NCBI GenBank assembly: GCA_031286065.1
Contig: JAITUZ010000035.1
Location: 1 to 64,000, forward strand
Length of the DNA stretch: 64,000 nucleotides
Origin: Candidatus Methanimicrococcus odontotermitis
GTDB lineage: Archaea > Halobacteriota > Methanosarcinia > Methanosarcinales > Methanosarcinaceae
Reading direction: 5' to 3'
Part shown: positions 1 to 64,000 of the stretch, one piece after another
Numbering within the stretch: the stretch's first letter is position 1
Layout of the letters: each line of letters starts with the position of its first letter
Notes under the pieces: generated by a model
What the model saw: only the letters and a program-made list of their open reading frames with translations
Told to the model about the DNA's origin: nothing
Databases searched by the model: none
Program-made: the position numbers and the translations under genes

Positions 1-108
1 CAATGTGTTATCAGAACCGGTGATTGGTTCAGATTCGGCGCCCAACGCAGCAAGTGACATGGCATTGAGCATGATAAAAATCATAAAGAGTGTCGAAATC
101 TTTTTCAT
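1..108 (-). CDS. Secreted protein, N-terminal fragment (runs off the window)
   Basis: The first 36 codons of a minus-strand gene are visible; the rest lies beyond the left edge. It starts MKKISTLFMIFIMLNAMSLA and continues into a short polar stretch. This is a classical signal peptide: two lysines, a hydrophobic core and a likely cleavage near LGA-ES. A ribosome binding site GAGG lies 8 bases before the ATG. A TATA-like element sits on the minus strand at about 215-227, which would give a leader of roughly 85 bases. The product is exported; its function cannot be told from this piece. Confidence 0.6.
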   Translation of the reverse strand, partial: MKKISTLFMIFIMLNAMSLAALGAESEPITGSDNTL

Positions 109-663
109 ATAATTGCCTCGTAAATTTTTGAATTTAACAAGGAATCGAAAAGATTTTTAGGATATTAAAAATACATTCAACTCCTTAATCTAATGATAAA
201 TGGCAGGAGATTGCATATAAATATATCTGGCAATATTGATATATTTGAATAATATTTATTTCATGAAACCGGCGTGTGATACAATTAAAAAGGGCATTAT
301 TCACCTGTTCATTCTTCTTATATTATCGGGAGCAGGAAAGAGAGAATTTTGAAAAACCTTCTTTTTTTCAGCCGTGTTTTTTAATTCATTTCTGACTTTT
401 GATTTTTGTTCTTTAATTTTTTCATACCATATCACAACATTATTATACTCTTTGTTACATTTATGAATTATCGTAACACTTCAAATCATTCTTTTGTTTT
501 GTTGCGATCCCTCTACACCCTCCTTCAATCATATATACAAAACATGCCGCAGAAAACAATCTAATTGTTTTCTGTGTCAAAAACATACTTATATGCATTT
601 TTCAATTTTTTCCTTCTGTTTGTTGAAAGTATGAATTGAAAAACACTTGCGGAGATTATTATT
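109..663. other. AT-rich divergent intergenic region
   Basis: About 555 bases between two divergently transcribed genes for exported proteins. It holds a TATA-like element for the leftward gene at about 215-227 and one for the rightward gene at about 589-597 (ACTTATATGC). I see no convincing gene, tRNA or repeat in it. Confidence 0.4.
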
Positions 664-1611
664 ATGTTTAAAAAAATTACAATAATTGGTTTATTGGCAT
701 TCTTGATTTTGCTTTTTGCAGCGGCTCCGGCATCTGCGCACAACGCGGCTTTGCTGGTCGGCAACAATATTACCGACGCGATGGAAGCAGATTACAATAA
801 TTACCTCATTAAAGAGGGCACGTCTCTTCCTATTCTTTTGATCGCAGGTCACGGATTTGAATATGACTTCGGCAATGTTTCAACGCCTGTCAACGTTACA
901 ATCGTTGCGCCCGACGGAACCAAAACGAATATTACGACCCAATCCGCCTCTGAAGAAATCGACAAAATTTTAAGCGGTGAAAAAGTCACTGTCGCTTATC
1001 AAAAAATTAATTACAATTTCACTCAAAGCGGCACCTATTTCCTTTATGCGACACTTCCCGGAAATACGACCGAGATTTCAAAGCTTGCTGTTTTTGTCGG
1101 CGAAGGAACATGGGACGACTGGAACAAACAGATCGGCCTGCCTCTTGAATTTACAATGTATACACGTATGGGCGGTTTGGCGGAAGGCGAAACTGTCTAT
1201 GGAAAGCTGATTTATGAAAATGGCACGGGTGCCGGAAACATTAAATATTATGCCGAGCCGGTTAAAACAGCAGCGGAAGCAAAGGAACTCCATGATATGA
1301 TCGCGTCGGAATATGCAACCGGCGAGAGCATTTATTTGATTTATTCCAAACGCGCCGCGACGGACGAATCCGGAAAATTCATTTCAGCTATTCCCGAAAA
1401 AGGCGTTTGGTCATTTGTCGCCGCAGCGGATGTCAATGGAACATCTTACAAAGCAACTTACACTTTCCCGGTTTTGCCTCAGTTCTACGGAACAGATGAG
1501 GGACCGGCCGCAGCAGAGACCGCAGGAACAGATAAAGAAACACCCGGATTCAGTATCGTTCTCGCCGTTTTAGCTGTTATCGGCGCCGTAATGTTTATCC
1601 GCAGGAAATGA
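664..1611 (+). CDS. Exported, C-terminally anchored protein, DUF4198-like, with PGF-type sorting tail
   Basis: A 315-residue exported protein. Residues 1-25 are a signal peptide ending in PASA, so the mature chain would begin with His (HNAALLVG). The middle resembles the DUF4198 family, beta-rich extracytoplasmic proteins often linked to nickel or cobalt uptake: the AH start, the AGHGFEYDF segment and repeated beta-strand patterns. The last 23 residues begin with PGF, followed by a hydrophobic stretch and RRK, the layout of a PGF-CTERM archaeosortase signal. Six or more Asn-X-Ser/Thr sites suggest a glycosylated surface protein. A GGAG sequence precedes the start. The nickel link is inference, strengthened only by nikR lying 1.3 kb downstream. 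The PGF tail is clearer than the domain call. Confidence 0.65.
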   Translation: MFKKITIIGLLAFLILLFAAAPASAHNAALLVGNNITDAMEADYNNYLIKEGTSLPILLIAGHGFEYDFGNVSTPVNVTIVAPDGTKTNITTQSASEEIDKILSGEKVTVAYQKINYNFTQSGTYFLYATLPGNTTEISKLAVFVGEGTWDDWNKQIGLPLEFTMYTRMGGLAEGETVYGKLIYENGTGAGNIKYYAEPVKTAAEAKELHDMIASEYATGESIYLIYSKRAATDESGKFISAIPEKGVWSFVAAADVNGTSYKATYTFPVLPQFYGTDEGPAAAETAGTDKETPGFSIVLAVLAVIGAVMFIRRK

Positions 1612-1786
1612 TTTTGCGGTTTGATCCGAAAATAAAACTTTTTACTTTTTAAATGATTTGAGTTTTAACTTGAATTGATTTTAAGTTTTAACTTGAATCT
1701 TTTTTTTCAATTTCAGCCGGCTGAAGCGAAGGCCTTAATTTTAAAAGCATGTCTGCTCTCTTTTTGATAATTATTAAAAAAATGGA

Positions 1787-1810
1787 TGTGTTTGAATGCG
1801 TTCAAACACA
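1787..1810 (-). terminator. Hairpin terminator between convergent genes
   Basis: A perfect 10-bp inverted repeat, TGTGTTTGAA and TTCAAACACA, around the loop TGCG. On the minus strand it is followed by a run of seven T, so it fits termination of the TRAM gene. It lies between two convergent genes. The 3' region of the rightward gene also holds a direct repeat AGTTTTAACTTGAAT (about 1661-1675 and 1683-1697) followed by a T run. Confidence 0.6.
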
Positions 1811-1847
1811 AGTTTCAAGAATTTGTTTTTAATTTGAAATTAAAGAA

Positions 1848-2075
1848 TTATTCGACAACGGTTGCGAATGCGTATTTCGGAAGAACTCTTGTAATTTTGA
1901 CTGTGACTTCTTCGCCGGCGACTGTGTCGGGAACAAAGATGACGTAACCTTCGATGCGGGCAATGCCGTCGCCTTTCTGAGCAACGTCTTCGATTTTAAC
2001 ATCATATGTCTTTCCTTCGGAAACCGGAGCGGTGACATTTTCGTTGCTGTTTTTAAACATTGAATTTTTAAACAT
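1848..2075 (-). CDS. Small TRAM-domain RNA-binding protein
   Basis: A 75-residue protein that is almost only a TRAM domain (residues about 18-75): GKTYDVKIEDVAQKGDGIAR, then VIFVPDT, GEEVTVKI and a final beta-strand. Stand-alone TRAM proteins of this size are common in methanogens, and one from Methanococcoides burtonii has been shown to act as a cold-responsive RNA chaperone. The expected role here is RNA binding in the cytoplasm. The N-terminus holds a small duplication, MFKNSMFKNS, so there are two possible start codons (2075 and 2060). AGGT lies 9 bases before the first, which I prefer. The gene is monocistronic, between a convergent neighbour and tRNA-Lys. Confidence 0.85.
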   Translation of the reverse strand: MFKNSMFKNSNENVTAPVSEGKTYDVKIEDVAQKGDGIARIEGYVIFVPDTVAGEEVTVKITRVLPKYAFATVVE

Positions 2076-2370
2076 TTTAATTACCTTTAATTTTTTTTGC
2101 CGGCACTTTTAAAAAGTGTCAACCATTGGGAAAACTAATTTAAAAGAACCGAACCGTTTGTCGCCATTGCAAAGCAAAAGAGTAAGTCAGAATCTTAATA
2201 AATTAATTCTTTGAAAGAAGAAAGACATGCTATAAATACATTCCGAAAATACAAAATCAAAAACAGTGAATTAAAAACATTTAAAAAACACTTGATTTTG
2301 AATGAACACTCCTTTTTCTGATCTTTTCTGTTCGTCAAACACATCTATAAAAACGGCTGTCGGCGAAATG

Positions 2371-2380
2371 TTTATATAAG
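2371..2380 (+). promoter_or_regulatory. TATA box of tRNA-Lys
   Basis: TTTATATAAG, a near-consensus archaeal TATA box, lies about 80 bases before the mature tRNA. Transcription would start near 2405, leaving a short 5' leader to be trimmed by RNase P. Confidence 0.55.
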
Positions 2381-2459
2381 GTCAAACGGATTTAGAGTAT
2401 TCATTTTCAAGGCAATTCTTTATTAAAGCCGATTGCTTTTGAAATTGTTTTTCAAGCGT

Positions 2460-2533
2460 GGGCCCGTGGCTTAGTCAGGCAGAGCGGCGGACTCTTAATC
2501 CGTAGGTCGGGGGTTCAAATCCCTTCGGGCCCG
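2460..2533 (+). tRNA. tRNA-Lys (anticodon CTT)
   Basis: A complete cloverleaf of 74 bases can be drawn. The acceptor stem is GGGCCCG with CGGGCCC, discriminator G; the D arm contains GCTTAGTCAGGCAGAGC. The anticodon loop CTCTTAA gives anticodon CTT, and the T loop is TTCAAAT. The CCA end is not encoded, and a T run follows directly as a terminator. There is no intron. It sits alone between the TRAM gene and the alkyltransferase-like gene. Confidence 0.95.
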
Positions 2534-2566
2534 CTTTTTTTAATATTGATTTAAGCATTCCGGCGT

Positions 2567-2893
2567 TTATTCTTCAAATCTCCACAAATGATTTTTCATA
2601 CGAATCTTTCCGGAAGATGTGAACGTTACGCCTTCCCGTTCTAAAACAGTTTTTTGCAGTTCTCGGCTGCCGAACACGTATTCCGGCGAGAGTTTGCCGC
2701 TGCTGCTGACGACCCTGTGGGCGGGCAGACCCTGTGGCGCCGCACGCATTGCGTATCCGACTTGCCGCGCCGTTAACCCGCCGACCATCATGGCAATTTG
2801 TCCGTAAGCGGTCACTTTGCCTTCCGGAATCATTGAAACGATTTTGTAGACTTCCTGATATTTATCTTGAAAATCTTTCTTTTTCTCAGGCAT
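2567..2893 (-). CDS. Alkyltransferase-like protein (MGMT fold without active-site cysteine)
   Basis: A 108-residue protein matching the C-terminal DNA-binding domain of O6-alkylguanine-DNA alkyltransferase: IPEGKVTAYGQIA (helix-turn-helix), ARQVGYAMR with the arginine finger, and the active-site segment PAHRVV. In true alkyltransferases this segment is PCHRV; here the acceptor cysteine is alanine. It therefore belongs with the alkyltransferase-like proteins, which bind damaged bases and flag them for nucleotide excision repair rather than reversing the damage. The gene starts 5 bases after the stop of nikR, so the two are probably co-transcribed. Any functional tie to nickel regulation is unclear. 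Confidence 0.85.
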   Translation of the reverse strand: MPEKKKDFQDKYQEVYKIVSMIPEGKVTAYGQIAMMVGGLTARQVGYAMRAAPQGLPAHRVVSSSGKLSPEYVFGSRELQKTVLEREGVTFTSSGKIRMKNHLWRFEE

Positions 2894-2898
2894 AATTC

Positions 2899-3342
2899 TT
2901 AAAGTTTTTCGGTTGACGGAACTGTCGTTAATTTTGAAAATTTGACGCCGTTGAGAGAAATGATTTTTTCGGCAAGCGATTTGATCTCATATCCGTCTCC
3001 GTCCAACACGACGACTTCCAGGCAGTTGTCATGGTCTAAATGGATGTGAATGGAGGTTTTGATAATCGCGGAGTGTTCGTGCTGGATTTCGGCCATCACA
3101 TTGGAAAGACCGCGTTTGGTGTGGTCGTAAACCAATGAAATTGTTCCGATGCGGCGCCCTTTGATGTCGTTCATCCATTCGTAGTGATTGATATAACTGC
3201 GAATCGCATCACGGATGCCTTCTGAACGTGAAGAATAACCTCTTTCTTCAATGATATTATCAAATTTCGTCAAAAGGTTATCCGGAAGTGAAACGCCGAT
3301 TCTCATCAGTTCTTTTTCAGAGATTTTTTTATCTTCAATCAT
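2899..3342 (-). CDS. nikR: Nickel-responsive transcriptional regulator NikR
   Basis: A 147-residue protein with the two-domain layout of NikR. The N-terminal ribbon-helix-helix reads [18 protein letters not shown] followed by [13 protein letters not shown]. The C-terminal ACT-like nickel-sensing domain keeps the metal ligands: the His of QHEHSAII, the two His of SIHIHLDH and the Cys of DNCLEVV. Nickel binding lets the tetramer bind operators and repress nickel uptake genes. A methanogen needs much nickel for cofactor F430, hydrogenase and CO dehydrogenase. No clear Shine-Dalgarno sequence precedes the ATG, so a short leader is likely. The protein is slightly longer than E. coli NikR (133) because of its N-terminus. 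No target transporter lies in the window. Confidence 0.93.
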
Positions 3343-3632
3343 ATAATGTTTCGCCGCGCAAGTTCATGAATTTTAATTCTTCTTTAAAGTATTGTGGTTC
3401 TATGATTTTAAAAAATCAGAATAAATGTCTTTTTATAATGCCGATTCATTTGAAACGAATCGTTCTCGTATAAAAAGCGTTTTCAATTCATATGATTTAA
3501 TCATATTTTCTTGAATATATTTAACACTATTTATCTGCTTTTTATTTGCTTATTGAATCGGCATTCCCCAAAAAATTAATGGGATGAATGTTTATTCATT
3601 TTTATTTACTGAAAAATTCCTATGTGATTCCA

Positions 3633-4109
3633 ATGCCCGTCTCCTCTCTCCAAATCGGTGATAAAGCACCTGATTTTTGTCTTCCGGATCAAAAATCCGA
3701 AAACGTTTGTTTAAAAGATTTCAAAGGAAAGAAAGTTGTTCTTTATTTTTATCCGAAAGATAATACGGCCGGCTGCAAACAGGAAGCCGTTGATTTTACG
3801 TCATTAAAAGATGAATTTGAACAAAACGGCGCCGTCATTCTCGGCATCAGCAAAGACAGCGCCGCCTCTCATCAAAAATTTGCCGAAAAAGCGGCGCTGA
3901 CAATTACGCTTTTGGCAGACCAAAATCTCAGCGTCATCAAAGCTTTTGATGTCTGGCAGCTGAAAAAATTTATGGGCAAAGAAAGTTTGGGAACTGTCCG
4001 AACCACGTTTCTCATCGGTCCAAGCGGTCAAATCATGAAAATTTGGAACAACGTCCGCGTGAAAGGTCACGCTGAAGCTGTTTTGGAAGAAGTGAAAAAA
4101 AGAGGTTAA
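3633..4109 (+). CDS. Peroxiredoxin of the Bcp/PrxQ family, 1-Cys type
   Basis: A thioredoxin-fold peroxidase that reduces hydrogen peroxide and organic peroxides in the cytoplasm. I place the start at 3633 (MPVSSLQIGDKAPDFCLPDQ), because homologues begin a few residues before GDKAPDF; an in-frame start at 3588 would add 15 atypical residues. The peroxidatic cysteine is in DNTAGCKQEAVDF. The second, resolving cysteine that follows five residues later in most PrxQ proteins is valine here, so a 1-Cys mechanism with an external thiol partner is likely. The conserved TTFLIGPSGQI and a final helix complete the fold; 158 residues is the usual size. A TATA-like ATATTTAA lies near 3516. Confidence 0.88.
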   Translation: MPVSSLQIGDKAPDFCLPDQKSENVCLKDFKGKKVVLYFYPKDNTAGCKQEAVDFTSLKDEFEQNGAVILGISKDSAASHQKFAEKAALTITLLADQNLSVIKAFDVWQLKKFMGKESLGTVRTTFLIGPSGQIMKIWNNVRVKGHAEAVLEEVKKRG

Positions 4110-4352
4110 TCATCATAATGTTGCAGTTTCACCGGATTGTTTCATCACGCGGCATAGAATTTGAGTTCATTGCCGATGATATTTTTGTCTTGACTAGCCG
4201 GGCTTTTGACAAGGCCGACTCTTCTCACTTCTTTTTTGCTGATATATTTCGTTTGTCACTATAATTTGGTCTATTAAATTACTAACAATACAAATATATT
4301 TATGCAATATAAATTTCTTTCATTTTAGTTTTACTATACTGGTCGGATATAA
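4110..4352. other. Intergenic region
   Basis: About 240 bases upstream of the GLUG-repeat gene. A TATA-like element (GCAATATAAAT) lies near 4305. No gene or stable RNA is apparent. Confidence 0.35.
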
Positions 4353-5408
4353 ATGAATCTTAAAGTTTTGTTTATTGCCGTTTTCTTTTTATTGAATAAT
4401 GCCGCAGCTTCAGAAGATTTTGTCTCTTCATCTCTTTCCCTTGCGGTGCCGGAATATTACATCCGTTCGGCCGACGATTTAAAATCAATTGAGTATCAAT
4501 CAAATGTATCTTCTTATTTTCATCTCATGAACGATATTGATATTACAGATGAAATTTGGAATCCGATCGGGTCAGCGAACAGGCCGTTTTCCGGAACATT
4601 TTACGGTAATAATCATACGATTACTTTTACAGGCAACAGCGAGTTGATGCAGCCTGCCGGTTTTGAAAATGAGGGTTGCGGTTTGTTCGGTAATATCTAC
4701 AGCGGTAAAATCTATGATCTTAATCTTGTTCTTCAAGGAAATCTAACGAGTAACGAAAAAAATACGGGTACTTTCGCCGGAATTGTAAACGGAAATTACA
4801 GCAGTCAGTGGCATTCTTCTGCTTTTATTAATTGCAGTGTTTCTGCGAAAAACGCTTCTGTGTCGGGATTAAATAATGTCGGCGGTTTTGTCGGTTATAT
4901 TGTCAATGCTTCCGTTGAAAATTGTTCGTCCGATTGTTCGGTGATTTCAAAAGGATATAACGCAGGAGGGCTGGCAGGCGCTGTTTTTAACGGCACTTTT
5001 GCTCATTCGTCAGCGGCAGGTTCCGTTGAATCTGCAGGAACCGCGGGCGGATTTATCGGCTCTTTGCGTTTGGGAAATATTTCAAATTCTTCAGCGACCG
5101 GTTCTGTTAAATCGGAAAGTTCAGCCGGCGGTTTGATTGGTTATATTTCCGCTGAAACTGTTATTTCAGACAGCGCAGCAGACGGTACAGTTGAACCGGG
5201 AGGCGTATTTGGTAATTTCATTGGCGGATGGGATGAAAATTATAAACCCGAAATCATTAATTGCTTTTATCAAGGAAAAAAAGTTGATTTAAAACCCGTT
5301 CCTGCCGCAGATTATTCATCAACCTATTTAATGGCCGGAGTTGTTCTTATTATTTTAATCGCGGCAGCCGCAATTATTTATTTCAAAATGAATTACGGGT
5401 CAAGATAA
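4353..5408 (+). CDS. GLUG-repeat surface protein with C-terminal membrane anchor
   Basis: A 351-residue exported protein: signal peptide (residues 1-19), the opening YYIRSADDLKSIEY, then YFHLMNDIDITD, a segment shared by the GLUG-repeat surface proteins in this window. From about residue 125 come repeated units of roughly 25-30 residues of the type GGF/LxGxIxxxxIxNSxAxGSV, which build a right-handed beta-helix. A transmembrane helix (about 325-345) ends in YFKMNYGSR, so the helix stands on the cell surface. Function is probably adhesion or cell-wall interaction; the ligand is unknown. It is monocistronic and related to the genes at 12882 and 47816. The upstream RBS is weak. Confidence 0.75.
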   Translation: MNLKVLFIAVFFLLNNAAASEDFVSSSLSLAVPEYYIRSADDLKSIEYQSNVSSYFHLMNDIDITDEIWNPIGSANRPFSGTFYGNNHTITFTGNSELMQPAGFENEGCGLFGNIYSGKIYDLNLVLQGNLTSNEKNTGTFAGIVNGNYSSQWHSSAFINCSVSAKNASVSGLNNVGGFVGYIVNASVENCSSDCSVISKGYNAGGLAGAVFNGTFAHSSAAGSVESAGTAGGFIGSLRLGNISNSSATGSVKSESSAGGLIGYISAETVISDSAADGTVEPGGVFGNFIGGWDENYKPEIINCFYQGKKVDLKPVPAADYSSTYLMAGVVLIILIAAAAIIYFKMNYGSR

Positions 5409-5473
5409 CTTGATCCCAATTACTTAATTTTAATGAATTTTATTTTTTTCAAAATGATTCTTGCGTTTCAGTC

Positions 5474-6226
5474 TTATTCTTTGCACCGGCAATTCTGAAT
5501 CAAACTCGGATACACTTTTTCAATAATTGTTTCCAAATTGACGATATCTTCGCGGTTGTATTCCAAAAGCGTGTCCAATGCCGCTTCATCGCCGCGCTGA
5601 TACCGCCGCCACAGACGCACCGCTTCCCAGCCGTCAACGCTTTGAACATTTTCGCCTCTGACGATGCCCATTTCGCGCTCGATCTTTTTGAGGCCGCCGC
5701 CGTAACCGAGGCGTTTGAGCGGATACATCAGATCGATATGAAGCTGATCAAATTCGATTTCCGGAAATTCGTGTTTGATAAAAGGCAGATCAAAGCGCGC
5801 GCCGTTAAATGTGATCAGCATTTTGTATTTGGAAAATTCATCGGCGATATCCTCTAAATCAATACCCTGAACATATGTTCGCGCTTCTTTTTTGTTGTAG
5901 ATGCCGACAACGGTGATCGTGTCATTCCCGGGGGCGAGTCCCGTCGTTTCAATATCTACGAAAGCGGCATCTTTAGAGAATTCGGAATAAGCGCGCCAAT
6001 GTTCAGCCGACGGCAGGGTTTGGGCGAAATAAGAATAGTCGCCTTCTTTTAAGTACGATTCTGATTCTTCTATCCCATTTCCAACCGCCGTTTTTTTCGC
6101 GGCCGTTATCGGAAGCGCCGCCATATTTTCAATCGCCTCATCCCACGAATTGATGCCGGCGTTCCATATATTTTTTTCAACCGTTTTACCGATTCCGGTC
6201 ATGTGAATGTAAGAATTTCTGAGCAT
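5474..6226 (-). CDS. Predicted 3'-5' exonuclease, RNase H-like DEDDy family (COG3359 type)
   Basis: A 250-residue protein. An N-terminal helical segment with helix-hairpin-helix character (HMTGIGKTVEKNIWNAGI) is followed by an exonuclease domain from about residue 85. Its metal-binding motifs are visible: FVDIETTGL (Exo I), ITFNGARFDLPF (Exo II) and YNREDIVNL (Exo III, D preceded by Y four residues earlier, the DEDDy type). A role in DNA or RNA trimming or repair is expected, but the substrate is unknown for this archaeal family. The ATG lies about 25 bases after a TATA-like CTTAAAAATC, so the mRNA may be leaderless. It is convergent with the GLUG gene. Confidence 0.8.
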   Translation of the reverse strand: MLRNSYIHMTGIGKTVEKNIWNAGINSWDEAIENMAALPITAAKKTAVGNGIEESESYLKEGDYSYFAQTLPSAEHWRAYSEFSKDAAFVDIETTGLAPGNDTITVVGIYNKKEARTYVQGIDLEDIADEFSKYKMLITFNGARFDLPFIKHEFPEIEFDQLHIDLMYPLKRLGYGGGLKKIEREMGIVRGENVQSVDGWEAVRLWRRYQRGDEAALDTLLEYNREDIVNLETIIEKVYPSLIQNCRCKE

Positions 6227-6616
6227 AATCGAAGTAAACGGGGTTTTGATTTTTAAGGATTATCTGTAAAAAACCGTTTTTCAAAATATATTTTCAAAAT
6301 ATAATTCCAAAAAGATATCTCACAAACGCTGATAAAAACGAAGCCCGCCTCAATAACTTCATTGAGCCGCTTACGTTCCTTTCAGCCGCACGCATTTCAT
6401 TTCCGTTTCGACAGTGTCGGATTTTTCAGGAAAACGAGTATGGGTGGGAAGTCTTTTGATTGCCTTTTCTGTCAAAAAAGGCATGAAGCAAACTATATGT
6501 AGATTCAAAACCGATGATACACTGCAATAAATCAATGAAATTTATTGCCCTATCATAAAATCAGTGATGAAAATCTCAAAAGAATATGGGACTTTATCTC
6601 AAAAGGATATGAGAGT
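6227..6616. other. Intergenic region with two small hairpins
   Basis: About 390 bases. I see inverted repeats CTCAAT-ATTGAG near 6339-6356 and TGCCTTTT-AAAAGGCA near 6460-6483, the latter within a T-rich context. A TATA-like ACTATATG lies near 6491, ahead of the small membrane protein. A small RNA is possible but unproven. Confidence 0.3.
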
Positions 6617-6781
6617 ATGCAGACAATGCAGAACATCCGTACTAAAAAAAATGTAAATCAAACGACAACAAAAAACGCGCCTTTCGGCGCAGGTATCACA
6701 AGTCAGACAAAACTCACGCTCACAAGAGTATTCATGCTCGCCTCGATATTCGGGCTGGCGTGGCTGATCACGGCACTTTGA
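6617..6781 (+). CDS. Small single-pass membrane protein, unknown function
   Basis: A 54-residue protein: a basic and polar N-terminal half (MQTMQNIRTKKNVNQTTTKN) and a hydrophobic C-terminal helix (about residues 36-54) ending in WLITAL. This is a tail-anchored layout similar in size to small translocon subunits, but I cannot recognise the Sec61-beta motif. The start at 6617 is chosen because GGATATGAGAG lies just upstream; 6626 is an equally possible ATG. A longer reading from a TTG at 6545 has no ribosome binding site. A terminator follows. Confidence 0.4.
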   Translation: MQTMQNIRTKKNVNQTTTKNAPFGAGITSQTKLTLTRVFMLASIFGLAWLITAL

Positions 6782-6805
6782 CGCCTTTGTGAACACGGAA
6801 CAAAC

Positions 6806-6832
6806 ATGAAATCCGAAAAACAGGATTTTCAT
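6806..6832 (+). terminator. Hairpin terminator
   Basis: ATGAAATCC and GGATTTTCAT form a stem with one bulged base around an A-rich loop, followed by TTTTT. It lies 25 bases after the small membrane protein gene. From 6840 to 7058 I see no gene. Confidence 0.5.
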
Positions 6833-7058
6833 TGTTTTTCCTTTTGTCCGTTTTCCTTCTTTTCTTTCAATTCTCAAAACCCGCGCCGTTCCTGCAATTC
6901 ATTTTCATCCAAACAAGCGGTTTTATCCCGAATTGATTCTTAGAATCGTGCAATCAAACAAAGTTGGTCAGACCGTCAGCGATGATCAACTCTATTCAGT
7001 ATCAATAGACTTCAATAAGGGTCAGGCGGTTACGGTGATTTTCTCGCCGATTTTATTT

Positions 7059-7619
7059 TTAATATTTCTCCGTCTCCGGCTTTTTCTGTTTTTGTTCCAG
7101 CGCGAATGTCAGCGCGTTGATCTGCGTCGGAATCGCGCCGATAGCCGTGCAGGTTTCCAGGGAAATGCCTTTGGAGGTGATGTCCAAATGATATTCCGCC
7201 CGCTCAAACAGGTCTTTGGGCAGTCCTTTTCTGCCCAAGCCGACCAAAAACATGTAAGATTTTTTGCGCATATTTCCAGCCGCCACATCAAGCGGCGTCA
7301 GCACTTTTTGAGGGTGCGGTTTTGACGTTGTCGTGATGACGGATCCGAAATGCGCGGGAAAACCCTTTGGGGGGAGGTCTGACACAAACAAATGATGTTC
7401 TTTGTTGAGAAGACCCAAATATTTTCCGGATTCGCCGATCGTTGTTTTATCCATTACGAAATCGACAAGCTCGTCTTTATCCATTTTGAAAGGAAAATCA
7501 AAAAGAGCGAGAGAAAAACCGTACGCGTAGCATATCGGCGCGGCTCTGGCAATCGTCCGGTAGTGCGCGTCCACGACTTTAATTTTGTCATACATATTGA
7601 CGATACCCATAGTCAGCAT
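7059..7619 (-). CDS. DUF531 family archaeal protein, SPOUT-like
   Basis: A 186-residue protein of the archaea-specific DUF531 family. Recognisable blocks are MGIVNMYDKIKVVDAHYRTI at the N-terminus, AYGFSLALFDFPF, the GLGRKGLPKDLF loop and LDITSKGISLETCTAIGAIP near the C-terminus. The glycine-rich loop followed by a Glu-Thr-Cys segment resembles the cofactor-binding knot of SPOUT RNA methyltransferases, so an RNA-modifying role is plausible but unproven. It has a GAGGG ribosome binding site. Its 5' end overlaps a small cysteine-containing ORF, and both follow tyrA on the same strand, so it is probably the last gene of the larE-GNAT-tyrA operon. Confidence 0.72.
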   Translation of the reverse strand: MLTMGIVNMYDKIKVVDAHYRTIARAAPICYAYGFSLALFDFPFKMDKDELVDFVMDKTTIGESGKYLGLLNKEHHLFVSDLPPKGFPAHFGSVITTTSKPHPQKVLTPLDVAAGNMRKKSYMFLVGLGRKGLPKDLFERAEYHLDITSKGISLETCTAIGAIPTQINALTFALEQKQKKPETEKY

Positions 7620-7752
7620 AATTTCCCTCTTGATTTGTTTTCATTTCTTCATCTGTTCTGAAACGGCTTTTTCTCAGGAAACGGCTGCAAAGCAGGCAGT
7701 TCATGCCGCAGGGGACAAACAACTCCGTGCCGACCTTTTCGGGCATTTTCAT
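7588..7752 (-). CDS. Small cysteine-containing ORF (CGxNCxxC), possibly a truncated DUF3795-like protein
   Basis: A 54-codon ORF in the 149-base space between tyrA and DUF531. It starts MKMPEKVGTELFVPCGMNCL and then LCSRFLRKS. The PCGMNCxxC motif is the N-terminal hallmark of small archaeal cysteine-cluster proteins (DUF3795-like), which normally continue with a second CxxC that is missing here. It has a good ribosome binding site (GGGGGTTGA, 4 bases before ATG) and its end overlaps the DUF531 start by 32 bases in another frame. It is either a real short protein or the in-frame remnant of a longer gene that lost its 3' part. Confidence 0.4.
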   Translation of the reverse strand: MKMPEKVGTELFVPCGMNCLLCSRFLRKSRFRTDEEMKTNQEGNYADYGYRQYV

Positions 7753-7768
7753 GATTCAACCCCCGATT

Positions 7769-8863
7769 TCAGCGTTCGTAAACCGTATATTTGTGTTTTT
7801 GAAGCAGCCGGGCGGCTTCGTCTGCGGCCTTTTCTTCGTAAAATTCGATTCTTAAAACGCCTTCTTCAAATTCTCGGTTATGGATGATCCCGATGTTTTT
7901 GATGTTGACGCCGCCGCCCGCTAAAACGGCGGCAATCGCCGCGATGCCGCCCGCTTCATCCGCGATGTCGCAGTACAAAGCAAATCCTTTTTTGATCGGT
8001 CCGGCGGATGCGTCCGGAATAGAATTCCTGTAATTTTTTGAAGAGTCAAACATGTCATAAAGTTCTTGACTGTTTTTGGTTTCAATCTGTTTTTTTGTCT
8101 GTTCCAGCAGCGCAATATATTTTTCCAGTATTTCCGTGATGTTTTTACTGTTTTCCAAACAAATCTGCTGCCACATGACAGGCGAGGAAGACGCGATGCG
8201 TGTCATGTCTTTGAAGCCGCCGGCGGCCAGCAGTTTCATCAATTCGTCTTTTGAGTCATTTTCTTTGACATAGTTGACCAGCCCCGCCGCCAAAAGATGC
8301 GGAAGGTGACTGATCGTTCCCGTGATATAATCGTGCCGGCCGTAATCCAGTTCTATCGGGATCGCTTTTAATGATTCAATGAAGGAAGACAGTTTTTCGA
8401 TTTTATCCGATGAAACTTTCTCTGTCGGCGTTAAAATGTAATAGGCGTTTTCGATCAGCATCGCTTTTGAATGGGCGTATCCCGTTTTTTCGGATCCGGC
8501 CATCGGATGTCCGCCGATAAAGTTTTCTTCCATTCCGAGCGCTTTGATTTCTTCATGGATCGGCGTCTTCACGCTGCCGACATCCGTTAAAATGCAGTTT
8601 TCATGAAGGTAAGGTTTCAGCCTTGTCAGATAAGCGTTGTTGGATGAAACGGGCGTACAAAGAAAAATATAATCGCACCCGCTGAAATTATCGTCAACGC
8701 CCGCGCAGGCCGTGTCAATCACGGATTCTCGGACGGCCGGCGCCAGCATCTCTTCGCTTTTGTCAAAAGCGATTATTTCGGCGTCCGGATAATATTGCCG
8801 GACGGCTTTCGCAACGGATCCGCCGATTAATCCCAGTCCGATAAAACCGATTTTTTGTTTCAT
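7769..8863 (-). CDS. tyrA: Prephenate dehydrogenase with C-terminal ACT domain
   Basis: A 364-residue enzyme of tyrosine synthesis: NAD(P)-dependent oxidative decarboxylation of prephenate to 4-hydroxyphenylpyruvate. The nucleotide-binding loop GLGLIGGSVAKA opens the protein. DVGSVK, GGHPMAGSEKTG and TISHLPHLLA mark the catalytic region (about residues 90-200). From about residue 290 an ACT domain (ALYCDIADEAGGIAAIAAVL) probably gives feedback control by tyrosine or phenylalanine. AGGAC precedes the start. It is the third gene of a minus-strand operon with larE and a GNAT acetyltransferase; aroA lies elsewhere in the window at 27899. Confidence 0.93.
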   Translation of the reverse strand: MKQKIGFIGLGLIGGSVAKAVRQYYPDAEIIAFDKSEEMLAPAVRESVIDTACAGVDDNFSGCDYIFLCTPVSSNNAYLTRLKPYLHENCILTDVGSVKTPIHEEIKALGMEENFIGGHPMAGSEKTGYAHSKAMLIENAYYILTPTEKVSSDKIEKLSSFIESLKAIPIELDYGRHDYITGTISHLPHLLAAGLVNYVKENDSKDELMKLLAAGGFKDMTRIASSSPVMWQQICLENSKNITEILEKYIALLEQTKKQIETKNSQELYDMFDSSKNYRNSIPDASAGPIKKGFALYCDIADEAGGIAAIAAVLAGGGVNIKNIGIIHNREFEEGVLRIEFYEEKAADEAARLLQKHKYTVYER

Positions 8864-8881
8864 TTTTGTCCTGCCGGTATT

Positions 8882-9364
8882 TTATATTTTCTTAGAAAGC
8901 ACTGTTTGAGAACATATTTCAATTTTGCCGCACCGAACACATTCGTTCCAGTATTTGGTTTTTTCCGCGCCGCTTTTTGAAAAACCTTCGTGAATAAAGA
9001 AGCCGGACGCTGTTGTCCGCGTGAATATTTCATCGGATGATTTTTCTTTTTCATCCGTTTTTAATTTTTTGATTTCCGTTTCCAGTCGGTTCAAAAGAAG
9101 TCCTCCGTATCCTTTTTCTTTGTAAGAAGGCATCACCGCAATCGTATGGATTTCGTAAAAAATTTCTCGGCTTTCAACCGTTTGAAGCTTTTCAAAAACA
9201 GCGCAGCCGACAACCTTTCCGTTCACTTCGGCGATATAGAACCGATCGTGAGGAATATCGTCGCGGTCTAAAAAATAAGTCGATAATATAATTTCAATCG
9301 CGGTTTCATCTTTTTTTTCGGCGCGGCGTATGACCATTTCAGATTTTCGTTTCGTTTCCGTCAT
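8882..9364 (-). CDS. GNAT family N-acetyltransferase with C-terminal cysteine pair
   Basis: A 160-residue acetyltransferase. Motif A, which binds acetyl-CoA, is IAVMPSYKEKGYGGLLLNRL; strands before it read RFYIAEVNGKVVGCAVFE. After the fold comes a tail with ECVRCGKIEIC, three cysteines that might bind a metal. This layout resembles archaeal ArgA-like acetyltransferases, but the substrate cannot be assigned. I take the ATG at 9364, since GGCGGAG lies 6 bases before it; an ATG at 9370 adds two residues. It lies 13 bases after larE and 18 before tyrA, so the three are one operon. Confidence 0.75.
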   Translation of the reverse strand: MTETKRKSEMVIRRAEKKDETAIEIILSTYFLDRDDIPHDRFYIAEVNGKVVGCAVFEKLQTVESREIFYEIHTIAVMPSYKEKGYGGLLLNRLETEIKKLKTDEKEKSSDEIFTRTTASGFFIHEGFSKSGAEKTKYWNECVRCGKIEICSQTVLSKKI

Positions 9365-9383
9365 TTTCATCTCCGCCGCGTCA

Positions 9384-10247
9384 TTAAATATCCATGCTGC
9401 CGCTTCTGAATCCTTCCAGATCTATGGTCACGTAAGAAAAGCCGCTCCGTTTCAAAAACGCGATGAATTCTTCGATTTTTTTTTGATTCTTTTCTTCAAA
9501 AAAAATCTTCTCTTCTTCTTTTCCGACTTCGACGCGCGCGATGTTTCTGCCGGCGTCATCTGTGTGGCGGCGGATCCGGATTTGACGCGCGCCGATGTTT
9601 TCAATCATTTGTTCTGCCGTGTCGATGGTTTTCAGCATTTCTGAAGTCAATTGCGTTTCATATGAAAAACGCGCCGCAAGACATGACATAGACGGCTTGT
9701 CGGCATTGGAGAGCTTTTTTCGGCGAGCCGCTTCTCTAATTTCTTCTTTCGTCATTTTTAAATCGGCCAGAGGCGTTTCAATTTTCGGCTTTTTCCCAGC
9801 CCGGTTTTCTTTTAATTCCAACAGCGCCGAATATCCGGGGCGGGGGATTTCTTTAGAATCATTCATCAGCCGATCAGAATTATTCGTTCCTTCAATAACG
9901 GTTTCAAATCCGCTGTCTTCGGCGTATTTCAAAAGCATTTCAAACATTTCTTTTTTACAGGCATAGCAGCGTTTTTTTTGATTGTTTTTGATTTCCGGTA
10001 TCTCAAGCATTTTTTTTTCAATGATCAGGTGGGGGATGCCGATTTCATCGGCGGTTTCACTTGCGTTTTGAATTTCCCTCTCGGAAACCAATTCCGTTTT
10101 AACGGTGACGGCAAGTGCTTTAATGCCGGCGGCAGCCGCAAACGCGGCGAGAAGTGAACTGTCGACGCCGCCTGAAAAGGCGATTAAGACGCTTTTTTGC
10201 TTCTCAAAAAAAGCGGAAAGAGAGTGTTCTTTGTCAGTTCCGGTCAT
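9384..10247 (-). CDS. larE: LarE-type ATP-dependent sacrificial sulfur transferase
   Basis: A 287-residue PP-loop ATPase. The pyrophosphate-binding loop is LIAFSGGVDSSLLAAF, followed by the family block NNQKKRCYACKKEMF, EGTNNSD, and PSMSCLAARFSYE. The Cys of the last block corresponds to the cysteine whose sulfur is donated in the Lactobacillus enzyme. LarE converts carboxylates to thiocarboxylates during synthesis of the nickel-pincer nucleotide of lactate racemase. Many methanogens have larE homologues without an evident racemase, so the sulfur acceptor here may differ. No larB or larC is in the window. The first gene of the operon, it starts about 30 bases after a TATA-like AATAAATATAATAG, so the mRNA has almost no leader. 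Confidence 0.85.
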   Translation of the reverse strand: MTGTDKEHSLSAFFEKQKSVLIAFSGGVDSSLLAAFAAAAGIKALAVTVKTELVSEREIQNASETADEIGIPHLIIEKKMLEIPEIKNNQKKRCYACKKEMFEMLLKYAEDSGFETVIEGTNNSDRLMNDSKEIPRPGYSALLELKENRAGKKPKIETPLADLKMTKEEIREAARRKKLSNADKPSMSCLAARFSYETQLTSEMLKTIDTAEQMIENIGARQIRIRRHTDDAGRNIARVEVGKEEEKIFFEEKNQKKIEEFIAFLKRSGFSYVTIDLEGFRSGSMDI

Positions 10248-10340
10248 ATTTTTGACGTGTACGCAATGGTCTTCTATTATATTTATTGATTTTTATTTTC
10301 GCTCGGCGGAAAGTTAATAAACAATCTCGTTTTTCCAATT

Positions 10341-10349
10341 CATAATATT
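10341..10349 (+). promoter_or_regulatory. TATA box giving a leaderless leuD transcript
   Basis: ATAATATTT lies 25 bases before the ATG at 10371, so transcription would begin at or next to the start codon. No Shine-Dalgarno sequence is present, which fits a leaderless mRNA. Confidence 0.45.
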
Positions 10350-10370
10350 TAACAAAAAAATTCACCTGTG

Positions 10371-10871
10371 ATGACCATGGATAATAAAATTTATAAAGGC
10401 AAAGCTTTCAAATTCGGCGATGATGTTGATACCGATGCTGTTATTCCTGGCACTTATCTGATTTTTAACACGCCGGAGGAGTTGTCGCAGTACACGTTCT
10501 GCGGCGTTCGCCCTGACTTTGTCAAGCAAGTCCGCCCGGGAGATATTGTTGTCGGCGGCAATAATTTCGGGTGCGGCTCTTCACGCGAACACGCGCCGCT
10601 CGCTCTCATCGGCTCTCAAGTCAGCTGTGTCATCGCGAAATCATTCGCGCGCATTTTTTACCGAAATTCCATCAATGTCGGTCTGCCGCTCATTGAGTGC
10701 GCGGAAGCGGACCGCATCGGCGAAGGCGACATTTTGGAAGCGGATCTCGGCGCGGGCATTGTGAAAAATATGACTCGGAATGAAGAATACAAGACGGTAC
10801 CGTTCCCCGACTTTTTACTGCAGATCGTTGACGACGGCGGGTTAATTAAGCACACGCAGAAACAGCTCTAA
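10371..10871 (+). CDS. leuD: 3-isopropylmalate dehydratase small subunit (or homoaconitase small subunit)
   Basis: A 166-residue swivelling subunit of the aconitase family. Conserved blocks are GDDVDTDAVIPGTYLIF, FCGVRPDF, GGNNFGCGSSREHAPLAL and SFARIFYRNSINVGLPLIEC. With a large subunit encoded elsewhere it isomerises 2- to 3-isopropylmalate in leucine synthesis. Archaea also have a close homoaconitase small subunit for coenzyme B. The loop YLIFNTPEEL fits the isopropylmalate type better than the YLRTR loop of homoaconitase, but this is not decisive. The next gene downstream, an isopropylmalate dehydrogenase homologue, fits either pathway. T-rich runs follow the stop. Confidence 0.85.
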   Translation: MTMDNKIYKGKAFKFGDDVDTDAVIPGTYLIFNTPEELSQYTFCGVRPDFVKQVRPGDIVVGGNNFGCGSSREHAPLALIGSQVSCVIAKSFARIFYRNSINVGLPLIECAEADRIGEGDILEADLGAGIVKNMTRNEEYKTVPFPDFLLQIVDDGGLIKHTQKQL

Positions 10872-10996
10872 TCGGCGGATCTGCGTTTTTTTGGTTTTTT
10901 GATTTTTTTTATGTTTCATTTTTTTTGACTTCATTTAAATCTGTTTTAAAGATGTCTTCATTCATTTTATAAAATCAAATCAGGAGCAATAAGTTC

Positions 10997-12133
10997 ATGA
11001 CACAGTATAAAGTGCCGACAATCGGCGGCGACGGAATCGGGCCTGAAATCATCAGAGAAGGGCAAAAAGTAATTGACGCGGCCGGAGAAGTGTTCGGCTT
11101 TGATGTTGACTGGCTCTCTTTTCCGCACGGCGCCGATCATTATTTGGAAACGGGCGAACTGGTTTCCGATGAAACGATCAAAGAGCTTTCCGGATATAAA
11201 GCCATTTACCTCGGCGCTCTCGGCGACCCGAGAATGACGCCGGGCGTTTTGGAAAAGGGCATTCTTCTCAAACTCCGTTTCGCGTTTGATGAATATATCA
11301 ATCTCCGCCCGATCAAATTGCTGGAAGGCGTTGAAACGCCGCTCAAGGGCAAAACCGCCAAAGACATCGATTTTGTTGTCGTCCGCGAAAATACGGAAGA
11401 TTTTTACATCGGAATCGGCGGCCGCGCTCAAAAAGGAAAAAAGCGGGATCTTCTGGAAGTTGAAAGAGACCTGTATGCCGCAAAATTCAATTTGGATATT
11501 GAAACCGACAGCGAAGAAATCGCTTATCAAATCGGCATGATTTCTAAAGAAGGCACAAAGCGCGTGATGGAATATTCTTATGATTTGGCCGCCAAACGCG
11601 GCAATCATTTGTCTTCCGTTGACAAGGCCAACGTTTTGTCTGACATTTACGGCTTTTGGAGGGAGACTTTTGAAGAAACCGGCAAAGGATATCCGTCTGT
11701 TCAGACCGATTTCAATTATGTTGACGCGGTGACTATGTGGTTTGTCAAGAACCCCGAATTCTTTGACGTCGTCGTCACGCCGAATATGTTCGGCGACATC
11801 ATCACCGACCTCGGCGCGATGATCCAAGGCGGCCTCGGCCTCGCGCCCGGCGGCAACATCAACCCGAACGGAACGAGCATGTTTGAGCCGATCCACGGCT
11901 CCGCCCCGAAATACAAAGGTATGGACCGCGCCAATCCGCTGGCAACCATTTGGGCCGGCGCGCTTTTAATCGAATCGCTCGGCGAAAAAGAAGCCGCCGA
12001 TACGATCGTCAAAGCGATTGAAAAGAACATCCTCGAAAAGAAAGTCAGTACCGCAGACATGGGCGGCTCAGCGAAATGTTCCGAAGTCGGAACCGATGTC
12101 GCGCGTTTGGTGAAAGAGATCGGAAAAAACTGA
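10997..12133 (+). CDS. leuB: 3-isopropylmalate dehydrogenase family enzyme
   Basis: A 378-residue beta-decarboxylating dehydrogenase that oxidises 3-isopropylmalate with NAD in leucine synthesis. Family motifs are [48 protein letters not shown], and the metal and cofactor region [15 protein letters not shown] with [13 protein letters not shown] lies 11 bases before the ATG. It follows leuD by 125 bases on the same strand. Isocitrate and homoisocitrate dehydrogenases share this fold, and the sequence alone does not fully separate leucine from coenzyme B synthesis; LeuB is the simplest reading next to leuD. Confidence 0.88.
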
Positions 12134-12134
12134 A

Positions 12135-12479
12135 ATGCAGGTGATTTCTATTTGTTCTGAAGATGAATTTGAAGAATTATCGGAAGATGATAAAGCATTT
12201 TTGTCTCAGAAAATTTATGAACTCAAAATGATAAGACTCAAAAAAGAGGAATTTAAAGAAGAAGAGGAAATTCAAAAAGATGAACTGATTGAATTTTTCA
12301 AATCACACCACCTTCCTTCATATTCGGCGCATGGCATTGAATTAAAATATCATGAACCCAAAGTCGGTTCAAGATTTGATTCCGGCCGTTTCAAAGAGGA
12401 AAAGCCTGAAATGTATGAAAACTATTTGAAAGAATCAAGAATCAGAGAATTTATTTCAATCCATTTTTTTGATGATTAA
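12135..12479 (+). CDS. Acidic protein of unknown function with phage-like C-terminal segment
   Basis: A 114-residue, highly charged protein whose start lies 1 base after the leuB stop, so translation is probably coupled. Residues 1-58 are an acidic helix rich in Glu and Lys (coiled-coil-like). The C-terminal half, with [20 protein letters not shown] and [18 protein letters not shown], follows a pattern (aromatic, P, FDS, KxExPxxYxxYxKxS, then a hydrophobic strand) that I associate with small proteins of phages and plasmids. I do not know its function, and the link to leuB may only be positional. Confidence 0.6.
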
Positions 12480-12480
12480 A

Positions 12481-12503
12481 AGAGTAAAATTCAATTTTAC
12501 TCT
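12481..12503 (+). terminator. Hairpin terminator after the leuB operon
   Basis: AGAGTAAAA and TTTTACTCT form a perfect stem around TTCAA, directly after the stop codon of the acidic protein. T-rich sequence follows. Confidence 0.6.
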
Positions 12504-12544
12504 TCTCAACGCTTTTTTCTTTGTAGTTTTTTTCTTCCGCACCT

Positions 12545-12688
12545 TTTTTGACGGTCCCTTCTGTCCCTTCGATTTCCGGAACCATGCCTCCTCTAATGAT
12601 TTCATCTTTGATTAATCATTGATTTTCGGAAAGTTTGATTTGAAATCCGGATCTCTTTTTCTTTGACATCGCGAAAAATGCCTGATAT
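12545..12688 (-). pseudogene. Decayed fragment of argB
   Basis: On the minus strand this stretch matches the part of the intact argB gene at about 14229-14376, with roughly four of five bases identical by eye. Readable pieces include RDVK, LSE, LIxDEIIxGGMxP and IEG, corresponding to DLINDEIISGGMIPKIKG of ArgB, but there is an in-frame TGA and at least one small deletion that shifts the frame. It is a non-coding remnant. The GLUG-repeat gene at 12882 lies between it and intact argB. Confidence 0.7.
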
Positions 12689-12881
12689 GAGGCATCGGGA
12701 ACGGCTTTGATTTTAATAATCCCGGGTTAAAATATATTTTTTATTTCAAAGTGTATTCTATATACTAGTTATAATTTATACAAAATTATATCTGTATCGT
12801 AATCATTATTAAACTCATATATTATTGATTATTTTTTAAATTGACTTTTGGCAGTCAATTTTCATTTTTCAGGGTGAAAAC

Positions 12882-14093
12882 ATGCAGCGTTCCAAGAAAT
12901 TATTTCCTTCATTTTTTATGATTTTTTTGCTCTTGTTCCTTGTTCAAAGTATGGATCCCGCGGTAGGATTTTCAGGACTCGGCGACGGGACGGCGGGAAA
13001 TCCTTTTCAAATCACAACGATTTCCCAGCTCGATGAAGTGCGGCAGGATCTTTCAGCGAATTATATTCTGATGAATGATTTGGATTTTAATGACTCTTCA
13101 ATGGGAAATTGGGTTCCGTTAGGATTTTCCGAAAACGAGGCAAATATAACCAGCTTTAACGGCGTTTTTAATGGAAACAATAAAATAATCCGTCATTTGG
13201 TCATTGACACTGAAAAAGGGAATCTTTCAGGACTTTTTTCTGCTATCGGCCGGGGCGGGTCTGTTTCAAATTTAACAATCAGCAACGCACAAGTGAGCGG
13301 GAACGCATATGTCGTGGTTCTTTCCGGTTCTGTCGTTTCGTCTGTTATTACGAATTGTCATGTCATGAATTCATCCGTTTCTTCTATTTCCTGCAGCGGA
13401 ATTCTTGCAGGCAATCATTATGATAAAAGCGTCATTGATTTTTGCACCGTTGAGAATTCAAGTATTTTTTCCGTCAATGAGGCCGGCGGGATCATCGGCA
13501 GAAATTTGGACGGAATCATTCAAAATTCAAATGCTGTCTCCGTTACTGTCAATTCAGTCGGCTGCGCCGGAGGTATTTCAAGTCTCAATCAATTCGACAG
13601 CCTGATTGAAAATTGCTCGGTGACGGGTTTTGTCTCCGGTTTGGAATCAGACGCAGGCGGCATAACCGCACTGTCGGCTGACAGTACAATCCGCAATTGC
13701 CGGACGTCCGGGACCGTTCAAAGCGGCGGCCTCCTTCAAAACACAGGAGGTATTTCAGGGATAAGTTCCAATACATCTCTTCAAAATTGCTCTTCACTGA
13801 TGTCCGTCTCTGCAACAAATTTCGGAAACGCCGGCGGAATTGCCGGATACGCCGAAGGATGTTTCATCGAAAATTGTTATGCTTTAAACGATGTCATAAA
13901 CCAAACAGATTCATATTCTGCGAAGGGGAATCTGTCTTTTGGCAATTGCATGGCGTTAAAGTTCGAAAATAAGATCGGATACATCGCGGGAAGATCGGTT
14001 AACAATACAATTGTAAATTGTTATTGTCGGGACGGCATCGAGTCCAATAAAATGATTTTTTTCGGCAGACTGCCGCAAAATAAAAAGTTCTGA
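12882..14093 (+). CDS. Secreted GLUG-repeat beta-helix protein
   Basis: A 403-residue exported protein. The signal peptide covers about residues 1-30. The conserved opening GDGTAGNPFQITTISQLDEV and YILMNDLDFND is shared with the gene at 47816. Then come eight or more units of about 25-30 residues such as AGGIIGRNLDGIIQNSNAVS and NTGGISGISSN, the GLUG pattern of a parallel beta-helix. Unlike the protein at 4353 there is no C-terminal membrane helix, so it is either released or held by other surface parts. GGGTGA precedes the ATG, and TATA-like sequences lie near 12770. It may be an adhesin; the ligand is unknown. Confidence 0.72.
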   Translation: MQRSKKLFPSFFMIFLLLFLVQSMDPAVGFSGLGDGTAGNPFQITTISQLDEVRQDLSANYILMNDLDFNDSSMGNWVPLGFSENEANITSFNGVFNGNNKIIRHLVIDTEKGNLSGLFSAIGRGGSVSNLTISNAQVSGNAYVVVLSGSVVSSVITNCHVMNSSVSSISCSGILAGNHYDKSVIDFCTVENSSIFSVNEAGGIIGRNLDGIIQNSNAVSVTVNSVGCAGGISSLNQFDSLIENCSVTGFVSGLESDAGGITALSADSTIRNCRTSGTVQSGGLLQNTGGISGISSNTSLQNCSSLMSVSATNFGNAGGIAGYAEGCFIENCYALNDVINQTDSYSAKGNLSFGNCMALKFENKIGYIAGRSVNNTIVNCYCRDGIESNKMIFFGRLPQNKKF

Positions 14094-14116
14094 AATGAAT
14101 GAATATTCAGATCTTT

Positions 14117-15022
14117 TTATTCATACTCCGCGTCATGGATCATCGTACCGACACCGGTATCCGTAAAAAGCTCCAGCAGCAAAGAGTGCGGCGTGCTGCC
14201 GTTGATGATGTGGACGCCTTCGACGCCGCTTTTGACGGCGACTTCCGCGCCTTTGATTTTCGGGATCATGCCGCCTGAAATGATTTCGTCATTGATCAAA
14301 TCATCGATTTCGGAAAGTTTGATTTTTGAAATCCGGCTTTCTTTGTCTTTGACATCGCGAAGAACGCCTGAAATATCCGTCATCATGATGAGTTTTTTGG
14401 CGCCCATGGCAGCCGCGATGTCTCCCGCGACCGTATCTGCGTTGATGTTGAGCATCTGGCCTTTTTTATCAACGGCGATCGGGGAAATGACAGGAATATA
14501 ATTGTTTTCAATCATGATTCGAAGAAGTCCCGGATTGATGATTTCGGTTTCGCCGACCCAGCCGATATCCACATCTTCTTCGTTGCCGTCGATGATGATT
14601 TTTTGGTTTTTCTTTTTAGCGGCGACAATTAAATTCGAGTCAACGCCATTGAGACCTACGCCTTTTCCGCCGTGTTTGTTGATCAGCGACACCATTTTCG
14701 TGTTAATGTTGCCGACCAAAACCATCATGGCGATTTCCAGAGTGTCATCGTCGGTGACGCGCAGACCGCCGATAAATTTCGGCTGTTTGCCCATTTTTTC
14801 CATCTTTTCATTGATTTCGGGACCGCCGCCATGAATGACGATAGGATTGATGCCGACATAATGGAGCAAAACAATATCCTGAATGATTTTTTCCATAATC
14901 GCCGTATCTTTTTCCGGATTCAGCATCGCGTTGCCGCCGACTTTAATCACCATCGTCGATTCCGAAAAATCGCGGATGTAAGGGAGTGATTCTATCAAAA
15001 CATCTTCCAATTTAAGTGTCAT
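14117..15022 (-). CDS. argB: Acetylglutamate kinase
   Basis: A 301-residue amino acid kinase that phosphorylates N-acetylglutamate with ATP in arginine synthesis. Motifs: MVIKVGGNAM (phosphate binding), VIHGGGPEINEKMEKMGK, GGLRVTDDDTLEIAMMVL, VGLNGVDSNL, NINADTVAGDIAAAMGA and LMTDISGVLRD. AGGAATC precedes the start. A TATA-like AAATAAAATTATAAAA lies near 15105 on the minus strand. It is monocistronic here, converging on the GLUG-repeat gene. A decayed copy of its 3' part lies at 12545. Confidence 0.95.
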   Translation of the reverse strand: MTLKLEDVLIESLPYIRDFSESTMVIKVGGNAMLNPEKDTAIMEKIIQDIVLLHYVGINPIVIHGGGPEINEKMEKMGKQPKFIGGLRVTDDDTLEIAMMVLVGNINTKMVSLINKHGGKGVGLNGVDSNLIVAAKKKNQKIIIDGNEEDVDIGWVGETEIINPGLLRIMIENNYIPVISPIAVDKKGQMLNINADTVAGDIAAAMGAKKLIMMTDISGVLRDVKDKESRISKIKLSEIDDLINDEIISGGMIPKIKGAEVAVKSGVEGVHIINGSTPHSLLLELFTDTGVGTMIHDAEYE

Positions 15023-15540
15023 TTTTGATTCCTGCCGCTTTATTTTTTTATTTATTTATTTGAATTGCGCAAATTTGAAAAAAATTGGCGGATTTTCGTC
15101 AATTTTATAATTTTATTTATATGCGGTTTATGTATTTGACATCTTAAATGTTCTGATATTTCTTAAAAATATGCTTCCGGACATGTGTAAAATTATCGAC
15201 AATTCACGAAGCGGCTCTTTTCAGGCTGTTCGTTCAGGAGCCATCTCTACCCTTCTCGTTTTTAAATCTCTCTTTTTCGGCTCACTTTGCCGAGGTGTAA
15301 TATTTGAATGTGCCCTCTTCATTTCTGTTTTTCGAAAAACGGCAGTGTACGGCGTTTTCAATTCTGAAATTTCTAAAATATTCGGTAACTATGTATAAAA
15401 TTATCTTGGCACTGAAATACGCTGTTTATTTTCGTCAAAACAGTATACATCGAATTCATTTTTCAATAAAGTATTTATATGAGCTCCTCCAATTGATTCT
15501 CAGCAATATCGTATTGTATCGTATTGCAAAGGTGATTAAG
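15023..15540. other. Divergent intergenic region between argB and the MC1 gene
   Basis: About 520 bases. It contains the argB promoter on the minus strand near 15105 and a TATA-like TATTTATATGAG near 15471 for the MC1 gene. Several short open frames occur in both strands, but none has a ribosome binding site or protein-like composition. I see no RNA gene. Confidence 0.35.
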
Positions 15541-15831
15541 ATGGCAGAAACCAGAAACTTTGTTTTAAGAGACAAAAATGGTAACGAAACCGGTGTCTTT
15601 ACCGGCAAACAACCCAGACAAGCAGCTTTAAAAGTCGCAAACCGCGGCGCGGGCACAAAGAAAAAGCCTGAAACAATCATGCTCAGAGAAAGAGGAACCA
15701 AGAAGGTCCACGTCTTCAAAGCATGGAAAGAACTCGTTGAAGCACCCAAGAACAGACCGTCCTGGATGCCTGCAAAAATCAACAAACCCTTTGTTGAGAA
15801 AGTCAAGATCGAAAAGATCGACGAAATCTGA
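15541..15831 (+). CDS. Non-histone chromosomal protein MC1
   Basis: A 96-residue basic protein of the MC1 family, the small DNA-bending chromatin protein of Methanosarcinales. The start NFVLRDKNGNETGVFTGKQP is the signature, followed by RQAALKVANRG, ETIMLRERGTKKVHVFKAW and RPSWMPAKINKP. It binds DNA as a monomer and bends it sharply. GGTGAT lies 7 bases before the ATG. The gene is monocistronic with its own TATA box and a strong terminator, as expected for an abundant protein. It is one of the best taxonomic markers in the window. Confidence 0.95.
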   Translation: MAETRNFVLRDKNGNETGVFTGKQPRQAALKVANRGAGTKKKPETIMLRERGTKKVHVFKAWKELVEAPKNRPSWMPAKINKPFVEKVKIEKIDEI

Positions 15832-15856
15832 ATTTAACATTTGTTATTTTATTTGC

Positions 15857-15880
15857 CGGCAAAGCGTTATTGCTTTGCCG
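15857..15880 (+). terminator. Strong hairpin after the MC1 gene
   Basis: CGGCAAAGC and GCTTTGCCG form a perfect 9-bp stem around GTTATT, followed by T-rich sequence, 25 bases after the stop. Confidence 0.7.
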
Positions 15881-16054
15881 TCTGTATTTTACTTTTCCCG
15901 ATTCATTTTCTCTTTTCACATTTCTTTTTTTACTCTTCGTGTTTGGTATATTCTTTTTAATTTTACTCTTTCATGTTTTGACATATTATTTTTATACCAA
16001 CAGGGATTTGTTAGCGGTATCATTATTCTAAAAACAATATGAGGTAGTTCAAAA

Positions 16055-17008
16055 ATGACACAATGCCCGATTCTTCCGGACGTTCAGGCCAATCTTCCGG
16101 CCGTTCCGATTAATCTGACACGCGTCGGCGTGACTGATGTCAAAAAAATGATTGAGATCAAAAGGGAAAACAAAAGACCGATCATTCTGATGTCGTCTTT
16201 CGATATCTTTGTCGACCTCCCTTCCAATCGAAAAGGCGCGAATCTTTCCCGGAATTTTGAAGCGATCGAAGAAGTTTTGACCAACATTTCCAAATCTCCC
16301 GTTTATGAAATTGAAAATTTGTGCGGCGATATCGCAGAAAATCTTATCGGGCGCCATGAGTACGCGTCCCGCGCAGAAGTCCGTATGAAAAGCGAATATA
16401 TGATCCGCCGAAAATCTCCGGCGACCGGCGTTGACTGTCAGCAGTTTGTCGATATTTTCGCCGACGCCGTCGCTGAAAGGACGGAAGGCGCCAGTTCCGT
16501 TCAAATCAAAAAACTCATCGGCGCCGAAGTCATGGGAATGACGGCGTGCCCCTGCGCGCAGTCCATGATGCAGGAAGAAGCCGGAAACAAACTTCGTGAA
16601 CTCGGCATGGCGGAGGAGAAAATCGCTCAATTCTTTGAATCCATCCCGATGGCCAGCCACAACCAGCGCGGCCGCGGCATCATTTCCGTTCAAACTTTGG
16701 ATACGACAGGCGTCCGCCTTGAAAACATCATTGAAATCATCGAAGCGTCCATGAGCTCCAACGTTTATGAAATTTTAAAGCGCGCCGATGAGAAGAAAGT
16801 TGTCGAGCAGGCGCATAAAAATCCGAAATTCGTTGAAGACTGCGTCCGGACAATGGCAAAAAAAATCGTTGACGCTTTCCCGCAGCTTCCCGATGACGCG
16901 ATCATTACAATCAAGCAAATCAACGAAGAAAGCATTCACAAACACAACGCTTTCGCCGAACGCGTCGCCAGAATCGGCGACATCCGACTGGAAATTCTAA
17001 ACAGCTGA
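16055..17008 (+). CDS. mptA: GTP cyclohydrolase MptA (type IV), methanopterin synthesis
   Basis: A 317-residue enzyme converting GTP to 7,8-dihydro-D-neopterin 2',3'-cyclic phosphate, the first step of tetrahydromethanopterin or sarcinapterin synthesis. It belongs to the COG1469 group and depends on Fe(II). Blocks seen: [39 protein letters not shown] and [16 protein letters not shown], which hold the metal and substrate residues. GAGGT lies 10 bases before the ATG, and a TATA-like TATTTTTATA lies near 15986. The gene stands alone. It fits a methanogen using a methanopterin-type C1 carrier. Confidence 0.93.
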
Positions 17009-17240
17009 TCTCGGAATTTTTCATCGATTCTCTGTTTTTAATCCAATGAAATTTTTTAATAAAAATGAAAACGGTGAGTCAGACGCGCCGCTTTTTTTGT
17101 TCTTTCTCTTGCAGATTTCAAAAGAATGTGAATTCAGCTGAAATATGAAAATGAGGATTTATATCTGAAAATCTTAAAGATTCGCAGAGAAAATCCTCTC
17201 TCACAGACATGACTCTTTGTCTTTTTTTATTTGTTTTTCT

Positions 17241-20200
17241 TCAAACTTCAGCGTTCAAATATTCGTCTTCTTCATCTTTCTCCTTCTTTCTTCTGTAGGC
17301 GAAAGCAATGAATGCCGGCAGGATGAATAACAGAATCGAGATCCATAAAACACGGATTTCTTTTTCCATTGCCTGCATCGGATCTTCCGTTCGGCCGTCA
17401 TCGACATTGTTCTCCGGGCTCGTCTCCGTTTCCTGAATCGCCGTCACATTTTCTTCAGCGGACTCGTTTTCTTTAACAACCGCATTTCCGATACCGCCGC
17501 CGAAACCGCTACCGTTATGTGTTTCGGGCGTCCACTTGGCGTAGAGGGTCATGTCATCGGTGACGATATCCGCGTCGAAATCCCATGAATTGACGCATTC
17601 CGATTCATTGAACCATCCTCCAAAGATGAATCCGGTTTTCGAAGGCGGCGCCGGTTCCGTAATGAGCGAATCCTGCGCTGCGTTCGTGATGCTTATAACG
17701 GGCGTTCCGCCCTGCGAGTCGAATCGGACTGTTATCGTTTTGGACAATATGCCAAAACCCTTCAGCACAGCAGGCTCCGTCCAGGTGAGATTGACGGGAA
17801 GCTTATTCGTTTCGCCGAAAATATTGTTCGGGTGGCTGCTGCCGGTTCGGCCGTCCGGATAATCCATTTTCAGAACAAGACTCGGGTTTTGGACACTTAA
17901 CAGCGGGATTTTGAATGTATAAACACCGTTTTCATCCGTCTGTCCGGAAGCGGCCTCTGAGCCTTCATAATACGCCTTTATGATCACGTTTGCGGTTTCT
18001 TCGCCGGCATCTTTCTCCCCATTATCGTTGAAGTCTGTAAAGACGGCTCCGGTAATATTGCCGTGCATGTGTTGGGATCCGATTCCGGGAATATCCTTTA
18101 CAGCCTGTTTGCCTCCTTCATTCGCGGTCAGCATCACGAATGCGTTTTTCGGCAAAGTCAGCTCATCTCCGGACAGGACCGCATCGGCCGCATCGACTCC
18201 GGCGAATCCGAAGGTTCCGATTTCGGAGTCAGCGGACCGGATATATGACACGCCGGCGGAATAATCCGTTGCCGGTGAAACTTCCGTCAAGGCTTTCTTT
18301 TCAGAAGTTGCCGCTTCGTATAATCCTGAGGTTGCGTTCAAAACCAGTTCGTCGGTGACGCGCTGTCCTTCCAGAACGGACGTGTAGAAGTTCCCGCGGA
18401 CTTGTGCGCCCTCACTCGTTTCAGCAATGAAATTCTCATAAGAAGCGTCAATTTCCACGCCGGATGTACTTGGTTTTCCTGGTTTTCCCAGCCAAGTGTT
18501 TTCATAGATCTGAGACGTACCGCTCGCAGTGAGTGCAAATCCTGCGGCGTAACCGTTTCCCATCGTAACGTTTGCGCGGATTTTGTCTTTGACATAGACG
18601 GCATTTCGTTTTATTTCTTTCCCGGCGTATGTAATCAAGCCGGAACTGTATGCGGTTCCGTAGTCTTCTCTTGTGTCTTTCGCTTCCGCGTATATGCTCC
18701 CGTTAACAAAAATGATGTTGCCGCTGATTACGGAATCCTCTTTCGCATTTGAAAAGCTGTAGATAAATCCCGAGGCAACGACAGCTTCAGGTCCCTTTGC
18801 CGTTATATTTTTGTTGACGTAGACGGCGTTTTCAGAAATCTGTGTCGGCGAGGTTTTTGAAACCGAGCCGCCGTATCCGTATGACTCCGCGTAGAACTCG
18901 CCGGCCGCCAATGTTTCGGCGTATATGCCGTGCGGTTCATTCTGTTCGTTAAACACTGTCATTTTATTGCCGCGGTGCTCTTTCATCTCCCCCAAGCTCA
19001 TGCCCTGCACAATGGCGTTCTTCTCGTCTGATGTCGAGCGCATGACGCCGTGAACTTCCATCAGGCTGTCGTACAGGGAAAAATCGCCGGAGATGCCCCA
19101 ACTGTGGCCGATTAAGTAGCTGCTGCCTTTTTGACAGTAAGAGGTCATGTTGCCGTAAACTTTCAGAGTGTCATTCGTGCTTTCACGAATTCCGGAATTC
19201 ATACCTGTTACGATCGACTGCGTTGTTCCGTAGGAGCCCGTTCCCGTCTGGTTCACGACAGCTTCCATATTTCCGTATATGGTCACAGCATTGTTCTTCG
19301 ATGTGCGCGGATAATTCTTATAATCGCCGTAGTGGTTTCCGACACCGCCTGTTATGAAAACCTTGGTTGGCGCTTCTGCTGTCATATTTCCTCTGATGAT
19401 AACACTGTTGTTGATGAATTCAGCGCCTTTGTTGTATATCATATGCGAATTGGAAACATTGACCAGTCCGGTGATTAACGCGCCCTGACCGGGGGCCGGC
19501 ACTCCTTTTTCATGGAGGACGGCTGTTATGTTGCCGCCGACATTGACGGCCGAATCCTTCAAATGGGATCCGTATTCAGAAATGCCGCACACATTCGCGT
19601 AGCCGTTGGCATTGTTGTCAGGACCGCCGCGAAGTTGACCGTCGGCAACAATGTCTCCTGCTACATTCACAGTAATGTTGCTTGCTCGGCTTGCGAATTG
19701 AGCGTAACCGGCAACATCTGATATCCATTGACTTGTTCCGTCTATCCTCTCGTAGTTCAGGGTAATGTTGTCCGCCAAAACGCCGAATCCGACCGCGATG
19801 GTCAAACCGTTCACAAAACCGATCCATTGGCCCAAATTTTCCGGTGTTTTTCCTGAAACGTAGCCGAGGGTTTTTGCGGATATTTCAATATCCTGCAGAA
19901 TGGTTTCTTCATAGACGGCTTGACCGTCATCGTAAATAATACTGCCGTTGTCGTCTGTTTTCGGGATTGATTCAATTCTTTCGGCAAATCCGCTCGCTCG
20001 GGCGCACAGTTCGTCTTCCGGCCGATACAGGCGGTAGTCTGCAATAATATCTCCTTCCACTTCGATTTTAATATTTTCCAGGTCGCAGAACTTAATGTTA
20101 TCATTGACGAACGGCGACACCTTCACATCGCCGGTGTGCGTGCCGTCTCCGACATATTCAACGGTCAGATCTTTCACAAAAAGACGGTCGTTCTTTGTGG

Positions 20201-20810
20201 TGTTGTGGATATCGTTAATACGGTTTAAGAGAGGTCTGGCCGGCTCGGGCGTATCTGCGATGACTGTTATTTTTTTGTTGTTTCCATCAATGTTATTGTA
20301 AAGCGTTCCGGCTTTTCCATGATATTGATATTTAAAATGAGTGCGGCTCAGCTCGCTGTCGTATACGGTGAAGTCATCCATCAGTTTATACGTTTTTATG
20401 ACCCGTTTTCCGCCGTCCGTTTCTTTGGTTCCGAGCGCATTCAGTATTTCATCCAAAAGCTGCTGTTTTGTCGTAATCTCAACGACAGTCGGATTCCCGT
20501 ATATTTCATTCTCCGCGTCAATTAAAGGCATCCGGAACTGCTGAACTTCAAACGAACTCGCCGATTCAGGGTTTGCTTCGGTGAGTTCGTTTGATTCGGC
20601 GAATTCATTTGCTTCGATGAATTCGTTCGATTCAGCCGGTATCTCCGGCATTTCCGGTCCGGTTTCATCCGATTCTGTCCGTTCGATATTTTCGCGCGGG
20701 AAATATTCTATTTCCGGCGTATTCTCTTCAGCGGCCGCTATTCCGCTGAATGCCGAGCTGATAATAAGCAGTATTATCAGTAAATGCGTCTGTTTTTTTA
20801 ATTGTTTCAT
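17241..20810 (-). CDS. Very large surface protein: beta-helix, SdrD-B/Cna-like domain, InlB repeat, membrane anchor
   Basis: A 1189-residue exported protein. Order of parts: signal peptide (1-27); a short acidic repeat region with NEF/NEL and EAN units (about 58-85); a long stretch (about 110-830) of repeating units such as NNSVIIRGNMTAEAP and NAVYVNKNITAKGPEA, which would fold as a beta-helix; a prealbumin-like domain starting GAVFTDFNDNGEKDAGEE (about 930-1010), similar to SdrD-B domains; an InlB B-repeat (VRFDSQGGTPVISI to FGGWFNESECVNSWDFD, about 1025-1095); and a transmembrane helix followed by RRKKEKDEEDE. It is probably an adhesin or cell-surface scaffold. AGGGT precedes the start. InlB and SdrD-B modules are widespread in gut Firmicutes, so exchange with gut bacteria is plausible. 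Confidence 0.82.
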   Translation of the reverse strand: MKQLKKQTHLLIILLIISSAFSGIAAAEENTPEIEYFPRENIERTESDETGPEMPEIPAESNEFIEANEFAESNELTEANPESASSFEVQQFRMPLIDAENEIYGNPTVVEITTKQQLLDEILNALGTKETDGGKRVIKTYKLMDDFTVYDSELSRTHFKYQYHGKAGTLYNNIDGNNKKITVIADTPEPARPLLNRINDIHNTTKNDRLFVKDLTVEYVGDGTHTGDVKVSPFVNDNIKFCDLENIKIEVEGDIIADYRLYRPEDELCARASGFAERIESIPKTDDNGSIIYDDGQAVYEETILQDIEISAKTLGYVSGKTPENLGQWIGFVNGLTIAVGFGVLADNITLNYERIDGTSQWISDVAGYAQFASRASNITVNVAGDIVADGQLRGGPDNNANGYANVCGISEYGSHLKDSAVNVGGNITAVLHEKGVPAPGQGALITGLVNVSNSHMIYNKGAEFINNSVIIRGNMTAEAPTKVFITGGVGNHYGDYKNYPRTSKNNAVTIYGNMEAVVNQTGTGSYGTTQSIVTGMNSGIRESTNDTLKVYGNMTSYCQKGSSYLIGHSWGISGDFSLYDSLMEVHGVMRSTSDEKNAIVQGMSLGEMKEHRGNKMTVFNEQNEPHGIYAETLAAGEFYAESYGYGGSVSKTSPTQISENAVYVNKNITAKGPEAVVASGFIYSFSNAKEDSVISGNIIFVNGSIYAEAKDTREDYGTAYSSGLITYAGKEIKRNAVYVKDKIRANVTMGNGYAAGFALTASGTSQIYENTWLGKPGKPSTSGVEIDASYENFIAETSEGAQVRGNFYTSVLEGQRVTDELVLNATSGLYEAATSEKKALTEVSPATDYSAGVSYIRSADSEIGTFGFAGVDAADAVLSGDELTLPKNAFVMLTANEGGKQAVKDIPGIGSQHMHGNITGAVFTDFNDNGEKDAGEETANVIIKAYYEGSEAASGQTDENGVYTFKIPLLSVQNPSLVLKMDYPDGRTGSSHPNNIFGETNKLPVNLTWTEPAVLKGFGILSKTITVRFDSQGGTPVISITNAAQDSLITEPAPPSKTGFIFGGWFNESECVNSWDFDADIVTDDMTLYAKWTPETHNGSGFGGGIGNAVVKENESAEENVTAIQETETSPENNVDDGRTEDPMQAMEKEIRVLWISILLFILPAFIAFAYRRKKEKDEEDEYLNAEV

Positions 20811-21262
20811 ACTTTTACCCTTTTCATTTTTTTATAAGATAGTGAAAGTATCCATTTTTACTGGAATGAATGATCAAAGAAAAATGCCGGAATTCAAGTC
20901 TGTTGAAATAGATATCGTCTTTATATCGTTTTTTTGAAAAAAGGACCCTTTTTCAGGTCTTTTCCTTTTGAATAATGATACAAGCGTTTTTCTGTATTCA
21001 GGGGACGGGTGAAACGTCCTGAACATCTTTAGATTCTTATGCATCTGTCTGTTTTTCGTTCATCATTCTGTCCGAAATCTCTTAATATATTATTAATAGA
21101 AATTATCTCCTATTTAATATTATCTTTTTATTTATTATTTATTATTATTCTCTGCGTCTCCGTTCTTCTTCTATTCTCAACTGCCTCTTTTTTTCATTAT
21201 TTGTCTCTTTAACAGTTTCCTTAACAGAACGTTTTTAATCCTTGCAGACATTTTCATCATTC
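20811..21262. other. Divergent intergenic region
   Basis: About 450 bases between the large surface protein gene and the DUF2098 gene. A TATA-like TTATAAAAAA for the leftward gene lies near 20835. A very AT-rich tract lies at 21080-21150. I see no gene. Confidence 0.3.
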
Positions 21263-21577
21263 ATGTCAAAGTTCCAGGTTTTCGATATCCGCGGCAAAGA
21301 AATCAAAGCCGGCGATTTCGTCAAATACATCAACACGGGAACTGTCGGAGAAGTTCTTGAAATCATGGAGGATGACGAAGGCGTTTGGGCTTTCTTGGAC
21401 GCGACCGAGCTTTATTATAAAACCGATCTTTTAGAACTCACGGACGAACTTGTCAAAACAAAAGCCAAACGTAAAGACTTGGAAGCCGACATTGAAGAAA
21501 AAATCAGGATTCGGGAAGAAGCCGTTGAATCTCTTCAAAATGTCGAGAGCCGCGACGCGCCCGGAGGCGCCGGCTGA
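21263..21577 (+). CDS. DUF2098 family protein
   Basis: A 104-residue archaeal protein of the DUF2098 family. The N-terminal part, FDIRGKEIKAGDFVKYINTGTVGEV and WAFLDATELYYKTDLLE, looks like a small beta-barrel of the SH3/KOW type. The C-terminal third is a charged helix, probably coiled-coil. Function is unknown; the family is common in methanogens. I start it at the ATG at 21263, as homologues begin close to this point; a TTG 21 bases upstream is in frame. Confidence 0.7.
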   Translation: MSKFQVFDIRGKEIKAGDFVKYINTGTVGEVLEIMEDDEGVWAFLDATELYYKTDLLELTDELVKTKAKRKDLEADIEEKIRIREEAVESLQNVESRDAPGGAG

Positions 21578-21674
21578 ATCTGTTTTAATTTAACCGCCGT
21601 TTTTTTTTCGGCTTATTTATTTGTTCATTTTTTATTTGTTTCACGGATTTGCTTTCTTCGGATACGGAATTATT

Positions 21675-22976
21675 ATGCAGCTCGCCGTTTTTGTTCTTCT
21701 TTTCGTTTTGCTGCTTATCGTTGTCCGCAAAATAGGTTCGGTCCGCATCCCGATGTGGGTTTCAATGACTGCAGGGGCCGCCGCTGTTTTGCTGCTCGGG
21801 CAGATTTCCGTAACAGAGGCGTACGCCGCGGTCTCATGGGATGTCATTCTTTTTCTGTTCGGAATGTTCATCGTCGGCGCCGCAGTCGACTTATCCGGTT
21901 TTTTGAAATATTACGCTCATCGCTGTTTTCATCGGCTGCCGACAGCCCGCTCATTTCTTCTCGTTTTTATTTTCGCTGCCGGGTTTTTGTCCGCCGTTCT
22001 TATGAATGATACGATCGCTATTGTATTTGCGCCGTTTTCAATCTGGTGCGCCGGAAAATACGCCGTTTCGCCGAAAATATTTCTTTTTGCGCTGGCGGCC
22101 GCCGTTACGACCGGCGGTCTGCTGTCTCCGATCGGCGCGCCCCAAAATTTATTGATTGCCGCCGCCGCGTTTCGCGGATCTTTTCTTCCCTTTTTTATTT
22201 ATCTGGCGGTTCCTGCGGTTCTGAGTCTGCTGGTTCTTTATTTCTATTTGTCGCGGACGCTGCCGAAAAGCGGTTTTGGAAATCCGGCGCCTGCGCGCTC
22301 ATCCGATTCGGAAGATTCTGTCCGCCCCGTTTCTAAAATCTCCTCCGCCTCCGTTTCTGATATTTCTGCCGGCGATTCGCTTTTTAAATTGACAAAAATA
22401 TCGATCGCGCTTGTTTTGGCGGGCGTTTCGGCGGGAATCGTTTTATCGGCCGCCGGATACTCCTTTCCGCCTGTTCTGGTCGCGTTTTTCGGGGTGCTGC
22501 CGCTGATTCTTTTTTCCGGCAGGCGGCTCGAACTTCTCAAAGCGATTGATTGGCCGACACTTTTATTTTTCATTTCCATGTTCATTCTCATCGAATCCGT
22601 TCACATGACCGGATTTTTCCAAACCTATATTCCTGAAAGTTTTGGAACATCCGTTCCTGTTTTGTATTCAACGAGCCTGATTCTCAGTCAATTTATTTCC
22701 AATGTTCCGTATGTTTCATTGGCGCTTCCGCTTCTTGAAAATATCTCCGCCGCGCCGATTTTTTATATTACTTTGCTCGCGGGAAGCACGCTGGCCGGAA
22801 ATTTAACGATATTCGGCGCGGCCAGCAATGTTATTATCATTCAGAACGCTGAAAAATTCGGTGAAACGCTGACCTTTTTTGAATTTTTAAAATTAGGCCT
22901 GCCTCTTATTTTGATCCAATCCGCCGTTTTTGTCGGCTGGTTGATACTGGTTTCTTTTTTCGGCGCGCCCGCTTGA
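21675..22976 (+). CDS. Anion or Na+/H+ transporter of the ArsB/NhaD/SLC13 (IT) superfamily
   Basis: A 433-residue integral membrane protein with about 11 hydrophobic helices. Typical features are the paired re-entrant segments: LMNDTIAIVFAPFSIWCAGK with the following TTGGLLSPIGAPQNLLIAAA in the first half, and SQFISNVPYVSLALPLLENI with GSTLAGNLTIFGAASNVIII in the second. These duplicated N-P and G-A-P-x-N motifs mark the ArsB/CitMHS group. A cytoplasmic serine-rich linker lies around residues 205-235. The substrate (arsenite, citrate, sulfate or protons/Na+) cannot be decided. I choose the ATG at 21675, preceded by GGATACGGA; a TTG at 21621 adds 18 residues. It ends 1 base before the end of the convergent mmp14. 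Confidence 0.82.
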   Translation: MQLAVFVLLFVLLLIVVRKIGSVRIPMWVSMTAGAAAVLLLGQISVTEAYAAVSWDVILFLFGMFIVGAAVDLSGFLKYYAHRCFHRLPTARSFLLVFIFAAGFLSAVLMNDTIAIVFAPFSIWCAGKYAVSPKIFLFALAAAVTTGGLLSPIGAPQNLLIAAAAFRGSFLPFFIYLAVPAVLSLLVLYFYLSRTLPKSGFGNPAPARSSDSEDSVRPVSKISSASVSDISAGDSLFKLTKISIALVLAGVSAGIVLSAAGYSFPPVLVAFFGVLPLILFSGRRLELLKAIDWPTLLFFISMFILIESVHMTGFFQTYIPESFGTSVPVLYSTSLILSQFISNVPYVSLALPLLENISAAPIFYITLLAGSTLAGNLTIFGAASNVIIIQNAEKFGETLTFFEFLKLGLPLILIQSAVFVGWLILVSFFGAPA

Positions 22977-22977
22977 C

Positions 22978-24396
22978 TCATAAGTTTTGAAGTTCGCGGC
23001 GCTCTTGCATGATACATTTATCCCCGCGCCGCCCGCCGATCGGATTCATCGGGCAGCCCAGTGAATTCATGCAGCGCGCCATGACAGCCGCCCCGTGCGC
23101 CAGCCCGTCTTCGGCAAAAAACAATTTCTTCTCGGGCTCATTTAAAATGCCTCTCGATTCCAGTTTTTGAATGATTTTCTCTTTTTTTGTCCCGGTTATG
23201 CCGGCGCGTCCTGTTATGCCGACACAGGTTTCATCTGTCAGGAGCCCTTCTTGGGAAACGCAGTCAATCAGTCTGACCGCGATTTCGGACATGATCTCAT
23301 CCATTAAAGCGAAAACCGCGGGCTGCCCGCCTTTTTTGTATATCTGCTCTCCGATATCGGACAGTTTCTTCAAATCCGAACCGTTTTCACCGACATCGCA
23401 GCCGAAAAGAATCGTTCCCGCTTTTATTGACGCGTCGGCGTTGACAGTAAAAGAGCCGAATTTTCTCCGTGCCTTTGGTATTTTCATCACATGAATATGT
23501 TTCATGCTTTCGGCGGCCGCTGTTTCAATATCGTTCACCGCGCTCTCGGATAATGCCGCCGCGCTTTCCGGCAGTTTCCATTCATACGCGCTTTTATCAG
23601 GCGCGATGTTTTGAAGAAACGCGTCGGCGGCCGCGCCGGCATAGCCGCAGAAGTTGGCCGCTGTTTTCGCGTACGGCCGGCTGCCGTCCGCAACTCTTCC
23701 GGAAAGCGTCGTTCCCATATCGATCGCGATGCACGGATTTCTGAAGTCTTTTCCGGGATGTTTTGCGGCTTCTTTCAGTCCGGCCAATGCCAATTCGCCT
23801 TCCATTTCATTGGAGACAACGCCTTCGATGATTCCGGCAGGCGGGCGAACCCCCGCAACCGCGCCGTCAAAATAAACTTTGTCCAGATGACAATAAGGTT
23901 TCAGTTTTTCAGGCATATTTTCAAGACTTAAATATCCCGTCATTTTCCGCGGCGCGAATCCGGCCAAAAGACATCCTTCCGCCAGCGCGCGGATAATCAT
24001 GTCAAGCTGATCTCCCGTTTCGGCGGTAATGCCTGTTGAACGGACGACAAAATGAATGTCTTCAGGCGTCAGGTTTTTTTCAAAAAGAGCTTGGCTGATT
24101 ACGGCGCGGACCAGTTCAGAGAGCGTTTTTTTTGTGATTTCCGTTCCGCCGATGGTTTTTCCGAATACTTCTGATTCGTCCGCAGGCTTTTGAATTTCGC
24201 GCGTCAAACGGACGCATTTTCCGATGATTTCCGTTTTTCCCGTTTTCAAATCCGCGGATGTCAGCAGACATTTCGTCGTCGTGTTTCCGGCTTCAACGGA
24301 AGCGACGACAAATGATGAATCGTTTATTTTCAGCCGGTTCAAGTTGAAGTTTTTTCCTAAAAAACGGCTGCCGGCAAATTCATGATCAATGGACAT
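22978..24396 (-). CDS. Methanogenesis marker protein 14 (ASKHA-type ATPase fold)
   Basis: A protein of about 472 residues resembling methanogenesis marker 14, a family found essentially only in methanogens. It has an actin/Hsp70-like ATPase layout: a first phosphate loop VVASVEAGNTTTKCLLT, a second, CIAIDMGTTLSGRVADG, and VGITGRAGITGTKKEKI. This architecture is shared with reductive activators of corrinoid proteins, so an ATP-driven activation role has been suggested, but the true function is not established. I start it at 24396: a TATA-like AATATATTATAAAG near 24443 would place the transcript start near 24416, downstream of the alternative TTG at 24426. mcr and mmp10 lie on the same chromosome segment. 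Confidence 0.78.
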   Translation of the reverse strand: MSIDHEFAGSRFLGKNFNLNRLKINDSSFVVASVEAGNTTTKCLLTSADLKTGKTEIIGKCVRLTREIQKPADESEVFGKTIGGTEITKKTLSELVRAVISQALFEKNLTPEDIHFVVRSTGITAETGDQLDMIIRALAEGCLLAGFAPRKMTGYLSLENMPEKLKPYCHLDKVYFDGAVAGVRPPAGIIEGVVSNEMEGELALAGLKEAAKHPGKDFRNPCIAIDMGTTLSGRVADGSRPYAKTAANFCGYAGAAADAFLQNIAPDKSAYEWKLPESAAALSESAVNDIETAAAESMKHIHVMKIPKARRKFGSFTVNADASIKAGTILFGCDVGENGSDLKKLSDIGEQIYKKGGQPAVFALMDEIMSEIAVRLIDCVSQEGLLTDETCVGITGRAGITGTKKEKIIQKLESRGILNEPEKKLFFAEDGLAHGAAVMARCMNSLGCPMNPIGGRRGDKCIMQERRELQNL

Positions 24397-24647
24397 AACG
24401 ATCGGATTTTTATTTTTGTCAGACAAAATCTTTATGCTTTATAATATATTCTGTTTCATTCACTCAAAAAGAGCCGTACGGCACAAATCCGCGTTTTTCA
24501 GACAAAAACCGCAAATCGTCTGTTTTCGGCGGATTTGCCACCGTCCCCTTAACAAAAATTTATACATACGAATCTTTTATTTAGTAACTGTTTAACTTAT
24601 AATATTATTAAAACGCGTGAATTAAAAACCGCACCTGAGGTTATCGG

Positions 24648-24929
24648 ATGATTCAAAAAGATGAAATGAAAAAACTCGCTTGGGTCGCTCGGATCGCTGT
24701 TGAAGAGAAAGACATTCCCGAGTTCCAAGAAAAAATCAATGCAAAATTGGCGTCTTACGCCGCGATTGCGGACGCGCCTGTCGGCGGCGTCAAAAAAACC
24801 GTCAATCCGTCACGCCTGAATACGGTTCTGCGCAAAGATACTGCGGCTCCTTCCATGAGTGCGGAAGACGCTCTCAAAAACGCGCCGGAAGTCTATGAAA
24901 CGTCCTTTAAGATCCCCAAAATCCTGTAA
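24648..24929 (+). CDS. gatC: Aspartyl/glutamyl-tRNA amidotransferase subunit C
   Basis: A 93-residue subunit that wraps around GatA and GatB and stabilises the complex. KLAWVARIAVEEKDIPEFQE near the start and the final EDALKNAPEVYETSFKIPKI are typical. GAGGTTAT precedes the ATG. It is the first gene of a tight gatC-gatA-gatB operon; gatA starts 43 bases later. In archaea GatCAB usually makes Asn-tRNA from Asp-tRNA, while GatDE handles Gln-tRNA. Confidence 0.9.
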   Translation: MIQKDEMKKLAWVARIAVEEKDIPEFQEKINAKLASYAAIADAPVGGVKKTVNPSRLNTVLRKDTAAPSMSAEDALKNAPEVYETSFKIPKIL

Positions 24930-24972
24930 TGCGCCGATTCAAATACATCTAAATTCATTCTTGAGGGAAAAC

Positions 24973-26328
24973 ATGATCAAAGATATCGCATCATTTAAGG
25001 CCGCCGGAAGCAAAGCCGTTGCCGAAAGCCTTGAAAAAATCAAAAAAGACGATTCAGGCATTTTTATTACGGTCTGCGGCGGCGCCGAATCTTCCGGATC
25101 CGGTCCGCTGGCCGGCGTTCCGATTGCCGTTTCTGACAACATTTCAACAAAAGGGATTGAGACGACTTGCGCCTCTAAAATTCTGAAAGGCTACGTTCCG
25201 CCCTTTTCCGGCAAATCCGCCGATGATTTGGAAAAGGCGGGCGCCGTTATTGTCGGCAAAACCAATCTGACTGAATTCGGCATTCTCGGCGCGGCAAGCG
25301 CTTACGGTCCTGTCAAAAATCCGCGGGATAAGACAAAGAAAGGCGGCCCGAGCGGATCTGCGGCGGCTGTTGCGGCAGGTCTCGTTCCCGCGGCGGTTTG
25401 TTCCGATGCCGGCGGTCTTTTGCGTGTTTCCGCTTCTTTCTGCGGGACGGCGGCGTTTAAGCCCAGCTACGGCGCAATTTCCAGGTTCGGGCTTATTTAT
25501 TACACAGGCTCGCTTGATCAAATCGGCGTCACCGCGGCAACCATTTCAGATGCCGCCGCTGTTGCGGATATCCTGTCCGGAAATGACAAACGCGATACAA
25601 CGTCTCTGCCCGAAAAAATGCTGTATTTCGGCGGCAAACCGCTTGCCGGATGCAAAATCGGTATTCCTGAAGAATTTTTGGAAGGCGTCAGCGCCGGTGT
25701 CATGAAAACATTTGACGAAGCGGTCAAAACTTTTGAAAAACTCGGCGCGTCCTGCCGGAAAATTTCTTTGAAAAACGCCGGATATATGCAGCCCGTTCAT
25801 GATATTATCGCGGCGGGCGAGAGTTCCGCAATGCTTGCTAAATACGACGGCACCCGCTTCGGTCCGCGCGCGGAAGCGGACAACTGGCACGAAATGATTG
25901 CTAAAACCCGCGCTCTTTTCGGCCCCGTTACCGCGCGCCGGATCATGCTCGGCATTCATCTTCTGATGGCCGGTCAGTACAATGATTATTACATGAAATC
26001 CATGCAGACGCGAACGCTCATCATTGATGAGTTCAACGCCGTGTTCCAAGACTATGATCTTTTGATTTCTCCGACAACGAAAGATGTCGCGCCGGATGTC
26101 GGCGGCACGTGCGGCGGCTGCGATCAAGAGTTCAGCGCGTACTCGGCAGCGATTGCGGGTGCGGATTTGGCCGGTCTTCCGGCGGCGACCGTTCCCTGCG
26201 GCTTTGTCGGCAAACTGCCGGCCGGCCTTCAAATCATCGGCGGCTATTTAAAAGACGCTGATGTGATTGCGGCGGCTGAGGCGTTTGAAAAAGAAACGGA
26301 TTTTGTTAAACCGCAGGAGGCGATTTAA
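24973..26328 (+). CDS. gatA: GatA-like subunit with a lost amidase catalytic triad
   Basis: A 451-residue amidase-signature protein, clearly GatA by position and overall sequence (VPPFSGKSADDLEKAGAVIV, AFKPSYGAISRFGLIYY, DNWHEMIAKTRALFG). GatA normally hydrolyses glutamine with a Ser-cisSer-Lys triad and passes ammonia to GatB. Here the usual GVPIAIKDNI is GVPIAVSDNI, so the catalytic Lys is Ser54. The usual GSDTGGSIRQPA is CSDAGGLLRVSA, so the nucleophilic Ser is Leu149. The cis-Ser loop GGSSGGS is shortened to GGPSGS. The frame is open and the rest conserved, so this is a stable change rather than decay. GAGGG precedes the ATG at 24973, and gatB follows directly. Glutaminase activity is not expected. 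Confidence 0.9.
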   Translation: MIKDIASFKAAGSKAVAESLEKIKKDDSGIFITVCGGAESSGSGPLAGVPIAVSDNISTKGIETTCASKILKGYVPPFSGKSADDLEKAGAVIVGKTNLTEFGILGAASAYGPVKNPRDKTKKGGPSGSAAAVAAGLVPAAVCSDAGGLLRVSASFCGTAAFKPSYGAISRFGLIYYTGSLDQIGVTAATISDAAAVADILSGNDKRDTTSLPEKMLYFGGKPLAGCKIGIPEEFLEGVSAGVMKTFDEAVKTFEKLGASCRKISLKNAGYMQPVHDIIAAGESSAMLAKYDGTRFGPRAEADNWHEMIAKTRALFGPVTARRIMLGIHLLMAGQYNDYYMKSMQTRTLIIDEFNAVFQDYDLLISPTTKDVAPDVGGTCGGCDQEFSAYSAAIAGADLAGLPAATVPCGFVGKLPAGLQIIGGYLKDADVIAAAEAFEKETDFVKPQEAI

Positions 26329-27774
26329 ATGGCTTACGAAAACCCTGACGGCGTGATGATTGGTTTGGAAGTTCACGTCCAGCTCAACAACGCTGCCACA
26401 AAAATGTTTTGCAGCTGCACCTCTGATTACACCGACAGCGAGGCGAACACATGTCTTTGCGCCGGCTGTCTGGCGCTTCCTGGAACCACGCCGGTCCTCA
26501 ATGAAAAGTCTGTCGAATACGCGATTCGAATCGGTTTGGCTCTGAATGCGGAAATCGAAGATGAAACTGACTTTTTCATGAAAAGTTATTTCTATCCGGA
26601 TCTCGGAAACGGGTATCAAGTGACACAATTTGATCGGCCGATCGTGAAAAACGGGCATGTCTTGATTGAAGGCGAAGACGGCGAATTAAAAATCAGAATT
26701 CGCCGGGCTCATATGGAAGACGACCCCGGTAAAATGGCGCACTTCGGAACGATCGAAAAATCAACCGGCAGCATTATTGATTTCAACAGGTCCGGAATGC
26801 CGCTTGTCGAAATCGTCACGGAGCCGGATATGCGGTCCGCTAAAGAAGCCCGCCGTTTCTTGGACAAGCTTCGAAGCATTTTGGAATATTTGGACGTTTT
26901 TGACGGTTCCCGCGAGGGCGCAATGAAGGCTGACGCCAACATTTCCGTCAACGTTTTCAATGGCAAGCGCATTGAGGGCACCCGTGTCGAAGTGAAAAAC
27001 ATCTCTTCGCACAAAGCGGTTGAAAAAGCCATCAATTATGAAATCATGCGCCAGAAGGATTTTCTCCGAAAAAACAAACCGCTGGTTCAGGAAACACGCC
27101 ACTATGATGAAGACAGAAATGTCACCGTCAGTCTCCGTGTGAAAGAAACGGCAGACGATTACCGCTATTTCCCCGACTTTGATTTGGTGCCGATGTTTGT
27201 CGGCGGCCGCGTGGAAGGCATCCGCGCCGAAATGCCGGAGCTTCCTGACTCCAAACGCGAACGCTTTGTCTCCCAATACGGTATTTCCGATGCCCACGCT
27301 AAGAGTCTGGTCACGGAGCGCGCTTTCGCGGATTTGTTTGAAAGCGTCGCCGCCAAGGTTGATTCCAAATCCGCCGCATCGTGGGTTGCCGATATTGTGA
27401 AAGGCGAACTCAACTACCGCGATATGCCGATTACGGCTGTCAGCAGCGATGATATCGTTTCTATTATATTGATGGTTTCTAAGAAAGAAATCAGTGAGGA
27501 AGGCGGCATCGCAGTCATTCGTACGCTGTTAGATGAAGGCGGCAAGCCGGCGGACATCGTGAAAGCAAAGGGATTGGCAATGGCCGCAGATGATTTCATT
27601 GCGGCGGCGGCCAAAGAAGCCGTTGCAGAAAGCCCTGATGCCGTTGCCGATTACAAAGGCGGAGCGGAGAATGCGCTGAATTTCATTGTCGGCAAAGTCA
27701 TGCAGAAAGCGAAAGGAAAGGCGGACGCGAGACTGGCCCGCGAAATGGTTCTCAAAGAACTTGAAAAAATGTAA
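26329..27774 (+). CDS. gatB: Aspartyl/glutamyl-tRNA amidotransferase subunit B
   Basis: A 481-residue subunit that phosphorylates the side chain of the mischarged aminoacyl-tRNA and amidates it with ammonia. It opens with VMIGLEVHVQLNNAATKMFC and has the zinc-binding cysteines FCSC and CLCAGC, the block YFYPDLGNGYQVTQFDRPIV, and DFNRSGMPLVEIVTEPD. The C-terminal helical and YqeY-like domains (from about 300) read the tRNA. The start codon abuts the gatA stop, so translation is coupled. The protein looks complete and normal, in contrast with the altered GatA. Confidence 0.94.
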   Translation: MAYENPDGVMIGLEVHVQLNNAATKMFCSCTSDYTDSEANTCLCAGCLALPGTTPVLNEKSVEYAIRIGLALNAEIEDETDFFMKSYFYPDLGNGYQVTQFDRPIVKNGHVLIEGEDGELKIRIRRAHMEDDPGKMAHFGTIEKSTGSIIDFNRSGMPLVEIVTEPDMRSAKEARRFLDKLRSILEYLDVFDGSREGAMKADANISVNVFNGKRIEGTRVEVKNISSHKAVEKAINYEIMRQKDFLRKNKPLVQETRHYDEDRNVTVSLRVKETADDYRYFPDFDLVPMFVGGRVEGIRAEMPELPDSKRERFVSQYGISDAHAKSLVTERAFADLFESVAAKVDSKSAASWVADIVKGELNYRDMPITAVSSDDIVSIILMVSKKEISEEGGIAVIRTLLDEGGKPADIVKAKGLAMAADDFIAAAAKEAVAESPDAVADYKGGAENALNFIVGKVMQKAKGKADARLAREMVLKELEKM

Positions 27775-27898
27775 ACAAATGATTAAAAAATATAAACAGA
27801 CATTTAATAAATGCAAACAGAAGCCGGTTTTGCCCGTTCTTCTGTTCTCTTTTTTATTTTATGCCGGCAATTGATTTGAGTATAAATTATATTTCATT

Positions 27899-29239
27899 TC
27901 ATTTTTTTTCAAAAACGGCGCCGATTTTTTTCATCTCTTCAAAAAAATCAGGATACGAAATTTTAACGGATTCCGCTGTGTCAATCGTCATATTTCCAAT
28001 CATCATTCCGGCAATAAACAAAGACATCACGATTCGGTGATCATGCCATCCGTGAACTTGCGCGCCTGTCATTTTTCCTTTGCTCTTTTCGCCGGAAATG
28101 ATTAAGCCGTCCGCGGTTTCTTCAATCGCTGCGCCGATTTTCGAAAGTTCTGCCGCCATCGCTTTCAAGCGATCCGTTTCTTTAAAACGGACATGCTCGG
28201 CATTCGTGATCCTCATCTCTCCGTCTGAAAACGCGCCGAGAACCGCCAGCGTCGGAACCAAATCGGGCGTTTTTCCCGCGTCCCAAGTTATTCCGTTCAA
28301 TCGTCTGCCGTTTTTATTGGACGCGCGGATGATTCCGTTTTCTTTATCCCATGAAATATCGGCGCCGGCTTTTTCTAATATTTCAACAATCGCGCTGTCG
28401 CCCTGCGCCGAAGGGAAAAGTCCGTCAAGCGTTATGTCCGCTCCGGGAATGAGCGCGCCCGCCGCCAGTAAATATGAGGCGGAAGAAAAGTCTCCGGGAA
28501 TCGTGTAATTTCCGAGATCATACGTTTGATTTCCCTGAATTTTATAATAAATTCCGGCGTCTCCGTTCGCATCGTTTTCCCGCTGTTCATGAATGACGAC
28601 GCCTGCTTTTTGAGCCGCTTCAAGCGTCATGTCGGCGTACGGTTTGGATTTTAATTCCCCTTCTATCGTTATTTTTGAATCGGCTTTCAAAAGCGGACAG
28701 GAGAGGAGAAGCGCGGATATAAATTGAGAACTCATTCCGCCGTCAATTGAAACGCTTCCGGGGATGATTTTTCCTTTCACAACCAGCGGCGCGCAGCCGT
28801 CATTATTTATTGAATAAGCCTCAGCGCCCATTTTGTTCAATGTGTTCAAAAGCGGCGTATTCGGTCTTTTTTGAATGGATTCGTCACCTGTCAGCGTTAC
28901 GTCTCCGTCAGCAACGCCGGCGAGAGCCGTCATCAAACGCAGTGTCGTTCCGGAATTTCCGACATCGATCGGTTTTTCGGGCGTTTTTGGTTTTCCGCCG
29001 AAGCCGCTGACAACAAGCCGGATTTCATTCGTCTCCGGATTTATTTTTTCTTCAATTTCCGCGCCGAAAAGCCGGCAGGCTTCTATCGTTGATTTCGTGT
29101 CGGCTGAAAGAAGCGGATGAGAAAGTTCGGATTTCTTGCGCCCCAAAGAAGCAATCAATACGGCGCGGTGTGTATAACTTTTAGAAGCGGGCGCCGTTAA
29201 CTCTCCCTGGGGAATTGATTTTCTGACGGAAACAATCAT
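27899..29239 (-). CDS. aroA: 3-phosphoshikimate 1-carboxyvinyltransferase (EPSP synthase)
   Basis: A 446-residue enzyme joining shikimate-3-phosphate and phosphoenolpyruvate in aromatic amino acid synthesis. Motifs: APASKSYTHRAVLIASLG, DVGNSGTTLRLMTALAG, SIDGGMSSQFISALLLS, RFKETDRLKAMAAEL and HGWHDHRIVMSLF. All expected active-site residues appear present. The gene is monocistronic, with a TATA-like CTTATAATC upstream on the minus strand near 29265. It supplies the pathway that ends in tyrA at 7769. Confidence 0.94.
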   Translation of the reverse strand: MIVSVRKSIPQGELTAPASKSYTHRAVLIASLGRKKSELSHPLLSADTKSTIEACRLFGAEIEEKINPETNEIRLVVSGFGGKPKTPEKPIDVGNSGTTLRLMTALAGVADGDVTLTGDESIQKRPNTPLLNTLNKMGAEAYSINNDGCAPLVVKGKIIPGSVSIDGGMSSQFISALLLSCPLLKADSKITIEGELKSKPYADMTLEAAQKAGVVIHEQRENDANGDAGIYYKIQGNQTYDLGNYTIPGDFSSASYLLAAGALIPGADITLDGLFPSAQGDSAIVEILEKAGADISWDKENGIIRASNKNGRRLNGITWDAGKTPDLVPTLAVLGAFSDGEMRITNAEHVRFKETDRLKAMAAELSKIGAAIEETADGLIISGEKSKGKMTGAQVHGWHDHRIVMSLFIAGMMIGNMTIDTAESVKISYPDFFEEMKKIGAVFEKK

Positions 29240-29782
29240 GAGCCGTCATATTCTTTTATTGATTATAAGGATTCGGTCAAAAAAGCAAATGATTATTGAA
29301 TGCCGGCTTTTCGTCTTTTTTTCAGACTGTATTCCTATTCATTTGTCTTTTATTCATATTTGTTCTCATAAAAAAGCGGGGATAAAAAATCGGCATAATT
29401 TTATATTTCAAAGAATATTTAATTAGGGATAAATGGTACATAATCATTTATTATAAACCTTTTGATGAAAATTTTAATCGGTTTTGTCCTTTTCAGGAGA
29501 TTTTCCGGTCAGATCTTCTGATTCGGACAAAGTAACACAAATCCTTGTCAAAATCACAATCTTTGTTAACAATGAATTATCAACTTATTCTGCCGTATTT
29601 TATTGTAAACCCGTTGCAATTTACAAGCGCAAAACCTTTAAGTACGAAATTTACGAATTTGATAGTTGATTGGAATGATAAACTGAGTAATCCGTAATAG
29701 ATCTATTTTTTCGGACACACTCATATCGGTTCGTATTTTTTATCATGCCCAATTTCGTTTTAAATATAAGGAGGATATATCC
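29240..29782. other. Intergenic region holding the mcr promoter
   Basis: About 540 bases, very AT-rich, upstream of mcrB. Candidate TATA elements are TTTATTATAAAC near 29448 and AATATTTAATTAG near 29411; I cannot choose between them. Either would give a long 5' leader of about 300 bases, which fits long leaders reported for mcr in Methanosarcina relatives. No gene is visible. Confidence 0.35.
29768..29778 (+). promoter_or_regulatory. Strong ribosome binding site deciding the GTG start of mcrB
   Basis: AAGGAGGATAT contains the full AGGAGG and lies 7 bases before GTG at 29783, marking a non-ATG start for a very highly translated gene. Confidence 0.8.
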
Positions 29783-31087
29783 GTGTCTGACACAGTAGAT
29801 ATCTACAGCGATAGAGGAAAACTCTTAGAGAGCAGCGTAAATATCAGAGACCTTGCTCCCGTCAAAAATAAGGCCGTCCAAAAAATCATTATGGACACCA
29901 AACGTTCAGTTGCCGTCAGCCTCGCCGGAATCGAGAAATCACTCGCGACCGGTAAGATGGGCGGCGCTGCAAAACAAATTCTCGGCCGCAAACTTGAGTA
30001 CAACTTGGTTGAAAACTCAGGCGCCCTCATGGACTCAATCAAAAAATTGGTTCAGGTTGATGAAGGCGATGACACCGTTGTCAAATCATTGGCCGGCGGC
30101 AAACAGCTTTTGATTCAGATCCCGACTGCCAGATTGAATGCAGGCGCGGAATCAACCGTCTCCATGACTGTCAGCGCGGCAGCCGTGACGCAAGCTATTC
30201 TTGACGCTTACAACACCGACATGTACGACTCCATGATCGTTAAAGCCGCTTGCTGGGGCAGCTACCCGATCACGGTCGGTATGGCCGGCAGCCCGATCAA
30301 AGGAATTCTCGATATCCCCCAAAACAATGAGGGTCTCGGCTATTCACTCAGAAATATCACATCCAACCACGTTGCAGCCATTACCAGAAGAAATGCAATG
30401 AATGCCGCGGCACTGTCCTCCATTTATGAACAGGCCGGCATCTTTGAAATGGGAGGCGCAGTCGGCGACTTTGAAAGACACCAGCTCCTCGGCCTTGCCT
30501 ACCAGGGCTTAAACGCCAACAACATGGTCTATGAAATGGTTAAAGAAAACGGAAAAGAAGGCACAATCGGATCCGTTATTGAGTCCACCGTTGCCAGAGC
30601 CATTGAAAACAAAATCATCCACGTCGACAAAACCGGCGCGTCCGGCTACAACTTCTACAAAGCGGACGACGTCGCCATGTGGAACGCATACGCAGCAGCA
30701 GGCACACTCGCCGCTACAATGGTCAACTGCGGCGCATCACGCGCAGCGCAGGACGTCGCGGCAACAATGCTCTACTTCAACGACATCCTCGAGAAAGAAA
30801 CAGGCCTCCCCGGCTGTGACTACGGTAAGCTCCAGGGCGCGTCCGTCGGTTTCTCCTTCTTCAGCCACTCCATCTACGGCGGCGGCGGACCAGGTATCTT
30901 CAACGGCAACCACGTCGTTACAAGACACTCCAGAGGATTCGCTATCCCCTGTGTCGCAGCAGCCGTGTCTCTTGACGCAGGAACTCAGATGTTCACAATC
31001 GAATCCACATCCCAGCTTATCGGCGATGTGTTCGGAACAATGGACGAGTTCAGAGAACCGATTAAAGCCGTTGCAGGAGCCCTCTAA
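29783..31087 (+). CDS. mcrB: Methyl-coenzyme M reductase beta subunit
   Basis: A 434-residue subunit of MCR, which reduces methyl-coenzyme M with coenzyme B to methane at nickel cofactor F430. It starts SDTVDIYSDRGKLLESSVNI and ends with the usual FTIESTSQLIGDVFGTMDEF; the C-terminal glycine-rich loop GGGGPGIFNGNHVVTRHSRG contributes to the active-site channel. The start codon is GTG behind a perfect AGGAGG. Codon use is strongly biased (AGA for Arg, AAC, ATC, GGC), as in mcrG and mcrA, showing high expression. It is first in the operon mcrBDCGA. Confidence 0.98.
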   Translation: MSDTVDIYSDRGKLLESSVNIRDLAPVKNKAVQKIIMDTKRSVAVSLAGIEKSLATGKMGGAAKQILGRKLEYNLVENSGALMDSIKKLVQVDEGDDTVVKSLAGGKQLLIQIPTARLNAGAESTVSMTVSAAAVTQAILDAYNTDMYDSMIVKAACWGSYPITVGMAGSPIKGILDIPQNNEGLGYSLRNITSNHVAAITRRNAMNAAALSSIYEQAGIFEMGGAVGDFERHQLLGLAYQGLNANNMVYEMVKENGKEGTIGSVIESTVARAIENKIIHVDKTGASGYNFYKADDVAMWNAYAAAGTLAATMVNCGASRAAQDVAATMLYFNDILEKETGLPGCDYGKLQGASVGFSFFSHSIYGGGGPGIFNGNHVVTRHSRGFAIPCVAAAVSLDAGTQMFTIESTSQLIGDVFGTMDEFREPIKAVAGAL

Positions 31088-31116
31088 ATAACCGCAGATG
31101 AAGGTCTGATGAAACT

Positions 31117-31635
31117 ATGACATGTCCCACTGAATCAGGATGCAGCTGCGAACCCGCAGTCGGCGAAACAGTTCAGATAGAAGTTGTTCCGCAGAGAATT
31201 TTAAGTCCTGAGACATCAGAAAAGCTTCTTGGAAGAATTTACGATTGCGACGGCATTATCAGAGTTATGGTCCAAGGATCCCGCCTGCCCGACAAAGTCG
31301 GATACGGTCCGGGAACCGGCGAGAAAGTCAATCATCCGCTTCAGAAATCGATTGAAGTGGAAGGTCTGCAAGTCAATATGCGTGTCACTTTAAGCCGTCT
31401 TCTTGTTGAAGTTGACAGTGACCGCACGGCTGATGAAATTAAGAAAATATGCGATGAAACGTTCCGTTTCCCTTTTGAATTTTACAAAGGCGTGTTTTTC
31501 AAGAAATATTCAACCGTCGTTGACTACGCCAAAATGGGGCCCAGCCCCGATGAAAGACTGCTCGGCATGACCGATCCGAGAGGAAAACTCGATCAAATTG
31601 TCTTCATTGAAAAAGAACAAAAAGACAGCGAATAA
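31117..31635 (+). CDS. mcrD: MCR operon protein D
   Basis: A 172-residue accessory protein of the mcr operon. Recognisable segments are EVVPQRILSPETSEKLLGRI, IRVMVQGSRLPDKVGYGPGT and RVTLSRLLVEVD, with a ferredoxin-like fold predicted. McrD binds MCR or its assembly intermediates and helps assembly or activation; it is not part of the mature enzyme. The N-terminus (TCPTESGCSCEPAVGE) carries three cysteines. It starts 29 bases after mcrB. Its codon use is less biased than that of the structural genes, fitting a lower need. Confidence 0.94.
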   Translation: MTCPTESGCSCEPAVGETVQIEVVPQRILSPETSEKLLGRIYDCDGIIRVMVQGSRLPDKVGYGPGTGEKVNHPLQKSIEVEGLQVNMRVTLSRLLVEVDSDRTADEIKKICDETFRFPFEFYKGVFFKKYSTVVDYAKMGPSPDERLLGMTDPRGKLDQIVFIEKEQKDSE

Positions 31636-31661
31636 CTGTACGGAAACAAGAAGGAATTCTC

Positions 31662-32264
31662 ATGATGAATTTTGACCGAAACACCCAAGTCGTTGACTGC
31701 CGCCTCGGCATCAGCCACGGCAAAGGCGGAAGCCTCGCGAGAGCGGGCACGCTTTCTCAAGCCGGAAAGCTTGACGTGGTTGTCGTTGCGATGGGTTCGG
31801 GCCGAAGACATGTGACAAAACCGATTTGTGAAATTACATTCGCGATCCGCAGAGAAAATATTCAAACAGGCGTTTTGGTCCTTTACGCCGGTACCGGCTA
31901 CCCCGAGTCGGGAACAATGGGCTCTTTCGGTATTGATCCGAAAGAAATTGACCAAATCAATATGCACAAAATGGCAATCATTCACTTCGGTAATGTCAGA
32001 AACCACTTTGTGAGAAAAGCCGGAGATATTTTCAGCGGCGTACGTATTCCTGCAGTTATCATTACACAAGCGCTTGTCGATTTTGAAGATTTTGCAAAAG
32101 CAGGCATTAAAACCCGTTACGTTAAACCCAAAGAGAAAGACTGTCTTTCTGACGGCGTTATCATGAACATCGTGACCGGCGTTACCCGAGGTGACGCGGC
32201 GCCGCGCGAAAAACTCAGTGAGATCATTGTTAAAGTAAAGGAAGCATTAGGCCAAATCCAATAA
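31662..32264 (+). CDS. mcrC: MCR operon protein C
   Basis: A 200-residue protein of the McrC/methanogenesis marker 7 group. Typical blocks are QVVDCRLGISHGKGGSLARA, VAMGSGRRHVTKPICEITFA, NIQTGVLVLYAGTGYPESG and AVIITQALVDFEDFAKAGI. McrC is a component of the ATP-dependent system that reduces F430 nickel to the active Ni(I) state. GGAATT lies before the ATG. It sits between mcrD and mcrG, with 26 and 12 base gaps. Confidence 0.95.
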   Translation: MMNFDRNTQVVDCRLGISHGKGGSLARAGTLSQAGKLDVVVVAMGSGRRHVTKPICEITFAIRRENIQTGVLVLYAGTGYPESGTMGSFGIDPKEIDQINMHKMAIIHFGNVRNHFVRKAGDIFSGVRIPAVIITQALVDFEDFAKAGIKTRYVKPKEKDCLSDGVIMNIVTGVTRGDAAPREKLSEIIVKVKEALGQIQ

Positions 32265-32276
32265 GGAGTTAAGAAT

Positions 32277-33038
32277 ATGGCATACAAAGCACAATATTAT
32301 CCCGGTACAACCTCTGTTGCAGCCAACAGAAGAAAACACATGGGTCATGACTTGGAAAAATTAAGAGAAATTTCCGATGAAGACTTGACCGCAATCCTCG
32401 GCCACCGCGCCCCCGGTCAGGACTACCCCAGCACCCACCCGCCGTTAGCGGAAATGGAAGAGCCGCCGTGCCCGATCAGAGAATTGGTGGAACCCACGCC
32501 CGGCGCAAAAGCAGGTGACCGTGTCAGATACGTTCAGTTCGTTGACTCTATGTACAACGCGCCGTCCGTTCCGTACGTCAGATCCTACTACGCAGCCATC
32601 AACTTCAGAGGCGTTGACCCCGGTACACTTTCCGGCCGCCAGATCGTTGAAGCCCGTGAAAGAGACATGGAACTTGTCGCAAAGGACCAGCTCGAAACTG
32701 AAATGACCTGCCCGGCACGCTCAAGCCTCCGCGGCGCAACAGTTCACGGCCACTCCGTCCGTCTTCAGGAAGACGGCGTGATGTTCGACATGCTCGACAG
32801 ATCCAGACGCGAAGGCGACGTCATCATCATGGACAAAGACCAGGTCGCAATTCCGCTCGACAGAAAAGTCAACCTCGGCAAACCCATGTCTGAAGAAGAA
32901 TTAGCCAAGAGAACCACCATTTACCGTGTGGACAACGTTCCGTTCAGATCTGACGCGGAAGCAGTTGAATGGGTTCAGAGAGTTTACCTCCAGAGAACTC
33001 AGTACGGCTTCAGACCCGGTGTGGAGAAAGCACAGTAA
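32277..33038 (+). CDS. mcrG: Methyl-coenzyme M reductase gamma subunit
   Basis: A 253-residue MCR subunit. It starts AYKAQYYPGTTSVAANRRKH and contains the conserved VLGHRAPGQ-type segment (here ILGHRAPGQDYPSTHPPLAE), PYVRSYYAAINFRGVDPGTL and SGRQIVEARERDMELVAKDQ. With McrA and McrB it forms the alpha2beta2gamma2 enzyme. AAGGAG precedes the start. It is the fourth gene of the operon, with strong codon bias. Confidence 0.98.
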   Translation: MAYKAQYYPGTTSVAANRRKHMGHDLEKLREISDEDLTAILGHRAPGQDYPSTHPPLAEMEEPPCPIRELVEPTPGAKAGDRVRYVQFVDSMYNAPSVPYVRSYYAAINFRGVDPGTLSGRQIVEARERDMELVAKDQLETEMTCPARSSLRGATVHGHSVRLQEDGVMFDMLDRSRREGDVIIMDKDQVAIPLDRKVNLGKPMSEEELAKRTTIYRVDNVPFRSDAEAVEWVQRVYLQRTQYGFRPGVEKAQ

Positions 33039-33050
33039 GGAGTGACAAAA

Positions 33051-34769
33051 ATGGCACAAGAAGATATTTTTGCAAGATTTAAGAGATCCATGGAAATCAA
33101 ATTCGCTGAAGACTATGGTGACAACAAGCAGGGCGGCACCGACATCACCTCCAAGACTGAAAAATTCTACAGACTTGGTCCGGAGCAGAGCCCCCGAAAG
33201 AGAGAAATGATTAAAGCCGGTAAAGAAATCGCAAAGAAAAGAGGACTTGCCGGTTATAACCCCATGATGCACACCGGTGCACCTCTCGGTCAGCGCGCGA
33301 TTACACCGTACAGAATTTCAGGCACAGACCTCGTTTGTGACCCGGATGACTTACACTACGTCAACAACGCCGCAATGCAGCAGATGGTTGACGACATTAA
33401 GAGAACCAACATCGTCGGTCTCGACATGGCGCACGACACGCTTGAGAAGAGATTGGGCAAAGAAGTGACGCCTGAAACCATCAACAACTACCTTGAAAAC
33501 CTCAACCACTCCCTTCCGGGCGGCGCCGTTGTTCAGGAAATGATGGTTGAATGTCACCCCGGCTTGGTTGATGACTGTTACGTCAAGATGTTCACCGGCA
33601 ACGATGACCTCGCAGACGAAATCGACAAGCAGTTCTTAATCGACATCAACAAGATGTTCCCCGCAGAACAGGCCGCGCAGCTGAAGGCCGCCATCGGCAA
33701 CACCTCCTGGCAGGCACTCCACATCCCGACAATCGTCATCAGGTCCACTGACGGCGGTCAGACCAGCAGATGGTCCGCAATGCAGATCGGTATGTCCTTT
33801 ATCTCCGCGTACAACATGTGCGCCGGTGAAGCAGCTGTCGCTGACTTGTCCTACGCCGCAAAGCACGCCGGTTCCATCAACATGGGTGAAATGCTCCCCG
33901 CAAGACGTGTCAGAGCGCCCAACGAACCCGGAGGCGTTTCCTTCGGTCATCTTTGTGATATCGTCCAGACCGGCCGTGTCAATATCGATGACCCCGCAAA
34001 GGTCGCTCTCGAAGTTGTCGGCGCGGGCTGTGTCATGTACGACCAGATCTGGCTCGGTTCTTACATGTCCGGCGGTGTCGGTTTCACACAATACGCAACC
34101 GCAGGCTACACTGACGACATTTTGGACAACAACTTGTACTACACCGTTGACTACGTCAACAAGAAGTACAACAACGCAGGCAAGACTGGAACAGCAAACA
34201 AAGTGAAGGCCACCAACGATGTCATCAAAGACATCGCCACCGAATCCACGCTCTTCGGTATCGAAGAATACGAGAGATACCCGTCTGCCCTTGAAGACCA
34301 CTTCGGCGGTTCCCAAAGAGCAACATCCCTCGCGGCCGCTGCCGGCTGCGGTGTCTCCATCGCAACAGGAAACGGTAACGCAGGTCTCTCCGGCTGGTAC
34401 CTCTCCATGTACCTCCACAAGGAAGCATGGGGCCGTCTCGGCTTCTACGGCTACGACTTGCAGGACCAGTGCGGTGCTTCCAACGTTTGTTCCTACCAGG
34501 GCGACGAAGGCGCTCCCGCAGAACTCCGCGGTCCCAACTACCCCAACTACGCTATGAACGTCGGTCACCAGGGCGGCTACGCCGGTATCACAATGGCTGC
34601 GCACTCCACAAGAGGCGACGCTTACACCGTCAACCCGCTGGTCAAAGTCTGTTTCGCAGACGACCTCCTTCCGTTCGACTTCACCAGACCGAGATACGAA
34701 TTCGGCCGCGGCGCACTCAGAGAATTCGAGCCTGCCGGTGAAAGAACTTTGGTCATTCCGGCCAAATAA
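33051..34769 (+). CDS. mcrA: Methyl-coenzyme M reductase alpha subunit
   Basis: A 572-residue catalytic subunit of MCR. I start it at the ATG at 33051 ([18 protein letters not shown]), because AAGGAG lies 8 bases before it. The sites of the unusual modifications are visible: His224 in ALHIPTIVI (N-methylhistidine), Arg240 in [10 protein letters not shown] (the methylarginine target of Mmp10), and [12 protein letters not shown], which holds the thioglycine and the S-methylcysteine position. [16 protein letters not shown] is the familiar block used for methanogen typing. Its sequence follows Methanosarcina McrA closely. It is last in the operon, with a strong terminator after it. Confidence 0.98.
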
Positions 34770-34794
34770 TTCTGAAAAACTGTTAAAATCTGTT

Positions 34795-34816
34795 TTGCCG
34801 GATTTTTATCCGGCAA
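34795..34816 (+). terminator. Terminator of the mcr operon
   Basis: TTGCCGGAT and ATCCGGCAA form a perfect 9-bp stem around TTTT, followed by CCTTTTCTTTTTTTG, 26 bases after the mcrA stop. Confidence 0.75.
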
Positions 34817-35150
34817 TCCTTTTCTTTTTTTGATTGATTTATCGTCAATTCAGAAAAGTTTTTATTTTATTCTAATCTATTTTTTTGGCAGGGTATTTTT
34901 CTTCTCTCTAATCGCTTTAAATATTTCTATTCATGGCTCTGCACGATAATTCTTTATTGAACAAAAAAACAGTTGTTCTAAAATTCTGAACAACTGAATG
35001 CAAAGGATTGCACGAAAATTACCTTATTCTTTTGATTTTTTCATTCAAAGTTTATGCATGGGGATATTTAAATATCAATAATTATATTTTTTGTTTAATA
35101 TTCCTATTAAAATTATTTCCAAGTTATTACTGTTAAAAAGGAGAAACATT
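34817..35150. other. AT-rich intergenic region at the border of the accessory region
   Basis: About 330 bases. It contains a perfect 14-base palindrome GATATTTAAATATC at 35063-35076, which may serve as TATA element or operator for the protease cassette that follows. No gene is visible. Confidence 0.35.
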
Positions 35151-35747
35151 ATGAAATCTAAATTAATTCTTTGTCTTTTTGTGATATGCTTACTTTTGCT
35201 CTTCTCCGGATTTGCATCTGCATATAATTTGTACGATGACAACGGGAAAAAATATAAGTGGCATAGGTCTTATAACAATCCTGTCTGGGTGAATGCATCA
35301 AGTTATAATTCCAGTTGGCAATCTGTTGTTAATAATTCTATTAATAATATTACTTCCAGCGGAGCTAATTTTGGTTTTATTAATCAAAATGGTCGGATTG
35401 AAGTAATGATGGCAGCACACGCCCTCTATGCAGCTGGAAATGAAACTGGTGATCCATTAGGTCGAACTACATACTCATCGTACACTTATTACCCTTCAAA
35501 TCAAACATTTGTTTTGACAGCGTCAAAAATAGCAATAAATACAAATAAGCCTTGGCATACTTCTGGTAATTCGACTAAATCTTACAATTTACCCTGTACT
35601 ATTTCTCATGAACTTTGTCATGTTGCAGGTCTTCATCATCATAATGGAACTAATTCTGTAATGAGACCACTACTAACAATGGGAGAATATAGACCCTTTG
35701 GGTCAGATGATATAAATGGACTTACTGCAATTTATGGGAGGTATTAA
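35151..35747 (+). CDS. Secreted matrixin-type zinc metalloprotease
   Basis: A 198-residue exported protease of the metzincin clan. The signal peptide is residues 1-23 (MKSKLILCLFVICLLLLFSG onward, cleavage after FASA). The zinc-binding motif HELCHVAGLHH fits HExxHxxGxxH exactly, and a methionine nine residues later (NSVM) can form the Met-turn. The end GSDDINGLTAIYGRY is the usual matrixin closing helix. No propeptide with a cysteine switch is seen between signal and catalytic part. The start at 35151 has AGGAG 9 bases upstream. The gene is followed after 3 bases by a TIMP/NTR-like gene, so both are translated from one mRNA. AT-rich codons differ from those of neighbouring housekeeping genes. 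Confidence 0.82.
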   Translation: MKSKLILCLFVICLLLLFSGFASAYNLYDDNGKKYKWHRSYNNPVWVNASSYNSSWQSVVNNSINNITSSGANFGFINQNGRIEVMMAAHALYAAGNETGDPLGRTTYSSYTYYPSNQTFVLTASKIAINTNKPWHTSGNSTKSYNLPCTISHELCHVAGLHHHNGTNSVMRPLLTMGEYRPFGSDDINGLTAIYGRY

Positions 35748-35750
35748 TTT

Positions 35751-36401
35751 ATGAAAAATTTAAAATATTTCAGTTTGGGATTGTTTAGTATTTTATTTAT
35801 ATTGGGCATTATTACCATGCCTAATTTTATTTCTTCTTATTCAAATTCAATTGAATCTGTGGCTCCATATGATTTATTAATCCATAACCTGTACCCATAT
35901 CTTACATATGATGAATTAATGGAATGCAGTGATATAATAGTTTCAGGTCAAGTTGTTTCAATTTCTGAATCAAAATGGTCAACTCCGGATGGTAAACAGC
36001 CTGATGGTGTTATCATAACAGAAAAAGTCGATGAAAACGGAGAACCGTGTATTGATTTTCTAATTGATTTAAAAGAAAATGAATTTATTTATACAGATAT
36101 AATTTTTAAAGTCAATACCATCTATATGGGTGATTTGAAAGAAAATGAAATTGTTGTTCGATTTTTAACAGGAACTGTTGATAATTTGAGAATGTCTGAT
36201 GAATCTGGTTTAGATATTCAGAATTATAAGGAAGGAGGCAATTATTTATTTTTCCTCAGCAATCATAGGACATATGGTGGTGAAAAAATTCCAAATTGTT
36301 ATTCAATTAATACACCGAGAGGTGCTTTAATTAATACTAATCCCGAGAATTTTATTAATTTTGATGGAGAAAAATTTGATCCTAACGTTCTGTATAAATA
36401 A
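35751..36401 (+). CDS. Exported TIMP/NTR-like protein paired with the matrixin
   Basis: A 216-residue protein with an N-terminal membrane or signal segment (residues 5-25). The rest follows a pattern shared by seven proteins in this window: YDELMECSDIIVSGQVVSIS, a W-S/T-x-D/K-G turn, FIYTDIIFKVNTIYMGDLKE, an RFLTGTVD strand, and a final GGNYLFFLSN. This resembles the OB-fold of TIMP/netrin-like domains (SD-I-V-x-x-x-V, then a strand ending in K/M-G). GGGAGGT of its ribosome binding site lies inside the end of the protease gene. It is an obvious candidate partner or inhibitor of the protease; this is inference. Its closest relative in the window is the gene at 55714. Confidence 0.62.
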   Translation: MKNLKYFSLGLFSILFILGIITMPNFISSYSNSIESVAPYDLLIHNLYPYLTYDELMECSDIIVSGQVVSISESKWSTPDGKQPDGVIITEKVDENGEPCIDFLIDLKENEFIYTDIIFKVNTIYMGDLKENEIVVRFLTGTVDNLRMSDESGLDIQNYKEGGNYLFFLSNHRTYGGEKIPNCYSINTPRGALINTNPENFINFDGEKFDPNVLYK

Positions 36402-36484
36402 TTATTTGACTCTATGTTATTTTGATTGATGCCACCCGCTATTAGAATAACATATTTTCTATTTTCTTCAATGAGGTTAAGTTT

Positions 36485-37585
36485 ATGGGACGTAATGCTG
36501 TTCTTTTTCTAATTGTATTTTTATCGGTGTTTTTTTCTTTTGGGTGTCTCTCTGAGCCGAATAATATTTCAGAACCGACGAATGTTTCAGAACCGGAAGT
36601 CACTTATTCCAAAACTGGCTCCGTAAAGGCTTATTATCCAAGTCCGAACTGGGATTTTCCGTATTTCAATTTAGCGACGCTTATCCAAGAGTCAGATATT
36701 ATCGTTGAAGTCGTTGTTTCTGACATGGAAGATAAACAGATTATTTCATATAACTACGGACAAGTGGCCGGAATCCCTTACGAAATCCGAGACGCTGATT
36801 ACACAACAGCCGTTAATGAGATTTTGAAAACGAATCAAGATATCGGTGAAGTGATTCTTAATATTGAGGGGAATGCGCCGGATTTAAAAGTCGGCGATCG
36901 CGCCGTTTTATTTATTGAAACGGGTTCTTACGGGAATTCTATCTGCACGCCGCTTGGAATTTTAATTCAAGATTCGGATATTTACGCAGGACTTTGCCAT
37001 CAAATTGGGTTGAATGATTTGAAGGAATTTATTCAGAACGTTTCAAAATCTGATGATTACGCGGTGAAGTATTTTGATGCTTTGTTCTATGATGATATCA
37101 TTTTCGCCCAAGTGCTGACGGATACAAATTTGTCTCAAACAGCGTATTTCGGCTATTCGCCGATTCAGACTCATGAAGCTGAAGTGATTTCTTCAGTCTC
37201 CGGAAAAACAGGTCATATGGAATTCGAGCATCGAGTTTGGTATTTCACGGACCAACTAATACGGGAAAATAATATTGATGTCGGAATATTCGATGATTCC
37301 GGTTGGGTCAAAACCGATGATGGTTCTTATCGTTCTGCTCAATGGGATCCGAAAACCTCTCTCTTAAAGAATGGAGAATATTATCTCATTTATCTTACTG
37401 AAGAACATCGTTTCCATTATGAAAACAGAAGTATTCTCGGGTCTGGTTCTGTAAAACATATTGAAAAATATGATTCAAGAACCCAAAAAGAAGTCAAGGA
37501 ATTGATTGAGGAGTATCAAGAGTTTTACAAATTGGCCGCCGAATATGAAAGCGGACCTTGGGGAGTCTTTCACGTCTCTTCTTGA
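36485..37585 (+). CDS. Lipoprotein with two TIMP/NTR-like domains
   Basis: A 366-residue protein with a lipobox (FFSFGCLS, Cys21), so it is probably a membrane-anchored lipoprotein. Two NTR-like halves follow. The first has LATLIQESDIIVEVVVSDME, DADYTTAVNEILKTNQDIGE and VGDRAVLFIETG; the second has FYDDIIFAQVLTD, THEAEVISSVSGKTGHMEFE and NGEYYLIYLTEEH. It ends with a helix (EVKELIEEYQEFYKLAAEY). GAGGTTA precedes the ATG. It lies 83 bases after the preceding TIMP-like gene on the same strand. The nearest relative in the window is the two-domain protein at 40755. Confidence 0.6.
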   Translation: MGRNAVLFLIVFLSVFFSFGCLSEPNNISEPTNVSEPEVTYSKTGSVKAYYPSPNWDFPYFNLATLIQESDIIVEVVVSDMEDKQIISYNYGQVAGIPYEIRDADYTTAVNEILKTNQDIGEVILNIEGNAPDLKVGDRAVLFIETGSYGNSICTPLGILIQDSDIYAGLCHQIGLNDLKEFIQNVSKSDDYAVKYFDALFYDDIIFAQVLTDTNLSQTAYFGYSPIQTHEAEVISSVSGKTGHMEFEHRVWYFTDQLIRENNIDVGIFDDSGWVKTDDGSYRSAQWDPKTSLLKNGEYYLIYLTEEHRFHYENRSILGSGSVKHIEKYDSRTQKEVKELIEEYQEFYKLAAEYESGPWGVFHVSS

Positions 37586-37662
37586 GGTCTTGTTTTTCCA
37601 AAACTCCCATCGGTTGTGACTCTGCCTCTCGCTTCAAGTTTTTATTATATTTCCTTTTTTCA

Positions 37663-40506
37663 TCACCAATCGTCATCATCTGCCGGACTGTAGTCATCGC
37701 TCAGATATTCGCCGTCTTCTTCGGGCATGCAGCTTGTTTCCAGCGGCGTTTTGCCGGCCGCATCCGTTACATGTCTGTCGGCTCCCGCGTCAACCAGCTT
37801 TTGGACGTAATTATCTCCGTAGCGTCTCCGCTTTGTATTTTTGCTCGCGGAATGAAGGGCGGCATCCCCGTTTTTATTTTTAGCGTTAATGTCAACGCCC
37901 TTCTTTTTTAATTCGCTGAACATCTCTTCCAAATCAAAGGAGTCCGCAAAAGTCAGAAGTCCGTGATATAAAGTATCTCCGTCAGGATTTATATCAACCG
38001 GGGGAACGCCGCCGTAAAGCATGGATTGTATTGAAGATTCGCAGTTGAAATACAAGTCGCGGTCATCTTCATAATTCGGCGTGATACTGATAAGATATCC
38101 TAACGCGTTGTATCCGCCGTTGTCTTTATGCGCGGGGTCGATGCCGTAGTTTACCAGTTCTTTGAATACTTCGTCTCCGCCGTTATATGAAAGGCAGAAA
38201 TAAAATAACGGCGTCCGGCCGAATTTATCGGTGACATCGGCTTTTGCGCCCGCTTTGCGCAGCAAATCCAAAGCCTCTCTTATTAAATGCGGATAAGTTT
38301 GCTTGACAATACAATGCAAAGGCGTTTGCCCGTCTTCATCCGCCGTGTTCGGGTCAGCCTTTACTTTCAACAGTTTTTCAATTATTACCGGCTTGATTTG
38401 TTCTTCTTTGCAGGCGGCGAGTAGTTTCTTGTCTAATTCAGCCTGTTCTTCGGGCGTTTTGGCTTCATTGTACAAAGAAGGCAAGTCTTTGCAAACGTTT
38501 TTCATATATTCCCATTTCTCAAAACGGCTTTCAAATTCTGCCAATTTTTCGGCGGGCGTTTCCCCGTTATGGTCGATCTTGTCCTTTTTCTTCGGGTCTT
38601 TCATGACCTCTTTGAGCTGTTCCATGTGCGGCCGAACCAATTCGCTGTAATCGGCGATGAATTCAAGAGGCGTGCGTCCTTCATTGTCTGTATTTTGAAG
38701 CGGAACTTTGTATTCTTCTACCAGCCGCTTCACGTTTTTCAAAGACAAACACCTCAATGCGTCATGCAATGCTGTCGGGATTTTGTTCGGGTCGGCGCCT
38801 TTTTCCAGCAGCAGTTCAAAAGTGCTGTCATGATAATAAATTCCCCGGCTCAATATGCTGCTTCCGTTTCTGTCAACGGTTTCGTTGATGTCAAATCCTC
38901 TCGATTTGAAATGATTCATCATTTGAGGCAAATCAAGCGCAAACGCGGTCATAATAAGAGAAAAATCCGTAATGTCAACATCCGCGCCGCCGTTTATCAG
39001 CAGCATCACCATGTCATCCGTTTTTTTCATATAGTCTTTATCTTCTTTTTTGCCGGCATCTATCGTGTCAAAAAAGTAATCGATTGCGGTTCTGCCCTTG
39101 AAATTGTATTCGTTCAGAGGAATGCCGCCGTTTATCATTTTTCCAATCGCGCTGCCGTTCATGGCATCCAGTTCTTTGCAAAAAGCCTTGTATTCCGAAG
39201 CTTTAAATTTTTGAGATTTGGGCTTCTTCTTCTCTTCTTCTTCATCGTCGTCCTCTTCATCTTCTTCATCGTTTTCGTCTTCATCCTCCTCTTCATCTTC
39301 TTCATAATCGCCCTGTATTTCCTCAAACTCTTCAAAAGTCGGAATGTCGTCATCGGCGGTGATCAAATCAAGGAACGCTGCGCTGTTCGCGTCTAAACCC
39401 AGCGTGCTGAAAGAGTCCGCTAAGTCCCGAGCTGTCCATTCTGTTATGCTGCTGTTGTCATAGTATTCGACCAGTTCGCGCCCGCGCTTAACGGCGGCTT
39501 TAAAGAGCGCTTCTGTAAATCCGTCATCTTCAAGGGCGTCTTCCAATCCGATTTCCATTAAAAACATCAGTTCTTCCTGCAAATGTTGGTTGTCGCGCAT
39601 GGTCAATTGAGCGGCGATGAGTTCCATCACTCGCGGGTCATTTTTATCAAATCCGTATTTTTCAAACAAAGACGGAATGTGCATCACTTCACCGTAGCGG
39701 TCATAATACCAGCTCACGCTGTCTTCCAAATAATTACAGTAATCGATGTAGTTGCGCAAATATTTGACATCTTTCATCGCCAGCTGAAAAGCGGCTTCCG
39801 AACCGAACGGCGTTTCTTCATTTTTACCTTTAACGCCGTCTTCTTGATTCACTCGGTTCGTTTCTTCGATAAATTTGATGACCAAAGGCACTAAATCATC
39901 ATGTTTCAACGCTTCACGGTAAATGATGGCTTCATTTTGGTATGTTTCAATATCGTCCTCTTCGTATTCGGCGAATTGACCGTCTTCATCAATATAACCG
40001 TAGCTTATACCGTAATTATCGTTGACGGCATTGATAAATTCATCAAAGTTTTCGAGCTGCCATTCCAATAGTCTTTTTAAAGAATCATGGTCATTAGTGT
40101 CAACCGTGAATTCCATTGTTTCCAAATCGAATTCTTCACGTTCTCCGCTTTCATTTTTTAAAGCTCTCATCGCTTCTTTTCGGGCGTTTTTCAAAAGGAC
40201 GGTATCGGTGAAGCCCATCAGTTTGTAGCGAAGCAGTATGACAGATTCCAATTCGTCGACTGTCGGATGATCGGGATCTTCAAAAGTTTGTTCGGCGGCT
40301 AAATGAAATCCGTTTTTTTCTTGCTCTTTGGTCAATATTTCCAAATGTTTTTTCAATTCTTCCAATGAGCTGAACTGAATCTCTTCTTCGTTTTCATCGC
40401 CGCTTGCAATAATTTTCAAGTTCAGGCTTTCGTCATACTCGGCCATCCAAATTTCCGGACTGCCCCCTTGTTTGTGATAGGTTACTCGCGTTAACATAGT
40501 GATCAT
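37663..40506 (-). CDS. Large ankyrin-repeat protein with acidic linker
   Basis: A 947-residue protein without signal peptide, probably cytoplasmic. Residues 1-390 have no recognised domain (acidic, helical). About 395-435 is an extremely acidic linker of Asp/Glu followed by KKKPKSQK. From about 480 to 930 there are some eight or nine ankyrin units, for example EDGQTPLHCIVKQTYPHLI, KFGRTPLFYFCLSYNGGDEV, KNGDAALHSASKNTKRRRYG and AAGKTPLETSC. The repeats fit protein-protein binding; the partner is unknown. Such large ankyrin proteins are more usual in host-associated microbes. The gene is convergent with the lipoprotein gene. Confidence 0.78.
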   Translation of the reverse strand: MITMLTRVTYHKQGGSPEIWMAEYDESLNLKIIASGDENEEEIQFSSLEELKKHLEILTKEQEKNGFHLAAEQTFEDPDHPTVDELESVILLRYKLMGFTDTVLLKNARKEAMRALKNESGEREEFDLETMEFTVDTNDHDSLKRLLEWQLENFDEFINAVNDNYGISYGYIDEDGQFAEYEEDDIETYQNEAIIYREALKHDDLVPLVIKFIEETNRVNQEDGVKGKNEETPFGSEAAFQLAMKDVKYLRNYIDYCNYLEDSVSWYYDRYGEVMHIPSLFEKYGFDKNDPRVMELIAAQLTMRDNQHLQEELMFLMEIGLEDALEDDGFTEALFKAAVKRGRELVEYYDNSSITEWTARDLADSFSTLGLDANSAAFLDLITADDDIPTFEEFEEIQGDYEEDEEEDEDENDEEDEEDDDEEEEKKKPKSQKFKASEYKAFCKELDAMNGSAIGKMINGGIPLNEYNFKGRTAIDYFFDTIDAGKKEDKDYMKKTDDMVMLLINGGADVDITDFSLIMTAFALDLPQMMNHFKSRGFDINETVDRNGSSILSRGIYYHDSTFELLLEKGADPNKIPTALHDALRCLSLKNVKRLVEEYKVPLQNTDNEGRTPLEFIADYSELVRPHMEQLKEVMKDPKKKDKIDHNGETPAEKLAEFESRFEKWEYMKNVCKDLPSLYNEAKTPEEQAELDKKLLAACKEEQIKPVIIEKLLKVKADPNTADEDGQTPLHCIVKQTYPHLIREALDLLRKAGAKADVTDKFGRTPLFYFCLSYNGGDEVFKELVNYGIDPAHKDNGGYNALGYLISITPNYEDDRDLYFNCESSIQSMLYGGVPPVDINPDGDTLYHGLLTFADSFDLEEMFSELKKKGVDINAKNKNGDAALHSASKNTKRRRYGDNYVQKLVDAGADRHVTDAAGKTPLETSCMPEEDGEYLSDDYSPADDDDW

Positions 40507-40754
40507 ATATTGTTACATATCTCATATAAAATAAACGACTGATTATTCAATATACTGCTGTGTGCAAACCATGTCGTTTTCCAAAAATGTGAAAACTGAG
40601 ACTTCTGTTTTTTCGAAAAGTTAATTTTTTGGATGACGCAGATGATTTGAACACCTTTTCAAAAAAGTATTATTCAAAGAGAATTATATGGCTTTATTGA
40701 AGATAAAACCCCATCATAAATGAATATAGCATAAATTCTGCAGGAGTTTTGGTT

Positions 40755-41882
40755 ATGGATCAAATTAATAAAATTCTGATTGTGATCGTTCTTCTTGCGC
40801 TGATTATTTCGGCATCTGTTTTGGTTTGGAAAAACTCTCAATTTTGTTATGTTGAAAATGCCGTTCCTCCCGAAGAACAAATTGTTCAAAAAGAGGTTAT
40901 TGATACTTTAAATGTCACTTATTGGAACCCATGGGGCGGACCGACAGCAACCGGCGTAATACATAATGATTATCCGGCTTTTACATTGGCGGAATATGTC
41001 AAAGGATCAGATATCATCGTTTCAGCAACTGTTTCTTCAACGACTGAATGGAATGATTCGTCAAGCGCAGGGAAAGAAAAGTTAAAAGAACTCGGCTCTC
41101 CTTGGTTATATTCTTCAAATCGGGAATGTTATCTCATTGTCAATGATGTTCTGAAAGGAAATTATGACATCAATCGCGTTTATCTGAAAACGGATGTGAA
41201 AACGCCTGAGTTAAGAAGCGGTCAAGAATACATTTTATTTATTAACGGGTCAGTAAGCGGAAATTATGTACTCTGCACCGCTGAAGGCTATCTGATTCAA
41301 AACGGGTCGAATTATGAAGGCATGTACAATATTTCAATGCCGAAAGAAGATTTGGAATATTTAATTTCATTTACTGACAAAGAATTGGATTGGTATCACC
41401 GGATGGCGGCTTTTCCTCAAGTGTTTATCGGAGAAATGCTGACTACGACGAACGATGCCGATTTAATCCACTCGGGCGGTTTAGAATCGAAACAGCTGCA
41501 TCAAGTCCGCGTTATCAGCACGGTTAAAGGAAATTTATCAGACGTTGTTGATTTTATGTATGACGGAGCTTACATTACTGAGGAGATGTTTCAAACGTAC
41601 GCCGCTTCAGAAAATATGTCTCCCGTTCTCTCTAAGAGGTATGCTTTGACATGGCTTGAGTCAAACGGCACCGGATATTATCAGGAACATCATTGGGATC
41701 CTGAAATTTCGCCGCTGAAAGCGGGAGAGGTTTATTTAATCTGTCTTTGGGAAGATGGGGGTGTGTATCATATGGGCGCGTCTGTGACAGATTACAGAAT
41801 GAATGAACACAATAAACTCAAACTTCAGAAAACCGTAAAAGAGTATCAAGAGACATTAGGAAAAATTGAACAATATGTTTAA
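40755..41882 (+). CDS. Membrane-anchored protein with two TIMP/NTR-like domains
   Basis: A 375-residue protein with an N-terminal membrane helix (about 6-27: KILIVIVLLALIISASVLVW). Two halves resemble the NTR-like pattern: LAEYVKGSDIIVSATVSSTT with RECYLIVNDVLKGNYDINRV and SGQEYILFINGS, then PQVFIGEMLTTTND with HQVRVISTVKGNLSDVVDFM and AGEVYLICLWEDG. It shares the closing helix (VKEYQETLGKIEQ) with the lipoprotein at 36485. I start it at 40755, since AGGAG lies 8 bases before the ATG; a TTG 6 bases upstream is in frame. No protease gene is next to it. It begins a run of three paralogues on the plus strand. Confidence 0.6.
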   Translation: MDQINKILIVIVLLALIISASVLVWKNSQFCYVENAVPPEEQIVQKEVIDTLNVTYWNPWGGPTATGVIHNDYPAFTLAEYVKGSDIIVSATVSSTTEWNDSSSAGKEKLKELGSPWLYSSNRECYLIVNDVLKGNYDINRVYLKTDVKTPELRSGQEYILFINGSVSGNYVLCTAEGYLIQNGSNYEGMYNISMPKEDLEYLISFTDKELDWYHRMAAFPQVFIGEMLTTTNDADLIHSGGLESKQLHQVRVISTVKGNLSDVVDFMYDGAYITEEMFQTYAASENMSPVLSKRYALTWLESNGTGYYQEHHWDPEISPLKAGEVYLICLWEDGGVYHMGASVTDYRMNEHNKLKLQKTVKEYQETLGKIEQYV

Positions 41883-41983
41883 TGATTTGTATTGATTCTT
41901 CAATCCCCCGTTCATAACTTCAAAATCATTTGCAGTTAACCGAATTTATTTATAATTGCCTGTTTAATATCACCGAGATCAAT

Positions 41984-42574
41984 ATGTCTATAAAACAATC
42001 TCAGAAACTTGGTCTTGTATTGCTTCTCATTTCTGCCGTTATCATCGGTTCCGTCATTGGTTATGTTTATCTCCAATCGCAGACGCCCGATGACAAAAAT
42101 TTAGGCGAAATGATGATTAACTGGTACATTCCCGATTATGATACACTTGTTGCCGATTCCGATTTGATTGTCATTGCAACCGTGACGGACAAAACAGGAA
42201 TATGGGATACCGATGATGGTAAAAAGCCGTTGCTCCTGACGGATTCCGACACTATTCGGACGGAATACACTTTTAAGCCTGAAGACGTTTTGAAAGGCAG
42301 CACAACGACACTCATTGGCCGTGTCTACGGCGGTGAAGTTGACGGCTATACGCAGACAGCAATGCAGACACCTTCGTTTGAAGTCGGTGACAAAGTTCTC
42401 TTGTTCCTGAATAACAATGAAGACGCGGACGGAAACCGTATTCTGTGGTATCACATCAACTGGCCGGGCGCTTTTGCCGTAAACAGTAACGGTCAATTTG
42501 AGAATCCGTGCTACGGCGAAATTTCAATTGATCAGCTCACGCAGAACATTGCCGATTCCGAAACATCATCGTAA
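41984..42574 (+). CDS. Membrane-anchored TIMP/NTR-like protein
   Basis: A 196-residue protein: membrane helix at about 8-30, then one NTR-like domain. YDTLVADSDLIVIATVTDKT is followed by GIWDTDDGKKP, TEYTFKPEDVLKGSTTTLIG, RVYGGEVDGYTQ and FEVGDKVLLFLNNNEDADG. The start at 41984 has GAGATC upstream; an in-frame TTG at 41930 lacks a site. It is a recent tandem duplicate of the next gene, with long identical stretches at protein and DNA level (GIWDTDDGKKP, NEDADGNRILWY). Function is unknown; the domain would be outside the membrane. Confidence 0.6.
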   Translation: MSIKQSQKLGLVLLLISAVIIGSVIGYVYLQSQTPDDKNLGEMMINWYIPDYDTLVADSDLIVIATVTDKTGIWDTDDGKKPLLLTDSDTIRTEYTFKPEDVLKGSTTTLIGRVYGGEVDGYTQTAMQTPSFEVGDKVLLFLNNNEDADGNRILWYHINWPGAFAVNSNGQFENPCYGEISIDQLTQNIADSETSS

Positions 42575-42600
42575 AATATTATCAGGTCCTTTGGGCACTC

Positions 42601-43203
42601 ATGACGAAAGACTCCAAAGGAATGAAAATCGCGGTTCTTGTTTTCTCCGCCGCTTTGATTATTATCGCGGCGGCTGCAACTTTTACCGCCGCAGATCGGC
42701 AGAATCCGGCTTTTCCGGTAAACAGTAACATTGGCGGAATTTCTATCAGCTGGCATTATCCTGATTATGAAGAGTTGGTCACGGCGTTGGATTTAATTGT
42801 TATTGCAACCGTGACGAATAAAACAGGAATTTGGGATACCGATGACGGTAAAAAGCCGATGTTTTGGCCGATCCGGAAAAGCGGTATTTTAACGGAATAC
42901 ACTTTCAAACCGGAAGACGTTTTGAAAGGAAATACGACAACATTTATCGGCCGCATCCGCGGAGGCACTGCCGACGGTTATACGCAGGACGCGAACCCGA
43001 CACCGTCATTTGAAACCGGCGACAAAGTGCTTTTGTTCTTGAAAACAAATGAAGATGCGGACGGAAACCGTATTTTATGGTATTATCTTAGCTGGCCGAC
43101 TGCGTTTACCGAAAACCGTGACGGAAAATTTGAAAATCCGTGCTATGATGCGCTTTCAATTGAACTGCTGAAACAGGATGTCACCGCTCTGAACGCGGTC
43201 TAA
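42601..43203 (+). CDS. Membrane-anchored TIMP/NTR-like protein (tandem duplicate)
   Basis: A 200-residue paralogue of the preceding gene. Membrane helix at about 8-30 (KIAVLVFSAALIIIAAAATF), then YEELVTALDLIVIATVTNKT, GIWDTDDGKKP, TEYTFKPEDVLKGNTTTFIG, RIRGGTADGYTQ and FETGDKVLLFLKTNEDADG. The serine of the usual SDLIV is replaced by Leu (ALDLIV). It starts 26 bases after the stop of its twin, so both are probably co-transcribed. The ribosome binding site is weak. About 380 bases of T-rich and structured sequence follow before the next gene. Confidence 0.6.
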   Translation: MTKDSKGMKIAVLVFSAALIIIAAAATFTAADRQNPAFPVNSNIGGISISWHYPDYEELVTALDLIVIATVTNKTGIWDTDDGKKPMFWPIRKSGILTEYTFKPEDVLKGNTTTFIGRIRGGTADGYTQDANPTPSFETGDKVLLFLKTNEDADGNRILWYYLSWPTAFTENRDGKFENPCYDALSIELLKQDVTALNAV

Positions 43204-43473
43204 TCCTTCATTTTTTTCAGTTTTGAGCGGACCGTTCTTCTGAATTTTTTCCGTTTTGTTTTCATTTTTCATTTACGATTTGTTTCCGTTTTAATATTTT
43301 TTTCTTGTTTTTTATTTTTCATTTTTTGTTTTCAATCAAATATATTATCACTGTTTGCATATTTCTAAAAACATAATATTATTTATATCTAAATATCTAT
43401 TTTATTATAGGAATTATTACGATAGAAGGCTGCATTTTCGAATCGGACGAAAAGCGCAGGCACGGACAGAATT

Positions 43474-43537
43474 GATTGCTTTTTTCAATCGTTTTTCTGA
43501 CAAAACGCCTCTCTCCTTTTTCGGAAAGCGGCGTTTT
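43474..43537 (+). promoter_or_regulatory. Two hairpins in the leader of the UAG-containing surface gene
   Basis: GATTG-CAATC (43474-43490) and the 8-bp stem AAAACGCC-GGCGTTTT (43502-43537) lie between a TATA-like ATTATTTATATC near 43377 and the start at 43584. The transcript would have a structured leader of about 175 bases. The second hairpin ends 46 bases before the start codon. A regulatory role is possible but not shown. Confidence 0.35.
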
Positions 43538-43583
43538 CGTGCTGCATAGACAGGAATAATTGTATACAGAAGGAGCAAATAAA

Positions 43584-44786
43584 ATGAAAATAACCCGAAA
43601 AGTTTTAGCAGTGTTATTCGCAATGTTGTTCGTGGCGGCGCTCGCGCCCGTAACATCATTGGCGGCGGATCAAATTCCGGCAGTTGATTTTGTTATTACA
43701 GCTCCAAGAAATAACCTGCCGATGGAAACGGATTTAGATTACCTTTATAATTTCGATCATCCTTATTTCTCTGTCAATGGTGTAAACTGGTTTGACGGAC
43801 ACGGAAATGTAGTAACCCCCTTCTTTCAAGAGGGCAAATACACTCTCCAACTCACTCTGATCGCGAAAGATCCGGATGCTTATGATTTTTCCTACTATAA
43901 AGGAAATAACTCCAGGTTTGCAGAGTTCACAGTGAACGGGCTTCCTATGCGTGAATGTGAGATGGTCGATGATCCCGATTCCGCTGATCAGTTAGGCATT
44001 GAGTTGGAGTTCCCCCGATTGATGGTGACCGGTCTCACTCTGGACAAAGAAGAACTTCCTCTTGAAACGGGCGGGGAGGGAACTTTGATTGCCACCCTGT
44101 TTTCGTCCGGCGAGATCGAGAATCCGGGAGTCATATGGACGAGCAGCGACCCGTCTGTCGCCACAGTGGACGCAAACGGCAAAGTGACCGGGGTCTTGGA
44201 GGGAACGGCTGTCATTACAGCGAAATCTGTTGACGGCGGCTATGAAGACACCTGCACAGTGACGACGATGACTGAAATCATAACCATTCAGTTTAATTCA
44301 AACGGCGGCACGATGATCGCGGATCTGGCGGGAGTGATTTCGGGCGGCATGATTACAGAGCCGGCAGCCCCCGTTAAACCCGGTTACACGTTCGGCGGAT
44401 GGTACACAGAAGCCGAATTGACGAACGCGTGGGATTTTGACGCGGATACTGTAACAGCAGATATCACACTGCACGCGAAATGGATCGAAAACAGCAGCGG
44501 CGGTTCGTCTTCCGGTTCCGGTACAGGCTTCGCAACAGTCGTTGATCCCGCGGATAATAATGTGAGCGCATCGTCTGCTGGCAGCGATAACAACACACCG
44601 CCGGCCGGCAGCGATAACAGCGCACAGCCGCAAGAAAACGATGACAGCAGCAGACCCCCCCCGGATGAGGATATCCTTGATGCGCCGCGGGCTGAAAATA
44701 AAATCAGTGCGGTCAAGTGGTTTATCGCAACGGCTGCGATCTTTCTTCTCTTTTAGTTTTTGATGTACGGCCGGCGGAAAAAATAA
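43584..44786 (+). CDS. Surface protein with Ig-like and InlB domains; in-frame UAG in the membrane anchor (candidate pyrrolysine)
   Basis: An exported protein: signal peptide (1-28), an N-terminal domain, a BIG_2 Ig-like domain (about 142-222, with WTSSDPSVATVDANGKVTG), an InlB B-repeat (about 234-305, IQFNSNGGTM to FGGWYTEAELTNAWDFDAD), a Ser/Gly/Asn/Pro-rich linker, and a C-terminal membrane segment. A TAG at 44754-44756 (codon 391) cuts this helix after WFIATAAIFLLF. Reading through gives FLMYGRRKK and then TAA at 44784, completing a normal helix plus basic stop-transfer tail as in the neighbours. All other genes here stop at TAA or TGA. AGAAGGAG lies before the ATG at 43584. With UAG as stop, the product would be 390 residues with a stunted anchor. 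Confidence 0.75.
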
Positions 44787-44826
44787 GCGCGATTGAGCGG
44801 TAAGCGTCTCAAATAAGACAAAACAA

Positions 44827-44852
44827 ATATCATTTCAAATTTGAAATGATAT
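44827..44852. terminator. 26-bp perfect palindrome between convergent genes
   Basis: ATATCATTTCAAA and its exact complement TTTGAAATGATAT form a perfect inverted repeat without loop, between the surface protein gene and the convergent mmp10. It is placed to serve as a bidirectional terminator. Confidence 0.5.
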
Positions 44853-44897
44853 CTCATTTTTTATTTCGGCGGAATGAGTTTTTTCCACTCTTCTCCT

Positions 44898-46142
44898 TCA
44901 TTTTTTATTATCGGGCGGCAGTCCCAATGTATTGATCAGCTGAATCAATTCGGTAAACGCCTTAATTTCAAAATCCAGCAGCTCTTCTTTTGTCATGCTT
45001 GCCGACATTTCGCCGTCAATCGAAAGTGTATCGGGGCCGCGCCGAACGATTCGTTTTGATTTTTCGGGAATCAGGATTTCTTTGATATCTCTTTCATGGA
45101 CAAAACAGCGCCCCGGGATGAAAATCGTTTCTTTCAATGCGCTTTGATCCAATTTTTTCAAATCATCGGCGGTGATCAAGCATCCGATGTCTTTTTCGGC
45201 CGCGGCGACATTTACGGCGCCGCCGAGTTTTTCAAAAATTTCAGATAAACGCGGGGCGGCGGCTTTTCCGGTAATGATTGTCGCTTCCATACGGATTTCC
45301 GGCAGCTTCGCCAGCGCCTCCGGCGCATTTCGAATCGCGAAAGGCGCGTCCAAAAGCGGGTCTTCCAGCGGCGTTCCCGATATTCGGATATTTTGGTGAT
45401 TTTTCGCTGCCGTCCGAACGATTTCAGCGAATTCTTCAATCGTATGCGAAACAACGCCCGAAATCACCGGTTCGTTTCCGAGAATCAGGCCGTTTTCCGT
45501 TTTGTTGGCAAAGCGCATCAAAAGAGCTCCTTTCGCGCCGGCTTTTTCAAGCCACGACAGCGTTTCATCCAAAACCGCGCCGTCGTTTGCTCCCGGAACA
45601 AGAACGATCGCCGCGTAAACATCGCAGAAGCGACAGAGCTCTTCAAAAACTTTAAGTGACATCTCGGGCGCAGGGTCGCGCATGTATTCCTTCCGAAGCG
45701 CAGGGTCGGACGCAAAAAGCGTGAAGTTGACTTCTTTTATTCCGGCGTCTTTTAAAAACGCGGCTTCCGTTCCGTTAAAACCTTTGCCGCTCGTATAGCC
45801 GATTTTTACGGGAAGACCGAAGTCTGAGAGAAAAGACAAAAGCGGCAGAAGTTCCGGATAACAGCTGATATCGCCGCCGCCGGTGATTACAAATCCTGAA
45901 ATGTCCGATTCTTTTGAACCGTAAATCTTGGCGGCGGTTTCATCCAAAACCTGCTTCATCGGCTTGAACCCGTGATGAGATTCGCGGACGCTTCGGGTGC
46001 AGTAATCGCATCCTTTGACGAACGGCGGACAATATTTGCAGCCGAGAGGCTCCGTTGAGCCGACTTTTTTAAAATAGCAGTATTTGCAAAATCCGCGGCA
46101 GTCCGTTCCCGGATTTCCGCCGACATCGATTAAGATTTCCAT
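44898..46142 (-). CDS. mmp10: MCR arginine methyltransferase, radical SAM methanogenesis marker 10
   Basis: A 414-residue radical SAM enzyme. The iron-sulfur ligands are Cys15, Cys19 and Cys22 in [14 protein letters not shown], and a second cysteine group follows ([14 protein letters not shown]). Further blocks are [20 protein letters not shown] and [13 protein letters not shown]. Mmp10 is a cobalamin-dependent methylase that installs 5-C-methyl-arginine in McrA; the target arginine is in the mcrA of this window. The C-terminal part (from about 290) is the Mmp10-specific domain. The ATG lies about 25 bases from a TATA-like AAATTATTAATATC and has no ribosome binding site, so the mRNA may be leaderless. 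It converges on the surface protein gene. Confidence 0.9.
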
Positions 46143-46199
46143 GGAGTAAAAAAGGATGTTTGATATTAATAAATTATTGAGCCGGCAAAATGAATTATT

Positions 46200-46460
46200 G
46201 AAGCTGATTTTTTGAAACAGGAGGGATTATCATTATAATTTTAAAAACAATTCTCGGAGATTTAATTTCTTCTTCTGATGCATAATTTTGAATGATTTCC
46301 ATCACTTCAACCGCTTGTTTATTTCAGCACCCATTCCTTATCAATAAGCTAAGATGGTTTTGTCATTGACTGTGATATCCTTGTATCCGTTCTGTTCTTT
46401 TATAACAGAAATGACATTGTCCTTTCGGACAAAGACCTTTTCATATTTCGATATTCTCCA
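46200..46460 (-). pseudogene. Decayed gene remnant, unknown origin
   Basis: On the minus strand, protein-like pieces occur in different frames: VFVRKDNVISVIKEQNGYKD followed by ITVNDKTILAY and stop codons, then NKQAVEVMEIIQNYASEEEI. Together they look like one gene broken by frameshifts. I cannot identify the parent. The remaining part of this 620-base gap (46461-46764) holds a TATA-like GTATTATATAAG near 46620 for the next gene and nothing else I can recognise. Confidence 0.3.
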
Positions 46461-46764
46461 TCTGGACTATGTTTATCGGAAATGAATACTTCCAATAACC
46501 TATAAAGTAAGTTTTTTAGAGACATATTTTACATCGTTTTTATTCCTCTGTCTTTTTAATAATGATGCAGAAAGATCTATGTTTTATATATCTGCATTTA
46601 TTTGAATATATTTTCTGTATTATATAAGTATGGTTATATGCTGCATCTGCCTAGGTAGCACTGCAATTCTAAAATAAGATTTGGACACTGATTTGACTCA
46701 TTTGTTCCATTATACCATTAGAATTAGATTGCCATTATACATTCGATAACTATTTGAGGTTAAA

Positions 46765-47703
46765 ATGTTCAAAAGAAGCAAAATGTTGAGAAAAGTATTG
46801 ACAGCATTCGTTATTTCACTCATGCTATTGTCATTGGTGAGTTCTTCTGTTGCTGTTTCAAATGATGAAGCCAAAGAAACAGAAATGATTTCTCTTTCAG
46901 GCAAAGAACAGATTTATACTGTAACGTACAGTGAAGCTGACATAATGAAATCGTTAGCAAAAGAAAGTTCTTCTTCTTTGTCAAAACGAGGTTATTCTGC
47001 GTCCGATATTGCCCTCATTAAAAACTATGACACACTTTTTGAAGAGCACATTATATCTTTGAATGCATATACAGATGAAAATCTGCTCTCTGTTGGGTAT
47101 ACATCGGAACAAATTGATATCATTCGGAATTTTGAAAATTTGAGTCCCGCACTCCAAAATGCTTATTCAAATGCATTGGCTGCAAATCTGACTCTGACTT
47201 TGTCAGCCAAAAGTCCTTTAACGTATGTAAATGGCGTAAATAAAATTACGTTAAATTACAAGTATGACTGGTCACGTATACCTTTAATGCAATTCACAGA
47301 CAAATTGGGACTTAGTTGGAACAATTACAATTTCATCATTGACACTTCAGTTCATCCAAATGGAATTGTGCCACTTAAAGTGAATTATCGCTATGTAAAT
47401 GGTTCATCAGGCACAGTTAAAAACGTTACTGCAAGTTTACATGGATATGGAATTATGTACGATATCAGTACAAAGATAAACGGTGGAATCAATACGACTC
47501 TACAATTTGCAGATAATGCTGAAGGCAATTTGACACTGAGATACAGTGGTCCAGATGTTGATGAATTAGCCGTGAAATTAGAATATGCACATGTAATATT
47601 ACCTGGAGGAATTGGAGTTTCAATAGGGGGATATGGTGCCGGATTTTCATATACTCCAGAGTCAAGGGCCGATGTGATTTGGAGAAACGTCATATTCAGC
47701 TAA
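46765..47703 (+). CDS. Secreted protein of unknown function, Firmicutes-like
   Basis: A 312-residue exported protein: signal peptide (about 1-32), a helical part with repeated GYSASDIALIKNYDTLFEEH and GYTSEQIDIIRNFENLS units (two short repeats, about 75-125), then a beta-rich C-terminal half (about 140-312) with YKYDWSRIPLMQFTDKLGLS and a glycine-rich end. The GY-x-x-x-x-I-x-x-I-x-N-x-D repeat recalls secreted proteins of Bacillus and Clostridium relatives that end in a similar beta-domain; I infer acquisition from gut bacteria. GAGGTTA precedes the ATG. A strong terminator follows. Confidence 0.6.
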   Translation: MFKRSKMLRKVLTAFVISLMLLSLVSSSVAVSNDEAKETEMISLSGKEQIYTVTYSEADIMKSLAKESSSSLSKRGYSASDIALIKNYDTLFEEHIISLNAYTDENLLSVGYTSEQIDIIRNFENLSPALQNAYSNALAANLTLTLSAKSPLTYVNGVNKITLNYKYDWSRIPLMQFTDKLGLSWNNYNFIIDTSVHPNGIVPLKVNYRYVNGSSGTVKNVTASLHGYGIMYDISTKINGGINTTLQFADNAEGNLTLRYSGPDVDELAVKLEYAHVILPGGIGVSIGGYGAGFSYTPESRADVIWRNVIFS

Positions 47704-47745
47704 TAACACTGTGAGTAAATTCAAACATAACTGGTACAATCAGCC

Positions 47746-47775
47746 TTTGCATGAAATAATTCATATTCATGCAAA
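47746..47775 (+). terminator. Hairpin terminator
   Basis: TTTGCATGAA and TTCATGCAAA form a perfect 10-bp stem around a 10-base loop, followed by ACTTTACTTTTTTTA. Confidence 0.7.
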
Positions 47776-47815
47776 ACTTTACTTTTTTTAATGTTAGAAA
47801 CACTGGGGTAATAAC

Positions 47816-49057
47816 TTGGTCAAAAAATCTCTCAGACTGAAAATGATCTGTTTTTCAATTTCATTGATTATCACAGCGCTACTGATTGTCACATACTCTA
47901 TACCGGCTGTTGCTTACTCTGGTAACGGAAACGGAACTGCAGACGCCCCGTATCAAATATCAACATTTGAAGAAATGAATGAGATACGATATGATTTGTC
48001 TGCTCATTATATTTTAATGAATGATCTAAGCATGAACGGTTCTGATCAACAGTGGGAACTGATTGGATATTCCGACAATCCTTTTACCGGAACATTTAAC
48101 GGAAATATGAAAATAATCAAAAATATAAATATCGGATCTCCGGGGCCAGAAAACGTTAACCAATACATAGGCTTATTCGGAGTAACATCAGAAAACGCTG
48201 TTATCTCCAATTTAACTTTGATGTATGTGACAATAGGAAATAATTCAACTCTAAACAATAGACAGGATTTGCAGTATTCCGGAAGTTTTGTCGGTTATAA
48301 TAAAGGAACTGTTACAAATTGTAGGGTAATCGGAACTGTCATTTTCTCGAATTGGAATGCCGGGGGTCTGGTCGGATCAAATGTCGGAGTGATTGAAAAC
48401 TGTTCCGCAGAAGGAAGTATTACAGGAGTTACAGCGGGCGGTCTTGTCGGGTCTAATGGAAACATCGGGATGATTCAAACAAGCTTTTCAAATGCCACCG
48501 TTGTAGGACTCCGCGATGCCGGCGGCTTGGTCGGTATAAACTGGGGGGATATTTCAAACTGCATGTCTGAAGGCAGCGTCTTTGGAGATTACATGGCGGG
48601 CGGTTTTGCCGGCGGAAATCTCCCGGGAACGATTGAATATTGTTATACGAAAAGTACGGTTGACGGTCAAACGCACGTCGGCGGTTTTATTGGCGTCAAT
48701 CAAGGATATTTAAACAATTGCATTTCAATGAATGCATATATCAACAACACTCCTCGGATTCGTATAGAATCATCCCCACAGCTGCCGTTCATAAAAATTG
48801 TGTTTGGAGCAGGGGAGCCGATTGGCCGCATTGCATGCGTCAGCTTTCCTTCCTTTCCCGGGGAATATCCGCAGACGATGAGAAACATCTATTCCTGGGA
48901 AGAAACGGAAACGAACAGATGGAGATTTGCCGCAGTCAACGGTATCATTGTTCAAACCGAAGAGATGAAATCTTTTCCAGGGTCTGTTTGGTCAGAGTGG
49001 AATCAAACGATTTGGGAAAAAGGAGAAGACGGATTTCCGGTTATTAAGCAGGAATAA
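47816..49057 (+). CDS. Secreted GLUG-repeat beta-helix protein, TTG start
   Basis: A 413-residue exported protein. The start is a TTG preceded by GGGGTAA; an ATG at 47843 is the alternative. After a signal peptide (about 10-33) comes the opening GNGNGTADAPYQISTFEEMN and YILMNDLSMNG, as in the gene at 12882. Then follow textbook GLUG units: AGGLVGSNVGVIENCSAEGS, AGGLVGSNGNIGMIQTSFSN, AGGLVGINWGDISNCMSEGS, AGGFAGGNLPGTIEYCYTKS. A C-terminal domain (about 300-413) contains YSWEETETNRWRFAAVNGII and ends WEKGEDGFPVIKQE. There is no membrane anchor. A surface or adhesin role is likely. Confidence 0.75.
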   Translation: MVKKSLRLKMICFSISLIITALLIVTYSIPAVAYSGNGNGTADAPYQISTFEEMNEIRYDLSAHYILMNDLSMNGSDQQWELIGYSDNPFTGTFNGNMKIIKNINIGSPGPENVNQYIGLFGVTSENAVISNLTLMYVTIGNNSTLNNRQDLQYSGSFVGYNKGTVTNCRVIGTVIFSNWNAGGLVGSNVGVIENCSAEGSITGVTAGGLVGSNGNIGMIQTSFSNATVVGLRDAGGLVGINWGDISNCMSEGSVFGDYMAGGFAGGNLPGTIEYCYTKSTVDGQTHVGGFIGVNQGYLNNCISMNAYINNTPRIRIESSPQLPFIKIVFGAGEPIGRIACVSFPSFPGEYPQTMRNIYSWEETETNRWRFAAVNGIIVQTEEMKSFPGSVWSEWNQTIWEKGEDGFPVIKQE

Positions 49058-49213
49058 TAAAGGGAATACGGCATTCAACGAACGAATTCAAATTGAAACC
49101 TTAAAAAAAAGTTAGTAATAAACCGAAAATATAAGGTTTTTTTATCTAAATAGATTTTTAAATCATTTATCATGCGGGGACTCCTTAAAAAATATTATGA
49201 TTTGAATATCAAA

Positions 49214-49978
49214 TTATTCGCTTTCGATGCCGGTGTCTTTTATTTTTAAAGCATCGGGAAGCATTGTCAAAAAAGGAAGAACGTGTTTGTCGTCAACATT
49301 GCCGTAAGTCGTTCCGATGAGCGTGTTTGTGTTGTATAATTCTTTGTTCAAACAATAATATTTCTCGGTCGGCAGTTTGATGTAAACTTTTCCGAGTTTT
49401 TCCGCTAAAAACCATTTCTCCAGTAAAATGGACGCTTTGATATTATTTTTTACAAACGGGTGTATCAAAAACATCTTTAAGCGGATGAGAGACGCATGGT
49501 AAAAAACTTCGGACAAAGACATTTCTTCTCGAATCAGACGGCGGATCTGCTGAAATAAAGCCGTCATCAACACTTCCACATATTCCGATTCGGGCGGCTT
49601 GTATATTCGTCTTCCTCTGTCATTGAAAATCGCGACAGGAACGCGGCGGTAAGCGACAGTCATCGTTTTTTTGTTCGGGCCTTTGAGAATTTCCGACAAA
49701 TAATACATCATTTCATGGAAATTCAATTCCGTCAGTTCTTTCTGAAAAGCGGTTTGATACGCCAGAATGCCGCGAATGATTTCATCTTCGCCGACATCTT
49801 TGAAAGCCGTTTTCTTTTCAGCTTCCCAAAGCCACCAAGCCGACTGCCGGAAAATATCCTCATTTTCATCCGCCTCCAAATCGCCGTATTTTTTTTCAAA
49901 ATCGGCGGTCATCGGTTTTAATTTTCGACCGGCAATATCGTTGTATTTCATAAAAAAAGATTTGTCGGTGATTTCCAT
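49214..49978 (-). CDS. Fic-fold protein with a degenerate active-site motif
   Basis: A 254-residue protein. Its middle part has the order of a Fic domain: MTVAYRRVPVAIFNDRGRRI, YKPPESEYVEVLMTALFQQI and FYHASLIRLKMFLIHPF. Fic enzymes transfer AMP to Ser/Thr/Tyr with the motif HPFxDGNGRxxR. Here it reads HPFVKNNIKASI: the catalytic His and PF remain, but the acidic residue, both glycines and the arginine that hold the nucleotide are gone. It is therefore probably inactive in AMP transfer or has another activity. GGAGG lies 6 bases before the ATG, within a hairpin. The next gene upstream on this strand is the TPR-like one. Confidence 0.68.
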   Translation of the reverse strand: MEITDKSFFMKYNDIAGRKLKPMTADFEKKYGDLEADENEDIFRQSAWWLWEAEKKTAFKDVGEDEIIRGILAYQTAFQKELTELNFHEMMYYLSEILKGPNKKTMTVAYRRVPVAIFNDRGRRIYKPPESEYVEVLMTALFQQIRRLIREEMSLSEVFYHASLIRLKMFLIHPFVKNNIKASILLEKWFLAEKLGKVYIKLPTEKYYCLNKELYNTNTLIGTTYGNVDDKHVLPFLTMLPDALKIKDTGIESE

Positions 49979-49999
49979 GCTTTTCCTCCGAAGAAAAGC
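49979..49999 (-). promoter_or_regulatory. Hairpin covering the ribosome binding site of the Fic-like gene
   Basis: On the minus strand GCTTTTC and GAAAAGC form a 7-bp stem around TTCGGAG and touch the start codon. The GGAGG ribosome binding site lies in the loop and stem edge, so folding could limit translation. Confidence 0.4.
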
Positions 50000-50104
50000 A
50001 GAGAGTCATCTTATTTAAAATTGTTTTGTTTTAAAAATATAATGCTGAAAAATAGAAACGGCGGCATCAAACAATCCGCCGGAATAAAACTGCCTCAAAA
50101 TACT

Positions 50105-51538
50105 TTATTCATTCTCATCATCGAAAAAACGATCATAAACCGCCTGATATTCCGGCGCAAGACCGATTGCTTTCTTCATTTCAGCTTTTGAGTTTTCCGT
50201 CTCGTTCAACAGATATAAACATCCAGCTTTTAAATTATGGGCAAAAGCGGCAAGATCCGTCCGCTCTATTTCGCTTCCAATCATTTCATCTAAAATTTTT
50301 ATATATTCTTTCGATCTCGGATATCCTTCTTCGTCATCGGGATAATTTATGAAAATATGAATCTCATAAAGTTTCAAAATGAGATTTTCCGAATCGATTT
50401 TCAATCCTTCTTGAATATAATATTGCGCAGCCGGCATATTCGGATCGGTATTCAAAGCAGCGTACGCTTTTTTGGAATAATAGGCGCTGTCATTCTTATT
50501 TTCCGCCCAATCTTTATAATCCTCGACAAACGTTTTAATTTCTTCATCCGCCGTTTGCTCCGTGTCATACGCCAAAATCTTTTCGTGCCCTTCCTGCGTG
50601 ATATTTTCATACAGTCTGCCGAAAAACAGCCCGGATCTGAAGTCCGTATCCAAAAGTTTCAGTTGGTCAAAGAAAGTATCGACTTCACCGTTATAAAACA
50701 AATTCGGGAGATCTTCTAAAAGCCGTGTCATGTTTCTTTCGGCAGTTTCTTTGGGTTTTTGCCTCTTCTTCCAGTCGAAATAGAAGCTGTACCATTCTTT
50801 TATGATATTTCGGAGGAATTCATCTTCTTCCGGCTCATGCTCTGTTTTTTCTTCGGTTTCTTCTTCAAGTTCTCTGCCGGTCTCTTCAATATAATAATCC
50901 AGATAAAGCGATTCCAAAACTGCCATCACTTCGTCTCTTAAAAGAACAGGCTTCATTTTTTCAAGAAATTGCTTATCTTCGTCCGTTTTCAAATCCAAAA
51001 AGGCGTAGACGGCAATGTAATACAATTCTCCCATCGACTCAACATCTTCATTTACGGCGGCTAATTCTGTCAAACGGCTGAGAAGTCCTGTCAGGGATAT
51101 TTTTTTGGGGTCTTTCTCTTCGGCGGCAAAGTAACTCCAAACGGACGACCCGGCTTCACAGCACATTTTGTTCAGCGTTTTTTCTTCATCCTTTTCGGCG
51201 TCGTAAGAATAATCAAACCAATAACTTGTCGGCTTTTCATCTCTTGTACCGCCGGCAATCGGGTTATCATAAATGTACATTTCATCGGATTCCGGCAGAG
51301 CGTCAAAAAAATCTTTGTATTTTTCGTAATCCGGATGTTCGCTCGGGTCAAAAAGGCGGAAATATCCAGTTTTAATCAGAATATCAAAAACGCGGAGTTT
51401 TGTAAAACCGGTGTCCCACATATCATGGAAGTCATAAATATTGTAGATTAAATCGATTTTTTCACTGTTGTCAATATCGCTTTTATCGACAAGATGAACC
51501 ATCATTTCGGCAAAACTTTCCACATCATGCATTGACAT
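50105..51538 (-). CDS. Acidic TPR-like protein, unknown function
   Basis: A 477-residue, acidic, all-helical protein without signal peptide. The last 130 residues look like tetratricopeptide-type repeats: SAYYSKKAYAALNTDPNMPA, AAQYYIQEGLKIDSENLILK and LAAFAHNLKAGCLYLLNETE followed by NSKAEMKKAIGLAPEY. A strongly acidic stretch (about 225-245) lies in the middle. I do not recognise the N-terminal half. GGGAG precedes the ATG. It is upstream of the Fic-like gene on the same strand with a 126-base gap. Together with the ankyrin protein it adds to a set of large scaffold-like proteins in this region. Confidence 0.6.
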   Translation of the reverse strand: MSMHDVESFAEMMVHLVDKSDIDNSEKIDLIYNIYDFHDMWDTGFTKLRVFDILIKTGYFRLFDPSEHPDYEKYKDFFDALPESDEMYIYDNPIAGGTRDEKPTSYWFDYSYDAEKDEEKTLNKMCCEAGSSVWSYFAAEEKDPKKISLTGLLSRLTELAAVNEDVESMGELYYIAVYAFLDLKTDEDKQFLEKMKPVLLRDEVMAVLESLYLDYYIEETGRELEEETEEKTEHEPEEDEFLRNIIKEWYSFYFDWKKRQKPKETAERNMTRLLEDLPNLFYNGEVDTFFDQLKLLDTDFRSGLFFGRLYENITQEGHEKILAYDTEQTADEEIKTFVEDYKDWAENKNDSAYYSKKAYAALNTDPNMPAAQYYIQEGLKIDSENLILKLYEIHIFINYPDDEEGYPRSKEYIKILDEMIGSEIERTDLAAFAHNLKAGCLYLLNETENSKAEMKKAIGLAPEYQAVYDRFFDDENE

Positions 51539-51691
51539 ATTTAATCTCCCGATATTTGTTTGATCTTACGGCAACTCTTTTTATTATTCAATGAGATTGA
51601 TTCAATCAGACCCGATTATTCGTTTTTCGGTATGATTTTGTATAATTTTGAATGATTTTGTATGAGTTTGAATGATTTTTGGCAAAGAAAG

Positions 51692-52609
51692 TCATTCATA
51701 TTCAAAAAGCTTCTTTTGTTTTGTCTTTTCCTTTTTCCACGCGGCATTGATGTCTTTGACGCGGTAAAGAAGGTCGTTTTTTTCACATTCGCCGGCAAAC
51801 GCGGCGGCCAGTTCTTCGGCGTTTTCACAAACGACGTTGTATTTGCGGCCGTACGTTTTCATATATTTCTCTTTTAAACCCGGCCGCGCTTTATCCAAAT
51901 TTTCATAATAATATTCACGGTTTCCTTTTCGAAGCGTCATCCCAAAACCATAACAAAGGACATAACTTGACCCGGCGGCTGCGGCTTCTTCGACGATTTT
52001 TCGAATGTTTTTTTCATTGTCTGTCAGAAACGGGAGGATCGGATTCATGTGAACGCCGCAAAAAACGTCGGCTTCCGACAAAGTTTTGATCGCTTTGAAA
52101 CGTCGGGCCGGCGCTGAAGCATTCGGCTCGATTTCCCGGCAGAGCGTCTCATCCGTTGTAGTTACGGTGATCCCGACGTTGACAGGGGAATGTTTTGAAA
52201 TTGAGGTGAAAAGGTCGGCGTCCCTTGAAACAAGCGCGGATTTTGTAATCACACAGACGCCGCATCTGTATTTGTCGAAAAGGAGGAGTGCTCCGCGCGT
52301 CAGTTCGGATTCTTTCTCAAAACTGTTGTAGGGGTCACTCATAGATCCAGTTCCGATGATTTTCTTGGCCGTATCGTGTCTCCGGCGCGCTTGAAGTTCT
52401 TTTTCGATTAAAAACAGGGCGTTTTCTTTGGCGCAGACGGTTCCGAAATCCTCTTCCGGTCTTCCGCTGCGATAGCATTCGCTTCTCGAATCGCAGTAAA
52501 TGCAGCCGTGGTCACAGCCGCGATAAATATTCATCATATGCGTGCTGCCGAAGAGGTCGATTTCATTTTTGACTGGCAGGACGATTTTCTTGGCCGGAAT
52601 ATATCGCAC
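51692..52609 (-). CDS. Radical SAM protein of the SPL (spore photoproduct lyase-like) family
   Basis: A 305-residue radical SAM protein, COG1533 type. The cluster motif is CDHGCIYC in MNIYRGCDHGCIYCDSRSEC, followed by GTGSMSDPYNSFEKE and GITVTTTDETLCREIEPNAS, which are typical for this group. NPILPFLTDNEKNI completes the barrel. Spore photoproduct lyase repairs UV-damaged DNA, but most archaeal members have no known substrate. I place the start at a GTG at 52609 (VRYIPAKKIVLPVKN), because homologues begin at that point; a TTG at 52630 would add 7 residues. Neither has a clear ribosome binding site. Confidence 0.8.
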   Translation of the reverse strand: MRYIPAKKIVLPVKNEIDLFGSTHMMNIYRGCDHGCIYCDSRSECYRSGRPEEDFGTVCAKENALFLIEKELQARRRHDTAKKIIGTGSMSDPYNSFEKESELTRGALLLFDKYRCGVCVITKSALVSRDADLFTSISKHSPVNVGITVTTTDETLCREIEPNASAPARRFKAIKTLSEADVFCGVHMNPILPFLTDNEKNIRKIVEEAAAAGSSYVLCYGFGMTLRKGNREYYYENLDKARPGLKEKYMKTYGRKYNVVCENAEELAAAFAGECEKNDLLYRVKDINAAWKKEKTKQKKLFEYE

Positions 52610-52770
52610 AAAAATACTTAGGCGGCGCAATTCTTAAATTTATTGCGCAAATCTTAAAAAACGCGTCAATTTTATTTTTTGCCTGTGAAAATAAGAGTTT
52701 CAACAGCGAAAAAATGAAAAATCACAAGGAAATAAACCATCCGCACTCTTTCTCTCGCGGGTTTTGATTT

Positions 52771-53541
52771 TCATTCTTTTTTCATAATGCCGAGATGTGC
52801 CAAGCGTCGATTGATTTCTTCGGCCGCATGTGTTTCGGCGTCCGACTTCGTTTTTCCGCTTCCGCTGCCTGAGATGTCTGCCTTGAGTCCGGTGATGTTT
52901 TTTGGGAGTATGTATCCCATTATGAATGTCCGTTCGTGGGACGGTCCTGTTTCTGAAATCAAGAATGATTCCGGCCGGAATCCGATATAGTGTTTTTGAC
53001 AGAATTCGTACAATTTCACTTTTGGCGAAATCAGTGATTTGAGCGCCTTCTCCGCTTCTTTTTTGCCGATGATGAATTTGCAGATGAATTTTTTGGTCGG
53101 GCGAAGGCCGCCGTCCAAATAAATCGCGCCAACCACCGCTTCCAAGAAGGTTGAAGTCATTTTTTTAGATTTTTCCATGATACTTTTTTCAACAAACAAA
53201 TACTTATCCCATTCGTTTTTCTTTACGATGTCTTCGAGTTTTTCATCACAAACAAGATGAGATTTCAAATTTGTCAGTTGTCCTTGTTCAAGTTCTGCAT
53301 AATTCTTGAACACAAATTCTGAAACGATAAAGTCTAAAACCGCGTCTCCGAAAAAAGCGGTCCTTTTGTTTAAAGCCTGGATCCGCGCCTCTTGCAGCAA
53401 TGATAAATTGTCGAAAGAGTAGCCGATTTCCGCTTCAAATCGTTTCAGAACTTCCAGAGAATAACGTCTTTTCATATCCTCATCTTTATCCGTTGGTTGA
53501 AAATTCAGTTGAATTAACGTTTTTCTGTTTTCATCTTTCAT
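52771..53541 (-). CDS. RNase III-like protein with degenerate catalytic site and dsRNA-binding domain
   Basis: A 256-residue protein with RNase III architecture: endonuclease domain (about 30-150) and double-stranded RNA-binding domain (about 170-250). The fold signature is plain (FFGDAVLDFIVSEFVFKNY, EAVVGAIYLDGG). But of the acidic residues that bind metal and cut RNA, several are replaced: usual NERLEFLGD is NKRTAFFGD (two Glu lost, Lys59 and Ala62), SEGEL is EQGQL (Gln86), and the usual Asp before EA is Thr131. Asp66 and Glu134 remain. It likely binds dsRNA without normal cleavage, comparable to mitoribosomal RNase III-like proteins. GAGGTGA precedes the ATG. RNase III is uncommon in archaea. 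The leader contains a tandem repeat array. Confidence 0.85.
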   Translation of the reverse strand: MKDENRKTLIQLNFQPTDKDEDMKRRYSLEVLKRFEAEIGYSFDNLSLLQEARIQALNKRTAFFGDAVLDFIVSEFVFKNYAELEQGQLTNLKSHLVCDEKLEDIVKKNEWDKYLFVEKSIMEKSKKMTSTFLEAVVGAIYLDGGLRPTKKFICKFIIGKKEAEKALKSLISPKVKLYEFCQKHYIGFRPESFLISETGPSHERTFIMGYILPKNITGLKADISGSGSGKTKSDAETHAAEEINRRLAHLGIMKKE

Positions 53542-53586
53542 TAAATAGTCACCTCATTTCGTTTTTCTTCCTTTATACGTTTTTTG

Positions 53587-53954
53587 GTAAGACTCGTTTT
53601 TTATTTTTCGTTTTTCGTCTCATATTTTCGTTTTTTTTGTAAGGCTCGTTTTTATTTTTCGTTTTTCGCCTCATATTTTCGTTTTTTTTGGTAAGGCCCG
53701 TTTTTATTTTTCGTTTTTCGCCTCATATTTTCGTTTTTTTGGTAAGGCCCGTTTTTAATTTTTCGTTTTTCGCCTCATATTTTTCCGTTTTTTTGTAAGG
53801 CCCGTTTTTAATTTTTCGTTTTTCGCCTCATATTTTCGTTTTTTGGTAAGGCCCGTTTTTAATTTTTCGTTTTTCGCCTCATATTTTTCCGTTTTTTTGG
53901 TAAGGCTCGTTTTTAATTTTTTTCGTTTTTCGCCTCACTTTTTCTGTTTTACTG
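53587..53954. repeat. Seven tandem copies of a 51-54 bp repeat
   Basis: The unit begins GTAAGGCCCGTTTTTAATTT on the plus strand and continues through TTCGTTTTTCGCCTCATATT to a T run. Copies start at 53587, 53639, 53691, 53742, 53795, 53846 and 53900. They differ at few positions, and the outer copies are the most divergent. On the minus strand each unit reads as A-rich RNA with ATGAGGCGAAAAACG. A TATA-like TTTATTATAAAAAC (53975-53988, minus strand) lies just beyond the array, so the seven units would form the 5' leader of the RNase III-like gene. There are no unique spacers, so this is not a CRISPR array. Confidence 0.9.
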
Positions 53955-54330
53955 AATTCGTTTTCATGTTTTCCGTTTTTATAATAAAGACTCGAATGAA
54001 TATATACTCCATTTCCGCGCCTGTTTCTTTTATAATCCGAAACATTTCGGAAATGATTTCTATTTACAAACAAATCCTTACAACTATTCATATAATTATA
54101 TACTTTTTATACTTTATTATGACTGCAAACACATCTGAACTTCCCTCTTCTTCCTGTTTTTTATTTTTCATTCATTTTTCTCCTGTAAAACACCGGCTCT
54201 CTCGCTCTTGTTTTCTATGTATCCTTTTTTTGAATGGAATATTTTTTAGTTTCAGACAAATATATATTCAATTCAGTGAATGTATCTCTGATTTTACATA
54301 TTTTGTCATTTACGTTTGAAAGGAATCATC

Positions 54331-55035
54331 ATGCACGACTTTCTCTACCGGATTTATGATATGGTTCTTGAACGGCTCAGATACGCTGAGACCAAGAACA
54401 CGATTATTTTGACGCTTTTGGGCGTTTTGATTATCGGTGCTTTCCGCATTTTTAATGAAACGCCGGACCGCCCTTTGATTGCGACAATTTATTTTTGGTG
54501 TTTTCTGTTCTTTTCTGTGCTGGCCATCGTGACGGCTTTAACGTCTTTTATGCCGAATATCAAGCTTCAATATTTATACAAAACAAAAGACCCGCTTCCT
54601 TCCGACAGTTTGATCTATTACGAACATATCGCGAAATTCGACGAAGCAAAACAATATGTTTCGGCAATTAATCGCGTCTATTATAACGATGAAGCGGCCG
54701 CGGGAAATCTGGATTATGATTTGGCGGCCCAGATCATTCTCAATTCACGGTCGATTTACAGAAAATCCGTTCTTTCCTATTACGCGATCGTTTTTACGGT
54801 CTGCGCGATTTTGACGCCGATAATCGGCGGCCTTTATTTGGTGATCTCTCACTATTTCTACTGGAGCGACAAAGACGGGCGAACAAAAATCAAATTCGGC
54901 AGACGTAAAGTCGCCCGGGAAGAAATTAAGGAGATCCGCAACAGCCCGTTCCAGGATTTCAGCAAATATTTCCTTCCGCATCTGCCCAAAAAAGGTCTTC
55001 GAAAAATCAAGCCGGAAAAACCGAAGAAAGAATGA
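54331..55035 (+). CDS. Pycsar-effector-like two-helix membrane protein
   Basis: A 234-residue membrane protein resembling the PycTM effector family. RIYDMVLERLRYAETKNTII and a first membrane pair (about 24-45 and 55-75) are followed by a soluble part with YYEHIAKFDEAKQYVSAINR, then DLAAQIILNSRSIYRKSVLS and another membrane segment (about 150-170). The AETKN start and the final N-S-x-x-x-x-K block are hallmarks of Pycsar effectors, which respond to cyclic CMP or UMP in anti-phage defence by damaging the membrane. The basic C-terminal tail (about 185-234) is additional. No nucleotide cyclase gene lies nearby, so it is an orphan here. I start at the ATG at 54331 with GAAAGGA upstream. Confidence 0.62.
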   Translation: MHDFLYRIYDMVLERLRYAETKNTIILTLLGVLIIGAFRIFNETPDRPLIATIYFWCFLFFSVLAIVTALTSFMPNIKLQYLYKTKDPLPSDSLIYYEHIAKFDEAKQYVSAINRVYYNDEAAAGNLDYDLAAQIILNSRSIYRKSVLSYYAIVFTVCAILTPIIGGLYLVISHYFYWSDKDGRTKIKFGRRKVAREEIKEIRNSPFQDFSKYFLPHLPKKGLRKIKPEKPKKE

Positions 55036-55107
55036 ATATTCTTTTTTCAGCTCTTTTCAGAGATTTGAGCTGCACCAAGGCAAAAAGCTTCACAATTTTT
55101 AACGCTA

Positions 55108-55121
55108 CATCTATATATATT
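55108..55121 (+). promoter_or_regulatory. TATA box of the second protease cassette, leaderless start
   Basis: CTATATATATTATT is centred about 26 bases before the ATG at 55141, and no ribosome binding site is present. Transcription should begin within a few bases of the start codon. Confidence 0.5.
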
Positions 55122-55140
55122 ATTAAATTTATTAGAAATT

Positions 55141-55707
55141 ATGAAAAACGTGAAATTCAAAATTTTAATATTTTGTTTAATAGTTTGCTTTATTCTTTTT
55201 TTTATAAATCCATCACTTGGGGCCAATCCCGGTAAAGATAAATGGTTTTCGCAGCACATTCCCGTTGAAGTTGCATATACGACATTACCCTCGGATTGGC
55301 GTACTTCAACTCAAAATGCGATGAATACATGGAGCAATGCCGGTGCAAATTTCGGTTTTAAAACATATGCAGGTTCCTATTACTATGTTAATGTTATTCG
55401 ATCACAGGTGAGTGACCCAAATACACTTGCATATGAATCCGGAACAACTGGTATTTTATATTCTGGGGGAAAACTTCAGAAAACAGGTTCTATTATTCGC
55501 ATAAATACCAATATCTCGTGGAGTACCAATAATTCTTCAAGAACGCATGATGTTGAAAGTGTCATCCTTCATGAGTTGGGTCATTCTCTTTGTTTAGGTC
55601 ATGTTAATTCAACTACACCGGTTATGTATGGAGAACTTGGTCAAAATCAACTAAAAAGAACGTTAACTCAAGATGATAAAAATGGAGTTAAACAAATATA
55701 TGGGTGA
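55141..55707 (+). CDS. Secreted matrixin-type metalloprotease with altered zinc motif
   Basis: A 188-residue exported metzincin. Signal peptide about 1-28 (cleavage near SLGA). The catalytic motif is HELGHSLCLGH: all three zinc histidines and the glutamate are kept, but the glycine that allows the turn between the second and third His is Cys. TTPVMYGEL gives the Met-turn, and LTQDDKNGVKQIYG is the usual matrixin end. The middle reads NTWSNAGANFGFKTYAG (actually NTWSNAGANFGF, as in the related gene at 35151: SGANFGF). A single-gene promoter with TATA box precedes it. A TIMP/NTR-like gene starts 6 bases after its stop. Confidence 0.8.
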   Translation: MKNVKFKILIFCLIVCFILFFINPSLGANPGKDKWFSQHIPVEVAYTTLPSDWRTSTQNAMNTWSNAGANFGFKTYAGSYYYVNVIRSQVSDPNTLAYESGTTGILYSGGKLQKTGSIIRINTNISWSTNNSSRTHDVESVILHELGHSLCLGHVNSTTPVMYGELGQNQLKRTLTQDDKNGVKQIYG

Positions 55708-55713
55708 TTGTTT

Positions 55714-56358
55714 ATGAAGAAACTATTTTCAATTTGTTTGCTTTGTTTATTTTTTATTGGGACCTTTTTAACTGTCAATGCATTGTCATCATATGAAAAA
55801 TTCATTCCTGATTCTTTTACTTATGACATAAACGTAACTTATCCATTTTATTCGTATGGTGAGTTATATAATATCAGCGATGTTGTTGTTTCTGGAACTG
55901 TAATCTCTATTGGTGATGCTTCTTGGAGTACTAAAGATTCGAACGCTCCCAATGGCATTGTTTTCATTGAAGGAACTGATGAAAATGGACCATATATTGA
56001 ATATTCCATTAATTTATCTCCAAATGAAGTTATATATACTGATTTTGTATTTTATGCAGATGATGTTTATAAAGGTAACTTAAAGGAAAATGAATTGATT
56101 GTTCGCTCATTTGGGGGGACAGTCGATGGATTTACAATGAAATTTGATAGTAGTCTTGATTCAAGTAATTATCAAAAAGGAGATCAAATTTTATTATTTT
56201 TGATGGAAGATATCGGCATTACTAAAGACCTAGGTTCAAAACATTATACTATTGTAACACCCAGGGGCCAATTAATCTCTGAAAATGGTATTTTCATTAA
56301 TGAAAACGGTGAAAAGCTTAGTATAAATGATTTAATTCCTGCACAATTAAATGGTTAA
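55714..56358 (+). CDS. Exported TIMP/NTR-like protein paired with the second matrixin
   Basis: A 214-residue protein with a signal peptide (about 1-24). The domain follows as YGELYNISDVVVSGTVISIG, DASWSTKDSNAPNGIVF, VIYTDFVFYADDVYKGNLKE, RSFGGTVDGFTM and YQKGDQILLFLMEDIG, ending HYTIVTPRGQLISENGIF. It is the closest relative of the gene at 35751, which has the same position after the other matrixin. The ribosome binding site GGTGA overlaps the end of the protease gene. The start is the ATG at 55714; a TTG two codons upstream is less likely. Co-expression with the protease is almost certain. An inhibitory or chaperone role is inference. Confidence 0.62.
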   Translation: MKKLFSICLLCLFFIGTFLTVNALSSYEKFIPDSFTYDINVTYPFYSYGELYNISDVVVSGTVISIGDASWSTKDSNAPNGIVFIEGTDENGPYIEYSINLSPNEVIYTDFVFYADDVYKGNLKENELIVRSFGGTVDGFTMKFDSSLDSSNYQKGDQILLFLMEDIGITKDLGSKHYTIVTPRGQLISENGIFINENGEKLSINDLIPAQLNG

Positions 56359-56392
56359 TTTATTTTACCCATCCCATTTTTGAGGTGAATTA

Positions 56393-57019
56393 ATGATTCA
56401 TTCCGGAAGTTTTTGTATTTCTCTTATTCTTCTTCTCTTTTTTATTTGTATTCAGCCTTCCGTCGCTGATAGCAATTTCAATGAGTCTCTCTTTTATAGT
56501 GATACTCTTACCGAGTTCCATACTGCCGGACCTGCTAACATTCCTCGGGATGGAACAATATGGTATAAAAAATCAATGAACGACTCTCAAATCAGCTATA
56601 ATTATGAGACTTTGGTATCTGAATCTGATCTCATTTTTTATGGGACGGTCAAAACAATCAAATCTTCAAAATGGTCTTCAAAAAATGGGAAAACCCCCTT
56701 TTTATTATATTTTAAATATCCTTTTCAATCTGTATATACAGATGAAAATGGATGTGAATATTATTACAAATCCGTCTCTATGGCCGGAATGAATGCTTAT
56801 ATCTCCACTGATGTCGTATTTGAGGTTGATGAATGGGTTAAAGGCGGTCAAACGGATGAAGTCATCATTACAGTTGAAAGCGGCCAAGTCGGTAAATTCA
56901 TTATGCCTGGAGGATACGCTAATATATGGGATTTTGAAACGAATCAAAAATTCTTGGTTTTTTCAAAGGAACAAAATGGTCGTAATGAGATTATGACTCC
57001 CGGGCTTTTTTACGTATGA
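56393..57019 (+). CDS. Exported TIMP/NTR-like protein, third gene of the cassette
   Basis: A 208-residue protein with a signal peptide (about 1-25, cleavage near SVAD). The domain contains YETLVSESDLIFYGTVKTIK, SSKWSSKNGKTP, ISTDVVFEVDEWVKGGQTDE, VESGQVGKFIMPGG and FETNQKFLVFSKEQNGR. It has an insertion with tyrosines (VYTDENGCEYYYKS) between the two conserved strands. GAGGTGA lies 5 bases before the ATG, 34 bases after the preceding stop. In the first locus the matching place is taken by the two-domain lipoprotein at 36485, so both loci have protease, TIMP-like, TIMP-like order. Confidence 0.6.
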   Translation: MIHSGSFCISLILLLFFICIQPSVADSNFNESLFYSDTLTEFHTAGPANIPRDGTIWYKKSMNDSQISYNYETLVSESDLIFYGTVKTIKSSKWSSKNGKTPFLLYFKYPFQSVYTDENGCEYYYKSVSMAGMNAYISTDVVFEVDEWVKGGQTDEVIITVESGQVGKFIMPGGYANIWDFETNQKFLVFSKEQNGRNEIMTPGLFYV

Positions 57020-57219
57020 TCTTTTTTTAAAAAACGGGTCAAGACAGGAATAGAGGCGTTTTAACAATTTCTGATCTATATAATCCTCATTTCTATAATT
57101 GTACCTAAATTCCAAATCTTCGAGATGAAGATAATAATACTTTTTTTGGAAGATATCTTTAAATATATCTTATTCTATTCTCGGTTCGTCTTACTTATCA
57201 GCAAGCAGGAGTTTTCCGT
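57020..57219. other. Intergenic region
   Basis: About 200 bases with T runs after the cassette and a TATA-like CTTTAAATATATC near 57160. No gene is visible. Confidence 0.3.
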
Positions 57220-57426
57220 TTGTCTGATAATAATCCGGTGAGAACTTGTAGGAACAACATAAGTGTCAGGGCCAATTCTCGGAATGCCCGATTTGCTTCT
57301 CTGAACGCAGATTCGCTTAAGCGGATTTCGTTTTCTTTGAAGTCAAAAACACGGAAATGTTATGTAATTAATATTTTTCGTTGTCGATGTTGCGGATGGA
57401 TTAAAAATTTGATACAATCAATGTGA
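57220..57426 (+). CDS. Possible small basic cysteine-containing protein, TTG start
   Basis: A 68-codon frame starting with TTG. In its favour: a TATA-like element near 57165, then AGGAG 8 bases before the TTG, in proper order and spacing. The protein is basic, with cysteines in RKCYVIN and FRCRCCGW near its end. I do not recognise it, and codon use is unremarkable. It could equally be a non-coding RNA region upstream of the ribosomal operon. Confidence 0.25.
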   Translation: MSDNNPVRTCRNNISVRANSRNARFASLNADSLKRISFSLKSKTRKCYVINIFRCRCCGWIKNLIQSM

Positions 57427-57466
57427 GTTGCCGATGCAGCGCTCATTATTGCGTCTGATTGTCGTG

Positions 57467-57474
57467 TAATATAA
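57467..57474 (+). promoter_or_regulatory. TATA box of the ribosomal protein operon
   Basis: TAATATAA lies about 25 bases before the foot of the leader hairpin at 57486, so the rpl3 transcript probably starts around 57492, giving a leader of about 165 bases. Confidence 0.45.
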
Positions 57475-57485
57475 TAGTCGGACTC

Positions 57486-57531
57486 AAAAGCGTCAGACCG
57501 GGGGCCATTGGGGTGCCGCCCGAGCGCTTTT
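57486..57531 (+). promoter_or_regulatory. Strong GC-rich hairpin in the leader of the rpl3 operon
   Basis: Nested helices: AAAAGCG with CGCTTTT, inside it CGGG with CCCG, then GGC with GCC around the loop CATTGGGGT. The bulged GTCAGAC (57492-57498) is exactly complementary to GTCTGAC at about 57594-57600, which would allow an alternative long-range fold. A ribosome binding site AGGAG follows at about 57644. It is a candidate autoregulatory site for a ribosomal protein. Confidence 0.5.
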
Positions 57532-57656
57532 CTGCTATTCTCTGTTAACTTTAATCAGCGGCGATTGTTTGATTTTAGCAATCTTTTCCATAGCGTCTGA
57601 CCTGTTGTTTTTGCTCCCGGTACATTTCGACAGTATAAACCATCAGGAGTCAAAAA

Positions 57657-58670
57657 ATGTCAAGCATACACAGACCTGACAGAGGTTCACGCGCTTACAG
57701 CCCTCGCAAGAGAGCGAAAAGCCACATCCCCAGATTCAGATCCTGGCCGGAAGCTTCCGGAGAACCCAAATTACAGGCATTTGCAGGATACAAAGCAGGT
57801 ATGACTCATGTCATTATGATCGATGACATCAAGAACAGTCTTACCAACGGCGCAGAAATCTCGGTTCCGGTAACCATTATTGAAACCCCTGCAATCCGCG
57901 TTGCCGCTGTCCGCGCGTATGTGAAAAACACATACGGTGAGATCGCAGCAGCCGAAGCATGGACAACAGCGCTTGAGCCGGAATTGGCGCGCAGATTACG
58001 CGTTCCCAAAACCGATAAAACCGCCGACGCTTTTTCAAAAATCGAAGAACTCATCGCAGAAGGTGTTGTGACCGACATCCGTGTCATCACCTACACGCAG
58101 CCCAAAGCCGTCGCAAGCGTCCCCAAGAAAATTCCGGACGTCATGGAAACAGGCATCAGCGGCACTAACATGAGCGTAAAGCTCGAATACGCCAAATCCA
58201 TTCTCGGCACGGAAATCAAGTTCACCGATGTCTTCAAAAACGGCGCGATCGTCGATACGGCCGCCATTACGACCGGTAAAGGAACACAGGGTCCCGTTAA
58301 GAGATGGGGTATCTCTCTCATGAAAGGAAAACACTCCCGTCAGGGCAGTTTGAGACAGATCGGTACGCTCGGTCCGTTCCGCCCCGCGCACGTGCAGTGG
58401 CAGGTCCCCGCCATGGGTCAGACCGGCTACCACCAGAGAACCGAATACAACAAACGCATTCTGAAGGTCGGCGAAGACGGCGCAGAAGTGACACCGGCAG
58501 GCGGTATTATCAACTACGGTCTTGTCAGCGGCGAATATATCCTCATTAAAGGAAGCGTTCCCGGACCGGCCAGAAGACTGATTCGTATCCGCGACCCGAT
58601 CAGATATCAAAAAGCACAGCCCGGCGAACCGAAAATTCTTCACGTCAGTGTGCAGTCTCAGCAGGGGTGA
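57657..58670 (+). CDS. rpl3: Ribosomal protein uL3
   Basis: A 337-residue protein of the large subunit, archaeal/eukaryotic type. It begins [20 protein letters not shown] and contains [16 protein letters not shown] and [20 protein letters not shown], then [20 protein letters not shown]. It binds 23S rRNA near the peptidyl transferase centre and starts assembly. It is the first gene of the operon L3-L4-L23-L2-S19-L22-S3-L29-Rpp29-S17-L14-L24-S4e. AGGAGT lies before the ATG, downstream of a structured leader. Confidence 0.97.
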
Positions 58671-58676
58671 AATAAA

Positions 58677-59450
58677 ATGGCAACAGCAAAAATTTTAGAT
58701 TTATCAGGCAAGCCGGTCGGCGAAGTTGAACTTCCGACAGTCTTCTCCGAGGATTTCCGTCCGGACCTTATTAAGAAAGCCGTTTTGGCCGCTCAGGCGA
58801 ACAGAAGACATCCGTACGGCCCCACACTTTACGCCGGTATGCAGACTTCTGCGACAGGCTGGGGTTCCGGCCGCGGCGCTTCTCACGTTCCGAGAATTGT
58901 CAACGGTTCCCGCGCCGCGCGTATTCCTCACGCAAAAGGAGGCCGCCGCGCCCACCCGCCGAAACCCGAAACGGATTACTCCGAAAAAGTCAACAAAAAG
59001 GAAAAGCGCATGGCGGTCAGATCCGCAATCGCAGCGACCTGCAATGAAGATCTCGTTGTCACACGCGGTCACATTTTCCTGACTGAAGAACTTCCGATCG
59101 TTGCCGACAACGCGTTTGAAGCGCTTTCCAAAACAAAAGACGTCGTTTCTTTCTTTGAAGCCGTCGGCGTTTACGAAGACGTTCTCCGCGCAAAAGAAGG
59201 CCGTACAATCCGTGCCGGCCGCGGTAAAATGAGAGGAAGAAAGTACAAGAACAGAAAAAGCCTTTTGGTTGTCACCGGACCGAACGCGGCTGTCTCCAAA
59301 GCCGTCCGCAATCTTTCCGGCGTTGATGTCGCGACCGTCGCGGAACTCAATGCAGAGCTTCTCGCTCCCGGTACGCACGCGGGACGTTTGACCGTTTGGA
59401 CTAAGGCGGCAATTGACCAACTTTCAGAAAAGGAAGGTGTTTTGGAATGA
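58677..59450 (+). CDS. rpl4: Ribosomal protein uL4
   Basis: A 257-residue protein, archaeal L4 (also called L1e). It has [20 protein letters not shown] and [20 protein letters not shown], then the [12 protein letters not shown] loop that lines the exit tunnel, and [19 protein letters not shown]. It starts 7 bases after rpl3. Its last codons overlap rpl23. L4 is a known autoregulator in bacteria; whether it acts on the leader hairpin here is not known. Confidence 0.97.
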
Positions 59451-59695
59451 TGTCCGTCAAATATCCGTTCATTACAGAAAAGGCCATGCTCCACATGGAA
59501 GACAGTAAGCTTCAAGTCATTGTCGATTTCCGTGCCAACAAGCACCAAATCCAAGCCGATATGGAAGAGCTCTACGGTTTTAAGGTCACCAGCGTCAGAA
59601 CCATGACCACCATGAAAGGACAGAAAAAAGCAATCATTACATTCGAAAAGCCGGATGCCGCCCATGAAATTGCGACCAGGCTCGGATTGGCATAA
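59447..59695 (+). CDS. rpl23: Ribosomal protein uL23
   Basis: An 82-residue protein. It contains [20 protein letters not shown] and then [40 protein letters not shown] is the typical end of the domain. It sits at the tunnel exit and docks signal recognition particle and chaperones. The ATG at 59447 overlaps the rpl4 stop by 4 bases and has AGGTG 7 bases upstream; an ATG at 59450 follows directly. Confidence 0.96.
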
Positions 59696-59705
59696 GGTGG
59701 TATAA

Positions 59706-60422
59706 ATGGGTAAACGAATTATCGCACAGAGAAGAGGTAAAGGAAGCCCGACTTTCCGCGCGCCTTCTCATAAATTTAAAGCAGAATTAATGCACCCCGT
59801 GACGGTTGCCGGCGTTACCTTAAACGGAACCGTCATTGATGTTGAACACGACCCCGCAAGAGCCGCGCCCATCGTTAAAGTCTTCTTTGACAACGGCGTT
59901 TCTCAGCTTCTCATCGCCTGCGAAGGCATGTCTGTCGGACAGGCGGTTGCCTGCGGCCCTGAAGCTGAAATCAAAGCCGGCAACATCCTTCCGATCGGAA
60001 AGATCCCCGAAGGTGTTTTGGTCTGCAACATCGAAGGAAAACCCAATGATGGCGGCAAATTTACAAGATCCTCCGGAACTTACGCAACTGTTGTTGCTCA
60101 TGAAGAAAACAGAACATCTGTTCAGATGCCTTCCGGCGTTCTGAAATGGTTTAACCCCGAATGCCGCGCGCTTATCGGCGTTATTGCAGGCGGCGGACGT
60201 GTTGAAAAGCCTTTCCTCAAAGCCGGTAAAAAATTCCACAAGATGAAAGTTCGCGCAAAGAGATTCCCGCGTGTCAGAGGTGTCGCTATGAACCCGAGAG
60301 ACCACCCCTTCGGCGGCGGTAACAGGCAGCACCCCACTCGCTCTACGACAGTCAGCAGAAACGCACCTCCGGGAGCTAAAGTCGGTCATATCGCCGCACG
60401 CAGAACCGGAAAGAAACGTTAA
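59706..60422 (+). CDS. rpl2: Ribosomal protein uL2
   Basis: A 238-residue protein: [20 protein letters not shown] at the start, [20 protein letters not shown] in the middle and [20 protein letters not shown] near the end. It is needed for subunit joining and peptide bond formation and binds the 23S rRNA centre. It starts 10 bases after rpl23 with AGGTGG just upstream. Confidence 0.97.
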
Positions 60423-60432
60423 AGGTGATATT

Positions 60433-60849
60433 ATGGCAGCAAAAAAATCAGGATCATCAAGATTACCGAAGCGTAAGGGCGAGTTTACTTACCGCGGAAA
60501 AACCATTGCTGAGCTTCAGGCTTTAAGCATTGAGGAATTCGCAGAACTTCTCCCCTCCCGCGAGAGAAGAACAATTGTAAGAGGTTTCACCGAAGTCCAA
60601 AAGAAAGTCCTTGCGGATATGAGGGAAGGAAAGACCGTCCGAACGCACACCCGCGGCATGATCATCTTGCCGGAAATGGTCGGCAAAGTCGTCTCCGTCT
60701 ACGACGGCAAGAAATTTGTCGATGTTGAGTTTCAGCCGGAAATGGTGGCGCACCGCTTCGGCGAGTTCGCTCCGTCAAGAGGCAGAGTTTCCCACGGCAG
60801 TGCCGGTGTCGGTGCAACGCGTTCCAGTAAATTCGTTCCGTTGAAATGA
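60433..60849 (+). CDS. rps19: Ribosomal protein uS19
   Basis: A 138-residue archaeal S19. [20 protein letters not shown] is the archaeal N-terminal extension; [20 protein letters not shown] and [20 protein letters not shown] are core motifs. It binds the head of the small subunit with S13. AGGTGA precedes the ATG. Confidence 0.96.
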
Positions 60850-60858
60850 GGTGTGAAA

Positions 60859-61314
60859 ATGGGAAGACTTAATTATGCAGTAAAAGCCGATCCGGAAACC
60901 ACTTCCAAGGCAACGGCTTCTGAACTCCACATCTCTTTTAAGAAAACAAGAGAGATCTGCCACCACATCCAGGGAATGAAATTGCCCTATGCGCAAGCGT
61001 TCCTGAATGAAGTGGTCGCAATGAAAAAGGCAGTTCCGTTCAAGAGACACACTGACGGCTCCGGTCATAAGAAAGGACCGATGGCAAACGGCAAATACCC
61101 CGTTAACGCCTCCGCCGAAGTGCTGAAAGTCTTGAGAAACGCGGAAAGCAACGCTGAATACAAAGGACTTGAACCCTCCCGTATGTTTATCAAAAGCATT
61201 CGCGCCAACCGAGGAAGAGTCATTCGCGGATATTTCCCCAGAGCTCGCGGACGCGCCTCCCCGAAAAACACCACCACGGTGAACATTGAAATCATTTTGA
61301 GTGAGGTGCTCTAA
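60859..61314 (+). CDS. rpl22: Ribosomal protein uL22
   Basis: A 151-residue protein with the archaeal N-terminus [20 protein letters not shown], then [20 protein letters not shown] and the hairpin loop [20 protein letters not shown] that reaches into the exit tunnel. GAGGTG lies 5 bases before the ATG at 60859, which I prefer to a GTG at 60853. The stop touches the rps3 start. Confidence 0.96.
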
Positions 61315-62211
61315 ATGGCAGTTGAGAAAAAATTCGTGAAAGACGGTTATACCAAAGCTTCTTTGGATGAACATTTCGCAAAGCAGCTCGGCAGATCCGG
61401 CTACGGCGGAATGAATATGAGCAGAACGCCTCTCGGCACGCAGATTACGATCTATTCTGAAAAACCCGGAATGGTTATCGGAAAGGCCGGCAAAGTGATC
61501 CGCAAACTCACGCAGGACGTCGTTGACATTTACGGCGTGGACAACCCTCAAATCGACGCTCAGGAAGTTAAAAAATCCGAGCTCAACGCGCAGATTATGG
61601 CCAACCGCTTGGCTTCTTCAATTGAAAGAGGATGGTACTTCAGAAAAGCCGGAACCAACACGATCCGCGCCGTTATGGCCGCAGGCGCGCTCGGCTGCGA
61701 AGTCATCATTTCCGGCAAATTGACGGGCGCCCGCGCCAGAACTGAAAAGTTCATTGACGGATACGTGAAGCACTCCGGACATCCGGCAGAGCAGATCGTT
61801 GATACCGGCTACGCTGTCGCCGTCAAAAAACTCGGAACCCTCGGCTGCCGTGTTAAAATCGTTCAGCCCGGTGCGGTTTTGCCGGATGCGTTCAAAATGA
61901 AGGAAGGCATGACGGTCGAGCCCAAAGCCGATGAGGTTAAAGCGGCCGACTGCGTTCCCGAGACCATTACGGTTGAAGAAGTGACCGTCACGGCCGTCGT
62001 CAGCGATGAAGGTGTCATTGAAGCCGCCGAAGTTGTTGAGACCGTGACCAACATTGAAGTTTGTGCAGAAGACACGCCCAAAAGCGATGAAATCGTTGTT
62101 GAGGATTCCGATATCAACGAAAGCAGAAGATTGGTTGAAGGCGTTTGGCAGCACAAACACGATAAACACGACTACTGGCATCCGATGGCTCGTGTTCACA
62201 AGGAGGCTTAA
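61315..62211 (+). CDS. rps3: Ribosomal protein uS3 with long acidic C-terminal extension
   Basis: A 298-residue S3. The KH domain contains [20 protein letters not shown], and the second domain [20 protein letters not shown]. From about residue 205 there is an extension rich in Val, Glu, Asp and Thr ([20 protein letters not shown]), ending [19 protein letters not shown]. Archaeal S3 proteins often carry such variable tails; its role is unknown. The start directly follows the rpl22 stop. S3 lines the mRNA entry channel. Confidence 0.96.
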
Positions 62212-62213
62212 AT

Positions 62214-62417
62214 ATGGCAATCTTGAGAACCGATGACATCCGCAAGATGTCGGCAGACGAAAGAATGAATGAAATCAAAAAGCTGAACGACGAATTGATC
62301 CGTGAACGCGCTTTGACTTCCGCCGGCGGCGCGCCCGAAAATCCGGGACGCATCGGCGAGATCAAAAGAACAATCGCACGCATCAAAACGATTCAAGTTG
62401 AGATGAAAGACAACTAA
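62214..62417 (+). CDS. rpl29: Ribosomal protein uL29
   Basis: A 67-residue helical protein: [20 protein letters not shown], then [20 protein letters not shown] and [20 protein letters not shown]. It binds near the tunnel exit next to L23. The ATG lies 2 bases after the rps3 stop, and GGAGG lies in the end of rps3. Confidence 0.95.
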
Positions 62418-62423
62418 TAACGA

Positions 62424-62774
62424 ATGACACAAATTGAGATCACACCTGCAGAGCTGCCCTATCATGAATTGATCGGGCTGTTCGTTAAGGTGGACAGTTC
62501 TTGCGACCCGACATTCAACGGTCTTTCCGGACACGTCATTGACGAAACCCGTAATACATTCAAAATTGAAACCGAGTCCCGAATAAATTCGGAATCGATT
62601 GACACCGCGCTCTCGCGCGTTGTCACTGTTCCCAAGGCAGGGACAATGTTTGTATTTACGGTTCCGGAAAGGATCTCTCAAACAGGCCGTAACATATCCG
62701 TAAAAATAGATGGAAACATCATGCTCTCACAACCCCAAAATCGGATTAAGAACTTAAAGAAATCAAGAAAATGA
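62424..62774 (+). CDS. rnp1: Ribonuclease P protein component 1 (Rpp29/Pop4)
   Basis: A 116-residue subunit of archaeal RNase P, which matures the 5' ends of tRNAs. The Sm-like barrel is seen in ELPYHELIGLFVKVDSSCDP, GLSGHVIDETRNTFKIETES and VPKAGTMFVFTVPE. Its place between L29 and S17 is conserved across archaea. It starts 6 bases after rpl29. The C-terminus is basic (NRIKNLKKSRK), suited to RNA binding. Confidence 0.94.
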   Translation: MTQIEITPAELPYHELIGLFVKVDSSCDPTFNGLSGHVIDETRNTFKIETESRINSESIDTALSRVVTVPKAGTMFVFTVPERISQTGRNISVKIDGNIMLSQPQNRIKNLKKSRK

Positions 62775-62783
62775 GGCTAATTT

Positions 62784-63116
62784 ATGGCAAGAGATATTGG
62801 ATTAGACGTTCCGGAACCCACAAAGGAATGCGATGACGTCCACTGCCCGTTCCACGGCAAACTTCCCGTCAGAGGACAAATCCTCGTCGGGACCGTCGTC
62901 AGCACCAAAATGGACAAATCCGTCGTTATCGAACGAAGTTATGAAAAAATGGTGCCCAAGTACCAAAGATATGAAAAGCGCCGCACAATCATGCACGCGC
63001 ACAACCCCCACTGCTTAAACGCGAAAGTCGGCGATGTTGTGACAATTGCGGAGTGCCGCCCGATCAGCAAGACAAAATCATTTGTCGTTGTTAAAATCGA
63101 GGAGGCTAAAGAATGA
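62784..63116 (+). CDS. rps17: Ribosomal protein uS17
   Basis: A 110-residue archaeal S17. It starts [20 protein letters not shown], with the archaeal N-terminal extension holding Cys-x4-Cys-PFHG, and then [20 protein letters not shown] and [20 protein letters not shown] form the OB-fold. It binds 16S rRNA early in assembly. The stop overlaps the rpl14 start by 4 bases. Confidence 0.96.
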
Positions 63117-63511
63117 AAGCCATCCGCTCAAACATTCCGAGAGCTTTAAATGCCGGCGCACGCATTGACTGCGTTGACAACACAGGCGCTAAAGTCCTTC
63201 AGATCATTTCCGTTAAAAAATACCGCGGCGTCAAAAACAGATACCCGTGCGCCGGGGTCGGTGACATGTGCATCGTTTCCGTTAAAAAAGGAACGCCGGA
63301 AATGAGAAAGCAGATTTTCCTCGCTGTCGTTGTCCGCCAAAAGAAGGAAATCAGAAGACCTGACGGCATCCGCATTTGTTTCGAAGACAATGCCATGGTT
63401 CTCGTCGATGATTCAGGCGTTCCGAAAGGAACAGACATTAAAGGACCCGTTGCCAGAGAAGTTGCGGAACGTTTCCCGAAAGTCGGTACAACCGCTTCCA
63501 TTGTTGTCTGA
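63113..63511 (+). CDS. rpl14: Ribosomal protein uL14
   Basis: A 132-residue protein: [20 protein letters not shown], then [40 protein letters not shown] and [20 protein letters not shown]. It forms part of the subunit interface and a site for assembly factors. GAGG lies 7 bases before the ATG inside rps17. Confidence 0.97.
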
Positions 63512-63521
63512 GGTGATTCAT

Positions 63522-63884
63522 ATGTTTACAACATCCAAGCAGCCGAGAAAACAAAGAAAGGCAAGATACAACGCCCCGCTTCACATGAAGCAGAAATTCA
63601 TGGGCGCGCGCCTTAACAGCGACTTGTCCGTCAAATACAGTACCCGTTCCGCCCACGTAATTGTCGGCGACACCGTTACCGTCATGCGCGGCGACTACAA
63701 AGGGGTTTCCGGAAAGGTTGAAAAAGTTGATCTCCACGCAGGCACGATCCATGTCTCCGGTGTCGTTTCCACAAAAGTGAACGGCGAAGAAGTCCCAAGA
63801 TCGGTTTATCCGTCTGTCGTGATGATCACGAAACTTGAACTGAAAGACAAAACGCGCGAAGCACGTATTCGCGGAAAGGAGTGA
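63522..63884 (+). CDS. rpl24: Ribosomal protein uL24
   Basis: A 120-residue archaeal L24. It begins [20 protein letters not shown], followed by [20 protein letters not shown] and the KOW motif [20 protein letters not shown]. It is an assembly initiator of the large subunit. GAGGTGA lies 5 bases before the ATG. Confidence 0.96.
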
Positions 63885-63889
63885 GTTAA

Positions 63890-64000
63890 ATGCACCAAAA
63901 AAGAATGTCAATGCCGACCAGCTGGAAAGTCCCGAAAAAGACCAACAAATGGATTACGGCAGCAAGCCCCGGTCCGCATAACAAAAATTCAAGCCTTCCG
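63890..64000 (+). CDS. rps4e: Ribosomal protein eS4, N-terminal fragment (runs off the window)
   Basis: The first 37 codons are visible: [20 protein letters not shown], then [15 protein letters not shown]. This is the typical start of the archaeal/eukaryotic S4e protein, and its place after L24 is conserved in archaea. AGGAGTG precedes the ATG. The rest lies beyond the right edge. Confidence 0.93.

Follow-up and report, generated by a model that had tools for sequence, protein, structure and literature searches.

The window (the whole stretch of 64,000 nucleotides that was analysed) carries on its forward strand a gene for an adhesin-like Big_2/Flg_new surface protein, which extends from 43584 to 44786 when one in-frame UAG is read as sense. 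The ATG start at 43584 is preceded by AGAAGGAG, and 390 codons lead in this frame from the ATG to the TAG at 44754-44756, which as residue 391 is probably pyrrolysine (Pyl), judging from the sequence, the pyl genes and the TAG census described below. Beyond the TAG the frame continues with nine codons for FLMYGRRKK (44757-44783), which complete the hydrophobic segment and add a basic stop-transfer tail, and closes at the TAA at 44784-44786, the presumed true stop. The initial annotation had placed the TAG in the middle of the C-terminal hydrophobic helix, followed by FLMYGRRKK and TAA, and both its coordinates and its description hold. The protein is arranged as signal peptide (judged from sequence), N-terminal domain (about residues 28-145), Big_2 (148-226), Flg_new/List_Bact_rpt (234-299), Ser/Gly/Asp-rich linker, TM anchor and RRKK. 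The hallmarks of a Flg_new adhesin-like protein, i.e., a signal peptide, PF09479, and a TM helix with a basic tail, are all present, the anchor being complete only with the UAG read through. A strong hairpin followed by a T-run at 44825-44862, between this gene and a convergent gene at 44898-46142, is a probable terminator. The idea of a dedicated RNA structure at the UAG itself was rejected, since the fold there is not significant (z -1.26) and the terminator-like hairpin after the stop was the only structure seen. Elsewhere in the window, 37663-40506 (-) encodes a 947-residue ankyrin-repeat protein, the archaeon being of a host-associated type.

The anchor was compared with those of other surface proteins. 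Cut at the UAG it has 12 uncharged residues with no basic residue after them; with the extension it has 18 uncharged residues plus RRKK. Sibling anchors from 21 surface or membrane proteins of the genus have 15-29 uncharged residues, then 1-5 basic ones. The nearest paralogue, a Flg_new surface protein at 17241-20810 (-) with an uninterrupted anchor (...FAYRRKKEK...), has an RRKK that aligns with that of the extension, so the earlier observation that the tail resembles sibling anchors stands. Its account of the neighbouring tails was right in that FIRRK ends the gene at 664-1611 and YRRKKEK occurs in the tail of 17241-20810, but in the latter DEEDEYLNAEV follows. An anchor-like tail, defined by a hydrophobic start, at least three K/R among the six residues that follow it and a length of at most 20 residues, occurred in 0/300 in-frame stretches downstream of real TAA or TGA stops and in 0.11% of an any-frame null; this definition was chosen after FLMYGRRKK had been seen, and the chance figures are indicative only. 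A rough sum of helix insertion energies gave a cost of 1.8-2.1 with Pyl treated as polar, like Gln or Lys, versus -1.1 for Leu. Pyl in mid-helix is not obviously favourable, and this points to tolerance rather than function.

We counted stop codons in the window and in two genomes. The 51 gene models of the window ended in TAA (29), TGA (21) or TAG (1), and the one TAG belonged to the surface protein gene, confirming the earlier remark that all other annotated genes end in TAA or TGA. In sampled stretches covering about 42% of the source genome (730 kb), for which sample the counts hold, 549 gene models gave 293 TAA, 242 TGA and 14 TAG. Past the TAG, seven of these 14 models remain coding in composition over 112-972 codons; they comprise five methylamine methyltransferases, one CobN-like protein and one large surface protein. 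One model (L031) is short and probably spurious, and the other six, the surface gene at 43584 among them, have tails of 2-15 codons. After this inspection TAG accounts for at most six of the 549 stops, about 1%, whereas TGA, of the same base composition, accounts for about 44%. A sister genome (469 models, 680 kb) gave 296 TAA, 161 TGA and 12 TAG, only one of the 12 being short-tailed. Common use of TAG as a stop, which would have spoken against the earlier proposal, was not seen; with at most about 1% of genes ending in TAG, the cells have all but given up this codon for termination. The hallmark of a Pyl code, with TAG essentially unused for termination and internal to unrelated genes, is present.

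The source genome is a draft assembly of 1.75 Mb in 59 contigs, 79% complete and 43% G+C; its size, its G+C content and its possession of Flg_new proteins are in keeping with the gut clade of Methanimicrococcus/Methanolapillus (PMC11362671, PMC9723798). A search for the pyl genes, whose lack would have undermined the Pyl reading, found them complete: tRNA-Pyl (CUA), PylS, PylB, PylC and PylD, all proteins above the NCBIfam cut-offs, with the N- and C-terminal parts of PylS fused. PylS was above cut-off in five of the six genus genomes, the sixth, without PylS, being 66% complete. The Pfam models MtmB, Dimeth_Pyl and MTTB match the genome's own methylamine methyltransferases across the UAG. The genome's own aRF1 is intact, with its NIKS, and may therefore still terminate translation at UAG. 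The idea of another release factor that had lost UAG recognition was discarded: there is one full-length aRF1 above cut-off, and the other matches (C41) are partial and below cut-off.

The gene adjoining pylT (L004:10831-11667 (-), contig C4 of the source genome; weak squalene-cyclase-like match) also has a short UAG tail, the UAG lying at residue 274, five codons before the stop. A single TAG lies inside the match in 6/6 genus genomes, with 57-86% identity between species; the five genomes in which the gene end was read share a tail QL[A/T/P]A, then TAA or TGA, and diverge thereafter. In the family's other genera, homologues have sense codons at this place, e.g., ...SLSLITLHEYMSSQ. Comparison of these sequences shows that the UAG of this gene behaves as sense within the genus, and that it is conserved here and sense in other genera indicates that short UAG tails can be real.

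Long continuations were found in other exported proteins. A second surface protein of the source genome (L045:1162-3822 (+)), with a signal peptide, a C-terminal anchor and no Pfam match, has UAG at residue 123 followed by 763 residues that end in its own anchor. In the sister genome, three surface or exported proteins each contain one or two UAG codons in frame (L105:7232-11356 (-), L106:15304-17664 (+) and L064:1-3131 (-)), two of the proteins having GLUG and one being of another kind; the GLUG surface protein of L106 also has Flg_new. In that genome UAG lies also inside a class-III aminotransferase and an AMP-ligase; in the aminotransferase (L096:14822-15991 (-)) the UAG is residue 74, inside the Pfam domain. 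The CobN-like protein of the source genome (L088:6056-11473 (+)) has an in-frame UAG, a C-terminal TM segment and an RRK tail. Earlier work proposed a CobN homologue containing an amber codon, a proposal that was disputed (PMC1914089). Comparison of L088 with its sister L051 was not used as proof, since the two align poorly around the UAG.

The best reading is that the full-length anchored form is the main product of the 43584 gene. Probably the UAG is in effect sense, read as Pyl, read-through yields an anchored Big_2/Flg_new protein, and Pyl is a tolerated substitution. Translation would pass through the UAG and end at the TAA 10 codons further on, and the product would have an uncharged membrane segment of 18 residues, Pyl among them, with RRKK as its basic stop-transfer tail. 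The Pyl may have arisen by a change such as TTG (Leu) to TAG and been kept because the cell reads UAG efficiently. We infer Pyl at residue 391, the efficiency of read-through and the neutrality from sequence. The rarity of TAG stops suggests that read-through is more efficient than the 20-30% of M. acetivorans. Points against this reading are that the extension has only nine residues and that the paralogue's tail is its sole alignment, without an orthologue; the low reporter read-through in M. acetivorans, the insertion cost of a polar Pyl in mid-helix and the intact aRF1 also count against it. Pyl in the anchor, as the initial annotation had it, is favoured by the pyl genes, the rare TAG stops, the anchor-like tail and the other surface proteins with UAG; the special context that it attached to this anchor finds no support, the same recoding being found throughout in ordinary enzymes and large surface proteins. 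With UAG codons in other surface proteins of the genus as well, the 43584 case is one example of recoding across the genome rather than a switch of its own kind.

Other explanations were weighed against this one. The UAG could be ambiguous, giving a secreted or weakly anchored stump together with a read-through anchored form, with their ratio and the surface display following Pyl-tRNA supply. Such dual use is documented in Methanosarcina, where a reporter was read through at 20-30% and some species have a pylB that ends in TAG (PMC2933860). The M. acetivorans reporter values allow for a mixture of forms, aRF1 is present, and a stump of 12 residues falls short of a normal anchor; but TAG makes up at most about 1% of the genome's own stops, the codon has no specific RNA structure (fold z -1.26), and UAG occurs also within enzymes, for which a truncated form would have no use, which leaves ambiguity unlikely. 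That the UAG acts as a translational switch, the protein being released or poorly anchored when Pyl-tRNA is scarce and displayed when it is plentiful, would tie host adhesion to methylamine supply; this regulatory role is without specific support and we regard it as quite improbable. That surface display would depend on Pyl supply, as the initial annotation proposed, is not supported in that form; the methylamine methyltransferases that feed this type of methanogen require Pyl in any case.

That the protein truly ends at the UAG with a short anchor, FLMYGRRKK being a product of chance, is very improbable. Chance alone often places another in-frame stop within 10 codons after a stop, judging from the length distribution of downstream frames, and the 43584 protein has no orthologue, but the composition of the tail was matched in none of the 300 downstream frames, the 21 sibling anchors are longer and have basic tails, and TAG is hardly used as a stop in two genomes. 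A nonsense mutation in a dispensable surface gene, now a pseudogene, or a base error in the assembly could be imagined for a fast-evolving surface gene in a draft of 59 contigs and 79% completeness; yet the frame is otherwise intact with the single TAG as its sole interruption, and the pattern recurs in several surface genes and in enzymes of two genomes, making either extremely unlikely.

Among 112 family genomes no orthologue of the 43584 protein or of its N-terminal domain was found, only Flg_new/Big_2 repeats being matched; its anchor had no match in other genus genomes, and a GTDB contig scan gave only bacterial repeat matches. A partial literature search found no published case of Pyl in an adhesin-like surface anchor. 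On this reading Pyl decoding would reach beyond methyltransferases and scattered enzymes and include exported proteins of adhesin-like type in a gut-type genus of Methanosarcinaceae. Standard gene calling would shorten several surface proteins of the genus; with table 11 the 43584 protein loses its anchor and others lose hundreds of residues. The 43584 anchor may serve as a natural test of the tolerance of membrane helices for pyrrolysine, and the gene adjoining pylT is a conserved, testable Pyl candidate outside the methyltransferases.

Kivenson and colleagues reportedly described, by proteomics, an archaeal 'Pyl code' in which some archaea read all TAG as pyrrolysine. As here, TAG is nearly absent there as a stop and lies inside many unrelated genes; the present case differs in being inferred from sequence and in concerning a Methanimicrococcus-like genus. 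The Flg_new/GLUG adhesin-like proteins of Methanimicrococcus blatticola share the domain PF09479 and a presumed adhesion role, and amber or stop codons in them go unmentioned in the main text of that report (PMC9723798). For 'Ca. Methanomethylophilus alvus', with 1.6% TAG stops, 16 Pyl proteins other than methyltransferases have been predicted, a transporter among them; this archaeon belongs to another order and its table names no adhesin-like surface protein or anchor (PMC4153887). Thg1 of Methanosarcina acetivorans gained its UAG in one species and Pyl is not essential for its activity, in keeping with a neutral model like the one favoured here; unlike the 43584 protein it is no surface protein, and its case was shown experimentally (PMC2933860). 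The 43584 case joins these known or predicted Pyl proteins that are not methyltransferases.

What the first reader, a model, noticed from the sequence alone, without database searches (positions are those of the whole stretch)
55141..57019. Secreted matrixin followed by two TIMP/NTR-like proteins: a possible protease-partner system
Seen: a signal-peptide metalloprotease (HELGHSLCLGH) is followed after 6 and 34 bases by two exported proteins sharing the pattern SDxIxxGxV, W-S-T-K, T-D-V-F-x-V-x-x-x-x-K-G, GGxVD/G and a final F-x-x-G-x-x-x-L-x-F. Known: animal TIMPs inhibit matrix metalloproteases through an NTR OB-fold with a similar order of strands (NADVVIRAKAV, then IKMFKG). Inference: the small proteins could inhibit, chaperone or anchor the protease, an archaeal counterpart of MMP and TIMP. 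The TIMP N-terminal Cys that chelates zinc is absent, so the mechanism would differ.
Basis: partly seen in the sequence, partly recalled or inferred. Interest (0 to 1): 0.75.

Follow-up and report, generated by a model that had tools for sequence, protein, structure and literature searches.

The report
Archaeal protease with TIMP-shaped partner
A methane-producing archaeon secretes a collagenase-type (matrixin) protease from the same operon as a protein predicted to have the fold of TIMPs, the animal inhibitors of such proteases, and the two genes stay side by side or fuse in other archaea and in bacteria, so microbes may have their own version of this regulated pair.

Summary
At 55141-57019 a secreted matrixin is followed after 6 and 34 bases by two homologous exported proteins (PT family). 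The guess that they have a TIMP/NTR fold is supported: the PT model (pLDDT 86.6, pTM 0.81) has agrin NtA and N-TIMP-1/-3 as best PDB matches (VIA Z 10-11, 117 of 119 residues of N-TIMP-1), well above generic OB folds (Z below 7). The TIMP Cys1/alpha-amine warhead and all disulfides are absent.

The linkage is real. All five matrixins of this clade in the genome are followed by PT. Across 237 genomes of the class, 27 of 31 such matrixins have PT directly downstream on the same strand (chance below 0.2% each). The pair recurs in Methanoperedens, Hydrothermarchaeota and Chloroflexota, and the two are fused in one ORF in both orders.

Best reading: PT binds and controls a propeptide-less secreted matrixin, most likely as an inhibitor or trans-acting prodomain. 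Binding and inhibition are inferred, not shown; a read-through pseudo-complex model was uninformative (pTM 0.51). PT also occurs without a protease, so anchoring or targeting remains a serious rival. No prior description was found in the open-access papers searched.

The parts
55110..55122 (+). TATA-like stretch (tctatatatatta) about 20-30 b before the matrixin ATG; possible promoter of the three-gene operon, leaderless start
   Evidence: read directly from sequence; inference, not tested
55141..55707 (+). secreted matrixin (M10) without propeptide, P0001
   Evidence: PF00413 57.4 bits; signal peptide then catalytic domain
55704..55708 (+). GGTGA-type ribosome-binding site of the partner, overlapping the matrixin stop codon; suggests translational coupling
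   Evidence: read directly from sequence; inference
55714..56358 (+). partner PT1 (P0002), exported, predicted NTR/TIMP-like OB fold
   Evidence: model pLDDT 86.6, pTM 0.81; N-TIMP-1 Z 10.6, NtA Z 11.0
56393..57019 (+). second, divergent partner PT2 (P0003)
   Evidence: homologous to P0002, E 6e-10; PT profile 120 bits
35151..35747 (+). second clade matrixin of the window (HELCHVAGLHH)
35751..36401 (+). PT directly after the second matrixin (gap 3 b)
   Evidence: 43% identical to P0002, E 1.8e-43
40749..41882 (+). distant PT-like protein (377 aa)
   Evidence: PT profile 55 bits
41930..42574 (+). PT copy without an adjacent matrixin
   Evidence: PT profile 125 bits
42601..43203 (+). PT copy without an adjacent matrixin
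   Evidence: PT profile 124 bits

Best explanation
This is a two-component secreted module: a matrixin made without a propeptide, and a partner (PT) with the NTR/TIMP-like OB fold, encoded in one operon, both exported and co-inherited. Most likely PT binds the matrixin outside the cell and holds it in check, as an inhibitor or trans-acting prodomain, so that proteolysis is restrained at the cell surface until PT is displaced or degraded. Shown here: gene linkage, natural fusions, absence of room for a propeptide, and the predicted PT fold. Inferred: physical binding, inhibition, and the contact site. The near-invariant W-x-T-x-D-G loop after strand A, the region where TIMPs have their A-B loop, is the best candidate contact. 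The contact cannot be the TIMP Cys1 wedge.
For: Linkage: five of five clade matrixins in the genome have PT directly downstream. In 237 genomes of the class, 27 of 31 at >=90 bits have PT directly downstream on the same strand, against <0.2% expected each. In Anaerolineae 14 of 20 PT matches lie beside or are fused to a matrixin. Pairs also occur in Hydrothermarchaeota L108, Methanoperedens L111 and Chloroflexota L114. Fusion: MX-PT in one ORF in L049, L054 and L056, with no second signal peptide visible; PT-MX in L116, L117, L118 and L139. Co-inheritance: mirror-tree r 0.83, Mantel p 1e-4 over 22 pairs. Fold: pLDDT 86.6, pTM 0.81; N-TIMP-1 Z 10.6 (rmsd 3.1, 117/119 aligned), N-TIMP-3 Z 10.2, agrin NtA Z 11.0. 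No propeptide: about 8 residues separate the likely signal-peptide cleavage site from the first conserved Trp of the catalytic domain.
Against: The TIMP warhead is absent: TIMP residue 1 aligns with Val41 of P0002, inside the chain, and the mature protein has no Cys. The best structural match, agrin NtA, is a TIMP-fold domain that binds laminin and is not known as an inhibitor (own knowledge). PT is commoner than the paired matrixin (about 85 PT places above 100 bits, about 28 beside one) and stays intact beside broken matrixins (L122, L124), so it has some role without that protease. One PT-MX fusion (L139) already carries FTP and PepSY propeptide motifs. No interface could be modelled. Co-inheritance of linked genes is expected even without contact.
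Confidence: 0.5

Rival explanations
1. PT is a surface anchor or targeting (exosite) subunit: it tethers the matrixin to the S-layer or brings substrate to it, as NTR domains of PCOLCE and agrin act as binding modules, without inhibiting.
For: The best structural match is agrin NtA (Z 11.0), with PCOLCE NTR at Z 8.1. PT occurs alone and fused to other domains. Some PT proteins carry a PGF-CTERM-like sorting tail (L111:7055-7714; L040 tail read by eye). Tethering in either order is natural for a targeting domain.
Against: The paired PT genes of this operon have no visible C-terminal anchor. A separate targeting subunit must still bind the protease tightly.
Confidence: 0.25
2. PT is a secretion or folding chaperone (foldase) that replaces the missing propeptide and then leaves or is degraded.
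For: The paired archaeal matrixins lack a propeptide; PT is encoded directly after the protease with tight spacing; PT-MX fusions put PT in the prodomain position.
Against: MX-PT fusions put PT on the other side; PT is frequent without any such protease; karilysin and similar short matrixins fold with minimal propeptides (own knowledge).
Confidence: 0.12
3. No direct contact: PT is an independent surface protein (or a substrate of the matrixin), co-regulated and co-transferred with the protease.
For: PT without matrixin is commoner than PT with it; PT is intact beside pseudogene matrixins; no interface could be shown.
Against: Repeated natural fusion in both orders, and pairing across archaea and bacteria, are hard to explain without shared action.
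Confidence: 0.1
4. PT is a true TIMP acquired from animals together with an animal-type MMP.
For: TIMP N-domain fold over its full length; MMP transfers between animals and microbes are reported (PMC12587646).
Against: No Cys, no disulfides, about 10% identity in the structural alignment, no PF00965 match in the genome; wide distribution in deep archaeal and bacterial lineages.
Confidence: 0.03

Closest known systems
Animal MMP-TIMP pairs (PF00413 / PF00965)
   Same: matrixin catalytic domain family; partner with the NTR/TIMP N-domain fold, matched over the whole N-domain; both exported
   Different: genes adjacent or fused; partner has no Cys1 warhead and no disulfides; PF00965 does not match; matrixin lacks the cysteine-switch propeptide; inhibition untested
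Agrin NtA domain (PF03146)
   Same: best structural match (Foldseek E 4.6e-3, VIA Z 11.0); TIMP-type fold without the inhibitory N-terminus
   Different: NtA binds laminin (own knowledge) and is not encoded with a protease; sequence match below significance (2 of 29 members, E 0.045)
NTR domains of PCOLCE, complement C3/C4/C5 and meteorin
   Same: NTR superfamily fold (Z 7-8); protein-binding modules
   Different: disulfide-bonded animal domains; no matrixin partner encoded next door
Prokaryotic matrixins such as karilysin
   Same: short M10 catalytic domain (one search lists karilysin at E 0.0044)
   Different: no NTR-fold partner is known to me for karilysin; many of the paired enzymes here use Asp as third zinc ligand
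Methanosarcinaceae MMPs of PMC12587646
   Same: M10 proteases in the same archaeal family
   Different: that study does not mention TIMP or operons; the widespread ~240-aa matrixin occurs in genomes without any PT

Membership tests
Matrixin (peptidase M10, PF00413) | HExxHxxGxxH zinc motif, Met-turn, curated profile score | tested here: met
   HELGHSLCLGH ... VMY; 57.4 bits against cut-off 24; several paired relatives have Asp as third ligand
Animal-type MMP | cysteine-switch propeptide before the catalytic domain | tested here: not met
   only about 8 residues between likely signal-peptide end and first catalytic-domain Trp, no Cys there
NTR/TIMP-like OB fold | OB barrel with the NTR arrangement over the whole domain | tested here: met
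   Z 10-11 to NtA and N-TIMPs, 117 of 119 residues of N-TIMP-1; generic OB folds at Z below 7; predicted model only
TIMP (PF00965) | curated TIMP profile match | tested here: not met
   no match at E<=1 in the genome; none in hmmscan of PT members
TIMP (PF00965) | N-terminal Cys1 whose alpha-amine and carbonyl chelate the zinc | tested here: not met
   TIMP residue 1 aligns with Val41 of P0002, inside the chain
TIMP (PF00965) | conserved disulfides of the N-domain | tested here: not met
   no Cys in mature P0002
TIMP (PF00965) | inhibition of a matrixin | not testable with these tools
   needs an enzyme assay; pseudo-complex model inconclusive
Agrin NtA (PF03146) | NtA profile match | tested here: inconclusive
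   1 of 16 and 2 of 29 PT members match weakly, E 0.034-0.045

The most novel reading that the evidence does not exclude
Prokaryotes have their own matrixin / NTR-fold inhibitor system, encoded as an operon or a single chain. Because matrixins are reported to have moved between bacteria, archaea and animals, this linked pair could be a relative of the ancestor of the animal MMP-TIMP pair, with the Cys1 warhead a later animal invention.
Probability: 0.15. Interest if true: 0.92.

Novelty: new variant of a known kind. Interest (0 to 1): 0.74.

Why it matters
TIMPs are held to have arisen in eumetazoans (PMC10755359), and MMPs to have been exchanged among bacteria, archaea and animals (PMC12587646). 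A TIMP-fold protein genetically tied to matrixins in archaea and bacteria either shows convergent use of the same fold to control the same protease, or offers a deeper origin for the pair. Either is directly testable with two small secreted proteins. It also gives a function hypothesis to a protein family for which no significant Pfam match was found, with 11 copies in one small genome, and a possible scaffold for cysteine-free metalloprotease inhibitors.

Tried and rejected
The genome-contig scan with P0002 alone found nothing, and alignment A1 was too diverse for it; A2 worked.

Sequence searches of the PDB with PT profiles gave no significant match. A Pfam NtA match in 1 of 16 and 2 of 29 members (E 0.034-0.045) is below significance and was not used as proof.

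A read-through pseudo-complex (TGA read as Trp, only as a modelling device) gave pLDDT 69.8 and pTM 0.51, with the matrixin half poorly modelled on six rows; it says nothing for or against an interface. A first alignment for it misplaced the matrixin-only rows and was discarded.

A BsuPI-like protease-inhibitor identity for the N-terminal domain of some solo PT proteins was suspected by eye and dropped: Pfam gave only a weak Wzt_C-like match.

Chance adjacency was rejected. Readthrough as the natural link between the two genes was not pursued, because the partner has its own start, ribosome site and signal peptide.

Literature searches for a prokaryotic TIMP/NTR partner of matrixins found none, in open-access papers only.

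Full report
OBSERVATION. The matrixin passes the curated PF00413 cut-off (57.4 against 24 bits) and resembles MMP structures by sequence. PT1 and PT2 have no significant Pfam or NCBIfam match but are homologues of each other (E 6e-10). A GGTGA site for PT1 overlaps the matrixin stop, and a TATA-like stretch lies just before the matrixin ATG, so an operon with translational coupling is likely (read; inference).

HOST. The window is contig C12 of a 1.75-Mb draft genome, about 79% complete. It carries a 575-aa open frame that I read as methyl-coenzyme M reductase alpha (own reading). PT relatives at 40-60% identity to the family's central sequence come from Methanosarcina, Methanococcoides, Methanohalophilus and Methanolobus, so the host most likely belongs to Methanosarcinaceae (inference). 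The genus was not determined.

A MULTICOPY FAMILY TIED TO ONE MATRIXIN CLADE. PT has 11 copies in the genome. The five matrixins of the P0001 clade each have PT directly downstream: C12:55 kb, C12:35 kb, C49, C50, C14. Four more divergent matrixins on C50 (L030) have none. In 237 genomes of the class, 31 places score at least 90 bits with the clade profile A4; 27 have PT directly downstream on the same strand and 2 more carry PT upstream in the same ORF. The chance expectation is 0.0003-0.002 per matrixin. A4 was built from paired matrixins, so this says that the clade is paired, not that matrixins in general are. The widespread ~240-aa matrixin of this family is present in genomes that hold no PT at all.

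OTHER LINEAGES AND FUSIONS. The genome-collection scan found pairs in Methanosarcina (two in L097), Methanohalophilus, Methanomethylovorans, Hydrothermarchaeota, Methanoperedens and a Chloroflexota bacterium. In 298 Anaerolineae genomes, 14 of 20 PT matches lie next to or in one ORF with a matrixin; two of those genomes (G472, G492) carry nearly identical copies. Natural fusions occur as MX-PT in three same-genus genomes (open frames of 393, 426 and 380 aa: L049, L054, L056) and as PT-MX in longer proteins (L116, L117, L118, L139). MX and PT distances correlate over 22 pairs (r 0.83, Mantel p 1e-4), as expected for co-inherited genes.

FOLD OF THE PARTNER. With 29 sequences AlphaFold2 gave pLDDT 86.6 and pTM 0.81. 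Foldseek's top match is agrin NtA (E 4.6e-3, probability 1.00), with TIMP-2 and TIMP-1 at probability 0.99. VIA-align gives NtA Z 11.0, N-TIMP-1 Z 10.6 (rmsd 3.1, 117 of 119 residues), N-TIMP-3 Z 10.2 and PCOLCE NTR Z 8.1, while generic OB folds such as PriB reach only 6.8. A shared fold does not show a shared function.

WHAT IS MISSING FROM TIMP. TIMP residue 1 aligns with Val41 of P0002, with about 16 residues before it in the mature chain, and there is no Cys in mature P0002. The zinc-chelating N-terminus cannot be made this way. Several near-invariant residues of PT cluster in the loop after strand A (W47, D51, G52 of the model), where TIMPs have their A-B loop; this is the best candidate contact (inference).

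MECHANISM. The paired archaeal matrixins have a signal peptide and then the catalytic domain, with no room for a propeptide. A separate protein that restrains or matures the protease would fill that gap, and natural fusion in both orders argues for direct contact. I rate inhibition or control at about 0.5, anchoring or targeting 0.25, chaperone 0.12, no contact 0.10. Against a purely inhibitory role: PT is often alone, stays intact beside broken matrixins, and its best fold match is the laminin-binding NtA. The read-through pseudo-complex did not help (pTM 0.51).

LITERATURE. A 2025 study of MMP transfers discusses Methanosarcinaceae MMPs, and its text has no mention of TIMP or operons (PMC12587646). 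A 2023 study places the origin of TIMPs in eumetazoans (PMC10755359). Searches for a prokaryotic TIMP-like partner found nothing, in open-access papers only.

VERDICT. The gene pair is real, conserved and, as far as could be searched, undescribed. The partner has a predicted TIMP/NTR-like fold but is not a TIMP by the family's own criteria. The functional claim is a good hypothesis that two small proteins can test.

Noticed in passing
window 54316-55035 (+): The gene just upstream of the matrixin matches PycTM, the Pycsar effector transmembrane domain (PF18967, 35 bits). No cyclase gene was looked for.
   Followed up: no
window 52771-53541 (-): RNase III with a dsRNA-binding domain (PF14622 78 bits, PF00035 39 bits), a bacterial-looking arrangement in an archaeal genome.
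   Followed up: no
L097, L108, L055, L041, L059, L114, L132: Many PT-paired matrixins have Asp as the third zinc ligand (HEFGHWLxLxD) rather than His.
   Followed up: partly
L030 (own genome C50) 3893-12539 (-): Cluster of four divergent matrixin-like genes without PT; three have Glu at the third-ligand position (HELGHALGxNE) and may be inactive or altered.
   Followed up: partly
L122, L124 and G164:C2:2206332-2206778: Matrixin interrupted by stop codons or reduced to fragments beside an intact PT gene, so the partner outlives the protease.
   Followed up: partly
L039, L043, L048, L094, L100, L102: PT proteins with an N-terminal extension; in L039, L043, L048 and L094 it is a shared ~130-aa domain of unknown identity (weak Wzt_C-like match).
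   Followed up: partly
L109: A contig filed as a Bacteroidales bacterium (UBA1797) carries a Methanosarcina-like PT gene; probably a binning error.
   Followed up: no
window 37663-40506 (-) and 50105-51538 (-): A large ankyrin-repeat-like protein (947 aa, by eye) and an unannotated 477-aa acidic protein.
   Followed up: no
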